DNA from: a virus
Virus record (IMG/VR): IMGVR_UViG_3300005578_000208
Span: 1-40,486 of that record
Direction: 5' to 3' (one strand)
DNA length: 40,486 nucleotides
The notes beneath the pieces are model-generated. The model was not told the origin of the DNA, searched no databases, and worked only from the letters and a program-made list of their open reading frames with translations. Every line of letters begins with the position of its first letter. Position 1 is the stretch's first letter. The position numbers and the translations under genes are program-made. Of this stretch, positions 1 to 40,486 are shown in pieces.

Positions 1-363
1 GATGTCGATCATCTCCTGCACTTCGCCGTCGCCCTCGGGCTTGATCTTGCCCATCTCCAGCGCGACCAGCGAACCCAGCGCGTCCTTGTGCTTGCGCAGC
101 GCCTCGCCGCACAGGCGCACGGCTTCGCCGCGGCGCGGGGCCGGGGTGGTGCGCCAGGTCTTGAAGGCTTCCTGGGCGCGCTTGACGATGGTTTCGTAGT
201 CCGCGACGCTGGAGGCGTGCACGGTGCCGATCACCTCGCCGGTGGCCGGATTGACCGGCTGCAGCGCGCCGGCGTCCGACGTGCGGGACCATTCGCCCTG
301 GCCGAGATAGGTGCCGGAATGCTCCGCGCCGATGCCGAGCGCCTTGAGGATTTCGTGGGACAT
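1..363 (-). CDS. Aldehyde dehydrogenase, N-terminal part (host flank)
   Basis: This is the first 121 codons of an NAD(P)-dependent aldehyde dehydrogenase; the gene continues past the left edge. The product starts MSHEILKALGIG and contains the NPATGEVIGTV strand, a PAPRRGEAVRLCG segment and LVALEMGKIKPEG, all typical of the cofactor-binding half of the family. It resembles the aminoadipate/succinate-semialdehyde branch, but the catalytic Cys and Glu lie outside the window, so the substrate is not shown. The ATG at 363 is the natural start. It belongs to the host chromosome, not to the prophage. Confidence 0.85.
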   Translation of the reverse strand, partial: MSHEILKALGIGAEHSGTYLGQGEWSRTSDAGALQPVNPATGEVIGTVHASSVADYETIVKRAQEAFKTWRTTPAPRRGEAVRLCGEALRKHKDALGSLVALEMGKIKPEGDGEVQEMIDI

Positions 364-535
364 GCTTGCTCCTGGACCGTGGCGCCTCGCGGCGCGGTGG
401 GATGGGTGGAAAACGGCAATTCTAGCAGCCGGGGCCGTAGCATCAGCGAATGATGCGCCGCGCCATGGCCGCGCGGGTAGCGGAAATGCTCGAACGGTGT
501 GGGAAAGACGGTCGAATCCGGCCGCAGCCGAATCG

Positions 536-826
536 TCAGGCGACTTTGAGTTCTACGGCCTTGCCCATGCGGGCGGCGAAAGTGACGAGCATATCGAGGC
601 TGAATTTCTCGGCCTTGCCGCGGCGCAGATCTGAAACGCGGGCTTGGCTTACCTTGAGGATCTTGGCCGCATCGGTCTGATTGAGATGCTTGTCTTCGAT
701 CATCTTCTCGATAGCGATCATGAGCTCTGCACGCATTCTGAGGACGGTGGCTTCGGGCTCGGGGAATCCAAGGTCGGCGAACACGTTCCCCTTGGAGCGG
801 GTGATCGTGGTGTCATCGCGGGTCAT
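536..826 (-). CDS. HigA-like antitoxin, XRE-type helix-turn-helix
   Basis: A 96-residue DNA-binding protein. The segment LNQTDAAKILKVSQARVSDLRRGK (residues about 49-72) is a classic Xre/Cro helix-turn-helix, followed by a short hydrophobic helix. It lies 65 bp downstream of the toxin gene, in the toxin-first order typical of HigBA-type modules. By family knowledge it should neutralise the toxin and repress the shared promoter; the palindrome at 1240-1277 is a candidate operator. It lies outside the attachment site, so it is host or older accessory DNA. It stops with TGA. Confidence 0.8.
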   Translation of the reverse strand: MTRDDTTITRSKGNVFADLGFPEPEATVLRMRAELMIAIEKMIEDKHLNQTDAAKILKVSQARVSDLRRGKAEKFSLDMLVTFAARMGKAVELKVA

Positions 827-891
827 GGTTTTTTTCTACCTGGGTATTGGTATGGGATGTACTGCTTCAGCTCACGGATGTGTGGCTGCGA

Positions 892-1212
892 TCACTTCCT
901 TGTGACCGCTTTGTAGCGGGTTCTGCCTATATCTACGTCGTGCTGGGACGTTTTATCGGTTTTCTTGGTGAACGCGTGAAGGACATAAATCTCATCGCCA
1001 ATGTCGGTTACATAGAAGACACGATAGATGCCGCCGGCTTCTTTGATCCGAATCTCGCGAACTCCTGCGCCGACGGTTTTCATCGGCTTCCAGTCCGTCG
1101 GATCGAGCCCCTGCTGGATACGGTAGAGCTCATAGCCTGCATCGCTGCGGGCGTCGTCGGGAAAATGCTTCAGGTCATCGAGAGCGGAGCCGACAAATGA
1201 AAGTTGCTTCAT
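892..1212 (-). CDS. HigB/RelE-type toxin (phage Gp49-like family)
   Basis: A 106-residue basic protein starting MKQLSFVGSALDDLKHFP, with the central GAGVREIRIKEAGGIYRVFYV segment and a C-terminal LHAFTKKTDKTS motif. These are hallmarks of the 'phage-derived Gp49-like/HigB' branch of RelE/ParE toxins, which usually cleave mRNA on the ribosome. The Arg/Tyr-rich strand and terminal Lys/Thr motif are the expected active-site region. It is transcribed with the antitoxin gene at 536-826. The start is the ATG at 1212, just inside the palindromic operator region. Confidence 0.8.
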   Translation of the reverse strand: MKQLSFVGSALDDLKHFPDDARSDAGYELYRIQQGLDPTDWKPMKTVGAGVREIRIKEAGGIYRVFYVTDIGDEIYVLHAFTKKTDKTSQHDVDIGRTRYKAVTRK

Positions 1213-1239
1213 AACGCGTATCAGTTGTTATGAAGGCAG

Positions 1240-1277
1240 CATACAAATACTTATATAAATATACAAGTATTTGTATG
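1240..1277. promoter_or_regulatory. Perfect inverted repeat upstream of the toxin-antitoxin operon
   Basis: Two 13-bp arms, CATACAAATACTT (1240-1252) and AAGTATTTGTATG (1265-1277), are separated by 12 bp of A/T-rich sequence that could hold a -10 element. The site lies 28 bp upstream of the toxin start. Its form and place fit an operator bound by the HigA-like antitoxin dimer. The inverted repeat is read directly; the operator role is inferred. Confidence 0.65.
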
Positions 1278-1454
1278 CCGTGGCGCCGCCGATTTCTTCG
1301 ACAACCGGCAAACCGCCATGGCATCCGCACGGGGAAACATTGCGTGCATGAAATGAGCGAGCGGCAGATGACGCTGCGGAACTCAACACCGAGGTGCACG
1401 CTTGGACACCCTCTGGCTGTGGCCTTCGCCGGCGCACAAATGAGCTTCTGGAAT

Positions 1455-1505
1455 TGGTGCCCCCGATACGATTCGAACGTACGACCTTCCCCTTAGGAGG
1501 GGGAC
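1455..1505 (-). other. Attachment site: 3' fragment of tRNA-Arg(CCU) at the prophage end
   Basis: Read on the minus strand, this is the anticodon arm (loop CTCCTAA, anticodon CCT), variable region, T arm (loop TTCGAAT) and 3' acceptor strand ending ACCA of a tRNA-Arg(CCU). No D arm or matching 5' acceptor strand precedes it; the upstream sequence is the integrase 3' end. Such a 3' tRNA fragment is what remains at one prophage end when a tyrosine recombinase inserts into a tRNA gene. The CCA end points to the host side, so the intact tRNA should lie at the far right prophage end, beyond the window. Confidence 0.8.
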
Positions 1506-1525
1506 GACAGACACTAGAATTTAAG

Positions 1526-2554
1526 CTATTTCCGCTTAGACTGTGACCTCTTTGTGACCGAAAGGGCTTTATCTAGCAGCTTTACGGCCCCATCGTCACC
1601 GTCTGGCGTCAGGTGCGCATAGTACTTCTCGGTGGTCGCATAGTCAGCATGACCCATGAGTAACTGAATGCGACGCAGCGGCACGCCGGCCATCGTCAAG
1701 CTGGCCCCGAATGTATGCCTCAGGCGGTGCAGGGTCCCGCCAATTTCCGCCTCCTTGGCATCGGCTCTGAACCAGTCGCTAAGTGTGTCCGGATGGACCG
1801 ACACAAGCGGATCGGGAAGCATCTTCAGGGCCGCAGATGCCGTCTTGTTGAGCGGCACCTCCCGCCACCGACCAGACTTATTCCTTCCCTTGCCGGTTTC
1901 GTCGGGGATGGACTCGATGCGCATCCGTCCCCCGACGATCCTTTCCTTTGGGTAATTGGCTATCTCGCCTCGGCGTGGTCCGGTGTGGGCCATGAATCGC
2001 CATAGCGGGGCGCGGGCAGTATTCGCGTCATAGAGCTTTTTGAGAGAGGCGGCGTCATAGAACTTCACCGCGACACTGCGAACCCCCTTGGGCGCTCGCA
2101 CGGCGGCCAGTGGATTGACATCAAAAAGCCTCCACTCGATCCCTCGCTTGAAGGCCGCCTTCAGCCTGCGAAGTTCCTTGCCAACGGTCTCATTGGCTGC
2201 GCCATCCTCCATGAGACGCTTGGCCTTGAACTGCTCCAACTCAAAAGGCGTGATGGAATCGATGGGACGATGACCGAACTCCACATTGAAGCGCTTGACC
2301 TCACTCTTGGCCTTCTTGTGCGTCGTCGGATGCTCTGCCTCATACCACTCAAGATAGGATTCCAGAAAGTCGCGCACACGCGGCGCCTTGCTGATGATCC
2401 TTACGCCATAAGTCAGCTCCGCCTCTTTCGCAGCTCGTAGTTTCTCAGCTTCTCCATGGCTAACCTTACCGATGGAGACTCGTTCCCGCTTAGTGCCCGC
2501 GCGCCAGTTGAGATAGGCTGATTGGTCACGCCAGTAGATGGTGACGCGCACCAT
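1526..2554 (-). CDS. int: Tyrosine recombinase integrase
   Basis: A 342-residue phage integrase of the tyrosine recombinase family. The N-terminal half carries a SAM-like core-binding domain (about residues 55-150). The catalytic half shows the first Arg in HTGPRRGEI, the H-x-x-R box in LHRLRHTFGASL, the GH pair in LLMGHADYATTEKYY and the nucleophile Tyr in EKYYAHL. It sits 20 bp from the tRNA-Arg attachment fragment and should catalyse integration and, with an excisionase, excision. It ends with TAG. Reading through would add about ten residues encoded by DNA that runs into the att site, so TAG is the true stop here, unlike in the late genes. Confidence 0.95.
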   Translation of the reverse strand: MVRVTIYWRDQSAYLNWRAGTKRERVSIGKVSHGEAEKLRAAKEAELTYGVRIISKAPRVRDFLESYLEWYEAEHPTTHKKAKSEVKRFNVEFGHRPIDSITPFELEQFKAKRLMEDGAANETVGKELRRLKAAFKRGIEWRLFDVNPLAAVRAPKGVRSVAVKFYDAASLKKLYDANTARAPLWRFMAHTGPRRGEIANYPKERIVGGRMRIESIPDETGKGRNKSGRWREVPLNKTASAALKMLPDPLVSVHPDTLSDWFRADAKEAEIGGTLHRLRHTFGASLTMAGVPLRRIQLLMGHADYATTEKYYAHLTPDGDDGAVKLLDKALSVTKRSQSKRK

Positions 2555-2748
2555 TGCTTCGCTCCATAAATCGCCGCATAAAGCGCGGCCTTCTCGTACA
2601 CCTGTTTGCCCATGAAGTTGCGCGGGCTAAGTCCATACTCAGAAGCGTTGCGTCTGAAGTGGTCCTCGCTGACGCAGCAGTAAAAGGCGGCCTCACTCGC
2701 ATCCAGCCAGTCTTTGCCAGCCAGATTCAGTTCCTTCGCATAACCCAT
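2413..2748 (-). CDS. Putative excisionase or recombination directionality factor
   Basis: A 111-residue protein encoded just upstream of the integrase and overlapping it by 142 bp in another frame. The N-terminal part reads KDWLDASEAAFYCCVSEDHFRR, which looks like the winged-helix 'helix-turn-helix plus wing' start of AlpA/MerR-like excisionases. Position and overlap with int resemble the xis-int arrangement of lambdoid phages. The C-terminal 47 residues come from the overlap and have no recognisable features, so the real product could be mainly the N-terminal domain. Family assignment is tentative. Confidence 0.55.
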   Translation of the reverse strand: MGYAKELNLAGKDWLDASEAAFYCCVSEDHFRRNASEYGLSPRNFMGKQVYEKAALYAAIYGAKQWCASPSTGVTNQPISTGARALSGNESPSVRLAMEKLRNYELRKRRS

Positions 2749-2760
2749 GGATCACCTCGT

Positions 2761-3402
2761 CTAGGAATGCAGGTATTGAGGGTCAATCGCATAAAGCGAA
2801 GGGAACCTCCCCGCAGAAGAGAAGTGAGCTGCCTTTGTCATGGTTAGGACGCCAAGATTGATGGCTGCTTGGCGGTGCTTGTAGAAGCCCTTCTTTGTGA
2901 TCAGGCCCGGTATGTGCCGGAATTCAGAATATGGAAGGGAAATGCTCCCGTTGTTATGCCCGTCATACTTCATGATGGCGTGCAAAATAATGGTTCTTGC
3001 CACCGGATTGACGCACTCCTCCTGGAAGAAGCGATAGAGCTTATTGGTTACGATACCAAAGCACTCTTCGCGCTCCATCTTGCTACGCACCGATTTTTTA
3101 ACTGGCTTTGTCTTCCGTCTCATTGAGAGCGAAGCGTCTATCCCCTTAGTCCAGTCTGGCTCGTCTAGCTTGGGCGGCGCCCTGCTTACCATGCTTTGCT
3201 GTTGAATCTGTCTTGCCTTGTCATTCAACTCTTTGCACCAATCACGCACTTCAGACTCAATCCATAGAAAGTCGCTTTCACCGATTCTGAATGCCTCTGG
3301 GAATGCGTTCATGCCCATGCACCCGAATATGGTGTCGCTAGGCAAGCCAGTAAGTTGGATCACCCCATTGATGCCAATGAGCTTCATGTTATTTCGGATC
3401 AT
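2761..3402 (-). CDS. Unknown phage protein with AlpA-like N terminus
   Basis: About 213 residues from the ATG at 3402, chosen because GGAG lies eight bases upstream; an open frame extends further but has no good start signal. The N terminus (MIRNNMKLIGINGVIQLTGLP) resembles a MerR/AlpA-type DNA-binding helix. A lysine/arginine-rich linker follows (about residues 95-115), then a C-terminal region with YSEFRHIPGLITKKGFYKHRQAA that could be a second winged helix. It may be a regulator or replication-linked DNA-binding protein. It stops with TAG, with an in-frame TGA three codons on. Confidence 0.6.
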   Translation of the reverse strand: MIRNNMKLIGINGVIQLTGLPSDTIFGCMGMNAFPEAFRIGESDFLWIESEVRDWCKELNDKARQIQQQSMVSRAPPKLDEPDWTKGIDASLSMRRKTKPVKKSVRSKMEREECFGIVTNKLYRFFQEECVNPVARTIILHAIMKYDGHNNGSISLPYSEFRHIPGLITKKGFYKHRQAAINLGVLTMTKAAHFSSAGRFPSLYAIDPQYLHS

Positions 3403-3403
3403 A

Positions 3404-3631
3404 TTAAGCACTCCAATCTTCGCGATATTCCATCGGAGGCGACGGCAATAGCATCCAGTATTTTGGCTCTCCAATATCCTCATATGTATTGAGATCGGAC
3501 CAGTAATCACCATCCCAGGCACCAATTCCCCATCCGCCATATTCAAACCAAAGCATTAATGCCGTACCGTCTAATGGGGCGGTGGCGATAGGCAGCCATT
3601 TTCTTCTGCTTGTGCGCCTTCTGTTATCCAT
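3404..3631 (-). CDS. DUF551-like small phage protein
   Basis: A 75-residue protein from the ATG at 3631, which overlaps the TGA of the upstream gene (TGATG). The segment KWLPIATAPLDGTALMLWF and the terminal YWMLLPSPP match the 'W-P-I-x-x-A-P ... W-x-P-L-P-x-P' pattern of DUF551 proteins found in many phage accessory regions. Their function is unknown. Confidence 0.65.
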   Translation of the reverse strand: MDNRRRTSRRKWLPIATAPLDGTALMLWFEYGGWGIGAWDGDYWSDLNTYEDIGEPKYWMLLPSPPMEYREDWSA

Positions 3632-4089
3632 CACCCACCCCTCTTGGCCGCGATGGCTTGGTCTCTCGCACACTGACTGCATAGCGCGGGTCCGCCGCAG
3701 CGCGCCTTCACACCGTCAGGTCTCGCCCACGCATGCCCGTGGCCGGAGTTGGTGCCGACGCGTAGCGTGTCGAACCACCCGATCGGTTTGGGGTCGACTT
3801 CCTGATTGCACACCTTCGCCGCCATGGCCTCGATTCGACGAGTTGCCGCGACCACTTCATCCGTCAGGTGGTGCGACATCGACACATCGCCGAAGTGCGA
3901 GAAGATGAAGCGCATCAGCGTGATCGCATCGGCATTTACCGAGCATTCCTCGGCAGTTGCGCTGGCGTGGTAGAGGGCGGCTTGCCATGCGGCCCACATC
4001 AAATCCGCGAATTGCCTAGCGAACGGGTGACCTTCGCGGCTCTGCACCCACGCCTCGAACCGTTCGCGCACCTTCTGCTCGTCGGTCAT
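3631..4089 (-). CDS. Unknown accessory protein with C-terminal zinc-ribbon-like motif
   Basis: A 152-residue protein. The first half contains FEAWVQSREGHPF and LMWAAWQAAL, a repeat-like helical motif common in phage accessory proteins. The end contains CGGPALCSQCARDQA, where two cysteine pairs could bind zinc. It overlaps the next upstream gene by four bases, so it belongs to a translationally coupled leftward operon. No function can be assigned. Confidence 0.65.
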   Translation of the reverse strand: MTDEQKVRERFEAWVQSREGHPFARQFADLMWAAWQAALYHASATAEECSVNADAITLMRFIFSHFGDVSMSHHLTDEVVAATRRIEAMAAKVCNQEVDPKPIGWFDTLRVGTNSGHGHAWARPDGVKARCGGPALCSQCARDQAIAAKRGG

Positions 4090-4289
4090 GGTTGGCTGCT
4101 CCCTGTGCCCGCAACAGTTTTCGTTAGTCGCACCTCACGAATAACGTGTCGGCGCAATCCACAGCGACCACAAGTCTGCATGCCTGACTCAAGTTCCGGC
4201 TCGTAATCAGAACTAATGAAAGGCGCATCATCTACCCATAGATGCAGTTGACCGTCATCGCAGTATTTCCAGAACGGTTTGTCGCGCAT
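4086..4289 (-). CDS. Unknown 67-residue protein with CxxC zinc motif
   Basis: The product from the ATG at 4289 contains TCGRCGLRRHVIREV, a CxxC knuckle with a nearby His that may bind zinc. It overlaps both neighbours: its ATG is within the TGATG junction of the upstream gene, and its stop overlaps the next start. I do not recognise a family. The tight packing supports it being a real gene of the leftward accessory operon. Confidence 0.6.
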   Translation of the reverse strand: MRDKPFWKYCDDGQLHLWVDDAPFISSDYEPELESGMQTCGRCGLRRHVIREVRLTKTVAGTGSSQP

Positions 4290-5275
4290 CACCCCTTCTC
4301 CTTCCCGGCGAGCGTCGGGGCGGCGAACTCGGCTAACGTGATGCTGCCTTCCTCGGGATACTCCGCATTCATAATGTGGAGGCCCCAGCGCTTACTGCCG
4401 CCGTCTTCCTCAATGTTTCCGATCCAGGCGATTCCATCGCTCCAACGGTCATCGAGGTCAACTGCTTCGTCATCGCCACCGCAAACGGTGTGAATGCAAT
4501 CAAGAGCCTGCTTCGAGATACGCATCTCGGATGGGACAAGCAGCATCCCCTCCGGCACGACCTCGCGCTCGGCGGGGTGCGTGTAGAGCGATGCCCATCC
4601 TTCCTCGGTCTCGAAGTCGGCACCAGACAGCAACCACAGCGGCGTCCCATCAGGAAGGTCGTGGATGCCACCCTCTCCCAGCCAGTTGATGTACGGGCCG
4701 TCTTCTCCATCTTTGACGTACCCGGCCAGCTCGCAGACAACTTCCTCCCCCTGAACCTCGCCGCCTTGCGCGGCTTGCGGGTGGGGTTGGGAGAGCATCG
4801 CTTCACGGCAGGCATTCCAACCAACTGCTTCGTGATAGCTGGCGAGCATCAAATCAGGAAGTGGCTTAGTATCCGGCACCTTCGCCACCACAAGCTGCGC
4901 CAGACGCGCGGAGAGGGATGCGATATTGCAAGCCATTGCCTCGCGAGCATTGTTCCAACCAACAACCACTCCGTTTCGATAGCCTGCGTTGTAATCGGTG
5001 TCGTGGCTACATGGCGTGCGGTCTTCGAGCGGAATCGTGGATTCAATGGCGGCACGCATTTTTGTTGCAATGCGGCTATAACCAGAATCACCACTACACT
5101 CATTGAATGCAGCTACAGCCTTGCGTACATCCTCATCCGTCACCTGCACCTGAGCGCGGGCGAGGTGGTTCTTGATAACCTTCATTGCTTCGTGAGCGCC
5201 GTAAGCCTTGTTGAAGGCATATCCGCAAACCTTCTCCATGGTTTGCAAGGCATTATCAAGCGTCATCTCACTCAT
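4289..5275 (-). CDS. Modular Ea22-like accessory protein, paralogue of the gene at 5708
   Basis: A 328-residue, mostly acidic protein. It begins MSEMTLDNALQTM, carries HLARAQVQVTDEDV near residue 40, a VGWNACREAMLSQ motif near residue 150 and ends PTLAGKEKG. All four blocks also occur in the gene at 5708-7000, joined by unrelated segments, so the two are mosaic paralogues. Such proteins are common in phage accessory regions (Ea22-like) and their function is unknown. Translation is coupled to neighbours by short overlaps. Confidence 0.7.
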   Translation of the reverse strand: MSEMTLDNALQTMEKVCGYAFNKAYGAHEAMKVIKNHLARAQVQVTDEDVRKAVAAFNECSGDSGYSRIATKMRAAIESTIPLEDRTPCSHDTDYNAGYRNGVVVGWNNAREAMACNIASLSARLAQLVVAKVPDTKPLPDLMLASYHEAVGWNACREAMLSQPHPQAAQGGEVQGEEVVCELAGYVKDGEDGPYINWLGEGGIHDLPDGTPLWLLSGADFETEEGWASLYTHPAEREVVPEGMLLVPSEMRISKQALDCIHTVCGGDDEAVDLDDRWSDGIAWIGNIEEDGGSKRWGLHIMNAEYPEEGSITLAEFAAPTLAGKEKG

Positions 5276-5499
5276 GGCTGTTCCTTTATCCAGTCCTGAA
5301 CTTCACGCGATACAGCGAGATATGCAGCCGATGGGGTTTTGGTGATTTCCTGTCCCGGGCGATACGCAGCCCATACCGCATCACGCAGATGCTTCGGCAG
5401 GCGAAACCAGTGGCGCTTGCAGCCCCACATGGCGGGCGGCACTTCCAGCGGGCATCCTGGCCAGTGACATGTGTGGCGAATCTTCTGCTCGTCGTTCAT
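5272..5499 (-). CDS. Unknown 75-residue zinc-binding-like phage protein
   Basis: The N-terminal part reads HTCHWPGCPLEVPPAMWGCKRHW, with three cysteines and histidines spaced like a small zinc finger. The rest is helical (LRDAVWAAYRPGQEI, VSREVQDWIKEQP). It resembles small proteins conserved in many phage accessory operons. It overlaps both neighbours by four bases. The function is unknown. Confidence 0.7.
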   Translation of the reverse strand: MNDEQKIRHTCHWPGCPLEVPPAMWGCKRHWFRLPKHLRDAVWAAYRPGQEITKTPSAAYLAVSREVQDWIKEQP

Positions 5500-5708
5500 G
5501 GCTTTTCTTCCATCGCAAGCATGGTCAATAGGCGCGGTTCACCGACGATTTGCACCGATTTGTTCGCCTTATCGAAGACGTGTCGGATATGACCAATTGC
5601 CTCACGTTTGCAGGACGCGGAAAGGCTCGCGAATGACTCGTTATCGGTCCAGTTGCCCAGGTCAATTTCAACGGTAATTTGTGCGCGCATGCGAACTGAA
5701 ATGCCCAT
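5496..5708 (-). CDS. Unknown 70-residue protein
   Basis: The product from the ATG at 5708 begins MGISVRMRAQITVEIDLG and ends MLAMEEKP. It has a mixed alpha/beta composition, no cysteine cluster and no membrane segment. The ATG overlaps the TGA of the upstream gene (TGATG), indicating coupling. I recognise no family. Confidence 0.6.
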   Translation of the reverse strand: MGISVRMRAQITVEIDLGNWTDNESFASLSASCKREAIGHIRHVFDKANKSVQIVGEPRLLTMLAMEEKP

Positions 5709-7000
5709 CACCCCTTCTCCTTCCCGGCGAGCGTCGGGGCTGCGGAGAGCGAATTGCGCAGACGTTCCGCAGCGAACAGGCCGTAGTAAAGGTGATATGC
5801 CACACGCTCCATATCGTCATCAGACTCTTCGCCACCATGATCTTCGATGAAGTCGATACCTGAGGTCAGTGGGATGGCCTCATTCGCTGCAGAAAGATTC
5901 GCCTCAAGCAGTTTAAGAAGGTCATGGCGATCAACCAGCACCCACCCCTCCGGCACAGCCGCGCGCTCGGAGTGAACGATCTTGTCCGCCTTACCCTTGG
6001 TCTGGATTGAGGCGACACCAGTGGTTGGCACATCGGACGGACGCCAAATCGTCCCGCAGCCATGGCATAGGTGCGAGCGGTGAGGGGGATTATCCCATAC
6101 GCCATTTGGCGGTCCGCGCGTCCCGTCTCCTTCCTCCGGCGCATCGATATGCTGCATACCGCATGATGGGCAATGCAGGATCATCGAAATAGGTTTGAAA
6201 CCTTCATAGTGAGTGTAGAGCTTCTGCACTTCGAACTTGTCGCAGTCATTCAACCGATCCTCCTCCCTGAGGTCGGCCGTTACCCACGCGCCCATATAGC
6301 CATCATCTCCGACAAATCGATAACGACAAGCAACAGCCTCGGCCTGCGCCTCACCGCCTTGCGCGGCCTGCGCGGCTTGCGGGTGGGATTGGGATAGCAT
6401 CGCTTCGCGGCAGGCGTTCCAACCCCATGCGAACTCTTTGTGACACGTCAGTACACGATCGCCGCGTATGTAGTCGTTTACATTGGTAACACCGCCATTG
6501 GTGAAGAACACCATTTCATCCGGCACATTCGCCGCCACAGGCTGGCGTTGCGAGAGAAGGGCTTTAGCTTCCCGAGCGATGCGCGCCATCAGCTGAACTT
6601 TGTCGGCCACGCTGCTGGTGGTGTCCTGCTCGATAAGGCTGATGCGAGCTAACGCTGACTCCACGCTATCAGCCACCACAGGCTGCGCCAGACGCGCGGA
6701 TTCGAGGGCTGCGCTCTCATGTTCAAGTACGGCCCGCAAGCCCTGTTCGTGCGTTCGCGGATGGCGTGTTGGTTTGGCGTCAGGATCGCCCCAATAAATG
6801 CGATCTGCTACATCAACATCCTCATCCGTCACCTGCACCTGTGCGCGGGTGAGGTGGGCGTCGATGGCGCCGACGAGTGCGGCAATTAACTTATCGCCAG
6901 TCAGATCACGCCACTTTTCTCCATAGCGCAATGCTTCCATTCGACCATCTTCGTGTCGAATAAGAGTGTATTTCCCATTCTCAAGCGTCATCTCACTCAT
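5708..7000 (-). CDS. Modular Ea22-like accessory protein, longer paralogue
   Basis: A 430-residue protein from the ATG at 7000; an upstream in-frame extension was rejected because it runs through the neighbouring gene. It shares MSEMTLEN, AQVQVTDEDV, GWNACREAMLSQ and the terminal PTLAGKEKG with the gene at 4289. It also holds a zinc-ribbon-like block: LHCPSCGMQHI, then SHLCHGCGTIW about 40 residues later. The shared blocks are nearly identical at DNA level (for example 34 bp at 4288-4321 and 5707-5740), suggesting recombination between the copies. The function is unknown. Confidence 0.7.
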   Translation of the reverse strand: MSEMTLENGKYTLIRHEDGRMEALRYGEKWRDLTGDKLIAALVGAIDAHLTRAQVQVTDEDVDVADRIYWGDPDAKPTRHPRTHEQGLRAVLEHESAALESARLAQPVVADSVESALARISLIEQDTTSSVADKVQLMARIAREAKALLSQRQPVAANVPDEMVFFTNGGVTNVNDYIRGDRVLTCHKEFAWGWNACREAMLSQSHPQAAQAAQGGEAQAEAVACRYRFVGDDGYMGAWVTADLREEDRLNDCDKFEVQKLYTHYEGFKPISMILHCPSCGMQHIDAPEEGDGTRGPPNGVWDNPPHRSHLCHGCGTIWRPSDVPTTGVASIQTKGKADKIVHSERAAVPEGWVLVDRHDLLKLLEANLSAANEAIPLTSGIDFIEDHGGEESDDDMERVAYHLYYGLFAAERLRNSLSAAPTLAGKEKG

Positions 7001-7262
7001 GGCTGTCTCCGATGGCTGCGCGGGTGGCGTCGATTTTCTTATCTGCATATGCGTCTTGATGCTCAGGCAAGTGGGCAAGCCAAACATTTTGCTGTGTCTC
7101 CGTCGCCGCATCACGAAGCCACAAGTAGCGATCCGAGTTGGCAGCAAGCCGCTCAATATCCGCCCCATAGTCGCCAGACGGCTCGATGCCGTGGCGCCTA
7201 AGCGCGGCGTTGACCTGCTCCAGCGCGATGCGCAGGCCGGTGTTGATGGCGGTTTCAGTCAT
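6993..7262 (-). CDS. Unknown 89-residue protein
   Basis: The product begins MTETAINTGLRIALEQVNAAL and contains AANSDRYLWLRDAA, a helix pattern frequent in small phage accessory proteins. It overlaps the start of the gene at 5708-7000 by eight bases. There is no catalytic motif. It is likely part of the same coupled leftward operon. Confidence 0.6.
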   Translation of the reverse strand: MTETAINTGLRIALEQVNAALRRHGIEPSGDYGADIERLAANSDRYLWLRDAATETQQNVWLAHLPEHQDAYADKKIDATRAAIGDSHE

Positions 7263-7272
7263 GGCTGCGTCC

Positions 7273-7545
7273 TTAGACTGACTCGATCGACACGCCGACG
7301 ATTACGGCTAGCGCCTGGAGGATGTCGCCGCCACAGGCGCATCCGGATCCATAGCCACTGCCAAGACTTTTAACATCTCGGTCATCGGCCAGCCTGGCTT
7401 CTTCTAGCCACTCATCCTGGTGCGTTTCACTCCAGTCGTAGAAACCATCCGGACGCGGCCTCTCCATCCACCAGCAATCGTTGTCCACGATGAAGCGTGC
7501 GCCAGGATTGTCCCGAATCAACTGCACAAGGTCTTTCTTGCTCAT
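7273..7545 (-). CDS. Unknown 90-residue protein with glycine/cysteine-rich tail
   Basis: The start is the ATG at 7545, which has AGGAG six bases upstream; the product starts MSKKDLVQLIRDNPGARFIV. The middle is rich in Trp, Asp and Glu (CWWMERPRPDGFYDW). Near the C terminus is GSGYGSGCACGGDIL, which may bind a metal. I recognise no function. Confidence 0.6.
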   Translation of the reverse strand: MSKKDLVQLIRDNPGARFIVDNDCWWMERPRPDGFYDWSETHQDEWLEEARLADDRDVKSLGSGYGSGCACGGDILQALAVIVGVSIESV

Positions 7546-7624
7546 CACGCTCTCCTTTGTAGGCGGCAGTGGCCGGAGGCGATCCCGCCTTATTCCTGCA
7601 TCAACACTTCTAAACATGTGTCCG

Positions 7625-7915
7625 CTAAAACGGCACATCGTCATCGTCAAAGCTGTCTGTCTGTGGCGGAGGCGCGCTGCGCTGTTTGTTGTTGTTATTG
7701 CGCTGCTGCTGGCCTCCGCCACTCGATCGCTGTTCCTTCGGCTGCAAGCTGAGGCTGATCGTGTCGCCCTTAGAAGTCTGCTTATCCCAGCCGGACAGCC
7801 AATACTCCTTTCCATCCACGTTGATCGATCCCTTGCGATCCGGATGGTTGTCCTGCTCCTTGCGGTCGTTAGTGAAGAGGACGCCTCGGTTGGTGTTGTC
7901 GTATTGCTTAGTCAT
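7625..7915 (-). CDS. SSB-like phage protein with acidic DDDDVPF tail
   Basis: A 96-residue protein: a small beta-rich body (GVLFTNDRKEQDNHPDRKG, KEYWLSGWDKQ), then a Gln/Asn-rich linker, then the tip DSFDDDDVPF. The last residues copy the acidic, hydrophobic tip by which bacterial SSB proteins recruit repair enzymes. It overlaps the ERF annealase gene by four bases, fitting a single-strand annealing module. It could be a divergent SSB or an SSB mimic. It ends with TAG and is transcribed from the early left operon, so TAG is a stop here. Confidence 0.6.
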   Translation of the reverse strand: MTKQYDNTNRGVLFTNDRKEQDNHPDRKGSINVDGKEYWLSGWDKQTSKGDTISLSLQPKEQRSSGGGQQQRNNNNKQRSAPPPQTDSFDDDDVPF

Positions 7916-8592
7916 GCCGCCTCCGCGTGCTTAGCCTGGTTTGCATGCTTCTTGAGCGCCGAGCGCGTGCCGCTTGGCAATAGATCCCATAGGGCTGCCT
8001 TCAGATCTGTATCTAGACCGCGATTGGCGACGGCCTCATGGGCGCCCTGGACATCGCTCATGTCCATGTATTCGCTGATGTTGGCTGCGAGCTTTTCCAG
8101 TTCGACGCGGTGCTCGTTGGTATAGTCATTCCAAACACCCGAGCGAGGCTGTCCGGATAACGCGTTGTCGCCCTGACGCTTCGCAGCTTTGGATGCAGCG
8201 TTTCCGTCATCGTCTTCGGGGGCGATGCCGGCGAGAGCCATCAGCGCGTAACGACGGGCATAGGTAAGCGCTGAACCCTCGCCCTGCGGATCGTTCTTGA
8301 CCGGATGCACGGGATAGCACCCACCGATCCACTGGCCGCTGCTGTGCAAGAAGCGGGTGTAAAGGACCGTGCGATCATCCACGATATCCGTCTGTTGCGT
8401 GTAGTAAATGCCGTTTTCCAGAAAAGCATCCGTCACCGCATCAATCACGGAATCAAGCGTGGCGTAGCCCGATCCTTGGCCGTTCTTCTTGAACTGATCG
8501 TTCTTGGCATCCTTCACGGCCGCCTTGAACTTCGACCTAGCCTTGATGAGCGCCGGCACAATCTGGTCGATGATTTCGCTGTTGAGATTCAT
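7912..8592 (-). CDS. ERF-family single-strand annealing protein
   Basis: A 226-residue protein of the ERF superfamily (P22 Erf type), which anneals complementary single strands in phage recombination and genome circularisation. Family-typical blocks are GSGYATLDSVIDAV (residues about 40-53), YYTQQTDI, and EGSALTYARRYALMALAGIAPEDDDGN (about 104-130). The C-terminal part is a variable helical region. It lies directly upstream of the SSB-like gene in the same operon. Confidence 0.9.
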   Translation of the reverse strand: MNLNSEIIDQIVPALIKARSKFKAAVKDAKNDQFKKNGQGSGYATLDSVIDAVTDAFLENGIYYTQQTDIVDDRTVLYTRFLHSSGQWIGGCYPVHPVKNDPQGEGSALTYARRYALMALAGIAPEDDDGNAASKAAKRQGDNALSGQPRSGVWNDYTNEHRVELEKLAANISEYMDMSDVQGAHEAVANRGLDTDLKAALWDLLPSGTRSALKKHANQAKHAEAA

Positions 8593-8594
8593 GC

Positions 8595-8663
8595 CTAACC
8601 CTCGTCCTCGATTTCATCCTCATCCGGCGGGAACTGCTCGGATGCGTATTCGGTGTCGTTCAT
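8595..8663 (-). CDS. Possible 22-residue acidic peptide
   Basis: A short open frame upstream of the ERF gene: MNDTEYASEQFPPDEDE followed by a few acidic residues. It has a good ribosome site, GGAG six bases before the ATG at 8663, and ends with TAG, two codons before a TGA. Very acidic peptides near recombination genes occur in phages, but the size makes this uncertain. The rest of the gap 8664-8827 shows no convincing gene. Confidence 0.35.
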   Translation of the reverse strand: MNDTEYASEQFPPDEDEIEDEG

Positions 8664-8827
8664 CACCATCTCCGCTAAGAAAGTCCCGGTGCTGCTGCAA
8701 CGCCGCCGGGATCGGCGCAGGAGGTCCACCAGCAGCTAGAGGGAGCTGCATTACGCTGCTAGACGCAGTGCAATGAGAATCGGGATATCGATCGCTATGA
8801 ACGTGGAAAGGAATTGCTTGATCGTTT

Positions 8828-10093
8828 TCATGATTCGATGGCCGGGTGGTAGTCCTCGGCATCCAGGCCGAACGTCCATGCCACTGCCTCGTGAGCGGTG
8901 CGCATCCCAGGAGGGACGCGTATCATGTACTCCTTGAAGCGAGCACCCTCTGGAGCATTGATCGCCGCCTTGGCCGCATCACCGAAGACCGCAATGGCTT
9001 CATCGCGCGTCATTACGCCATCCGGCTCCGGAGTGGAGTTCAGAACGCGAACCATGACCATGGGTTCGTCGTCGCGGATGTCTTTGCGATACAGGATGCC
9101 GGCCTGGTCGTGATTGATAACCTTGGCGCCCGAATCGAGCAGATACTTTGGTGCGCCATACAGCTCGATCATTACGCGGCGAACCTCCGCGTTCTGCTCT
9201 TTGGCAATGCGATCTAGGGTGATTGATGCTTTGTTTTCGATGATGTCAGCATCGACACGAACGCCATGAACAGCGTGAATACCCCAGCCGTCGCTATAAC
9301 CGATGGACTGCTTTTCAGTGGAGTGAAGTCGGCCACGGTCATCGACCGAAAGCGTTGTGGGACGTTCGGAGACGAGCGCGATTCCGTCGTACGGGAACCA
9401 CCAGTGGCAGTGCTGGGATTGCGTCATCCAAAGGTTCAGGCGTTCGCGCTGATCTTTGGTGTAATTGACGCCAATCTCATTGCAGAAGTCGTAGAAGACT
9501 TCCCACGCGCACCAATGCGCACCTCCGAAATAGTTTCTGAGCTGGTCCCAGAGCTGGTCCCTGAGCTGGTCCCAGAGCTGGTCCCAGAGCTGGTCCCAGA
9601 GCTGGTCCCCGAGCTGGTCCCCGAGCTGGCCCCTGAGCTGGCCCCTGAGCTGGTCCCCGAGCTGGCCCCTGAGCTGGCCCCCGAGCTGGCCCCTGAGCTG
9701 GTCCCAGAGCTGGTCCCCGAGCTGGCCCCTGAGCTGGTCCCCGAGCTGGTCCCAGAGCTGGTCCCCGAGCTGGTCCCCGAGCTGGCCCCTGAGCTGGTCC
9801 CAGAGCTGGTCCCCGAGCTGGTCCCCGAGCTGGTCCCAGAGCTGGTCCCCGAGCTGGCCCCGTTCGATGCCGGCGGAACGCATAGCACCCCACGCCAGAA
9901 TGCACATCATCGGCGACGAGAAAAACAGAACCGTAGGCTTCGGCTTGCCGATGGCCTGATACATCGCCGTAATCGACGCTGCAGCCTGTTCGCGGTCAAT
10001 TGGCTGCGTTGAGCGTCCAACGCTGAGCCAATGCTGGATAACCTCCTGCATCCGCTGTTCTTGCTTCTTGGTGAGCTGGGTAATCACGTCCAT
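8828..10093 (-). CDS. DUF6745-like protein with a Gln-Leu-x-Asp tetrapeptide repeat
   Basis: About 421 residues. After an N-terminal helix-rich part come some 27 tetrapeptides of type QL(G/W/R)(D/G), encoded by the 12-bp repeat at 9539-9862. The C-terminal part has NYFGGAHWCAWEVFYDF, SDGWGIHAVHGVRVDADII and NAEVRRVMIELYG, typical of DUF6745 proteins, whose function is unknown. The ATG at 10093 lies only one base from AGGAGG; the GTG at 10087 is better spaced (seven bases) and may be the true start. It is followed upstream by the gene at 10113, with which this family is often paired. Confidence 0.75.
   Translation of the reverse strand: MDVITQLTKKQEQRMQEVIQHWLSVGRSTQPIDREQAAASITAMYQAIGKPKPTVLFFSSPMMCILAWGAMRSAGIERGQLGDQLWDQLGDQLGDQLWDQLRGQLGDQLGDQLWDQLGDQLRGQLGDQLWDQLRGQLGGQLRGQLGDQLRGQLRGQLGDQLGDQLWDQLWDQLWDQLRDQLWDQLRNYFGGAHWCAWEVFYDFCNEIGVNYTKDQRERLNLWMTQSQHCHWWFPYDGIALVSERPTTLSVDDRGRLHSTEKQSIGYSDGWGIHAVHGVRVDADIIENKASITLDRIAKEQNAEVRRVMIELYGAPKYLLDSGAKVINHDQAGILYRKDIRDDEPMVMVRVLNSTPEPDGVMTRDEAIAVFGDAAKAAINAPEGARFKEYMIRVPPGMRTAHEAVAWTFGLDAEDYHPAIES
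9539..9862. repeat. 12-bp tandem repeat, 27 units, inside the DUF6745-like gene
   Basis: Units are variants of GAGCTGGTCCCA, differing mainly at positions 8 and 12. Because 12 is a multiple of three, copy number can change without frameshift, and no reading frame through the array meets a stop. This explains the long spurious open frames on both strands here. It is likely prone to slipped-strand expansion and contraction. Confidence 0.95.
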
Positions 10094-10112
10094 TCCTCCT
10101 TTGGAACAGGCT

Positions 10113-10433
10113 TCAGTCGGCAACGTTGCGGATGGCTTCGGGGGTGTATTCCCGCTGCTGGATGATTTCGTAGAAGCCCGGAGGCAGCTGGATGGTCGCG
10201 TGTTCCTCGTGCTTCACATCCGCACCGCTAGCGACATCGAGGAAGCGACGCACCGCGCTGTTGGCCTGTTCCATTGTGAATTCCTTGGCTTGCGGCTCGG
10301 CGATGGCGTGTGCATGGCCGGTGACTTCACCGTAAGCCAGTACGATCCGGCCGACGTTCTTCTTGATCTTGGCCTGCGAAGGAATTTCGTTGACCTGGCG
10401 AATCAGCACATCGCCCTGACGATACGTTTTCAT
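10113..10433 (-). CDS. Conserved partner of the DUF6745-like gene
   Basis: A 106-residue protein beginning MKTYRQGDVLIRQVNEIP. It has a VTGHAHAI motif, and the C-terminal half reads EEHATIQLPPGFYEIIQQREYTPEAI, ending VAD. The GHAH and EEH histidines and glutamates could form a metal site in a small beta-barrel. I recall this protein type being encoded beside DUF6745 genes in many phages and bacteria; the function is not known. Confidence 0.65.
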   Translation of the reverse strand: MKTYRQGDVLIRQVNEIPSQAKIKKNVGRIVLAYGEVTGHAHAIAEPQAKEFTMEQANSAVRRFLDVASGADVKHEEHATIQLPPGFYEIIQQREYTPEAIRNVAD

Positions 10434-10447
10434 GTGGCGTCCTCTGG

Positions 10448-10768
10448 TTAGTACGGCTCGATAGCCGCATTGCGTTCGGTGATGTTGTCCTCGGCCTTCT
10501 GGTCAAGCCGCTTGTCCACGGCTTGAGCGCATAGGTTGCCGAAGTGAAGATGGTCGCCATCACGAAGTGCGTTGATGGCTTCGAGAACCTTGGGATCGTT
10601 ACGGTGTCCACGCAGATAAGAGAGGAAGTCACACAGCGCTTCGCTCACTTCCTGGTCATCGGCGTATAGATCTGCCGACTCGCGCTCAATCGCTGCGTCC
10701 CGATATTCCTGGCGATCACGTTCGAGGTCATGGAAGTCGCCGATTCCAAGCGCAAGTACGGCGTTCAT
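10448..10768 (-). CDS. Unknown 106-residue acidic protein
   Basis: The start is the ATG at 10768, which overlaps the TGA of the upstream gene (ATGA). The product is charged and helical: FHDLERDRQEYRDAAIERE, DFLSYLRGHRNDPKVLEAINAL. There are no membrane segments and no metal motif. It is part of the coupled early left operon. No family is recognised. Confidence 0.6.
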   Translation of the reverse strand: MNAVLALGIGDFHDLERDRQEYRDAAIERESADLYADDQEVSEALCDFLSYLRGHRNDPKVLEAINALRDGDHLHFGNLCAQAVDKRLDQKAEDNITERNAAIEPY

Positions 10769-10956
10769 TTCTTCGACTTCCACGTTGCAACAGAAGCCTG
10801 CTGATCAATCTGCTTCCAGCCGTACCACGGCCCGATGTAGTCGATCAGCCTTACGAAGCCGTCATTAGGAAGCGCGACCTTTGCGCGATAGCAGCGATCG
10901 AACTTGCCGATGTTGATCTGGTGATCGCCGTGGATCAGGCGGAGCTGGGCGCTCAT
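10765..10956 (-). CDS. Unknown 63-residue protein
   Basis: Begins MSAQLRLIHGDHQINIGKFD and ends WKSKK; likely a small beta-rich fold. It overlaps both neighbours by four bases. No function is evident. Confidence 0.55.
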   Translation of the reverse strand: MSAQLRLIHGDHQINIGKFDRCYRAKVALPNDGFVRLIDYIGPWYGWKQIDQQASVATWKSKK

Positions 10957-11273
10957 GACTGCGCACCTCCGACGCGGGCGATGGCGACGCGGAGCCTCGG
11001 CAGATCTTCGAAGAACAGGCGGTAATACATGTCCGACGTGTCGCTGTCTTCGGCGCTTGCGATGATCGCCATGGCGTTCTTGCAGCTCGTCGCAACGGCG
11101 AATAGCTCAGCAACCGATCCGCGCGCCTCATCAAGCATTTCTGCCGTATGCGGAAGGCGATCCGCGCGCAGCTGGTCGGCACAGACTTGCATCACTTCGA
11201 GCGCAGGATGAATCGACGGCTTACCAGCCGCAGCCTCCCTTGCCAGCGTCTCGTAGTGGGCGCGGGCGTTCAT
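10953..11273 (-). CDS. Unknown 106-residue helical protein
   Basis: Begins MNARAHYETLAREAAAGKPS. The body is alpha-helical (MQVCADQLRADRLPHTAEMLDEAR) with an acidic stretch EDSDTSDMYYR. It is coupled by ATGA overlaps on both sides. It resembles accessory proteins of phage early operons, without a known role. Confidence 0.6.
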   Translation of the reverse strand: MNARAHYETLAREAAAGKPSIHPALEVMQVCADQLRADRLPHTAEMLDEARGSVAELFAVATSCKNAMAIIASAEDSDTSDMYYRLFFEDLPRLRVAIARVGGAQS

Positions 11274-11482
11274 ACCGCCACCCCACGATGCGCATCGGCA
11301 TACTCACGAGCTTTTGCCGCATTGATCCGAGCCGCATACATCCGTTGCGCGGCCATCTGCGCCATCTGCGGATCGGGATAGGTGCCGGGAGTGCGGAAGA
11401 CGGTCTCGTAGGTCTCAGTGTTAACCGCTTCACCGCGGAAGCTGTCGCCGATCAGTTCGGCATAGAAGGTGACGGTGGGCAT
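11270..11482 (-). CDS. Unknown 70-residue protein
   Basis: Begins MPTVTFYAELIGDSFRG, probably beta strands, and ends in an alanine-rich helix AQRMYAARINAAKAREYADAH. It lies second in the leftward early operon. No family is recognised. Confidence 0.55.
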   Translation of the reverse strand: MPTVTFYAELIGDSFRGEAVNTETYETVFRTPGTYPDPQMAQMAAQRMYAARINAAKAREYADAHRGVAV

Positions 11483-11485
11483 GGC

Positions 11486-11629
11486 TCAGTACCCCCGCAA
11501 GTCGCGTTCGCGGCGGACCACTTCCCAGCCACCAGCGCGAGCGACGATTTCCACATCCAGGCCAGCGGCTTCCAGAGCGTCAGCGCGGATTTCGGCCTGT
11601 TCCAGATCGGTGTAGATCGTGGTCTTCAT
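11486..11629 (-). CDS. Unknown 47-residue protein, first gene of the leftward early operon
   Basis: The ATG at 11629 has a strong GGAGG site seven bases upstream, which decides the start. The product begins MKTTIYTDLEQAEIRADALEAAG and ends RRERDLRGY. It is the first gene after the promoter at 11668-11696, so it would be among the first proteins made after induction or infection. It has no recognisable domain. Confidence 0.6.
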   Translation of the reverse strand: MKTTIYTDLEQAEIRADALEAAGLDVEIVARAGGWEVVRRERDLRGY

Positions 11630-11667
11630 GGTCTTGCCTCCAGCAGCCTCCTGGGCTGTTGGAAGTA

Positions 11668-11696
11668 ACGATATCACTGGTATTGGTAGTGTGCAA
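11668..11696 (-). promoter_or_regulatory. Leftward early promoter (PL-like) with repressor half-sites
   Basis: On the minus strand, TTGCAC (-35, 11691-11696) and TATCGT (-10, 11668-11673) are 17 bp apart. Two facing GGTATTG half-sites (11679-11685 and the complement at 11694-11700) lie across the promoter. The same heptamer covers the -35 region of the rightward promoter at 13014, so both are likely controlled by the repressor encoded at 12481-12966. Confidence 0.55.
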
Positions 11697-11744
11697 TACC
11701 AACGGTAATGAAATTTTATATGCCAAAAGTTATAGGCAAAAGAA

Positions 11745-11763
11745 AGCCCGCACTGGGCGGGCT
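11745..11763 (-). terminator. Rho-independent terminator after the lipoprotein genes
   Basis: AGCCCGC and GCGGGCT (11745-11751 and 11757-11763) form a 7-bp stem with a 5-base loop. On the minus strand it is followed by TTCTTTT. It lies 24 bp past the stop of the lipoprotein gene at 11787 and should end the repressor/lipoprotein transcript before the early left promoter. Confidence 0.75.
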
Positions 11764-11786
11764 AGGGATTCACATTTTCTGTTTGG

Positions 11787-12077
11787 CTAGATGCTTTTAC
11801 AGGCAACAAGTAGCGTCCGTGTGCTTGCAGCGCTTCCGAAGGCCCACCCATTGCCAGCCCCAAAGCCCGAAGTGCCGTCGCCATCCTTGCTTATGATGTC
11901 GTAGCCACCGGGGCACTGCTCTCCAGCCTTCTCATAGCAGTTGTTCCAAGTCATGGCCGATCCGGAACAGTTGATGCTCAATCCCTTCCGGCCATCTGGC
12001 ATAACAGTTTGATGCGCGACAGCACAGCCACCGAACATGGCCACAACCAGTACGATCAACGTTATTCTGAACTTCAT
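11787..12077 (-). CDS. Small lipoprotein, probable lysogenic-conversion protein
   Basis: A 96-residue protein from the ATG at 12077, with signal peptide MKFRITLIVLVVAMFGGC; the lipobox Cys is residue 18. The mature part has NNCYEKAGEQCPGGYDIIS, matching CYERAKKECPNGYKEVD of the neighbouring lipoprotein, so the two are paralogues. It lies downstream of the repressor on the same strand and is likely expressed in lysogens. Small phage lipoproteins in this position often block superinfection; that role is inferred. It stops with TAG. Confidence 0.7.
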   Translation of the reverse strand: MKFRITLIVLVVAMFGGCAVAHQTVMPDGRKGLSINCSGSAMTWNNCYEKAGEQCPGGYDIISKDGDGTSGFGAGNGWAFGSAASTRTLLVACKSI

Positions 12078-12316
12078 TGCTTCCCCCCAGTTATGCACTG
12101 CACCCTAAGCTCTTGGCGATTCAGGCCGGCGACCTGATCGACCTCTTTGTAGCCATTGGGACACTCCTTTTTAGCCCGTTCATAGCACACCGAGCTTGAT
12201 GTAGAGGCGCCGCACTGCACCATGACTAGCTGTTCGCCATTGGCGCCTTGTATGCGGGTTGCTGTTGAGCACGCAGTCACAGCGCATACGGCCAATAAAA
12301 GTGCCAATATCTTCAT
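12074..12316 (-). CDS. Small lipoprotein, paralogue of its downstream neighbour
   Basis: An 80-residue protein with signal peptide MKILALLLAVCAVTAC; the lipobox Cys is residue 16. The mature part has paired cysteines (MVQCGASTSSSVCYERAKKEC and VQCITGG) that probably form disulfides in the periplasm. It overlaps the next gene by four bases (ATGA). Context suggests expression with the repressor in the lysogen. The 164-bp gap before the repressor gene contains no convincing minus-strand gene. Confidence 0.7.
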   Translation of the reverse strand: MKILALLLAVCAVTACSTATRIQGANGEQLVMVQCGASTSSSVCYERAKKECPNGYKEVDQVAGLNRQELRVQCITGGKQ

Positions 12317-12480
12317 AGTTCCCCCGTCTCAGTCCATGCGAGAGGCGCATGTTTGGATTGCCAAACCAGCAAGGGGGTGCGAGATGCGATGCGACATCGA
12401 TGAAGTGATGGCGGCTCTAGTCACGTCGATCAAAGACCTGCGTGATGCGGAGCGGCGTCCCGATCCCCTGTTCCTAGCTC

Positions 12481-12966
12481 CTACGCGCCCTTATCCAAGG
12501 CTCGCAGCAGTTCCGCAACAAAACCGTGATTCACAAACTTTGCCGGAACGTGCTTCCGAAGCGCCTTCGCGACGTCCGCAGCTTCGGCTGGTCGATGAAT
12601 GACCATCGCTGCAGTAAGAGCGCCCAGGGCATAGCGCAAGGCATCAACATCATTCTCTAGCCTGGCAATGACGAGGTCGCTTCGGCGTTCATCACCCACG
12701 GCCGACGGCAGCAACACAACGCTTGATCCATTAACTGCCCTGACAGATTTCCCATACCTCGCACAGATCTTCTCTGGTGCCACGCCGAGGTATTCAGCCA
12801 GCCTTTCGGCCTTATCTATGGGGACTGGGCGATGACTGGTCACCCAGTGTGATACCTGGCTCTCTTGGGCACCCACATGGTCAGCCACAGCCGCATGCGT
12901 CAGGTTGTTACTAGCAATGGCGGCTGCCAGGGCTAGCGCCTCTTTGGTCGGCTGCTTCTTCTTCAT
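12481..12966 (-). CDS. CI-like repressor (lysogeny maintenance)
   Basis: A 161-residue protein with an N-terminal helix-turn-helix: NNLTHAAVADHVGAQESQVSHWVTS (residues about 20-44) then PVPIDKAERLAEYLGVAPEKIC. The C-terminal half is helical and lacks the Ser/Lys dyad of LexA/CI peptidases, so it is not obviously self-cleaving; induction may use another mechanism. It faces the rightward regulator at 13122 across the operator region, the standard immunity layout. It stops with TAG, consistent with standard-code reading in the lysogen. Confidence 0.75.
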   Translation of the reverse strand: MKKKQPTKEALALAAAIASNNLTHAAVADHVGAQESQVSHWVTSHRPVPIDKAERLAEYLGVAPEKICARYGKSVRAVNGSSVVLLPSAVGDERRSDLVIARLENDVDALRYALGALTAAMVIHRPAEAADVAKALRKHVPAKFVNHGFVAELLRALDKGA

Positions 12967-12998
12967 ATAGCAATGCTATTCGCGGTCCCTGCTGTCGA

Positions 12999-13039
12999 CC
13001 AATGTCAACGGTATTGCGCTATACCAATATCAATGGTAC
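12999..13039. promoter_or_regulatory. Repressor operator region (OR-like)
   Basis: Between the divergent repressor and Cro-like genes lie GGTATTG (13010-13016), facing ATACC (13021-13025), and imperfect copies CCAATG (12999-13004) and CAATGGTAC (13031-13039). The same GGTATTG element is at the leftward promoter. On the minus strand, TTGACA (complement of 13004-13009) could be the -35 of the repressor promoter. Confidence 0.5.
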
Positions 13040-13042
13040 TCT
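13014..13042 (+). promoter_or_regulatory. Rightward early promoter (PR-like)
   Basis: TTGCGC (13014-13019) and TACTCT (13037-13042) are 17 bp apart. The -35 lies within a GGTATTG half-site, as at the leftward promoter. The predicted transcript starts just before the hairpin at 13045-13080 and leads into the gene at 13122. Confidence 0.45.
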
Positions 13043-13044
13043 TA

Positions 13045-13080
13045 GAGCCACAAGGCCGGCTCATGGCCTTTATTTGGCTC
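13045..13080 (+). promoter_or_regulatory. Nested hairpin in the leader of the rightward early transcript
   Basis: GAGCCA (13045-13050) pairs with TGGCTC (13075-13080), and inside it AAGGCC (13052-13057) pairs with GGCCTT (13065-13070), the latter followed by TATTT. It may be a weak terminator or attenuator or an antitermination site in the early leader. The pairing is seen; the role is inferred. Confidence 0.5.
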
Positions 13081-13121
13081 CAGCCATTCCTGTTAACGAA
13101 AGCGAAGGGGAGTAAAGGGCA

Positions 13122-13475
13122 GTGAATCAGGGTGAATTGCGAGTCCTAGCCTCGGTTTCCGCACGTAATGCGGACGACCAGACGCTGCGGCTCTGTGCCT
13201 CAGAGGAAGAGGCGATTGCCGTGTCCCTTCGTCTGTCCGGCTGCCATCAGACCGAGATCGCCAAGCGTATGGGCATCAGCGGGGCCTACCTGACGATGCT
13301 GAAGAAGGGCGAGCGGGCGCTGACGGTTCGGATGGCTAAGCGACTGATCGAAGCAACCGGCTGGAATCTGGTCCGTCAGTACCGTGACCTGCAATCGGCG
13401 CTCCGTGCCGCCCAAGGTCGTCCGCGCGAGATGGACCGCATCTCTTACATCGCGAGTTTCTCGGAGGCCGCGTGA
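13122..13475 (+). CDS. Cro/CII-like helix-turn-helix regulator
   Basis: A 117-residue protein starting at GTG 13122. The helix-turn-helix is HQTEIAKRMGISGAYLTMLKKGERAL (residues about 42-67), followed by MAKRLIEATGWNLVRQYRD. As the first gene of the rightward early operon it is expected to act as a Cro- or CII-type regulator. The next gene overlaps its end. Confidence 0.75.
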   Translation: MNQGELRVLASVSARNADDQTLRLCASEEEAIAVSLRLSGCHQTEIAKRMGISGAYLTMLKKGERALTVRMAKRLIEATGWNLVRQYRDLQSALRAAQGRPREMDRISYIASFSEAA

Positions 13476-13609
13476 TTACCGACCAAGGCAAAGACGACCC
13501 GATTCCCTTCGAGCTGGGCAGCTGGGACCCCGTTGCCAAGAAGGCGGCTGAGTACATCAAGCAGCTGCATGGGCGAGAGGAACTGACCGAGGTCAAGGAG
13601 GCTGCTTGA
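13472..13609 (+). CDS. Small unknown protein, 45 residues
   Basis: The GTG start at 13472 has GGAGG four bases upstream and overlaps the previous TGA. The product contains DPIPFELGSWDPVAKKAAEYI and ends EVKEAA. Its stop overlaps the TTG start of the next gene, so it sits within a coupled operon. The function is unknown. Confidence 0.6.
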   Translation: MITDQGKDDPIPFELGSWDPVAKKAAEYIKQLHGREELTEVKEAA

Positions 13610-13863
13610 CCCGTCGACTGCAAGGTGGTGAGCGAAAGAACCGATTCCGCCGAATCCTCATGGGTGGTCGGCCATGGATCGAGTGTCACTACTGCGGTCG
13701 CCACCTGACGCTGATGGAAATCACCCTAGATCACGTTGTTCCGTTGTCTAAGGGTGGGGCCATGGGTTTGCGCAACATCGTGCCGGCATGTCTTCCATGC
13801 AATCGCAGGAAGGCTGACATGAACTACAACAACTTCGTTAAGAGGTTTGCGGCAATGAGCTAA
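13606..13863 (+). CDS. HNH endonuclease
   Basis: An 85-residue protein with an HNH fold: ECHYCGRHLTLMEITLDHVVPLSKGG, then LRNIVPACLPCNRRKADMN. The two CxxC pairs (CHYC, CLPC) bind a structural zinc, and the DHVVP histidine plus the NIVPACLPCN asparagine are the HNH residues. The TTG at 13606 overlaps the previous stop; an ATG at 13660 would still give the whole nuclease core. It lies in the replication region, where a nicking or homing role is possible. Confidence 0.85.
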   Translation: MTRRLQGGERKNRFRRILMGGRPWIECHYCGRHLTLMEITLDHVVPLSKGGAMGLRNIVPACLPCNRRKADMNYNNFVKRFAAMS

Positions 13864-13933
13864 CACCAAGCTTTCGAGCTTTCCATTCCCTGGGAGGGGG
13901 ATCGAGGCCACGCCCTGAGTGATGGGGTGAGAA

Positions 13934-14596
13934 GTGCCAAATCGAATTGTTCGAGAAAGCATCCTAAGCAGCGAAGCGGTCTGTTCGCTGAAATGGGATG
14001 AGGAAGTGTTCTACAGGCGGCTCATGTCGGTCGTTGACGACTACGGCCGCTGTGAAGCAAGTCCAGTATTACTGCGTTCACGCTGCTACCCGCTGCAAAC
14101 CGATCATGTGCGAGTCGCGGACATATCCCGCTGGATGGCTGCGTGCCAGAAGGCCGGTTTGATCCTTGTCTACGTCGTTGATGGCAAGCAGTACATCGAG
14201 CTTCAGAAGTTCAACCAGCAGCGTCGCTCTGTCAGCCGCTATCCGTCGCCAGCAGCTGATATCAATTGCAATCATTTGCTAGCAAATGCGCACTTAGACG
14301 TAGTCGTATTCGAAGACGTAGTCGATAACACATCCGCTAGCGCGGAACTTGACCTGCTGGAGGACATAGACCCCCAAGTAGCTCGTGACTTCAAGGCACT
14401 ACGAAAGGCCAAGAAGGCCACAATCACGCCAACGGTTATCGCTGGAATCAAGCGAGAAGCCGACAAAGCCGGTTACTCCCTGGAGGCCGCTCTTCGCACC
14501 TGTTGCGAACGCGGATGGCAGGGATTCAAGGCCGAATGGGTCACGGGCGATAACGCCTCGCAACCCGTGCGTCGCCAGCGTAAGGAGCTGTCATGA
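13934..14596 (+). CDS. Phage replication initiator (O-like)
   Basis: A 220-residue protein from GTG 13934, beginning MPNRIVRESILSSEAVCSLKWDEEVFYRRLMSVVDDYGR, a winged-helix start seen in phage replication proteins that precede DnaB genes. Residues 35-100 (SRWMAACQKAGLILVYVVDG) complete the winged helix. The C-terminal part is basic and probably contacts the helicase. ATGA overlap with dnaB supports a joint role in origin opening and helicase loading. Confidence 0.75.
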   Translation: MPNRIVRESILSSEAVCSLKWDEEVFYRRLMSVVDDYGRCEASPVLLRSRCYPLQTDHVRVADISRWMAACQKAGLILVYVVDGKQYIELQKFNQQRRSVSRYPSPAADINCNHLLANAHLDVVVFEDVVDNTSASAELDLLEDIDPQVARDFKALRKAKKATITPTVIAGIKREADKAGYSLEAALRTCCERGWQGFKAEWVTGDNASQPVRRQRKELS

Positions 14597-15933
14597 GCCT
14601 TGCAGCCGAAGCGCGGGCCATGGGCATCCGTGTGCCGCCGCACTCCGTTGACGCTGAGCAGGCCGTACTCGGTGGCCTGATGCTGGTCCCCGACAAGATC
14701 GAATCGCTTGCCGACCGGCTGGCGGTGCAGGACTTCTACCGCAAGGACCATCAGCTCATCTACCGGGCGATGCTTGAGCTGTCGGCCCGTGGTCAGCCGT
14801 GTGACGCAGTGACGATGGCGGATTGGTTCGATGCCAACGATCTTGGAAAGATGCTGGATGGAAACGGCGGCTACCTGATCCACCTTGCCAATTCCACGCC
14901 CAGTGCTGCCAACATCCTGGCCTATGCCGAAATCATCCGAGGCAAGTCCGTCCGCCGACAGGTGATCGACCGAGCCACCAAGCTTGCGGAAGACGCCTAC
15001 GGTTCGGACGAGGACAGCGTGCAGCTCGTAGACCGCGGTGTGGTCGAGCTGATGGAATTACAGAAGACCGAGACCCGCTCCGAGTTCACGCTGAAGCAGG
15101 CCATGGCTGCGGCCTACCAGGAGGCTCAGCGAGCCCGTGAGCTTGGCGATGACATCCCCGGCATCCCTACTGGCCTGAAGCGCCTGGATCGCGTTCTGGG
15201 CGGCTGGCACGACTCGGACCTGGTTGTGGTCGGGGCACGTCCTGCGATGGGCAAGACGGCCCTCCTGCTGAACTTTGCCATCGCCTGCAAAGTTCCCTGT
15301 GGAATTGTCTCCGCCGAACAGCCGATGGTGCAGGTGGGTGGGCGAATCATTGCTGCCAAGTCGAAGGTGGCGGCCGAGAAGATGCGTAACGGCCGCTTCC
15401 GTGATGAGGACTACGGGAAGCTCGCCCATGCCATCGAAGAACTGAACGATCGCGTCTGCCAGATCTACGATCGCAGCTCGCCGACCATTGCCGACATCTC
15501 GCGTATGGCCCGCAAGTGGAAGCAGCAGAATGGCATGCGCGTGCTGTTCGTGGACTACCTGCAACGCATCCGCTCTAGCCGTACTGGAAAGAACGCTCGC
15601 CGCGATGAGCATGTTGGCGAGGTGGCGCAAGGCCTGAAGGATCTTGCCCGCGAGCTGTGCATACCGGTGGTGTCACTCGCTCAGGTGAGCCGCGATGTCG
15701 ACAAGCGCGACGACAAGCAGCCTGGGATGGGCGATCTGTCGGATAGCTCGTCCATCGAGAAAGAGGCCGACCAGATCATAACGCTCTACCGGCCGGCTGT
15801 GCACGACGAGAGCGCCGAAGAAGCGCTAGCCATCCTCAGCATCGAGAAGAACCGCCATGGCCCCACCGGCATCGTCAAGGCCGCGTGGCTCGCCGACTGC
15901 ATGAGGTTCGAAAACTATGCCGACTACGAATGA
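14593..15933 (+). CDS. dnaB: Replicative DNA helicase, DnaB family
   Basis: A 446-residue hexameric helicase. The N-terminal domain starts at PPHSVDAEQAVLGGLML; Walker A is GARPAMGKTALLL (from residue 214), Walker B is MRVLFVDYLQRI, and an SLAQVSRDVDKR block with ADQIITLYRP closes the RecA fold. It unwinds the phage origin after loading by the upstream protein. The length is close to that of bacterial DnaB. No in-frame TAG occurs, as in all early genes. Confidence 0.95.
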   Translation: MSLAAEARAMGIRVPPHSVDAEQAVLGGLMLVPDKIESLADRLAVQDFYRKDHQLIYRAMLELSARGQPCDAVTMADWFDANDLGKMLDGNGGYLIHLANSTPSAANILAYAEIIRGKSVRRQVIDRATKLAEDAYGSDEDSVQLVDRGVVELMELQKTETRSEFTLKQAMAAAYQEAQRARELGDDIPGIPTGLKRLDRVLGGWHDSDLVVVGARPAMGKTALLLNFAIACKVPCGIVSAEQPMVQVGGRIIAAKSKVAAEKMRNGRFRDEDYGKLAHAIEELNDRVCQIYDRSSPTIADISRMARKWKQQNGMRVLFVDYLQRIRSSRTGKNARRDEHVGEVAQGLKDLARELCIPVVSLAQVSRDVDKRDDKQPGMGDLSDSSSIEKEADQIITLYRPAVHDESAEEALAILSIEKNRHGPTGIVKAAWLADCMRFENYADYE

Positions 15934-16180
15934 CGCCCTGTTACTTGTCAGGGCAGACCAGGTTGCGGCCGAGCAACGCGCACAGAAGATGCGGGAGTGG
16001 ATGCCCGTGGTGGCGCAGCTGGTGGACGAGGTAAGGCGAGCATTCCCAGGAACAAAAGTGAAGTACGCGAAAGAGGGAGATAGGGAAGTTGGCAGGCCCG
16101 TGCCGTTTGAAGGAACCGATGTAGAAAAGATTCTCCTACACGACCAACTAACCAAACAGAGGAAACGCAAACATGGCTAA
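15917..16180 (+). CDS. Unknown 87-residue protein
   Basis: Overlaps the dnaB end by 17 bp. The product is charged: VAAEQRAQKMREWMPVVAQLV and a basic end TKQRKRKHG. No catalytic motif is visible. Operon position suggests a replication or recombination accessory role. Confidence 0.6.
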   Translation: MPTTNDALLLVRADQVAAEQRAQKMREWMPVVAQLVDEVRRAFPGTKVKYAKEGDREVGRPVPFEGTDVEKILLHDQLTKQRKRKHG

Positions 16181-16418
16181 GACACTCAAGACCGGTGACG
16201 TAAAGCGCTATCCGAACTACGGCAATAAGGTGCTGGTTGCGGACAAGCACCGATGGGTAACGCTGTGTGAGCAGGCATCAAACAATATGTTCGGATTCAT
16301 CACCCGAGAACAGGCGCGCAAGGATGCATCAATCCTGGCACGTAATGGCTACATGGCCCGAATTGCCAAGATCATCAAGCGTGGCCCCAAGTTCCTTTTT
16401 GTCGAGGTCAGCAAGTAA
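16173..16418 (+). CDS. Unknown 81-residue basic protein
   Basis: Begins MAKTLKTGDVKRYPNYGN and contains VTLCEQASNNMFGFITREQARKDA. Lysine-rich and beta-rich, it may bind nucleic acid. It overlaps the previous gene by eight bases. Confidence 0.6.
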   Translation: MAKTLKTGDVKRYPNYGNKVLVADKHRWVTLCEQASNNMFGFITREQARKDASILARNGYMARIAKIIKRGPKFLFVEVSK

Positions 16419-16421
16419 GCC

Positions 16422-16841
16422 ATGAACTCAAAGTCATTCACCCTCACCAAGTCAGACGCGCGCCAGAACATGGTCGGCGCATGGGAGCTTGTGACCAAGA
16501 TGGTTGCGGCGGGGAAGCGGGTGAGGGTGACGGTGGGCGAGATGGCGTCCAGGCGCAGCACGGAGCAGAACGACATGTTCCACAGCATTTGCCACGAACT
16601 ATCTCAGCAGCGCCAGTGGGCTGGTCAAGCCATCGATACCGAGGGATGGAAAAGGTTGCTCGTGGATTGCTGGGCGCGAGCCACTGATCGCGGCCAAGGG
16701 AAAGTTGTTCCCAGCCTAGATGGTCATAGCGTGGTGAATCTTGGAATCCAGACCCGGCGTTTGCCAGTTGGCGAGATGTCGGAACTTATCGAATTCGCTC
16801 AGGCGTACTGCGCTGAGCATGAAGTGGAGTTGCACCAGTGA
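16422..16841 (+). CDS. ninB: NinB/Orf-like recombination protein
   Basis: A 139-residue protein matching the NinB (lambda Orf) family, a recombination mediator that helps load annealing proteins onto single-stranded DNA. Family blocks visible are RSTEQNDMFHSICHELSQQ, TEGWKRLLVDCWARAT and the PVGEMSELIEFAQAYCAEH end. The family length is about 140 residues. It follows the replication genes, as in lambdoid nin regions. Confidence 0.9.
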   Translation: MNSKSFTLTKSDARQNMVGAWELVTKMVAAGKRVRVTVGEMASRRSTEQNDMFHSICHELSQQRQWAGQAIDTEGWKRLLVDCWARATDRGQGKVVPSLDGHSVVNLGIQTRRLPVGEMSELIEFAQAYCAEHEVELHQ

Positions 16842-17122
16842 GCACCGCCGAAGAATGCCGCTGGTTTGCCGCTGTCGCCATGATGGAGACATGCGCCTTG
16901 TGTGGCTCTTATGGCGTGCAAGTCGCCCATCGCAACGAAGGCAAGGGCATGGGCAAGAAGACCGATCCATGGATGACAGCCCCACTGTGTCAGGAGTGCC
17001 ACCAATCCATCGATTCAGGACGCCATCTATCGCGCGACGAACGTCGTGCACTTATCGACAAGGCCATTTTGCGAGCCCATGACTGGCTTATCCGCAATGG
17101 GCTGCTCGTACTTAAGAAGTAA
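16838..17122 (+). CDS. HNH-like/Ref-like zinc nuclease-type protein
   Basis: A 94-residue protein with CALCGSYGVQVAHRNEGKGMG, then TAPLCQECHQSIDSG: two zinc knuckles plus an 'AHRN' histidine resembling the degenerate HNH of DUF968/Ref-like phage proteins located in nin regions. It overlaps ninB by four bases. It may be a recombination nuclease; catalytic activity is not certain. The gap 17123-17230 contains no convincing gene. Confidence 0.65.
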   Translation: MSTAEECRWFAAVAMMETCALCGSYGVQVAHRNEGKGMGKKTDPWMTAPLCQECHQSIDSGRHLSRDERRALIDKAILRAHDWLIRNGLLVLKK

Positions 17123-17230
17123 CCGTTACTGAATATTTCGGGCGCCACAGAACTTGCATCCGCCAATCCAACCACAACGCATTGAGTCTTCTGGCAAAGC
17201 CATGAAGATATCTCCGCCAGAGGTAATGCC

Positions 17231-17512
17231 ATGTTCCAGTTAAAACCTGTTCCTGTGGGCAACATCCACGATGACACGGCCGACCAGATCGCTCGGAAGA
17301 TTGACCGCCGCATGATGAATCGTGGTGGTGCACATACCTGGGCGGTTGGGTATGACCGCCGTGGCAGTGTGTTTCACATCGAGACGGAATCGGATAGCGC
17401 GGTCTTCCTGCATCGCCTGAAGATCATCGGCCACTACAAGCGCAAGGTGAATCGGGATTGGCTGGTGGAGGATCTGGAGGCCGTGATGGGCAAAGAGCGG
17501 ATGGTGGCGTGA
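17231..17512 (+). CDS. Unknown 93-residue protein
   Basis: Begins MFQLKPVPVGNIHDDTADQI after a GAGG site eight bases upstream. It contains AVGYDRRGSVFHIETESDSA and a basic C terminus. The stop overlaps the next ATG. No family is recognised. Confidence 0.6.
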   Translation: MFQLKPVPVGNIHDDTADQIARKIDRRMMNRGGAHTWAVGYDRRGSVFHIETESDSAVFLHRLKIIGHYKRKVNRDWLVEDLEAVMGKERMVA

Positions 17513-17907
17513 TGGGCAAGATGCAGCGCGATAAAGGGGCTAGGGCCGAGAACCAGCTCGCCTCCATGCTATCCGACGACCTTGGCCTGACGATCAAGCG
17601 CACCCTGGGTCAGGCCCGTGACGGTGGGGCAGACATCCTCCTTGGGCCGTTCGCGGTCCAGTGCAAGCATGCTGCCAAGGCCAGCATTAAGACCTGGTGG
17701 CAGCAAACCTGCGCCGACGCAGCAAAGTGCAAAAAAGCTCCGGTCCTCGCCTACAAGATCAACCGGCAAGGTTGGCGTATTCGGATGAGGATGCGTGAGG
17801 TTCTTGGAATTAACGAGGCATGGACCTTCGATCACCAGTACACGGAGGAACTGGACTATCAAGGGTTCGTGCTTCGTCTCCGGGAAATCGACTTGTTTGA
17901 GGGTTGA
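17512..17907 (+). CDS. PD-(D/E)XK nuclease, Holliday junction resolvase-like
   Basis: A 131-residue protein from the ATG at 17512 (ATGATG junction with the upstream stop). RDKGARAENQLASML has the N-terminal Glu, ARDGGADILLGPFAVQCKHA supplies Asp and the Gln-x-Lys catalytic strand, and WWQQTCADAAKCKKAPVLAYK follows. This order is that of Hjc-like PD-(D/E)XK enzymes. Position after NinB fits a nin-region resolvase that clears branched DNA before packaging. Confidence 0.7.
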   Translation: MGKMQRDKGARAENQLASMLSDDLGLTIKRTLGQARDGGADILLGPFAVQCKHAAKASIKTWWQQTCADAAKCKKAPVLAYKINRQGWRIRMRMREVLGINEAWTFDHQYTEELDYQGFVLRLREIDLFEG

Positions 17908-17910
17908 GCG

Positions 17911-18174
17911 ATGGATATCGATAAGCAGATTACCGATCTGTTTGAGAGCCTCCGCGCAGAGGGCGTGGAGATGTCCGTGCTTGGTACCATCGAGGCCCGC
18001 CTAATAAGCCTGCTTTACCGCGCACGACGACTTCGCCATGCCGATAGCATGCTTCCGCTTCTTGGTGCCGAGGTAACAGCAGAGCGCCTCGGGTGCTGCC
18101 GGGCTACCGTCTACAACCTTGCCAAGCGTGCAAGAAAGAAAGTCCAAGTTTTAGATCAACCTTTGACAGGTTAG
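17911..18174 (+). CDS. Helix-turn-helix protein, possible late regulator
   Basis: An 87-residue protein. The C-terminal part GAEVTAERLGCCRATVYNLAKRARKK (about residues 53-78) is a homeodomain/resolvase-like helix-turn-helix. The upstream half is helical. It ends TAG-CGA-TGA: if TAG were read as glutamine only two residues would be added, so the product is the same either way. A regulatory role in late transcription is possible. Confidence 0.6.
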   Translation: MDIDKQITDLFESLRAEGVEMSVLGTIEARLISLLYRARRLRHADSMLPLLGAEVTAERLGCCRATVYNLAKRARKKVQVLDQPLTG

Positions 18175-18184
18175 CGATGAAATG

Positions 18185-18209
18185 GCACCAACTGAAGCGA
18201 GGTTGGTGC
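18185..18209 (+). promoter_or_regulatory. Hairpin over the ribosome site of the next gene
   Basis: GCACCAAC (18185-18192) pairs with GTTGGTGC (18202-18209), loop nine bases. The ribosome-binding GAGG of the gene at 18211 lies in the loop and the 3' stem. This could lower translation of the next gene unless opened by upstream ribosomes. There is no U-run, so a terminator is unlikely. Confidence 0.5.
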
Positions 18210-18210
18210 A

Positions 18211-18447
18211 ATGTCTCAAACGAAGTTGGGTTCATTCACCGAGGCCTGGGCGAACATCGCCGTAGGCTTCGCTATCAACTGGTCAGCGAACATGGTGTTC
18301 TTGCCCATGTTCGGTTTCTCGTCCATCACGGCCGCAAAGGCCTTTGGCATCGGCCTGGTCTTTACGGCCATTTCGTTGGTGCGCCAGTACATCTTGCGTC
18401 GCTGGTTCAACGGCCTCCGATTTGGAAACACGGAGGCCGAGACGTGA
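18211..18447 (+). CDS. Small membrane protein, DUF7220-like
   Basis: A 78-residue protein with two hydrophobic segments: WANIAVGFAINWSANMVFLPMF and AAKAFGIGLVFTAISLVRQYIL, then a basic end RRWFNGLRF. Similar short two-helix proteins are frequent in phage replication regions. It is probably an inner-membrane protein; the role is unknown. Confidence 0.65.
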   Translation: MSQTKLGSFTEAWANIAVGFAINWSANMVFLPMFGFSSITAAKAFGIGLVFTAISLVRQYILRRWFNGLRFGNTEAET

Positions 18448-18935
18448 GTATTCCGACCGATGCCAAGAAGCGTAAGGGTGTGCCGATTGCCTCTGGCGTT
18501 CTGAATTACTTTCCCGATGCGATAGCGGCTATCGCCGAGCTATCCCGCATCGGGAATGACCAGCACAACCCAGGTCAGCCTTTGCACTGGAATCGCAATA
18601 AGTCTACCGATCACGACGACTGCCTTGTCCGCCATTTCATGGAGCGAGGAACCATTGATACGGATGGCGTGCGCCATTCCACAAAGGTCGCTTGGCGTGC
18701 ACTTGCATTGCTCCAGACGGAGCTAGAGAAGGCCAGTCTAACCAATATCCCAATTCGGAACATCGAGTGGCGGGACGGATGGATTCTCCTTCCTAATGGA
18801 TGCGTTGTCCGCTCAGGCAAAGGCAAGGCCGTCCACATTCCACAGATATCCACGCGGCATGGACAGAGCCATCCTATGAACGCCGAAACGCTTCGCGACG
18901 AATACGCCCGCGACGATAACTCAACCGGAGTCTGA
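18444..18935 (+). CDS. dATP/dGTP diphosphohydrolase-like protein (DUF5664)
   Basis: A 163-residue protein from GTG 18444. It matches the dATP/dGTP diphosphohydrolase N-domain: GVLNYFPDAIAAIAELSRIGNDQHNPGQPLHW, then DHDDCLVRHFMERG and VAWRALALLQTELEK. The His/Asp-rich blocks probably bind metal. In phages with modified purines related enzymes deplete dATP, but no PurZ or modified-base synthesis gene is seen here, so a general dNTP-pool role is more likely. The C-terminal 50 residues (WRDGWILLPNGCVV) are an extra domain. Confidence 0.7.
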   Translation: MSIPTDAKKRKGVPIASGVLNYFPDAIAAIAELSRIGNDQHNPGQPLHWNRNKSTDHDDCLVRHFMERGTIDTDGVRHSTKVAWRALALLQTELEKASLTNIPIRNIEWRDGWILLPNGCVVRSGKGKAVHIPQISTRHGQSHPMNAETLRDEYARDDNSTGV

Positions 18936-18938
18936 AAG

Positions 18939-19133
18939 ATGTCCGAGGCAGCACATGCAAATACTGGCCGCATTGGGTTTGTGGGTCTACTAACCCTCTT
19001 ATTCATCGGCGCAAAACTGTTTGGGGCAATCGCGTGGTCTTGGTGGTGGGTTCTGTCGCCGCTTTGGATCTCCGCGCTGATTGTCATATTGATTGTAGCC
19101 ATCGCCATTATGGCAACCATCACTCCGGGCTAA
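18939..19133 (+). CDS. Small two-helix membrane protein
   Basis: A 64-residue protein with hydrophobic helices FVGLLTLLFIGAKLFGAIAW and WISALIVILIVAIAIMATI separated by a Trp-rich turn. This is typical of small phage transmembrane proteins of unknown role. It follows the previous gene by three bases. Confidence 0.65.
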   Translation: MSEAAHANTGRIGFVGLLTLLFIGAKLFGAIAWSWWWVLSPLWISALIVILIVAIAIMATITPG

Positions 19134-19146
19134 GAGGATTACTTCA

Positions 19147-19353
19147 ATGTTCTTCCAGAACACCATCAATAAGATCATTGGTGACCTTGAGGCTAAGGTG
19201 TCCAAGCTTCTTTCGCATGCCGAGGACCTTAAGGCCAAGGCAGAGGACAAGCTCTCCCAGGCATCCCAACTTGTGACGGAAAGCAACAAGCATGCTGCGG
19301 AGGCAGACCGTGCCGCCCGCGTGGCAGAGAAGCTTAAGGCAATCTTGGACTGA
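19147..19353 (+). CDS. Small coiled-coil protein
   Basis: A 68-residue protein, almost entirely a charged amphipathic helix (LEAKVSKLLSHAEDLKAKAE, AADRAARVAEKLKAI region), predicted to form a coiled coil. There is no membrane segment. The role is unknown. Confidence 0.6.
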   Translation: MFFQNTINKIIGDLEAKVSKLLSHAEDLKAKAEDKLSQASQLVTESNKHAAEADRAARVAEKLKAILD

Positions 19354-19354
19354 T

Positions 19355-20203
19355 ATGGCAGCGCGTCGCCATTTCGTGATCCCCGACTGTCAGGTTCGTC
19401 CGGGCGTCCCAACCGATCATATCGATTGGATCGCCCAGGCCATCGTGGACTACAAGCCAGATGTCATCGTGAATATCGGTGACTGGTGGGACATGCCTAG
19501 CCTGTCGTCGCATGACGGTCCTGGTTCGCTCGCCAAGGAGGGGGCCAGGTACGAGGACGACGTAGATACAGGGAACGACGCCTATGCCCGTCTCGTGGCT
19601 CCTATGCGGTCAGAGCAGGCGAGGCTGATCCGTGGTCGTCGCGGCGCCTGGAATCCTCGCTGCATCTTCACGTTCGGCAACCATGAGAACCGAATCAACC
19701 GGGCGATCAACAACGACCCTCGTTTCGCCGGCACGATCGGTGAGCACCATCTGGACACTCAGGGATTCGAGCGGCATGCGTTCCTCCGGGTGGTCGAGGT
19801 GGACGGAGTGAATTACTCCCATTACTTCCAGATGGAGAAGTCAGACCGCCCCATTGGCGGATCGATGGACAACCGGTTGAACAAGATCGGTGCGACGTTC
19901 GTGTGCGGCCATGAGCAGGGCTATTTGGTCCATCGACGGCCACTGCCTATCGGCCGGACCATCCACGGCATCGTGGCTGGGTCAGCCTATTTGCACGATG
20001 AGGGATACCGCGGCCACCAGCGAAACAACGACTGGCGCGGGATTGTGGTGCTGAACGATGTGCGCAACAACGGCGACCTGGAGCCGATGCCGGTCACCTT
20101 GCAGGCGCTGTGCCGGAAGTACGAAGGCATGGAGCTGCACGACTTCCTGCGGAAGAAGTACCCGAATGCTGAGCAGCGATTCACTTTGGCTAGGCAGCTC
20201 TAA
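19355..20203 (+). CDS. Calcineurin-like metallophosphoesterase
   Basis: A 282-residue protein from ATG 19355. Metal-binding motifs in order: PDCQVRPG, NIGDWWDMPS, TFGNHENRINR, FVCGHEQG. These are the D-x-Q/H, GDxxD, GNHE and GHxx boxes of metallophosphoesterases. Phage members of this group may be DNA-end phosphatases or nucleases. It is in the early/middle operon. Confidence 0.8.
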   Translation: MAARRHFVIPDCQVRPGVPTDHIDWIAQAIVDYKPDVIVNIGDWWDMPSLSSHDGPGSLAKEGARYEDDVDTGNDAYARLVAPMRSEQARLIRGRRGAWNPRCIFTFGNHENRINRAINNDPRFAGTIGEHHLDTQGFERHAFLRVVEVDGVNYSHYFQMEKSDRPIGGSMDNRLNKIGATFVCGHEQGYLVHRRPLPIGRTIHGIVAGSAYLHDEGYRGHQRNNDWRGIVVLNDVRNNGDLEPMPVTLQALCRKYEGMELHDFLRKKYPNAEQRFTLARQL

Positions 20204-20577
20204 TGGACTTCAGAGTCTATCTCGGCGGATACCAACCGCATCCGGAGGTGCTCTATTTGAAGGCTGGCATGACTGGCAATTTGAAGAGCCGGATTAATAG
20301 CTATGGCGGTGTACTTCCAGGTGGAATGACCTTCATGTGGGCAGCAATTGTAAGTAGCCGTGGTGATGCGCTTAGGGGCGAAACTGAGCTTATGAGGTCG
20401 CTTGAGTCTCATGGTGGGTTTACGCCAGTGAGTGGCGAGTGGTTTAGCTGCGATCCGTTCTTGAAGAGCGTTGCAATAGATGAACTGTTCAAGATCGGGA
20501 CAAGGCGGATTGAGGTCAGGTGCACGCATGTTAAGCCATTCTCAAGCGGTAAGCGGGGCAGGCGAAATGAAGGTTGA
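20203..20577 (+). CDS. GIY-YIG/MUG113-like nuclease-family protein
   Basis: A 124-residue protein. VYLGGYQPHPEVLYLKAGMTGNLKSRI, then AIVSSRGDALRGETELMRSL and VSGEWFSCD follow the GIY-YIG-type T5orf172/MUG113 order (Y, K-x-G-x-T, E, GEWF). The first motif is degenerate, so activity is uncertain. It overlaps its upstream neighbour's stop by one base. Confidence 0.55.
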   Translation: MDFRVYLGGYQPHPEVLYLKAGMTGNLKSRINSYGGVLPGGMTFMWAAIVSSRGDALRGETELMRSLESHGGFTPVSGEWFSCDPFLKSVAIDELFKIGTRRIEVRCTHVKPFSSGKRGRRNEG

Positions 20578-21079
20578 GGCGCACAAGAAGGAGCTCCATA
20601 GCTTCGATGTTCGCGGGATGGACATCGAAACGGTCCTCATCGGTCCTGTAACTCAGCAGATCATTGATGCTGATCGTCTCGTGCGGACCGAGTTTAGGAA
20701 TGGCTTCCCAAACTGGATGATGTATCGCACCGCTCTTGCTGGAGACTCCATTTTTCTGCCACGTTTGCGGGAGTGGGCCATCGCATTCACCTGGGTCTAC
20801 TGCCTGGATGGTGCCGTCAAGCGCAAGACGCTAAGCGATGAGTTAATTGGATGCGTGTCACTGGATGTTCTTTCCCGCCTAGTGTTCAGTCGGTGGCTCG
20901 CGCCGCACAGTGACATAGCGGCGACGATTAGCGTTGACCGAAATACATACAAGAGGCTTCGCGACCGCATTTATGCCAGGCTGGCGGCGAGTCTCGATGA
21001 GTACTGGATTCGCTTAATCATTGCCTATCGCGAAGTGCGCAGACATGAACGGTCTGAACATGGACGATATCGGCGGTAA
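20567..21079 (+). CDS. Putative late antiterminator (Q-like)
   Basis: A 170-residue protein from ATG 20567, overlapping the previous gene. The C-terminal part DIAATISVDRNTYKRLRDRIYARLAASLDEYWIRLI has a helix-turn-helix-like pattern. No zinc knuckle is seen. It is the last gene before a 237-bp non-coding leader and the lysis cassette, which is exactly where lambdoid phages keep Q. The assignment is by position and general look; direct family proof is lacking. Confidence 0.5.
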   Translation: MKVEAHKKELHSFDVRGMDIETVLIGPVTQQIIDADRLVRTEFRNGFPNWMMYRTALAGDSIFLPRLREWAIAFTWVYCLDGAVKRKTLSDELIGCVSLDVLSRLVFSRWLAPHSDIAATISVDRNTYKRLRDRIYARLAASLDEYWIRLIIAYREVRRHERSEHGRYRR

Positions 21080-21099
21080 AATATAACTGTGGTCGAAAA

Positions 21100-21297
21100 G
21101 TGGTGACGAACCACCGGCCTCCGCCGCTGCGACCTAACGGCCGGCGGCACCTACAAGTTTTGGGTGGCAGCAGGCTAGATATCGGCCATGCGGGTCCGGC
21201 TGCATGGCGAGGTCGGGAGAGGTCCGAAAGGTTAAAACCCTCACAACCTTGGGAACCCGTGGCCTGTAAAGCCGACGCGTAGGCGTTCTGCCACCCA
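21100..21297 (+). ncRNA. Structured non-coding leader RNA upstream of the late operon
   Basis: The 237-bp gap 21080-21316 has no gene. Hairpins: GTGGT/ACCAC (21100-21104, 21110-21114) and CCGGCC/GGCCGG (21114-21119, 21139-21144). Then a closed domain begins: TGGGTGGCAG (21161-21170) pairs perfectly with CTGCCACCCA (21288-21297). It encloses CAGGC/GCCTG (21171-21175, 21262-21266), GCCATGC/GCATGGC (21185-21191, 21202-21208), AAGGTT/AACCTT (21228-21233, 21245-21250) and a small GCC/GGC hairpin (21271-21284). This nested multi-branch fold is too regular to be chance. It may be a late leader antitermination site or a free phage RNA. I recognise no known RNA family. TAAAAT/TATAAC near 21077-21087 may be a late promoter -10. 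Confidence 0.65.
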
Positions 21298-21316
21298 GAT
21301 TCATTCGGAGCCAGCC

Positions 21317-21592
21317 ATGACCGACGAAACCGAAGTTGATATTGTCGGCGAGATTGACCTTGAAGAAGACCACGGCGATGCCGATTGGGTCGTCTACAGC
21401 GGCGGTGGTACGGCCAACAGCGGTCAGTACATCTTTCCACTGGGCGTGGGTGAGTTCTGCAAGTCTCGCGGTTTCGAGGCGCTGCACATTCCAGACAAGC
21501 CTGGGGACATCTACGGCCTGAGCGCCGAAGAGGACCGCTGGGTCGTTATTGGCAAGGGCAAGAGTAAGACCAACCTAACCGCGGTGAAATGA
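21317..21592 (+). CDS. Unknown 91-residue acidic protein, first late gene
   Basis: Begins MTDETEVDIVGEIDLEEDHG after a GGAG site. It contains DADWVVYSGGGTANSGQYI and ends SKTNLTAVK. There is no TAG inside. It is the first gene after the structured leader, so it would be the first late protein made without need of the suppressor. The function is unknown. Confidence 0.65.
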   Translation: MTDETEVDIVGEIDLEEDHGDADWVVYSGGGTANSGQYIFPLGVGEFCKSRGFEALHIPDKPGDIYGLSAEEDRWVVIGKGKSKTNLTAVK

Positions 21593-21593
21593 C

Positions 21594-21803
21594 ATGGCAA
21601 AGCTGACTGGCAAGTAGAGGAAAGGTCTCCTTTCCAGTGATTTCGGCCTTCCCGGCCAGCGCAAGTATCCGATGCCGGATGCTAGTCACGCCGCCAACGC
21701 TAAGGCTCGCGCTAGCCAGCAGGAGGCTAAGGGCAATCTGTCGCCCGCAGCTAAAGCCAAGATCGATAGCAAGGCCAACAAGATCCTCGGCAAGAAGAAG
21801 TAA
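21594..21803 (+). CDS. Conserved small phage protein, first gene with in-frame TAG
   Basis: A 69-residue product if TAG at codon 8 (21615-21617) is read through. The rest, KGLLSSDFGLPGQRKYPMP and HAANAKARASQQEAKGNLS, belongs to a small basic protein conserved in many phages, which contains the same 'FGLPGKRKYP...SHARNAKARASQQ' blocks. The frame is open from ATG 21594 to TAA apart from this TAG. Glutamine at the TAG gives LTGK-Q-RKGL, fitting relatives. Without the suppressor only a heptapeptide is made. Confidence 0.8.
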
Positions 21804-21805
21804 CC

Positions 21806-22012
21806 ATGTCTCAGGGGAATGAAGTGCTTCGTGATGCTGCTATGGCGTCTCCGCTGGCAGCGTTCTTCGGGGCCAGTTGGATCGCCGACATTCCCTGGGG
21901 GCCAATCTCCTATCTGCTGGCAAGCATCTACACCTCGATGCTCATCGTCTAGCTTGGATACAAGGGCATCAAGTGGGTGAGGGCTAAGCGCCATGGCAAG
22001 CACCCGTCTTAA
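21806..22012 (+). CDS. Holin-like membrane protein with TAG after the membrane region
   Basis: A 68-residue protein. A hydrophobic stretch ASPLAAFFGASWIADIPWG and SYLLASIYTSMLIV (residues about 14-48) spans the membrane once or twice. TAG follows at codon 49 (21950-21952), then a cationic tail LGYKGIKWVRAKRHGKHPS to TAA. It lies directly before and overlaps the endolysin by 20 bp, as holins do. Termination at TAG gives a 48-residue form without the positive tail; readthrough gives the full form. Two forms with different lysis activity are therefore possible. Confidence 0.75.
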
Positions 22013-22469
22013 GGTCGGAGCCGGAGCCGCCAGTCTGGTTCTGAGCCTGGCCGCTGGTGTTGTCGTGCATTTCGAGGGCTATGTCCCCGAGACCTACGCC
22101 GATCCGGTTGGCATACCGACTATCTGCTACGGCCACACGGGAGACGATGTAAGGCCCGGCGAGAAGCTTGGCCTGTCGCAGTGCGAGCAACTACTGCGTG
22201 GCGACCTGGCGGCAGCCTATGGGGCCGTACAGCGTTGTATCCATGTTCCGCTCAAGCCTTATGAGGCTGCGGCGTTTACCTCCTTCACCTACAACGTAGG
22301 CGCTACCGCTTTCTGCCAGTCCACGCTGGCCCGCAAGGCCAACTCCGGTGATATGCCCGGTGCCTGTGCGGAGATGAGCCGTTGGGTCTATTCGGACGGC
22401 GAGAAACTTCCTGGTCTAGTACGACGTAGGGCCGCTGAGCGAGCCCTGTGCAAGGGTAAGCAGTCATGA
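21993..22469 (+). CDS. Endolysin, GH24 lysozyme with signal-anchor N terminus
   Basis: A 158-residue muramidase. The N terminus MASTRLKVGAGAASLVLSL plus AAGVVV is weakly hydrophobic and Gly/Ala-rich, as in signal-arrest-release endolysins. The catalytic triad has T4 lysozyme spacing: Glu28 (HFEGY), Asp37 (YADPVG), Thr43 (IPTICYGHTG). PYEAAAFTSFTYNVG and RRRAAERALCKG are typical GH24 blocks. It cleaves peptidoglycan at lysis. There is no in-frame TAG. Confidence 0.92.
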   Translation: MASTRLKVGAGAASLVLSLAAGVVVHFEGYVPETYADPVGIPTICYGHTGDDVRPGEKLGLSQCEQLLRGDLAAAYGAVQRCIHVPLKPYEAAAFTSFTYNVGATAFCQSTLARKANSGDMPGACAEMSRWVYSDGEKLPGLVRRRAAERALCKGKQS

Positions 22470-23062
22470 AATCCTTGGTACATCTCCTGGTCATCAGCTC
22501 CCTCCTGACCTTCGCGGGATGTGCCACTAAGCCGTTAGAGACCATGCGACACACCGCAGTCCATCTACATTTCAGTGATGGCGCATGCTCTGGGACGGTA
22601 GTAGGCAAGCGATCGATCCTCACCGCAGAACATTGCTTGGACGGATCGGATGTCATCTCGGTGGACGGGGTGGATGTCAAAGTCACTCAGGTGATGAAGG
22701 ACGGCAAAGATCACGTCCTGCTGCTGACCGACCATGTGTTCGCGCAGTCGGCCGATGTGTCCGATGAGCCTGAGCAGGGCGCCGCAGTCTATGTTCTCGG
22801 CAATCCCGGCGAACTGGAGAGCTTCTACCGCCAAGGCTATATCGCCGGTTACAAGGACATCCGAGGCCAGCACGTCACGCTGTACGACCTCAACGGGTTC
22901 TACGGCGACTCTGGTGCAGGTGTGTTCGATAGCGATGGCCGAGTGGTCGGCGTGATATCGGTCCTCTACCAGCAGGTAGACAACGGATACATGAAGTTCA
23001 TGGGCTCGTATGGGCTGGCCTTCACTGATAAGCAGTGGCGGGCCGCCCAATCTATTCAGTGA
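22466..23062 (+). CDS. Trypsin-like serine protease lipoprotein in the lysis cassette
   Basis: A 198-residue protein with a lipoprotein signal ending LLTFAGC (Cys19). The protease triad is visible: His56 in ILTAEHC, Asp82 in GKDHVLLLT, Ser149 in GFYGDSGAGVF, plus Cys pair 41/57. It should sit in the outer membrane facing the periplasm. It is placed between endolysin and spanins, with ATGA overlap with the endolysin. A role in cutting envelope proteins at lysis, or in processing in the lysogen, is inferred. No in-frame TAG. Confidence 0.8.
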   Translation: MKSLVHLLVISSLLTFAGCATKPLETMRHTAVHLHFSDGACSGTVVGKRSILTAEHCLDGSDVISVDGVDVKVTQVMKDGKDHVLLLTDHVFAQSADVSDEPEQGAAVYVLGNPGELESFYRQGYIAGYKDIRGQHVTLYDLNGFYGDSGAGVFDSDGRVVGVISVLYQQVDNGYMKFMGSYGLAFTDKQWRAAQSIQ

Positions 23063-23069
23063 GGTCGCT

Positions 23070-23144
23070 ATGAAGCTGATTCTGTTGGCAATCGTGGCGA
23101 TTTATCTATTCATCATCTGCAAGTACGGGAAGCCGTGCGAATGA
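23070..23144 (+). CDS. Tiny membrane peptide in the lysis cassette
   Basis: A 24-residue peptide, MKLILLAIVAIYLFIICKYG followed by a short polar end. It is one membrane helix. The TGA overlaps the ATG of the i-spanin (ATGA). It may be an antiholin or holin-like peptide. Confidence 0.5.
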   Translation: MKLILLAIVAIYLFIICKYGKPCE

Positions 23145-23401
23145 GCCGCATCAAGCTGATCGTGATCGCCGTACTGGCAGTCGTCCTTCTTCTAGGTGGC
23201 TGGCACTTCGCCCGCGTCCACGACGAAGCCAAGCAATCCAAGGTTGAAATCAAGACTCAGAAGCAGATCACCAAGCGCGCACAGGTCCGAAGCCATGTTG
23301 AGCAGGAAACCCAAAAGCTTCCCGATGCGCCTATCCAGCGGATTGGCGATGCTGCTCCTGATAGCGCTGCTGGCAAGCTGCAAGACTGGGCAAGAGATTA
23401 A
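23141..23401 (+). CDS. i-spanin (Rz-like)
   Basis: An 86-residue protein: N-terminal membrane helix IKLIVIAVLAVVLLLGGWHF, then a long charged helix EAKQSKVEIKTQKQITKRAQ reaching into the periplasm. The o-spanin gene is embedded in another frame near its 3' end. Together the pair fuses inner and outer membranes in the last lysis step. No TAG. Confidence 0.75.
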   Translation: MSRIKLIVIAVLAVVLLLGGWHFARVHDEAKQSKVEIKTQKQITKRAQVRSHVEQETQKLPDAPIQRIGDAAPDSAAGKLQDWARD

Positions 23402-23549
23402 GCCGAGCAACGGTTGCGAATGGGTAAAGCCCATCTTCCCAAGCCGGGACGACCAGCTTACAGACGGAACCGCCCGGCAGATCCTAGATCACGACGAAAC
23501 CGGCAGGCAGATTTGCGGCTGGTCTAAACCCACCAAGGAGAAGAAATGA
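23325..23549 (+). CDS. o-spanin (Rz1-like lipoprotein)
   Basis: A 74-residue lipoprotein: MRLSSGLAMLLLIALLASC, with the lipobox Cys at residue 19, then a polar periplasmic part with Cys pairs. The ATG at 23325 is preferred because it starts a proper signal peptide; 23295 is an alternative. It overlaps the i-spanin frame by 77 bp, as in the embedded Rz/Rz1 pair. No TAG. Confidence 0.75.
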   Translation: MRLSSGLAMLLLIALLASCKTGQEIKPSNGCEWVKPIFPSRDDQLTDGTARQILDHDETGRQICGWSKPTKEKK

Positions 23550-23716
23550 GCGTTCCCACCTGGCTTGCTGGAAGCACTGTTGTCATTTAGCGCTCGGCCA
23601 ATGGTTACATCTGCATGCCCCGTGTTGGAGCAGATCCGAGCGAATGCGTGGTGTTTGAGACCTTCGCTGCGCTGACGTATTACTTGGGCTTCAACTACCA
23701 GCCTCCTGGTCCGTAA
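23546..23716 (+). CDS. Unknown 56-residue protein with one in-frame TAG
   Basis: From ATG 23546 (ATGA overlap with the o-spanin): MSVPTWLAGSTVVI-TAG-RSANGYICMPRVG ... NYQPPGP, TAA. TAG is codon 15 (23588-23590). The frame and start/stop overlaps with both neighbours show it is one gene and not two fragments. The function is unknown. Confidence 0.7.
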
Positions 23717-23811
23717 TGAGCAAGGGTAGCGATCGCAGGCCACCGGCTGTCGATGACAAGACGCTGGCTGACAATTGGTCGCGCATCTTTGGCAAGCATG
23801 ATGGGGCGTAG
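23716..23811 (+). CDS. Small conserved phage protein ending at TAG inside the tRNA gene
   Basis: A 31-residue product, MSKGSDRRPPAVDDKTLADN then WSRIFGKHDGA; this SKGSDRRP...W..IFG pattern is a widespread tiny phage protein. Its TAG (23809-23811) is formed by bases 8-10 of the suppressor tRNA. If TAG is read as Gln, translation continues 25 more codons through the whole tRNA gene to TAA at 23887-23889. Relatives are of the short size, so here TAG may still act as a stop. This is the only late gene where I prefer that reading. Confidence 0.6.
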   Translation: MSKGSDRRPPAVDDKTLADNWSRIFGKHDGA

Positions 23812-23876
23812 CATAACGGTAATGCCACGGACTCTAACTCCGCCCAATCTCCGTTCGAATCGGAGCGCCCCCGCCA
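23802..23876 (+). tRNA. Amber suppressor tRNA, anticodon CUA, probably tRNA-Gln
   Basis: A 75-base cloverleaf with encoded CCA. Acceptor 23802-23808/23866-23872 has six pairs and a U1-C72 mismatch. The D arm is GCAT/ATGC (23811-23814, 23822-23825) and the anticodon stem 23827-23831/23839-23843 with loop CTCTAAC holds anticodon CTA at 23834-23836. The T arm CTCCG/CGGAG has loop TTCGAAT, then discriminator G (23873) and CCA. G73, G2-C71, G3-C70, a weak 1-72 pair and U35 are the known identity elements for glutaminyl-tRNA synthetase. A CUA anticodon reads TAG. It lies inside the late operon between the lysis and packaging genes, overlapping the gene at 23716. Confidence 0.93.
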
Positions 23877-23921
23877 TGAAGAAGGCTAACTGGCGTCGCT
23901 TTAGAGAGTAGGTGCCGTAGC

Positions 23922-24125
23922 GTGAACGTTCTTGAGTCCATTGACGAGCAAGTGGCCGGCATTGTCCGCACTTACGCCCAAGAGAACGAGCTAGCCGTCC
24001 TGGTCAGAACCAATGGCAATGATGTACGTGTCATCGCTCCGAATGCTCAGCGCGATGTGTTAGCGAAGATGCTTCGTATCGCCGCTAGCATGCTGGAAGA
24101 GCCGGCGAGCAGGCAGTTCAACTAA
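23922..24125 (+). CDS. Unknown 67-residue protein
   Basis: GTG start at 23922. The product begins MNVLESIDEQVAGIVRTYAQ and has a short beta part LAVLVRTNGNDVRVIAPN, then a helix. It ends TAA with no TAG. It lies between the suppressor tRNA and the small terminase gene. A small frame at 23876-23935 with two TAGs precedes it but is not convincing. Confidence 0.6.
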   Translation: MNVLESIDEQVAGIVRTYAQENELAVLVRTNGNDVRVIAPNAQRDVLAKMLRIAASMLEEPASRQFN

Positions 24126-24157
24126 ACGTAGACTGAATTTCAATCAGAGGAATCCTT

Positions 24158-24403
24158 ATGTCTCGCGGAGGTAAGCGCGAAGGCGCGGGCCGTCCAAAGG
24201 GCAGCCTCGACAAGAACAACAAGTAGCTCAGGGAGATGATCCTAGAGGCGCTCGATCGAAAGGGCGGCGTTGACTATTTAGCCAAACAGGCGGAAGAGCA
24301 TCCTGGACCATTTATGAGCCTTCTAGCCAAGGTCCTACCCATGCAGGTAACTGGCGAGAACGGCGATCCGCTTAAGGCTAGCATCACGGTTACCTTTGAA
24401 TGA
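24158..24403 (+). CDS. terS: Terminase small subunit, one in-frame TAG
   Basis: An 81-residue protein: [20 protein letters not shown], a basic N terminus ([11 protein letters not shown] is typical of DUF5681-like small terminases), TAG at codon 23 (24224-24226), then [14 protein letters not shown] and [19 protein letters not shown]. It should recognise the packaging site and hand DNA to the large subunit. ATGA overlap with terL. The TAG lies just after the DNA-binding region, so termination would give a 22-residue fragment. Confidence 0.8.
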
Positions 24404-25653
24404 CGGACGCTAAGTTCCCGGCCAAGCTCAAGCCTCTGTTCCAGGCTTGCCGCTACAAGGTGGCTCATGGTGGGCGTGGGAGCGCCAAGTCGTGGAGTTT
24501 TGCCCGCGCATTGCTTATCCAGGCAGCGTCGAAGCCGCTGCGTATCCTGTGCACGCGAGAGGTCCAGAAATCCATCAAGGATTCGGTGCACAAGCTTCTT
24601 GGCGACCAGATCCAGGCATTAGGCCTTGGCATGTTCTACGAAGTGCAGTAGAGCGTCATCAAGGGCGCCAATGGTTCGGAGTTCATATTTTCGGGCCTGA
24701 GTGATCAAACGGCCGAGTCAATTAAGTCGTTTGAAGGCGTGGACATTGTTTGGGTGGAAGAAGCCTAGGCAGTGAGTGATCGCAGTTGGTCGATCCTGAT
24801 CCCCACCATTCGAAAGGATGGATCGGAGATTTGGGTCAGCTTCAACCCCGAACTTGACACTGATCCAACATGGGTGCGGTTTGTGGAGAATCCTCCACCC
24901 GGCGCCTGGGTGATCGATGTCAACTACCATGACAACCCATGGTTCCCTGAGGTCCTGGAGAAAGAGCGCAGACACGCCAAGGCGACGCTTCCAGAGTCAG
25001 ACTACCTGAACATCTGGGAGGGCAAGTGCAAGCCCGCCATAACGGGCGCTATCTACGCCGATGAGGTAGCCGCAACGCTTACCTCGGGGCGTATCTGCGA
25101 ACTCCCGTATGAGCCTTCCATGAAGGCTCATGCCGTCTTCGACCTGGGTTGGAACGACAAGATGTCAATCATCCTGGCGCAACGGCACATCAGCTAGCTC
25201 AGGGCTATCGAGTACATCGAGGACAGCCACAAAACGCTAGACCACTATTCGGCTGAGTTGAAGAAGAAGAATTGGAATTGGGGCACGATATGGCTCCCGC
25301 ACGATGGTCAGCACAAGGACTACAAGTCTGGCAAGTCGGCTGAACAGATCATGCGCGAACTAGGCTGGGACGTTCGGATCATTCCCAACCAGCCAATCGA
25401 GGCCGGCATACGCAATGCTCGCCGAGGGTTCGCCCAGACCTATTTCGACAAGGGAAAGACAGAACGTCTCGTGCAGTGCTTGAAGCGCTATCGCCGCAGC
25501 GTACCAACTACGACAGGTGAGCCTGGCGCCCCCATCCATGACGAGTGGAGTCATGGCGCAGACGCCTTTCGCTACCTTCACATCGTTGCCGAATCTCTGT
25601 CCAATGACAGCTGGGGCGGTAAACTCACCTACAAGAGCCTGGCAACCGCATGA
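24400..25653 (+). CDS. terL: Terminase large subunit, three in-frame TAGs
   Basis: 417 residues, the packaging ATPase/nuclease. Walker A is [12 protein letters not shown] (residues 23-34). Walker B is [10 protein letters not shown] followed directly by TAG (codon 123, 24766-24768); related terminases have EEAQ here. [17 protein letters not shown] is the coupling motif, and the nuclease acidic residues are in [10 protein letters not shown] and the late [12 protein letters not shown] block. Other TAGs are at codon 84 (24649-24651) and codon 266 (25195-25197). The frame is otherwise open with TGA at the end. Read in the standard code the gene would be broken into four pieces. Confidence 0.93.
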
Positions 25654-27827
25654 AACAGTCACCCATGACCGACTCGCAGCTGTGCGCTGTGATCGATTAT
25701 GAGCGCTCCTAGGGCATCGGTATCGATGATGAGCTGTCGTCCGATCGAGCCAAGGCGGACGCCTTCTACATCGGATACGCCACTGGCGTACTAGCCCCAC
25801 CGGACGTTGATGGTCGATCCAGGGTCGTCAGTAAACAGCTGATGGAGGTGGTCGAATGGGCTATGCCATCGCTGATGCGCATGTTCTGCGCCGATGACGA
25901 CGTTATCAGATTCGAGCCATCCTGCCAGGGAGACGAGCAGGTATGTAAGCAAGCGACGGACTATTGTGCCTACGTGCTGCATCGCAAGAATGACGGCTTC
26001 ACAGTACTACACGACGCCATCAAGTCGGCCCTGATTACTCGCTGTGGCTGGGTGAAAGTCTACTGTGAGCACACTTGGGATGTGCGCCAGAGCCATTATC
26101 AAGGACTGACAGATGTCGAGGTGCAGTCGCTTGAGGCTAATGAAAACCTGACGATCGATGAGATTGAGCAGGTACAGGAGGTTCAAGTACCCGTAGTAAA
26201 CGGTCAGCCGATGGGTGCTCAGCAGTAGCCGGCTACATTCAACGTACGCTGTTCGATTCGCAACAAGAAGACCAACTTCCGCGTGGTTGGTGTGCCGCCA
26301 GAGCAGATGTGGGCCAGCAAGGACAGCCGCAATCTCGATGAGCTGCGCTGTATAGGACAGGATACGCCGCGCACGGTATCTGAGCTTAAGAGCCTGGGCT
26401 ACGATCCGGAACTCGTGGATCAGATTCCTACGGGGACGGAGAACGACACCTACGGCGAACGCTACGAGCGCGAGAAGTACGACAACTCGTGGACCACGAA
26501 CAACTACGAGACGCAGGACGCCAGCCAGCGCACGGTGATCCTGTAGGAGGCATACCTGCGGGTAGACTATGACGGTGACGGCGTGGCCGAATATCGCCGC
26601 GTGGTGAAGTCTGGCCCCATTGTCTTCGAGAACGAGGTGGTAGACGACCACCCGTTCGCCTTCTTTACCCCTTTCCTGATGCCATACAAGCTGACTGGCA
26701 TCAGCCTTTACGATCTTGTCGAGGACTTGCAGCGAATACAGACGGCAATCAATCGCCAGTATCTGGACAACTTGTACCTCGCCAACACGCCCATGCGTGG
26801 CGTGGTTGAGGGCATGGTTACGCTGGACGATCTGCTCAATCCTCGCCCAGGCGGCATTGTCCGTATGAAGGGTACGCAGGTTATCCAAGACCTGACTGTG
26901 CCAGATATCGGGCCGTCTGCCATGGCCGGAATCCAGTACTTCCAGAGCGTCCGCGACAGCCGAACTGGCATCAAGGAGTTCTCGCAGGGCCTAGTGGGCG
27001 ATGAGCTATCCAAGTCGAATATCGGCTCCCAGGGTGTTGCGTTACTCCATGATGCTGCCGCTCAGCGCATTGAGCTGATTGCCAGGGTATTGGCCGAGAC
27101 TGGCATCAAGCGCATCTACAAGCTTCTTCTGAAGCTGATTTGCCAGTACCAGAGCGGTCCCGTGGAAGCTCGCATCTCCGGCCAGTGGGTGGAATTCGAC
27201 CCATCGACCTGGCAGGACGACTACGACATGGTTGTATCGGTCGGCATGGGCCAGGAAAGCAAGCAGGTGCGCATCCAGAACGCCATGATGATGCTGTCTG
27301 CCCAGCAGCAGGCCGGGCAATATGGCTTTGTCCAGCCGCAGAACGCGTTCAACGGCCTGGAAGATCTGGCCCAGGCCATGGGGAAGAAAGATCCTACGCG
27401 GTACTTCACGCCTCCGCAGAACATGCCTCCTCCGCAGCAACAGCCTTCCGAGGCTGAAAAGCAGATGCAGGTGGAGCAGTTCAAGGCGCAGTCTGCGGCT
27501 CAGCTCCAGGCCCAGAAGCATCAGCTTGACGCGCAGGGTGAAGTGCTTAAACAGCAGGCCCAGGCCGCCCAGCAGCAGCATGAGAAAGAGCTTGAGGCAC
27601 AGCGCAACATGCTCCAGATGCAGCAGGACGAACGCCTGGCGACTGTTAAGGCTCAGCTTGATGCCGAATTGGCTAGGTTTAAGGCCGAGCTACAGGCTCA
27701 GACGCAGATTGAGGTGGCCCGCATCAATGCTGAGGCCAAGATCGCCGCCGCCAAGACGATGGGTGCTAAGGATGCGTCTACTGCCGACGCCGACGTGGCC
27801 TATGAGCAACTAAACGAGACCAAGTGA
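25650..27827 (+). CDS. Portal protein (P22-like), three in-frame TAGs
   Basis: 725 residues with TAG read as sense, the same length as the P22 portal. TAGs are codon 21 (25710-25712), 193 (26226-26228) and 299 (26544-26546). Blocks include YIGYATGVLAPPDVDGRS, LVEDLQRIQTAINRQYLDN and SVRDSRTGIKEFSQGL, and the C-terminal quarter is a Gln-rich coiled coil. The portal forms the dodecameric DNA channel at one capsid vertex. It is coupled to terL by ATGA and to the next gene by TGATG. Confidence 0.9.
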
Positions 27828-28138
27828 TGGATGAAGTCGAACGCGGTTATCGGGACAAGCTTGAAGATGAGTTGCGTCAAGGTGAAGCAGCCTCTCAACT
27901 CCTTCGGCATCCCTTGTTTGTCTCGGCTTTCGAGACGCTTGAACAGGAAATCGTTGACCAATGGAAACAATCAACCAGCCTAAGCGCGGACGGCCGCGAA
28001 AAACTCCACACGATGCTGTACTTGCTCGGCAGGGTGAGGATGCATGTGGAGAAGCATGTGGAGACCGGAAAGTTGTCCGAGGCGACGTTGAAGCAAAAGC
28101 TGGCCCGAATGGTTGGAAAGAGCTAGACGCCACTCTGA
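27827..28138 (+). CDS. Unknown head-region protein with TAG just before TGA
   Basis: A 103-residue helical protein: MDEVERGYRDKLEDELRQGE, FVSAFETLEQEIVDQWKQ, KLARMVGKS. TAG at codon 100 (28124-28126) is followed by three codons and TGA (28136-28138). Under recoding the product gains Gln-Thr-Pro-Leu, and nothing important changes. It follows the portal in the usual place for a small packaging-associated protein. Confidence 0.65.
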
Positions 28139-28293
28139 ACCGGCTGGCATTAGAGCTTCGCCCCAAGACCATCTGCCGCGTGTGGGTGGATTTCGAGGCT
28201 CCCGAGCATTGGAGCGGACATTTCTGCGGCGCCAAGGTCGACAAGGGGCCTTGGAAAGTGCTGCTTAATACTGGCGAGTCCATTTCGCCCTAA
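27961..28293 (+). CDS. Unknown basic protein overlapping the previous gene out of frame
   Basis: 110 residues from ATG 27961, METINQPKRGRPRKTPHD, an AT-hook-like start. The unique C-terminal part is LDATLNRLALELRPKTICRV, then WSGHFCGAKVDKGPWKVLL. It overlaps 178 bp of the upstream gene in another frame. The region 28139-28293 is coding only in this frame, which supports it being real; the exact start is less certain. No TAG. Confidence 0.5.
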   Translation: METINQPKRGRPRKTPHDAVLARQGEDACGEACGDRKVVRGDVEAKAGPNGWKELDATLNRLALELRPKTICRVWVDFEAPEHWSGHFCGAKVDKGPWKVLLNTGESISP

Positions 28294-28313
28294 TCACAAC
28301 TTAAGGAAACACC

Positions 28314-29297
28314 ATGAGCAACCCGATCGATGGGACTCAGCCCGAAGGCGGCATGAGTGAAGAGGACATCCTGGCCCGACTGACGCCGCGCGAGGAAGAA
28401 GAGCAGAAGGAGGCCACGCCATCCGACGAATAGGCCGGGGGCGGTGAAGAAAACGGAGGCGACCATGGACAGGAAGCAGAGCATCAGGAAGAGGCCCATG
28501 ACGAACAACAGGATCAGACGCCCGAAGAACTGAAATGGCTTGCCAACAAGCACAAAATCACAGTTCAGGGACAGGAAATTGAAGTAAGCGCTGACGAGGC
28601 CTTCAAGGGCTATATGCGTCAGCAGGACTATACCCGCAAGACTCAGGAAGCAGCAGAGCAATCCCGAAAGGCGGATGAACTCTTTCAGCACGTACAGAAG
28701 GAATACGCATCGCGTATTAACCAACTGGACGTTCTGGGGTCTTCGTTGTATAGGGAACTGGTTGGCGACCAAGCTAAACTTGCGACTTTGATCGAAACTG
28801 ACCCGCAGGAATATCTGCGGCAGCAAGCAGCCATGCAAACCAAGGTGAGCATGCTGCAGCAGGTACAGCAGGCCTAGCAGGAGCACAGGGATCAGCAAGC
28901 CAACCAGGCGGAGCAGCATCGCCAGGAGCTTCTGGACCGCAGCGAAAAGGCTTTGCTCGAAGCACTTCCCACCTGGCGTGACGCCGATAAGCGCACTGCC
29001 GAGCAAAAGGAAGTAGCTCAGTTCCTTCTCAGTAACGGTTATTCAGCGGCTGACATCAACGGTCTTTATGACCATCGAGCCGTCCTTCTTGCCCGCAAGG
29101 CAATGCTTTGGGATAAGGCTCAGGCCGCACGTCAGAAGCAAGTCAATGCCCAGACAAGCCCGCCAAAGGCGGTGAAGCCTGGCGCATCCAACCCAACCAA
29201 CACTAAGCAGAACCAGACCCAGCAGGCATTCGCCAAATTCCGGAAGTCCGGACGAGATGATGATGCCGTGGCCTATCTGCTCTCTCGCTCTCAATGA
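28314..29297 (+). CDS. Scaffold-like protein, two in-frame TAGs
   Basis: 327 residues, acidic N terminus (MSEEDILARLTPREEEEQ, GGGEENGGDHGQEAEHQEEA) and long Gln-rich helices after residue 90, typical of capsid scaffolding proteins placed between portal and coat genes. TAGs are codon 40 (28431-28433) and codon 188 (28875-28877); the second lies in QQVQQA-TAG-QEHRDQQ, a glutamine-rich tract. It directs procapsid assembly and leaves before maturation, by family knowledge. Confidence 0.8.
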
Positions 29298-29307
29298 GGA
29301 TTGAATC

Positions 29308-30240
29308 ATGGCTGTGATCACCAATACTTTCACGACCTACGCCGCGATCGGCTAGCGTGAAGACCTGTCGGATGTCATCGACAACATTTCTCCGACCGAA
29401 ACCCCGTTTCAGTCGGCCCTGAAGAAGGTCAAGGCTGAGGCTCGCTTCCACGAGTGGCAGACCGACTCTCTGGCTGCCGCCGCTAACAACGCCCAGATCG
29501 AAGGCGATGACATCTCGTCCTTCCAGGCCGTCAGTCCGACCACGCGCTGGGGTAACTACACCCAGATCAGCTACAAGAACTTTGTCATTGCTGACACTGA
29601 GGAAGTGGTCAACAAGGCTGGCCGCAAGTCGGAAGTGGCCTATCAGAAGGTCAAGCGCATCAAAGAGCTGAAGCGCGATGCCGAGGTTGCCCTGATTCAG
29701 AACCAGACGTTCAACGCAGGTGCGCTGGGCACGGCTCGCCAGGCTCGCGGCTTGGCTGGCTGGATCACGCAGGGTTCGGTGGGTGCTACTGGCTCCTTCC
29801 CGGTGCCGTCCACCAACACCGCTCCTGTGGCCGGTACGGCCCGAGCCTTCTCGGAAGCGCTGGTGAAGGCTGCGATGCAAACCGCCTACACTGCTGGCGG
29901 TGCTCCCAACCTGATGCTCCTGCGTCCGTCGGATAAGTAGGTTCAGTCGACATTTACTGGCAACGCCACCCGTTTCGAGGATGCGGACAGCAACAAGCTG
30001 CACGCCGCGTTCTCGTTCTACCTGACGGACTTTGGCACCCTGAAGTGCGTGCCGGATCGCTTCATGGACGCTGCGGCGTACCTGATCGACCCGGAGCATG
30101 TTTCCCTTGCCACTCTGCGCCCGCTGGAATACAAGCCGCTGGCGAAGACGGGCGATGCGGAAAAGGCCCTGTTGACCTGGGAATACACGCTGCGCATGGA
30201 CAACAAGGATGCCCATGCCCAGATCCGCGACTTGTCGTAA
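29308..30240 (+). CDS. Major capsid protein (SU10/DUF5309-like), two in-frame TAGs
   Basis: 310 residues. The N-terminal block AIG-TAG-REDLSDVIDNISPTETPFQSAL is diagnostic for this HK97-fold group; TAG is codon 16 (29353-29355). Later blocks are RFHEWQTDSLA, KSEVAYQKVKRIKELKRDAEVALIQNQ and MLLRPSDK-TAG-VQSTFTG (codon 211, 29938-29940). It would be made in hundreds of copies per virion, so suppression at its two TAGs must be efficient. It ends TAA. Confidence 0.88.
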
Positions 30241-30296
30241 TCCTGACTGAAACTTGGGGCCGGCATCTCGTCGGCCCCTTTCTTCCGGAGCTTCCC

Positions 30297-30608
30297 ATGG
30301 GCTATCAGTCCCCGATCTTCTCGGTGGATGTCAACGTTACCGGCGTCAACATTACGACCGGTGCGGCGTCGGCTTCTGCTTCCATTCCAAATAACTCCGC
30401 TGGCGTTGTGGCCCGCTATGTGCGAGTCACCGCCACTCAGTATGCCCATATCAAGGTAGGTAAAGGCTCGGCCACCGCCCTGGCTACCGACACGATGGTC
30501 ATTCCTGGCGAGGCACTCATCTTCTGCTGTTCTGGTGCCGACACCATCGCCGCTATTTAGGACACAACCGCCGGCATGGTGAACATTGTTCCTCTGGAGT
30601 GGGCATGA
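30297..30608 (+). CDS. Small capsid-region beta protein, one in-frame TAG
   Basis: 103 residues: MGYQSPIFSVDVNVTGVNIT, a beta-rich body YVRVTATQYAHIKVGKGSA, TAG at codon 88 (30558-30560) in GADTIAAI-TAG-DTTAGMVNIVPLEWA, then TGA. The 'A-G-M-V-N-I-V' end after the TAG is needed to complete the fold. It may be a decoration or head-completion protein; position only. Confidence 0.7.
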
Positions 30609-30883
30609 AAACAGCGCTTCACCTGCAGGGCGATGACCTGGTTGTCGCTTAGAGCCAGGACGTGGAACCTATTCTTGAGTTCTGCAAGGCGCAGCACAAT
30701 GCAGGCTTCTATGGATCATCGGAAATGCGCCATGTGGCAGAGGTGCCATATATCGTGATCGAGGCGTATTGCCAAAAGGCAGGCATCACGTTGCATGATT
30801 TCATGGACGACTAGACCCATATCCGCAGAGTGCTTGAAAATCCCGATAACTCCCTGTTCCGCATCTGGAAGGGCAAGCTCTAA
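30605..30883 (+). CDS. Head-region protein, two in-frame TAGs
   Basis: 92 residues: MKTALHLQGDDLVVA-TAG-SQDVEPILEFCK, then HVAEVPYIVIEAYCQKAGIT and FMDD-TAG-THIRRVLENPDNSLFRIWKG. TAGs are codon 16 (30650-30652) and 70 (30812-30814). Relatives are small phage head proteins with the 'HI.R.LNDPD....R.W.G' end. ATGA and TAATG overlaps link it to both neighbours. Confidence 0.7.
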
Positions 30884-31485
30884 TGATCAACGACTACGCC
30901 ACGCTCTAGGACGCGATCGCCCGATGGCTGGCGCGTACAGATCTATCTCTCTCCATTCCCGACTTCATTATGCTTGCGGAGACGCGGATCAATCGTGATC
31001 TTCGTGTGCGCTCGCAGCAAACCGTCGTAAGCGGAACGACATCGGGGCAGCAGATCACTCTGCCTAGCGATTACCGCTAGATGGAGGCGTTCATCGTCAC
31101 CATTGGTGGCATTGAGACCGAGCTGAAGCCGGTCCCGCCCAATCGAAGCACTAATGCAACCATTTCACCCACTCCCTCTGGATACTGGATTGGTGGAAAT
31201 GTTCTCCACCTGAACTGCAGCGCGGACTACGCCTATCGCATGGTCTACTTTGCCGGCGTTCCCAATCTGAGCGCATCGGCGACGCAGAACTGGCTTATTC
31301 AGCAAGACCCGAGCGTCTACCTATACGGCTCGCTGTTGGAGGCCTCTGCCTATATGCAGGATGACGACCGCATCCCTATTTGGAGGTCTGGCTATGAGAC
31401 CTGCATGGATGCCCTTAGGCGGCAGGATGACTATGCTAGATTCAGTCCCGCTCCGCGGCAGCGTGTTGATATCGTGGTGCCGTAA
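30883..31485 (+). CDS. Head-tail adaptor (gp4/SU10 adaptor-like), two in-frame TAGs
   Basis: 200 residues. MINDYATL-TAG-DAIARWLARTDLS (TAG codon 9, 30907-30909) and IPDFIMLAETRINRDLRVR are the typical adaptor start; relatives have Leu-Gln at the TAG site. LPSDYR-TAG-MEAFIV carries the second TAG (codon 66, 31078-31080). It binds below the portal ring and connects to the tail hub. Confidence 0.8.
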
Positions 31486-32942
31486 TGCGCATCGATTTGT
31501 AGGGCTTCTCTCCGGACCTTGACCCTGCTGTTCCAGGCGTCATCACCGACTGTGATCAGATCGTTCCCGCCATCCAAGGCTTCACGGCCGCCAATAGTCG
31601 GGTTGATGTCGGCCTATCTGCCCTGGATAGCGCATGCAAGGGCGCCTATGTCGGCACGCTTCTAGACGGCTCTAAGCGCATTGTTGCGGGCACCCAAGCC
31701 AAGCTATGGGATGTAACAGCAAGCACCTGGACGGATCGAAGTTAGGCAGGCGGATATACGGGCCTGAATCGCTGGCGGTTCACGATGTTCGGCAATAACG
31801 TGCTAGCAACCAACCGCGCGCAGCGTATCCAGCAGGCTGCCCCAAGCGCCAATTTCGCAGACATCGCCACCGCTCCAGCCGCCGCCGTCATGTGCTCGGC
31901 CTCTGGCTTCGTGCTAGTGGGCGATGTATCCGACCTTACAGGATCGTTTGGTGATCAGCCGGATGGTTGGTGGTGCTCTGGTCTGTTCAACCAGGCCGTT
32001 TGGACGCCAGCCGTATCCACCTAGTGCGCTAATGGTCGTCTAGTTACCGCTCCTGGCCGAATTACCGCCATGCGCGAGCTTGGCGACGATGTCGTGGCCT
32101 ACAAGGCAAAGTCGATGTTCCTGGGGCGATATGTCGGCCCACCCGTTGTGTGGAGTTGGCAGCGCATTCCTGGCGATATAGGGTGCTCAGGCCAGGAATC
32201 TGTAGTCGTCGTGGGTTCTTCCCATTTCTTCATCGGTCCTGCGGACATTTATGTCTATGACGGTACAGTGCCTCGGTCCATTGGCGCTCCTATTAGGCAA
32301 TGGTTCTTCCAGTCACTGAACGGATCGCAGCGAGCCAACATTATTGGCGCCGTCGATTTGGCCCGCGACCTTGTGTACTGGTACTACCCTTCCGTGGCGT
32401 CAACCACGGGCATCTGTGACAGCTGCATCGTCTACAACATCCGCACGAACCAGTGGGGAAGGGCATCGCAGAGCATCGAATCGGCTGTTGAGTATGCGTC
32501 TGGTGCCGTTACATACGATGGTCTAGGTACGCTGTATTCGACCTACGACAATCTGCCGAATATTGCCTATGACTCGCCGTTCTGGATCAGCGATCAGACG
32601 GTACCTGGCGTGATCGGCACTGATCATAAGCTCTACTCGCTGACCGGCAGCCCAGGGGCATCCTACCTGGTGTCCGGTGACTTCGGTGACGAGACCAACT
32701 GGAGCATGTTCCGACGCGCCACCCCTCGCTATCGAACGCAGCCTACGAGCGGCACGGGAACGAACTATTACCGCGGTAATTTGGGTGTGGCTCCTACCCA
32801 GGACCAGACCATCACGCAATCTAGCTAGGCAAGATTCGACTTCCGCCGGATTGCTCGCTGGCATCGCGTGCGGTTCGATTGGTCTGGTCCGGTATCTCTC
32901 AATGGCCTAGACGTGGATATCCAGTAGGCGAGCCGAGAATGA
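31485..32942 (+). CDS. gp10-like tail hub/packaged-DNA stabilisation protein, five in-frame TAGs
   Basis: 485 residues, close to P22 gp10 (472). MRIDL-TAG-GFSPDLDPAVPG starts it; RFTMFGNNVLATNRAQ, GFVLVGDVS, RYVGPPVVWSWQRIPGD and GSSHFFIGPADIYVYDG are beta-propeller-like strands. TAGs are codons 6, 87, 180, 448, 481 (31500-31502, 31743-31745, 32022-32024, 32826-32828, 32925-32927). The last is eight residues from the end region. It follows the adaptor as in P22. Confidence 0.82.
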
Positions 32943-33256
32943 GGATTTAGACCGACCCTCGGTTGCCGTAGGACGTATAGCAGCAGATATTGCGCCTTAC
33001 GCAGCTCATCCGAGACATTACGTTCCAGCTTAACGCCCTGTCCGAGGGCTAGCTGCAAGCCATTACAAACGCTCAAATCGCAGTACCGACTTCTGGTAAG
33101 TGGAACTAGGGCGATTTCGTCGCCAATAGCGCCGTATCGGAGCTTGGCACGGCAGGATCTAAGTACATCATTCGCGGTTGGCGATGCACGGTAGCGGGTG
33201 ATTTCTCCGCTACGGCCCCAACCTTTGTCCAAGAACGCGCACTGACGGGTAATTGA
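32939..33256 (+). CDS. Short coiled-coil tail protein, five in-frame TAGs in 105 codons
   Basis: In the standard code this gene does not exist as any open frame longer than 50 codons. With TAG as Gln: MRIQTDPRLPQDVQQQILRL, then TQLIRDITFQLNALSEGQLQ, then GDFVANSAVSELGTAGSKYI to TGA. TAGs are codons 4, 11, 14, 38, 57 (32948, 32969, 32978, 33050, 33107). The amphipathic helix with glutamines in place of TAG is smooth. ATGA overlap with the upstream gene and adjoining start of the next gene confirm the frame. It may be a needle- or hub-associated protein. Confidence 0.8.
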
Positions 33257-33697
33257 ATGCTACCGATGCTCTCTGGCACGACGAACGACGGAAAAATGAA
33301 GTTTCAGGCCGTCCCCGTGTAGCTTGTTCGGCAGTTTTGGGCTGAAGTTCTGCCTGGTATTCAGCAGATCCGCGACACGAATGATGAGCCGTGGATGCCT
33401 GAAGACGTCTACGCTGCTCTGGCAGCCAATAAGGCAACGCTGTATGTCTTCCATGCAGATGATGGCCATCTAGCTGGCTTTATTGTCTGCGAGGTGGTTG
33501 TGATGCCATTTGCTGCGTCCGCTGACCTGAACATCTGGCTCGGTTGGTCCGATGCAAAGGGTCAAGGCCACTACGGGTTTGAGGTTGCAAAATATGTTTA
33601 GAGTGCGGCCGGCCTGAGCCGAACTTTATTTTGGACGCCGCAAGACGCATCTTGGGTCGGCAAGTTCCGACGCGTTACCAGTCTCTACGAGGTCTAA
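33257..33697 (+). CDS. GNAT-like internal virion/tail protein, two in-frame TAGs
   Basis: 146 residues. MKFQAVPV-TAG-LVRQFWAEVLPGI is followed by EPWMPEDVYAALAANKATLY and HADDGHLAGFIVCEVV, which has the look of a GNAT acetyltransferase core found among tail genes of podoviruses. TAGs are codon 22 (33320-33322) and 115 (33599-33601). The first ATG abuts the previous TGA; ATG 33296 is an alternative. The enzymatic role is unproven. Confidence 0.65.
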
Positions 33698-33699
33698 CC

Positions 33700-34755
33700 A
33701 TGGGTGGCAGCTCCTAGCCGAAGAACACCACGACCACCACTCAGGTATAGCTGCCTGCGTGGCTGTCGAGCGCCTATCAGAACTACTTCAACCAGACTCA
33801 GGGCGTTAACAACAAGCCGTATCAGCAGTATAGCGGCTAGACCGTCGCCGGCTTGACGCCAGAGCAGATGGGCGCCATCACCATGGCAGGTCAAGGTGCG
33901 GCGGGTCAGGGCACTAACCAGGCGGCCCAGGCCGCGCAGCTTCAGAACGTGCTCAATGGCGGCTACAGCGTCAATCCGTCCGCCAACCCTTATATGGGAC
34001 AAACAACCAACGTCGGCCAGAACCAATACGCCGGCCAGAATCCCTATCTAGGGCAGATGGTCAACCAGGCTCAGCAGAACATCGTAGACAGCTACAACAA
34101 GAACACGTCACCCGCCTTGGCTGCGCAGTTCGCTTCTAACGGAGCATTTGGTGGCAGCGCCTACAACGACGCCATGCAGCAGTCGCAGAACACCTTGGCT
34201 TAGAACCTCGGTCAGGTGTCGACGAGCCTCTACGGCCAGGACTACCAGAACCAGCAGCAGCTCGCCGAGAACGCACTTAATCGCAACGTGCAGGCTCAGC
34301 AGACGGATTTGGCGCGTAACGCGTCGTTGTATCAGCAAGGCATCGCTAATCAGCTCGGTGCGGCCCAGCAGAACGCAGGGTTGATCCTCAATGCATCATA
34401 GGGTGTGACGGGTGCCAATGCCCTTCAGAGCCAGTTCTTGGGCCAGTATGGCAACCTTGCTGCCGGTCAGCAGCAGGTCAATCAAGGGATGCTCGATCAG
34501 GCTGCGAACAACTGGTACAACCAGAACTACGGCTACGATCAGCAGCGTCTAGCGAACATGGGTCAGGCGCTAGGTACTGTACAGGGCGGCTTCCAGGGTT
34601 AGCAGACGACTGGCCTAAACCCCGCATATCAGCCTCGCAGCACTGGCGGTGCATTGGCTTCCGCTGCTGGCGGAGCAGCTACCGGCATGGCCGTTGGTGG
34701 GCCGTGGGGAGCGGCGATTGGCGGCGGTGTTGGTCTTCTTGGCTACTATCTCTGA
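33700..34755 (+). CDS. Glycine/glutamine-rich ejection protein (gp7-like), six in-frame TAGs
   Basis: 351 residues, low complexity and rich in Gln, Asn, Gly and Ala. Start MGGSS-TAG-PKNTTTTTQV-TAG-LPAWLSSAYQNY. Long helices (SYNKNTSPALAAQFASNGAF) and a glycine-rich hydrophobic tail GALASAAGGAATGMAVGGPW, suited to membrane insertion during DNA ejection. TAGs are codons 6, 17, 47, 168, 234, 301. Its place after the hub and before two larger ejection proteins parallels P22 gp7-gp20-gp16. Confidence 0.75.
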
Positions 34756-34764
34756 GGATGACCG

Positions 34765-35094
34765 ATGAATGGCTTTAACTTTCTGTCCGGCATGTAGAAC
34801 TATCCAGGTCTTCAGTATCAGCTCGGAACCTACGGCCAGCCTCAGCAATATCTCGGATAGGCGCCGATGATCTCAGATCCCTCTCAGTGGGCTAATAGTG
34901 GCTTCAACTTCGCCACCGGAGAGCAGGGTGGCATTCCGTCATATACGCAGAATCCCTTGAGCAATCAGGGCGCCAATGGATTTAGTCTTGGGGACCGCTT
35001 TAGGCGCTTTCAGGCAGCAAATGGCATGAGCAATCTCGGCCTTGGCTTGAGCGGACTAAATATGATGCTTGGCGGCTGGGGGAGTCACAGCTAA
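34765..35094 (+). CDS. Unknown virion-region protein, two in-frame TAGs
   Basis: 109 residues: MNGFNFLSGM-TAG-NYPGLQYQLG, then PQQYLG-TAG-APMISDPSQWANSG, ending in a Gly/Leu-rich region NLGLGLSGLNMMLGGWG. TAGs are codon 11 (34795-34797) and 32 (34858-34860). The TAATG junction leads into the next gene. Likely a small internal virion protein. Confidence 0.65.
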
Positions 35095-36485
35095 TGGCTT
35101 GGTATAGCGGTCTATTCGGTGACACCAGCGGGCTGAGCGATCAGGATCAGTAGAACATCGCCAATCAAGGGTTGCTGCGCGCTGGTCTTGGAATTCTGGC
35201 GGCCAATGGCCGACCAGGAACGACTCCATTCCAGGCCATTTCTAGCGGACTTCTAGGCGGCATGGATAGCGTCCAGCAGGGTGCATCCAATCTCCAAACT
35301 TCACGCTACAAGCAGGCACAGATGCAGTCTGCGATGGCAGATATGCAGCGCAAGCAGCAGATGCAGGCACTTGCGGCCAAGTTTGCCAAGCCAGACGGCA
35401 CGTTCGACATGCAGGGCTATCAGCAGGCGCTGAGTGGCATTGATCCTCAAGCATCGATCGATATGCAGCAGAACCTGCTTCATTCCAAGTTGTACGAGGC
35501 GCAGGCGAAGAAGGCACAAGCCGATGCCCGTGCAAAGGCTGTTCGTCAGATCAATTCGGGTAACAACGTCGTTACTCAGGAGCAGCAGGAAGACGGTTCC
35601 TGGAAGACTCTTGCCACGGCTCCGCGTTGGCAGCCGTAGTAGTCTGCCGGTTCGGCATTCGCCCAGCAAATCGACCTCATGCGCAAGTACGGCGCTACCG
35701 ATGACGACATTCGGGCGAAGCTCGGCATTCAGCCCTAGGGAGGCCAGCCGTAGAGCAATCTGAGCGGCCAGGACTACCTAAATAGCCTGCCAGATCAAGA
35801 GAAGAACATGGTTCAGGCTATCGTGGACGGCCGCTATCCGGTTCCCACCGGACGACAGGCCATGAGTCCTTAGTGGCAATCTGCTATCGCTGCTGCTCAG
35901 CAGGTTGATCCAACTCTTGACGCAGGCAGCTACAAGTCCCGAGCAGCCGCGCGGCAGAACTACACATCTGGCAAGGGATCGATGGAAATTAAGGCGCTCA
36001 ACACGCTGGCTGGGCATCTTCAGACGCTGTCGGACAGCCTCGACCAGATGGACAATTCGGATATTTCTCTCATCAATCGAGGTAGCAATTTAATAGGCAA
36101 GGAGTTTGGCGGTAAGCGAGGCCAGGCTTTGTCACAGTTCAATACATCAGCCAAGGCGGTGGGCGATGAGGCGGCCAAAGTTTTTGCTGGGGGCCAAAGT
36201 GCCCTGGGTGATCGTAAGGAAATCGGCGAATCGCTGAATCCCAACGCTCCTAACAGCAACCTGCGCGCAACCCTGAAGACCTACGCCGAACTCGTACAGA
36301 GCAGGTTGGCTGCGATCCAGGATCAGGCTAATCAGGCCATGGGTTACGGCTCACACTCCATTTAGGTTGTGACGCCGAAGGCAGCGAAGACGTTCCAGAA
36401 GTTTGCCGGCGGATCGTCTGGGGCGCCCTCAGCGCAGGTCAACCTTAACCAGCAAGACCCCCTCGGCCTTGGGATTGGACAGTGA
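35094..36485 (+). CDS. Ejection protein (gp20-like), seven in-frame TAGs
   Basis: 463 residues. MAWYSGLFGDTSGLSDQDQ-TAG-NIANQGLLRAG starts it, followed by Gln/Ala-rich helices (ADMQRKQQMQALAAKFA). Codons 182-183 are TAG TAG in tandem (35637-35642); further TAGs are 20, 215, 220, 260 and 424. The part PTGRQAMSP-TAG-WQSAIAAAQQVDP and SYKSRAAARQNYTSGKGSM resembles the central domain of phage internal virion proteins. It is probably injected with DNA. It ends TGA, overlapping the GTG of the next gene. Confidence 0.75.
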
Positions 36486-38542
36486 GCATTCTTGACGATA
36501 TCCGGTAGCAGTACCCGCAATACTCGGACGTTTCGGACGGCAAACTGGCGGCGGCTATCCGCAAGAAGTATTACGCCGATATGCCGCCGCAGGACTTCTA
36601 TCGTCAGGCCGGCTTGGGCCATCTAGTTGGCCTGGATGATGCTCCGGCGAATGGTCTTGGCACGGATGGGCAGAACTACGCAGCTGGTATGGGCAAGTCC
36701 GTGGTGGACAACTTGCGTGGCCTTCAGCAGGTCGGCACGGGTCTTGTCTCACACCTTCCCCTGGTGGGTGATCGCGCACAGGCCGCATACGACCGTCTGA
36801 AGCAGGAACAGTCCGACGCCAACGCCCAGGATGCGCCGCTGATGGGGACGAAAGCTGGCGTACTTGGCAACATTTCCGGTTAGGCGCTGCAAGCCATTGC
36901 TGGCGGTACAGCCCTTAAGGGCGCCGGCTTGGCAGGCTCGATTGTGCCTGGCGGATATACGGGCGCGGCTATCTCTGGTGGTCTCCAGGGCGCCATCCAA
37001 CCCCTTTCCGCCGACCAGAGCGAATGGAGCCGCTTGGGAAATGCCGCCATCGGTGCTGGGGCAGGCTTGGGTGGTCACGGCATCGTCAATGGCCTTGGCG
37101 CCACCTATCGCGGAGCCAAGGCTCTACTTGCCCCATTCTTCGATAAGGGGCAAGACCAGATCGTCGCCAATACGCTCACTCGATTCGGTGGTAATGCAGC
37201 CAAGAATGCGACTGCCAGTCAGATTCCTGGCGTGAATGCGAGCATGGCGGAACAGACGGGCGATGCAGGTCTAGCTCAGCTTCAGCGGGCAGTATTTGAG
37301 CGTGATCCTGCGCTCATGCAGCAGTTCACCGAGCAGCAGGCGAAGAATAATGCCTCTCGCTTGGGGCTTCTGTAGGGCGTGGCCGGAACTCAAGATCAGC
37401 TCGACAACGCCATCGCACGCCGGAGCGCGGCAGCCGATATGCGCTACCAATAGGCCTTCCAAGACAACGAGTCGCAGCAGATCGCCAGGCAGTGGAGCGC
37501 CGATCAGGCGAGGAAGCAGGCTTTAGACGCCGCACAACAGGCTTAGGCGCAGCAGTATGGCCTTCCGCTGTCTCCGCAGCAGAATGCGACGCTGCAATCG
37601 GCAATGGATCAGGCTGATAAGATCGTTCAGCCATCCGCTCGAATGCAGGAACTTGCTCAGCGACCAGCGATCTAGCAGGCCGTAAAGACCGCAAAGACCA
37701 TTGCAGAAAATCAGGGAATCGATCTGGGTGACCCGCTCACGTCGCTTCGTGGGCAGCACTACGTCAAGATGGCGCTTGATGATGCATTGAACACTGCGCA
37801 ACAGCAGGGCATCGGCAAGGTTGAACAGGGAGCTATTGCAAACACCAAGGCCGCATTTGTAGCGGAACTTGAGCGACAGAATCCCGCTTATCGTAATGCC
37901 CGACTGGCATTCCGCGACATGAGTCAGCCAGTTAATTAGCTTGAGCTTGGCCGCGGACTTCTATCGCGGGTTACTAGCCCACAGGCTGGTGAATTCGGCC
38001 AGATTGTCGACCAGCTGGGCAACCCTGTACTAACGCCCGACCGATTCGGTAATGCGGTGAAGCAACTTGATTCACTCGCATAGAAGGTGACGGGCCAGAA
38101 GTAGGCGAGTGCAGCCTCTATCCTGGCTCCGCAACAGAAGGACGCGGTTACGTCGCTCCTTGGTGACCTGTCGCGTCTGAAGGTGGCGAACAATACGGGT
38201 CGTTCAGTTGGATCTAATACCGTCCAGAACCTTGCAAGCCAGAATCTCTTGAGCGAGATAGGCAATGGCATAGGCCTACCATCGCTGGCTGACAGCGGTC
38301 TACTTGGCCGTCTTACTACGCCGGTCAGCAAGGTCTATGGGCTGTTCAATGTCCCTGACCAAATCAAAGAAAAGCTGGCTCAGGTCATGCTCAACCCGCA
38401 ATCGGCCGAGTCACAGGCAATCATTCGCCGCATGACGCCGGCCCAGCGATCAGCGTTTGCGCAGTACGCCGCTAGTGCTGGTGGTCTTATAGGCCAGTCT
38501 GCCGGTCTCGGTATCAGTCAAAAGCCGGCGCTTCAGCCCTGA
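36482..38542 (+). CDS. Large ejection protein (gp16-like), nine in-frame TAGs
   Basis: 686 residues from GTG 36482, the most TAG-rich gene: codons 9, 134, 298, 324, 355, 398, 486, 534, 541. MSILDDIR-TAG-QYPQYSDVSDGKLA is a typical internal-virion start with a 'Q-Y-P-x-Y-x-D-x-s-D' motif. Gly/Ala-rich segments follow (GYTGAAISGGLQGAIQPLS; GAGLGGHGIV), then Ala/Gln helices. Its order and size match P22 gp16. At any modest readthrough level full-length product would be rare, so suppression must be near complete in the late phase. Confidence 0.8.
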
Positions 38543-38668
38543 CTCCGGCATCCATTTGACTAAGGCCATAGCACCAAGACGAGCGGTACCTAACAGCACA
38601 ATGGCTATCACCGGCCCCACTACGAACCCAGCCGCAATCCTGAAAAAGGTCATCTGAGGATCAGACAT
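38450..38668 (-). CDS. Possible small membrane protein on the opposite strand
   Basis: 72 residues, MSDPQMTFFRIAAGFVVGPV followed by IAIVLLGTARLGAMALVKW and a basic tail. It fills the 124-bp gap between two late genes, overlapping the 3' end of the ejection gene by 93 bp and the first bases of the tail fibre gene. The clear membrane helix plus positive tail is unlike typical antisense noise, but the ribosome site is weak. It may be a holin-like or exclusion protein. It ends TGA. Confidence 0.4.
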   Translation of the reverse strand: MSDPQMTFFRIAAGFVVGPVIAIVLLGTARLGAMALVKWMPESGLKRRLLTDTETGRLAYKTTSTSGVLRKR

Positions 38669-40004
38669 GCCCGTACCTGTAAAAATGGCGGATTTGTTCA
38701 CTATCGCCGCCTCCAATAGCCCGGCTGGCTCCGATCCCATCGGCAACAGCCTGGACGACTACCTGAGGGCGGTGTAGGCCATTATACGCTCTACGAATGC
38801 CCTGGCTTCGGCGACCCTGGCGGCCGGTTCTACGACCGATCTAGGATCTGCGGACGCGGAGTCCGTCCAGATCACCGGAACGGCCAGTATCTCGTCCTTT
38901 GGCACAACCGCAGCGGGTATTGTCCGCGAGTGCCGATTCGCTGGCGCCTGCACCATCGTGAATTCCAGCGCTATCGCCATTCCTGGTGCGGTCAACATCA
39001 CGACCGCGGCCGGCGATGTGATTCGCTTCCGCTCCCTCGGCTCTGGCAACTGGATCTATGTCTGCGGTACCCAGCAGCCTGGCTATTTGCCGGTGGCCGG
39101 TGGAACCATGACCGGTTCAGTAACCTTTGCTCCGACCGCAGCCTTGGGCAATACAGCCGGCAACTTCTACGTGCCAACCCTGTTCCAGTAGGCCACGTCG
39201 AATAACGATCAGCTCGTTACTCAGCATACCCGCGTCTCTAACGGATCGGATTGGACAACGGCCATCATGAGCATCTACCGAAAGGTAGACTCGTCGCAGC
39301 ATGGTTTTGTGTAGTTCGGTGAGGCCACTTCGGGCACTGGCCTTGCGTTCGGGTCCGGATCGTCTACCTATGCGACCATGTCAGGCGCTGGTGCATGGTC
39401 CTTCTCTAGCCGGCCGACGTTCAACGGTAACGCCGCCTGGGACGCTGGCAACTTCAATCCTGCCAACTATGCCGCTCTGGCTGGCGCGATCTTCTCGGGT
39501 CTCATTACAGCCAACGGCAATATGCAGGTGAACAGCCTGTTCAACCAGAGTATCGGCACCGTTGGTACGCAAACCAATCTATCCAACTTCGGCTGGGGAA
39601 ACGGTGTGCCGCGTTGGAAGCAGTGGCTGGAAACCAACGCCGACTTCTCGTTCTACTCCTACGATTCGGCAGGCTCGACGCCGCGCAAGACGCTTAGCAT
39701 CGTGAACACGACGGGCGTATGTACGGCACCGGACTTCCAGTCGCTATCGGATGTCAGCCTGAAGTCCAATATCAAGCCGCTTGATCGTGGTCTCCAGGCA
39801 CTCCTTAAGTTAGCCCCGTGCTCTTATGAGAAGGATGGCAGGAGTGAAATCGGCTTCATCGCCCAGGATGTGGCGGAAGTGGTGCCGGAGGCTGTGGCGA
39901 GACGCTCTGACGGCCTCATGACCCTATCCCATGGTCAGCTGACGGCCCTCATCACCAACGCGCTGAAGGAGCTTGCTGGGCGCGTTTCGGCGCTTGAGGC
40001 ATAA
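38667..40004 (+). CDS. Tail fibre/spike with S74 chaperone domain, three in-frame TAGs
   Basis: 445 residues. N-terminal KMADLFTIAASNSPAGSDPI and SLDDYLRAV-TAG-AIIRST is the usual virion-binding start of podoviral fibres. A Gly/Ala/Ser-rich beta region follows, then the intramolecular chaperone: SLSDVSLKSNIKPLDRGL (Ser361-Lys366 dyad), EIGFIAQDVAEVVPEAV, LTALITNALKELAGRV. That domain trimerises the fibre and cleaves itself off. TAGs are codons 37, 175, 216 (38775, 39189, 39312); none is in the S74 domain. It ends TAA. Confidence 0.88.
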
Positions 40005-40006
40005 CC

Positions 40007-40486
40007 ATGGCCGTTCCGTCCAATCCGAAGCTATCTGACGTTTACACCGAGTTCGGGGCGCCCACAGGAACGTCCCTATCTGCATTCCTCCGCGGTGGGG
40101 CGTGGGTGCCAAATACGGCAGCCAATGCGGGTGTCCCTACCGCATTGCCCATCAGTCTTTCCTGGCTTGCTGGGTCCGTGAAATACACGCCTATGTCGGT
40201 ATCTGCCGGCAACGTCTCTGGTAGCACGAACTCGGCTGTGTCGAATGACACGATTGGCTCGTCCTCGGCCACCGTAACGGGCGGGTTGGCACCGTTCACT
40301 TACGCATGGACCTACATCAGCGGCGATTCGTTCGGCATCAGTTCGCCAAGCACGCAGGGAACGAGCTTTACGAGGCCTGGACGCCCTCCGGCAGGCCTCT
40401 ACACCGGCACCTACCGTTGCACAGTGACTGACGCCACATCGGCTACAGCGTTCAAAGACATCACGGTCACGGACAACCGCATCTAA
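40007..40486 (+). CDS. Tail-associated protein with Ig-like domain
   Basis: 159 residues, complete: MAVPSNPKLSDVYTEFGAPT is the typical start of phage tail/fibre accessory proteins. The second half GGLAPFTYAWTYISGD and GTYRCTVTDATSATAF is a PKD/Ig-like fold likely involved in host adsorption. No in-frame TAG. It ends with TAA on the last bases of the window; the prophage continues beyond it. Confidence 0.8.
   Translation: MAVPSNPKLSDVYTEFGAPTGTSLSAFLRGGAWVPNTAANAGVPTALPISLSWLAGSVKYTPMSVSAGNVSGSTNSAVSNDTIGSSSATVTGGLAPFTYAWTYISGDSFGISSPSTQGTSFTRPGRPPAGLYTGTYRCTVTDATSATAFKDITVTDNRI

Follow-up and report, generated by a model that had tools for sequence, protein, structure and literature searches.

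The whole stretch of DNA analyzed here (the window, 40,486 nucleotides) appears to belong to a P22-like phage of Rhodanobacteraceae that reads UAG as glutamine by means of one phage tRNA and uses UAG codons near gene starts as a translational gate on its virion genes; we put the probability of this reading at roughly three in four. Phage UAG-to-glutamine recoding with suppressor tRNAs, including a proposed role in timing, is already known, while its presence in soil gammaproteobacterial prophages of about 40 kb, the start-proximal locks and the repeated replacement of the tRNA seem to be new. An earlier note on this DNA, made from the sequence alone, had described the tRNA; we think that the start-proximal TAG pattern, absent from that note, is the more important observation.

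Gene order, flank and attachment site identify the window as an integrated temperate P22-like prophage. The left flank is Rhodanobacteraceae DNA; bases 1–412 match a genome of the Dyella family at 97% identity and code for the beginning of an aldehyde dehydrogenase. A prophage of Dyella sp. SG609 (on NZ_JAAZQJ010000005.1) is among the relatives of the window, and the attachment site at its right end is identical to that of the window:

1454..1506, no strand assigned: attachment site, the 3’ part of tRNA-Arg(CCU), adjoining the integrase (1526–2554)

The left part encodes the integrase, an AlpA-like regulator, Erf, a CI-like repressor, replication protein O, DnaB, NinB and RusA; then come endolysin, protease, Rz-like spanin, the tRNA, terminase, portal, scaffold and major head protein, and finally structural and ejection proteins and the tail fibre. 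An early gene of the left arm (8828–10123) has a DUF6745 domain (192 bits), and a trypsin-like peptidase gene (22466–23062) lies between endolysin and Rz in the lysis cassette. A megablast search of the window against GenBank phages gave no match, and no close relative was present among 50,697 GenBank phage records, the best TerL being 53.6% identical.

ARAGORN detected one tRNA gene in the window, with the anticodon CUA, and the comparison of the window with all Rfam families by Infernal gave 47.1 bits (E 4e-7) for RF00005, the gathering cut-off of which is 29:

23802..23876, + strand: amber-suppressor tRNA gene (CUA) with encoded CCA; U1.C72, G2-C71, G3-C70, G73

The earlier note had placed a single CUA tRNA with encoded CCA at exactly these positions and had named ARAGORN as a way of checking it; both programs agree with it. 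Direct reading yields the U1.C72 mismatch, G2-C71, G3-C70, G73, U35, the encoded CCA and the anticodon loop CUCUAAC, which bears out the determinants listed in that note (G73, G2-C71, G3-C70, an unpaired 1-72 and U35). G10-C25, also a glutamine element, is present, and position 36 is A36 rather than G36, which holds for every amber tRNA. In its anticodon arm (ACGGA-CUCUAAC-UCCG) the phage tRNA nearly equals the Dyella tRNA-Gln(CUG), which is also its best match among the Dyella tRNAs compared (69% overall). The Rfam comparison of the window revealed no HDV-like or theta ribozyme by the tRNA. The claims that the window holds no second tRNA and no synthetase or release factor gene likewise stand: the only other tRNA signal is a sub-threshold fragment at 1458–1514 (24.7 bits), the attachment-site remnant of tRNA-Arg(CCU), and no such gene was found among about 50 window ORFs scanned against PHROGs and/or Pfam.

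When TAG is read as sense, 50 in-frame TAGs fall within the 17 ORFs that follow the tRNA, with at least one in each of 15 ORFs, which agrees with the previous description of the tRNA as the missing reader for the TAG codons. Otherwise terminase, portal and capsid are all broken; read through TAG, they match PHROG families over most of their length. The lysis cassette and the genes with TAG codons are the following:

21993..23549, + strand: lysis cassette (endolysin, trypsin-like protease, Rz-like spanin), upstream of the tRNA, called without internal TAG
24158..24403, + strand: gene in the terS position (PHROG family of unknown function; adjoins terL), TAG codon 23
24400..25653, + strand: terminase large subunit, TAG codons 84, 123, 266
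25650..27827, + strand: portal protein, TAG codons 21, 193, 299
28314..29297, + strand: head scaffolding protein, TAG codons 40, 188
29308..30240, + strand: major head protein, TAG codons 16, 211, the TAG at codon 16 being common to many relatives
30297..30608, + strand: virion-region gene, TAG codon 88
30599..30883, + strand: virion-region gene, TAG codons 18, 72
30883..31485, + strand: virion structural protein, TAG codons 9, 66
31485..32942, + strand: virion structural protein, TAG codons 6, 87, 180, 448, 481
33257..33697, + strand: late gene, TAG codons 22, 115
33700..34755, + strand: DNA-ejection protein, TAG codons 6, 17, 47, 168, 234, 301
34765..35094, + strand: late gene, TAG codons 11, 32
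35094..36485, + strand: late gene, TAG codons 20, 182, 183, 215, 220, 260, 424
36482..38542, + strand: large late protein, TAG codons 9, 134, 298, 324, 355, 398, 486, 534, 541
38667..40004, + strand: tail fibre, TAG codons 37, 175, 216

Within the window, the lack of internal TAGs in upstream ORFs and of terminal TAGs in downstream ORFs is largely a product of ORF calling, and weight was therefore placed on tightly joined genes (for example, at 24400/24403 and 25650/25653) and on relatives translated with TAG as sense. The early genes of the relatives (DnaB, ninB, rusA, phosphoesterase), read in the same manner, have zero TAGs, with the exception of one TAG in the homologue of gene 20480 in locus L018; recoding is thus found in late rather than early genes. 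Lysis genes of several relatives do contain TAG, making the picture mixed. The base following TAG (G in 22 cases, C in 12, A in 11, T in 5) shows no clear difference from that following CAG or CAA, and a search for a late promoter with the sigma-70 consensus remained at chance level.

TerL and capsid searches yielded about 200 related loci, and 219 loci were compared. In-frame TAGs are confined to the group around the window. All loci that both span the tRNA site and have in-frame TAGs carry a CUA tRNA between the lysis genes and terS (that of L285 was spotted by eye), and no CUA tRNA was seen in loci of this set without TAGs, bar two short fragments of a low-TAG lineage. More distant relatives (from Pseudomonas, Undibacterium, Vogesella, Cupriavidus and others) have neither TAGs nor a CUA tRNA. 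Six standard-code sisters (L014, L015, L212, L213, L214 and L219) have capsids that are 75–80% identical, and no CUA tRNA was seen in them. On the capsid tree, recoding does not form a single clade: seven changes are needed, at least four of them forced by well-supported branches. A further genome of the Dyella family holds a second TAG-recoded P22-like prophage, L285 (G128:C2:230000-249000), which is divergent and has a 71-nt CUA tRNA of its own.

The body of the suppressor tRNA has been replaced repeatedly among the relatives, and early TAGs persist. In relatives, this locus yielded 21 distinct CUA tRNAs, which range from 71 to 106 nt and either resemble tRNAs for Gln, Glu, Pro, Met, Trp or Ser or have a much reduced D arm; a non-pairing 1-72, G2-C71 and G73 occur in all 21 and G3-C70 in 20 of them. 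Most were found by ARAGORN and a few by a pattern that required G2, G3 and GCCA and not the 1-72 mismatch. For L007, L011 and L026, which have short-D-arm or long-variable-arm forms, a lower ARAGORN threshold gave noise, and the tRNAs were found by sequence reading, the pattern and Infernal. Short-D-arm CUA tRNAs of 71–72 nt (L011, 9014–9084; L007, 2488–2558; L022, 9570–9640; L233, 2934; L285, reverse strand) were in several cases missed by ARAGORN, and one of them sits in the prophage of Dyella sp. SG609. The tRNA of L026 (999–1104, 106 nt) is Ser-like and of class II, its variable arm being very long, and it has A1.C72 and G3-C70. L229 and L236 have nearly identical capsids and different CUA tRNA bodies. 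In a Dyella prophage (L011, approximately 9085–9480) an apparent HNH-type endonuclease ORF, noticed by eye, lies directly downstream of the suppressor tRNA, and in some recoded relatives (L009, L021, L027, L029, L233) ordinary tRNAs (Pro, Ser, Thr, Asn) stand beside the CUA tRNA.

The phage tRNA almost certainly inserts glutamine at UAG, and two independent lines hold in pointing to it, the TAG columns and the acceptor elements kept on differing bodies, in agreement with the glutamine identity given in the earlier note. For the former, emission profiles from standard-code homologues were summed at the TAG positions of recoded relatives: the 223 TAG columns gave 154.8 bits for Gln, 78.2 for Glu, 64.0 for Lys and less for others. 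At TerL codon 123, 52 of 56 aligned standard-code homologues have Gln. As to the acceptor elements, a review of tRNA identity assigns glutamine identity to 1-72, 3-70, 10-25, U35 and the discriminator base (PMC9976931), and it also describes an E. coli amber tRNA-Trp charged with Gln and an amber tRNA-Ser that became a Gln tRNA on changing pairs 1-72 and 3-70. Just two tRNAs of Dyella sp. SG609, both tRNA-Gln, combine a weak 1-72 with G2-C71, G3-C70 and G73; one Dyella host tRNA, a tRNA-Met, was parsed as mismatched at 1-72 (two odd low-scoring matches on one contig were left aside).

Insertion of another amino acid (for example, Glu, Lys, Trp or Pyl) is very unlikely. Glu and Lys do rank second and third in the column test, and the tRNA bodies of some relatives resemble Ser, Glu or Pro tRNAs, but Gln is ahead by 77 bits, the acceptor determinants are those of Gln, and the amber tRNA-Ser mentioned above turned into a Gln tRNA through 1-72 and 3-70 (PMC9976931). 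ARAGORN labels the gene 'tRNA-Pyl' because of the CUA anticodon only; tRNA-Pyl was rejected, since PylRS (PylS) had no match above the cut-off in three genomes of the host family, the Dyella host of a close relative included, and none in the window. The most likely charging enzyme is the host GlnRS, because the tRNA carries Gln identity elements and the genome of Dyella sp. SG609, the host of a relative, carries a GlnRS gene.

The TAGs are concentrated near gene starts. In the window, a TAG falls among the first 50 codons of 13 genes, compared with 5.4 expected when TAG is redistributed over all late Gln codons, and none of 4000 shuffles reached 13. When TAG was shuffled among Gln codons within genes, about one in 10,000 shuffles gave first TAGs as early. 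Most relatives show the same bias (L223, 13 vs. 5.4 expected; L218, 9 vs. 2.5; L224, 9 vs. 2.1; L233, 8 vs. 1.2; L229, 6 vs. 0.9). It is weak or marginal in L215 and L007 and is not significant in L208, the nearest well-covered relative (9 vs. 6.9, p 0.17); the genomes being related, per-genome p values are not independent. Low-density lineages have one TAG per affected virion gene, at codons 3–52: L229 has them at codons 41, 16, 24, 42, 6 and 20 of six virion genes, and L226 at codons 3, 40, 16, 52 and 9 of five.

Start-proximal stops would also arise if start codons had been mis-called, with the TAGs lying upstream of the true starts. This is extremely improbable, and we rejected it: the coding sequence ahead of the early TAG is conserved in standard-code sisters for the capsid gene (MCP; AIG[Q/TAG]REDLSD), the fibre gene and a head gene. 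Codon 16 of MCP is TAG in most of the group and CAG, ATG or CTG in the standard-code sisters, and this TAG is retained alongside differing tRNA bodies. Elsewhere the early TAG codon differs among lineages within a family (11, 20 or 37 in the fibre gene; 9, 14 or 24 in the head gene). As sites differ by lineage and tRNA bodies are swapped, what endures is that an early UAG is there, while its exact codon and the tRNA decoding it are exchanged. The conservation of the exact first-TAG sites of the window relative to later TAG sites is mixed, and the early TAG columns, compared for avoidance of Gln positions, were all variable.

The pattern could alternatively reflect plain drift, a suppressor tRNA having been gained for some other reason, UAG tolerated as a Gln codon in genes that are expressed only in the presence of the tRNA, and TAGs accumulated with no regulatory purpose. 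Many TAGs do sit far inside genes, which drift would produce as well and which counts against a gate; in addition, TAG sites turn over fast between close relatives, and TAG columns resemble ordinary Gln columns. Yet the early excess is seen for TAG and not for CAA (5 genes in the window vs. 5.4 expected), TAG-hit genes are more evenly spread than by chance in several genomes (14 of 16 in L218, 10 of 10 in L232), and drift does not easily account for lineages in which each affected virion gene has a single early UAG and other UAGs are nearly absent. We consider this explanation unlikely.

A translational gate is a fairly probable explanation. Since nearly all virion genes next to the tRNA hold a UAG near the start, they probably cannot be produced until the virus makes its own tRNA. 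The tRNA, at the head of the virion operon, would be transcribed with the late genes, processed and charged with Gln by host GlnRS, which would recognize the open 1-72, G2-C71, G3-C70, G73 and U35. The charged tRNA would then compete at UAG with host RF1, which is encoded in the genome of the standard-code host Dyella sp. SG609. With a UAG among the first 50 or so codons of most virion genes, translation of late mRNA would end in short, useless peptides as long as the tRNA is scarce. Output would be the product of mRNA and read-through efficiency, i.e. a multiplicative, coherent feed-forward gate, which may silence leaky late transcription in the lysogen and delay virion proteins after induction. 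Since the tRNA shares an operon with the genes that it would gate, the block would not be absolute, and output would only be steeper and later. The lysis genes of the window are not gated, which counts against the gate.

A third explanation is that the UAGs act as a private key, barring co-resident or satellite elements and recombining phages that lack the tRNA from using the virion genes, with no role in timing. On this view every virion gene should have at least one TAG and early, null-making sites should be preferred, and it is consistent with TAGs persisting while the tRNA body is often swapped. Standard-code sister phages stand close by in the capsid tree, which speaks against it; the data do not separate it cleanly from the gate, and we regard it as rather improbable. 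Going beyond the gate itself, we lean slightly towards a view of the start-proximal ambers (one per gene in some lineages) as dedicated locks and of a swappable Gln-suppressor tRNA as the key, with selection acting on the presence of an early UAG and not on its site or amino acid, and with tRNA bodies converging on GlnRS recognition by opening 1-72.

The idea of stop codon recoding as timing has so far come mainly from uncultured gut phages. Here a relative is integrated in a named Dyella strain, so that tRNA deletion and TAG-to-CAG swaps are feasible. Standard-code sister phages provide natural controls for the gain or loss of recoding, and the 21 suppressor tRNAs on differing bodies offer a natural experiment in GlnRS recognition. 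Wherever phages of this group are annotated with the standard code, their virion genes will be split into fragments.

TAG-to-Gln recoding (code 15) in gut phages, with a proposed role in late-protein timing, is attributed to Borges 2022 through PMC11165621, PMC13059738 and PMC9523058; UAG-to-Gln recoding in crAss-like phages was shown by proteomics (Peters 2022, PMC9523058). The code 15 gut phages (crAss-like, Lak megaphages and others) and the window have in common a phage suppressor tRNA, UAG read as Gln, recoding concentrated in structural genes and a standard-code host. In contrast to them, the window group consists of temperate P22-like phages of about 40 kb from gammaproteobacteria (Rhodanobacteraceae), and it is set apart by start-proximal TAGs, lineages with one TAG per affected gene and swapped tRNA bodies that keep the Gln acceptor features. 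In recoded gut phages, a suppressor tRNA associated with a theta ribozyme has been proposed to activate lysis and structural genes that are recoded (PMC10879173), and the idea of a concentration threshold in that system resembles the gate proposed here, whereas the window has no HDV-like ribozyme according to Rfam and its tRNA has an encoded CCA. E. coli amber suppressors (PMC9976931) and the window group alike obtain Gln identity on foreign bodies from U35, an open or weak 1-72, G3-C70 and G73, and the tRNA of L026 is a natural counterpart of the E. coli amber tRNA-Ser made into a Gln tRNA; the former are laboratory mutants, whereas the latter are natural phage genes with many bodies. Finally, P22/lambda-type phages share the order int, xis, erf, CI, O, DnaB, nin, lysis, terS/L, portal, scaffold, capsid and fibre with the window, the virion genes of which, unlike theirs, carry UAG codons.
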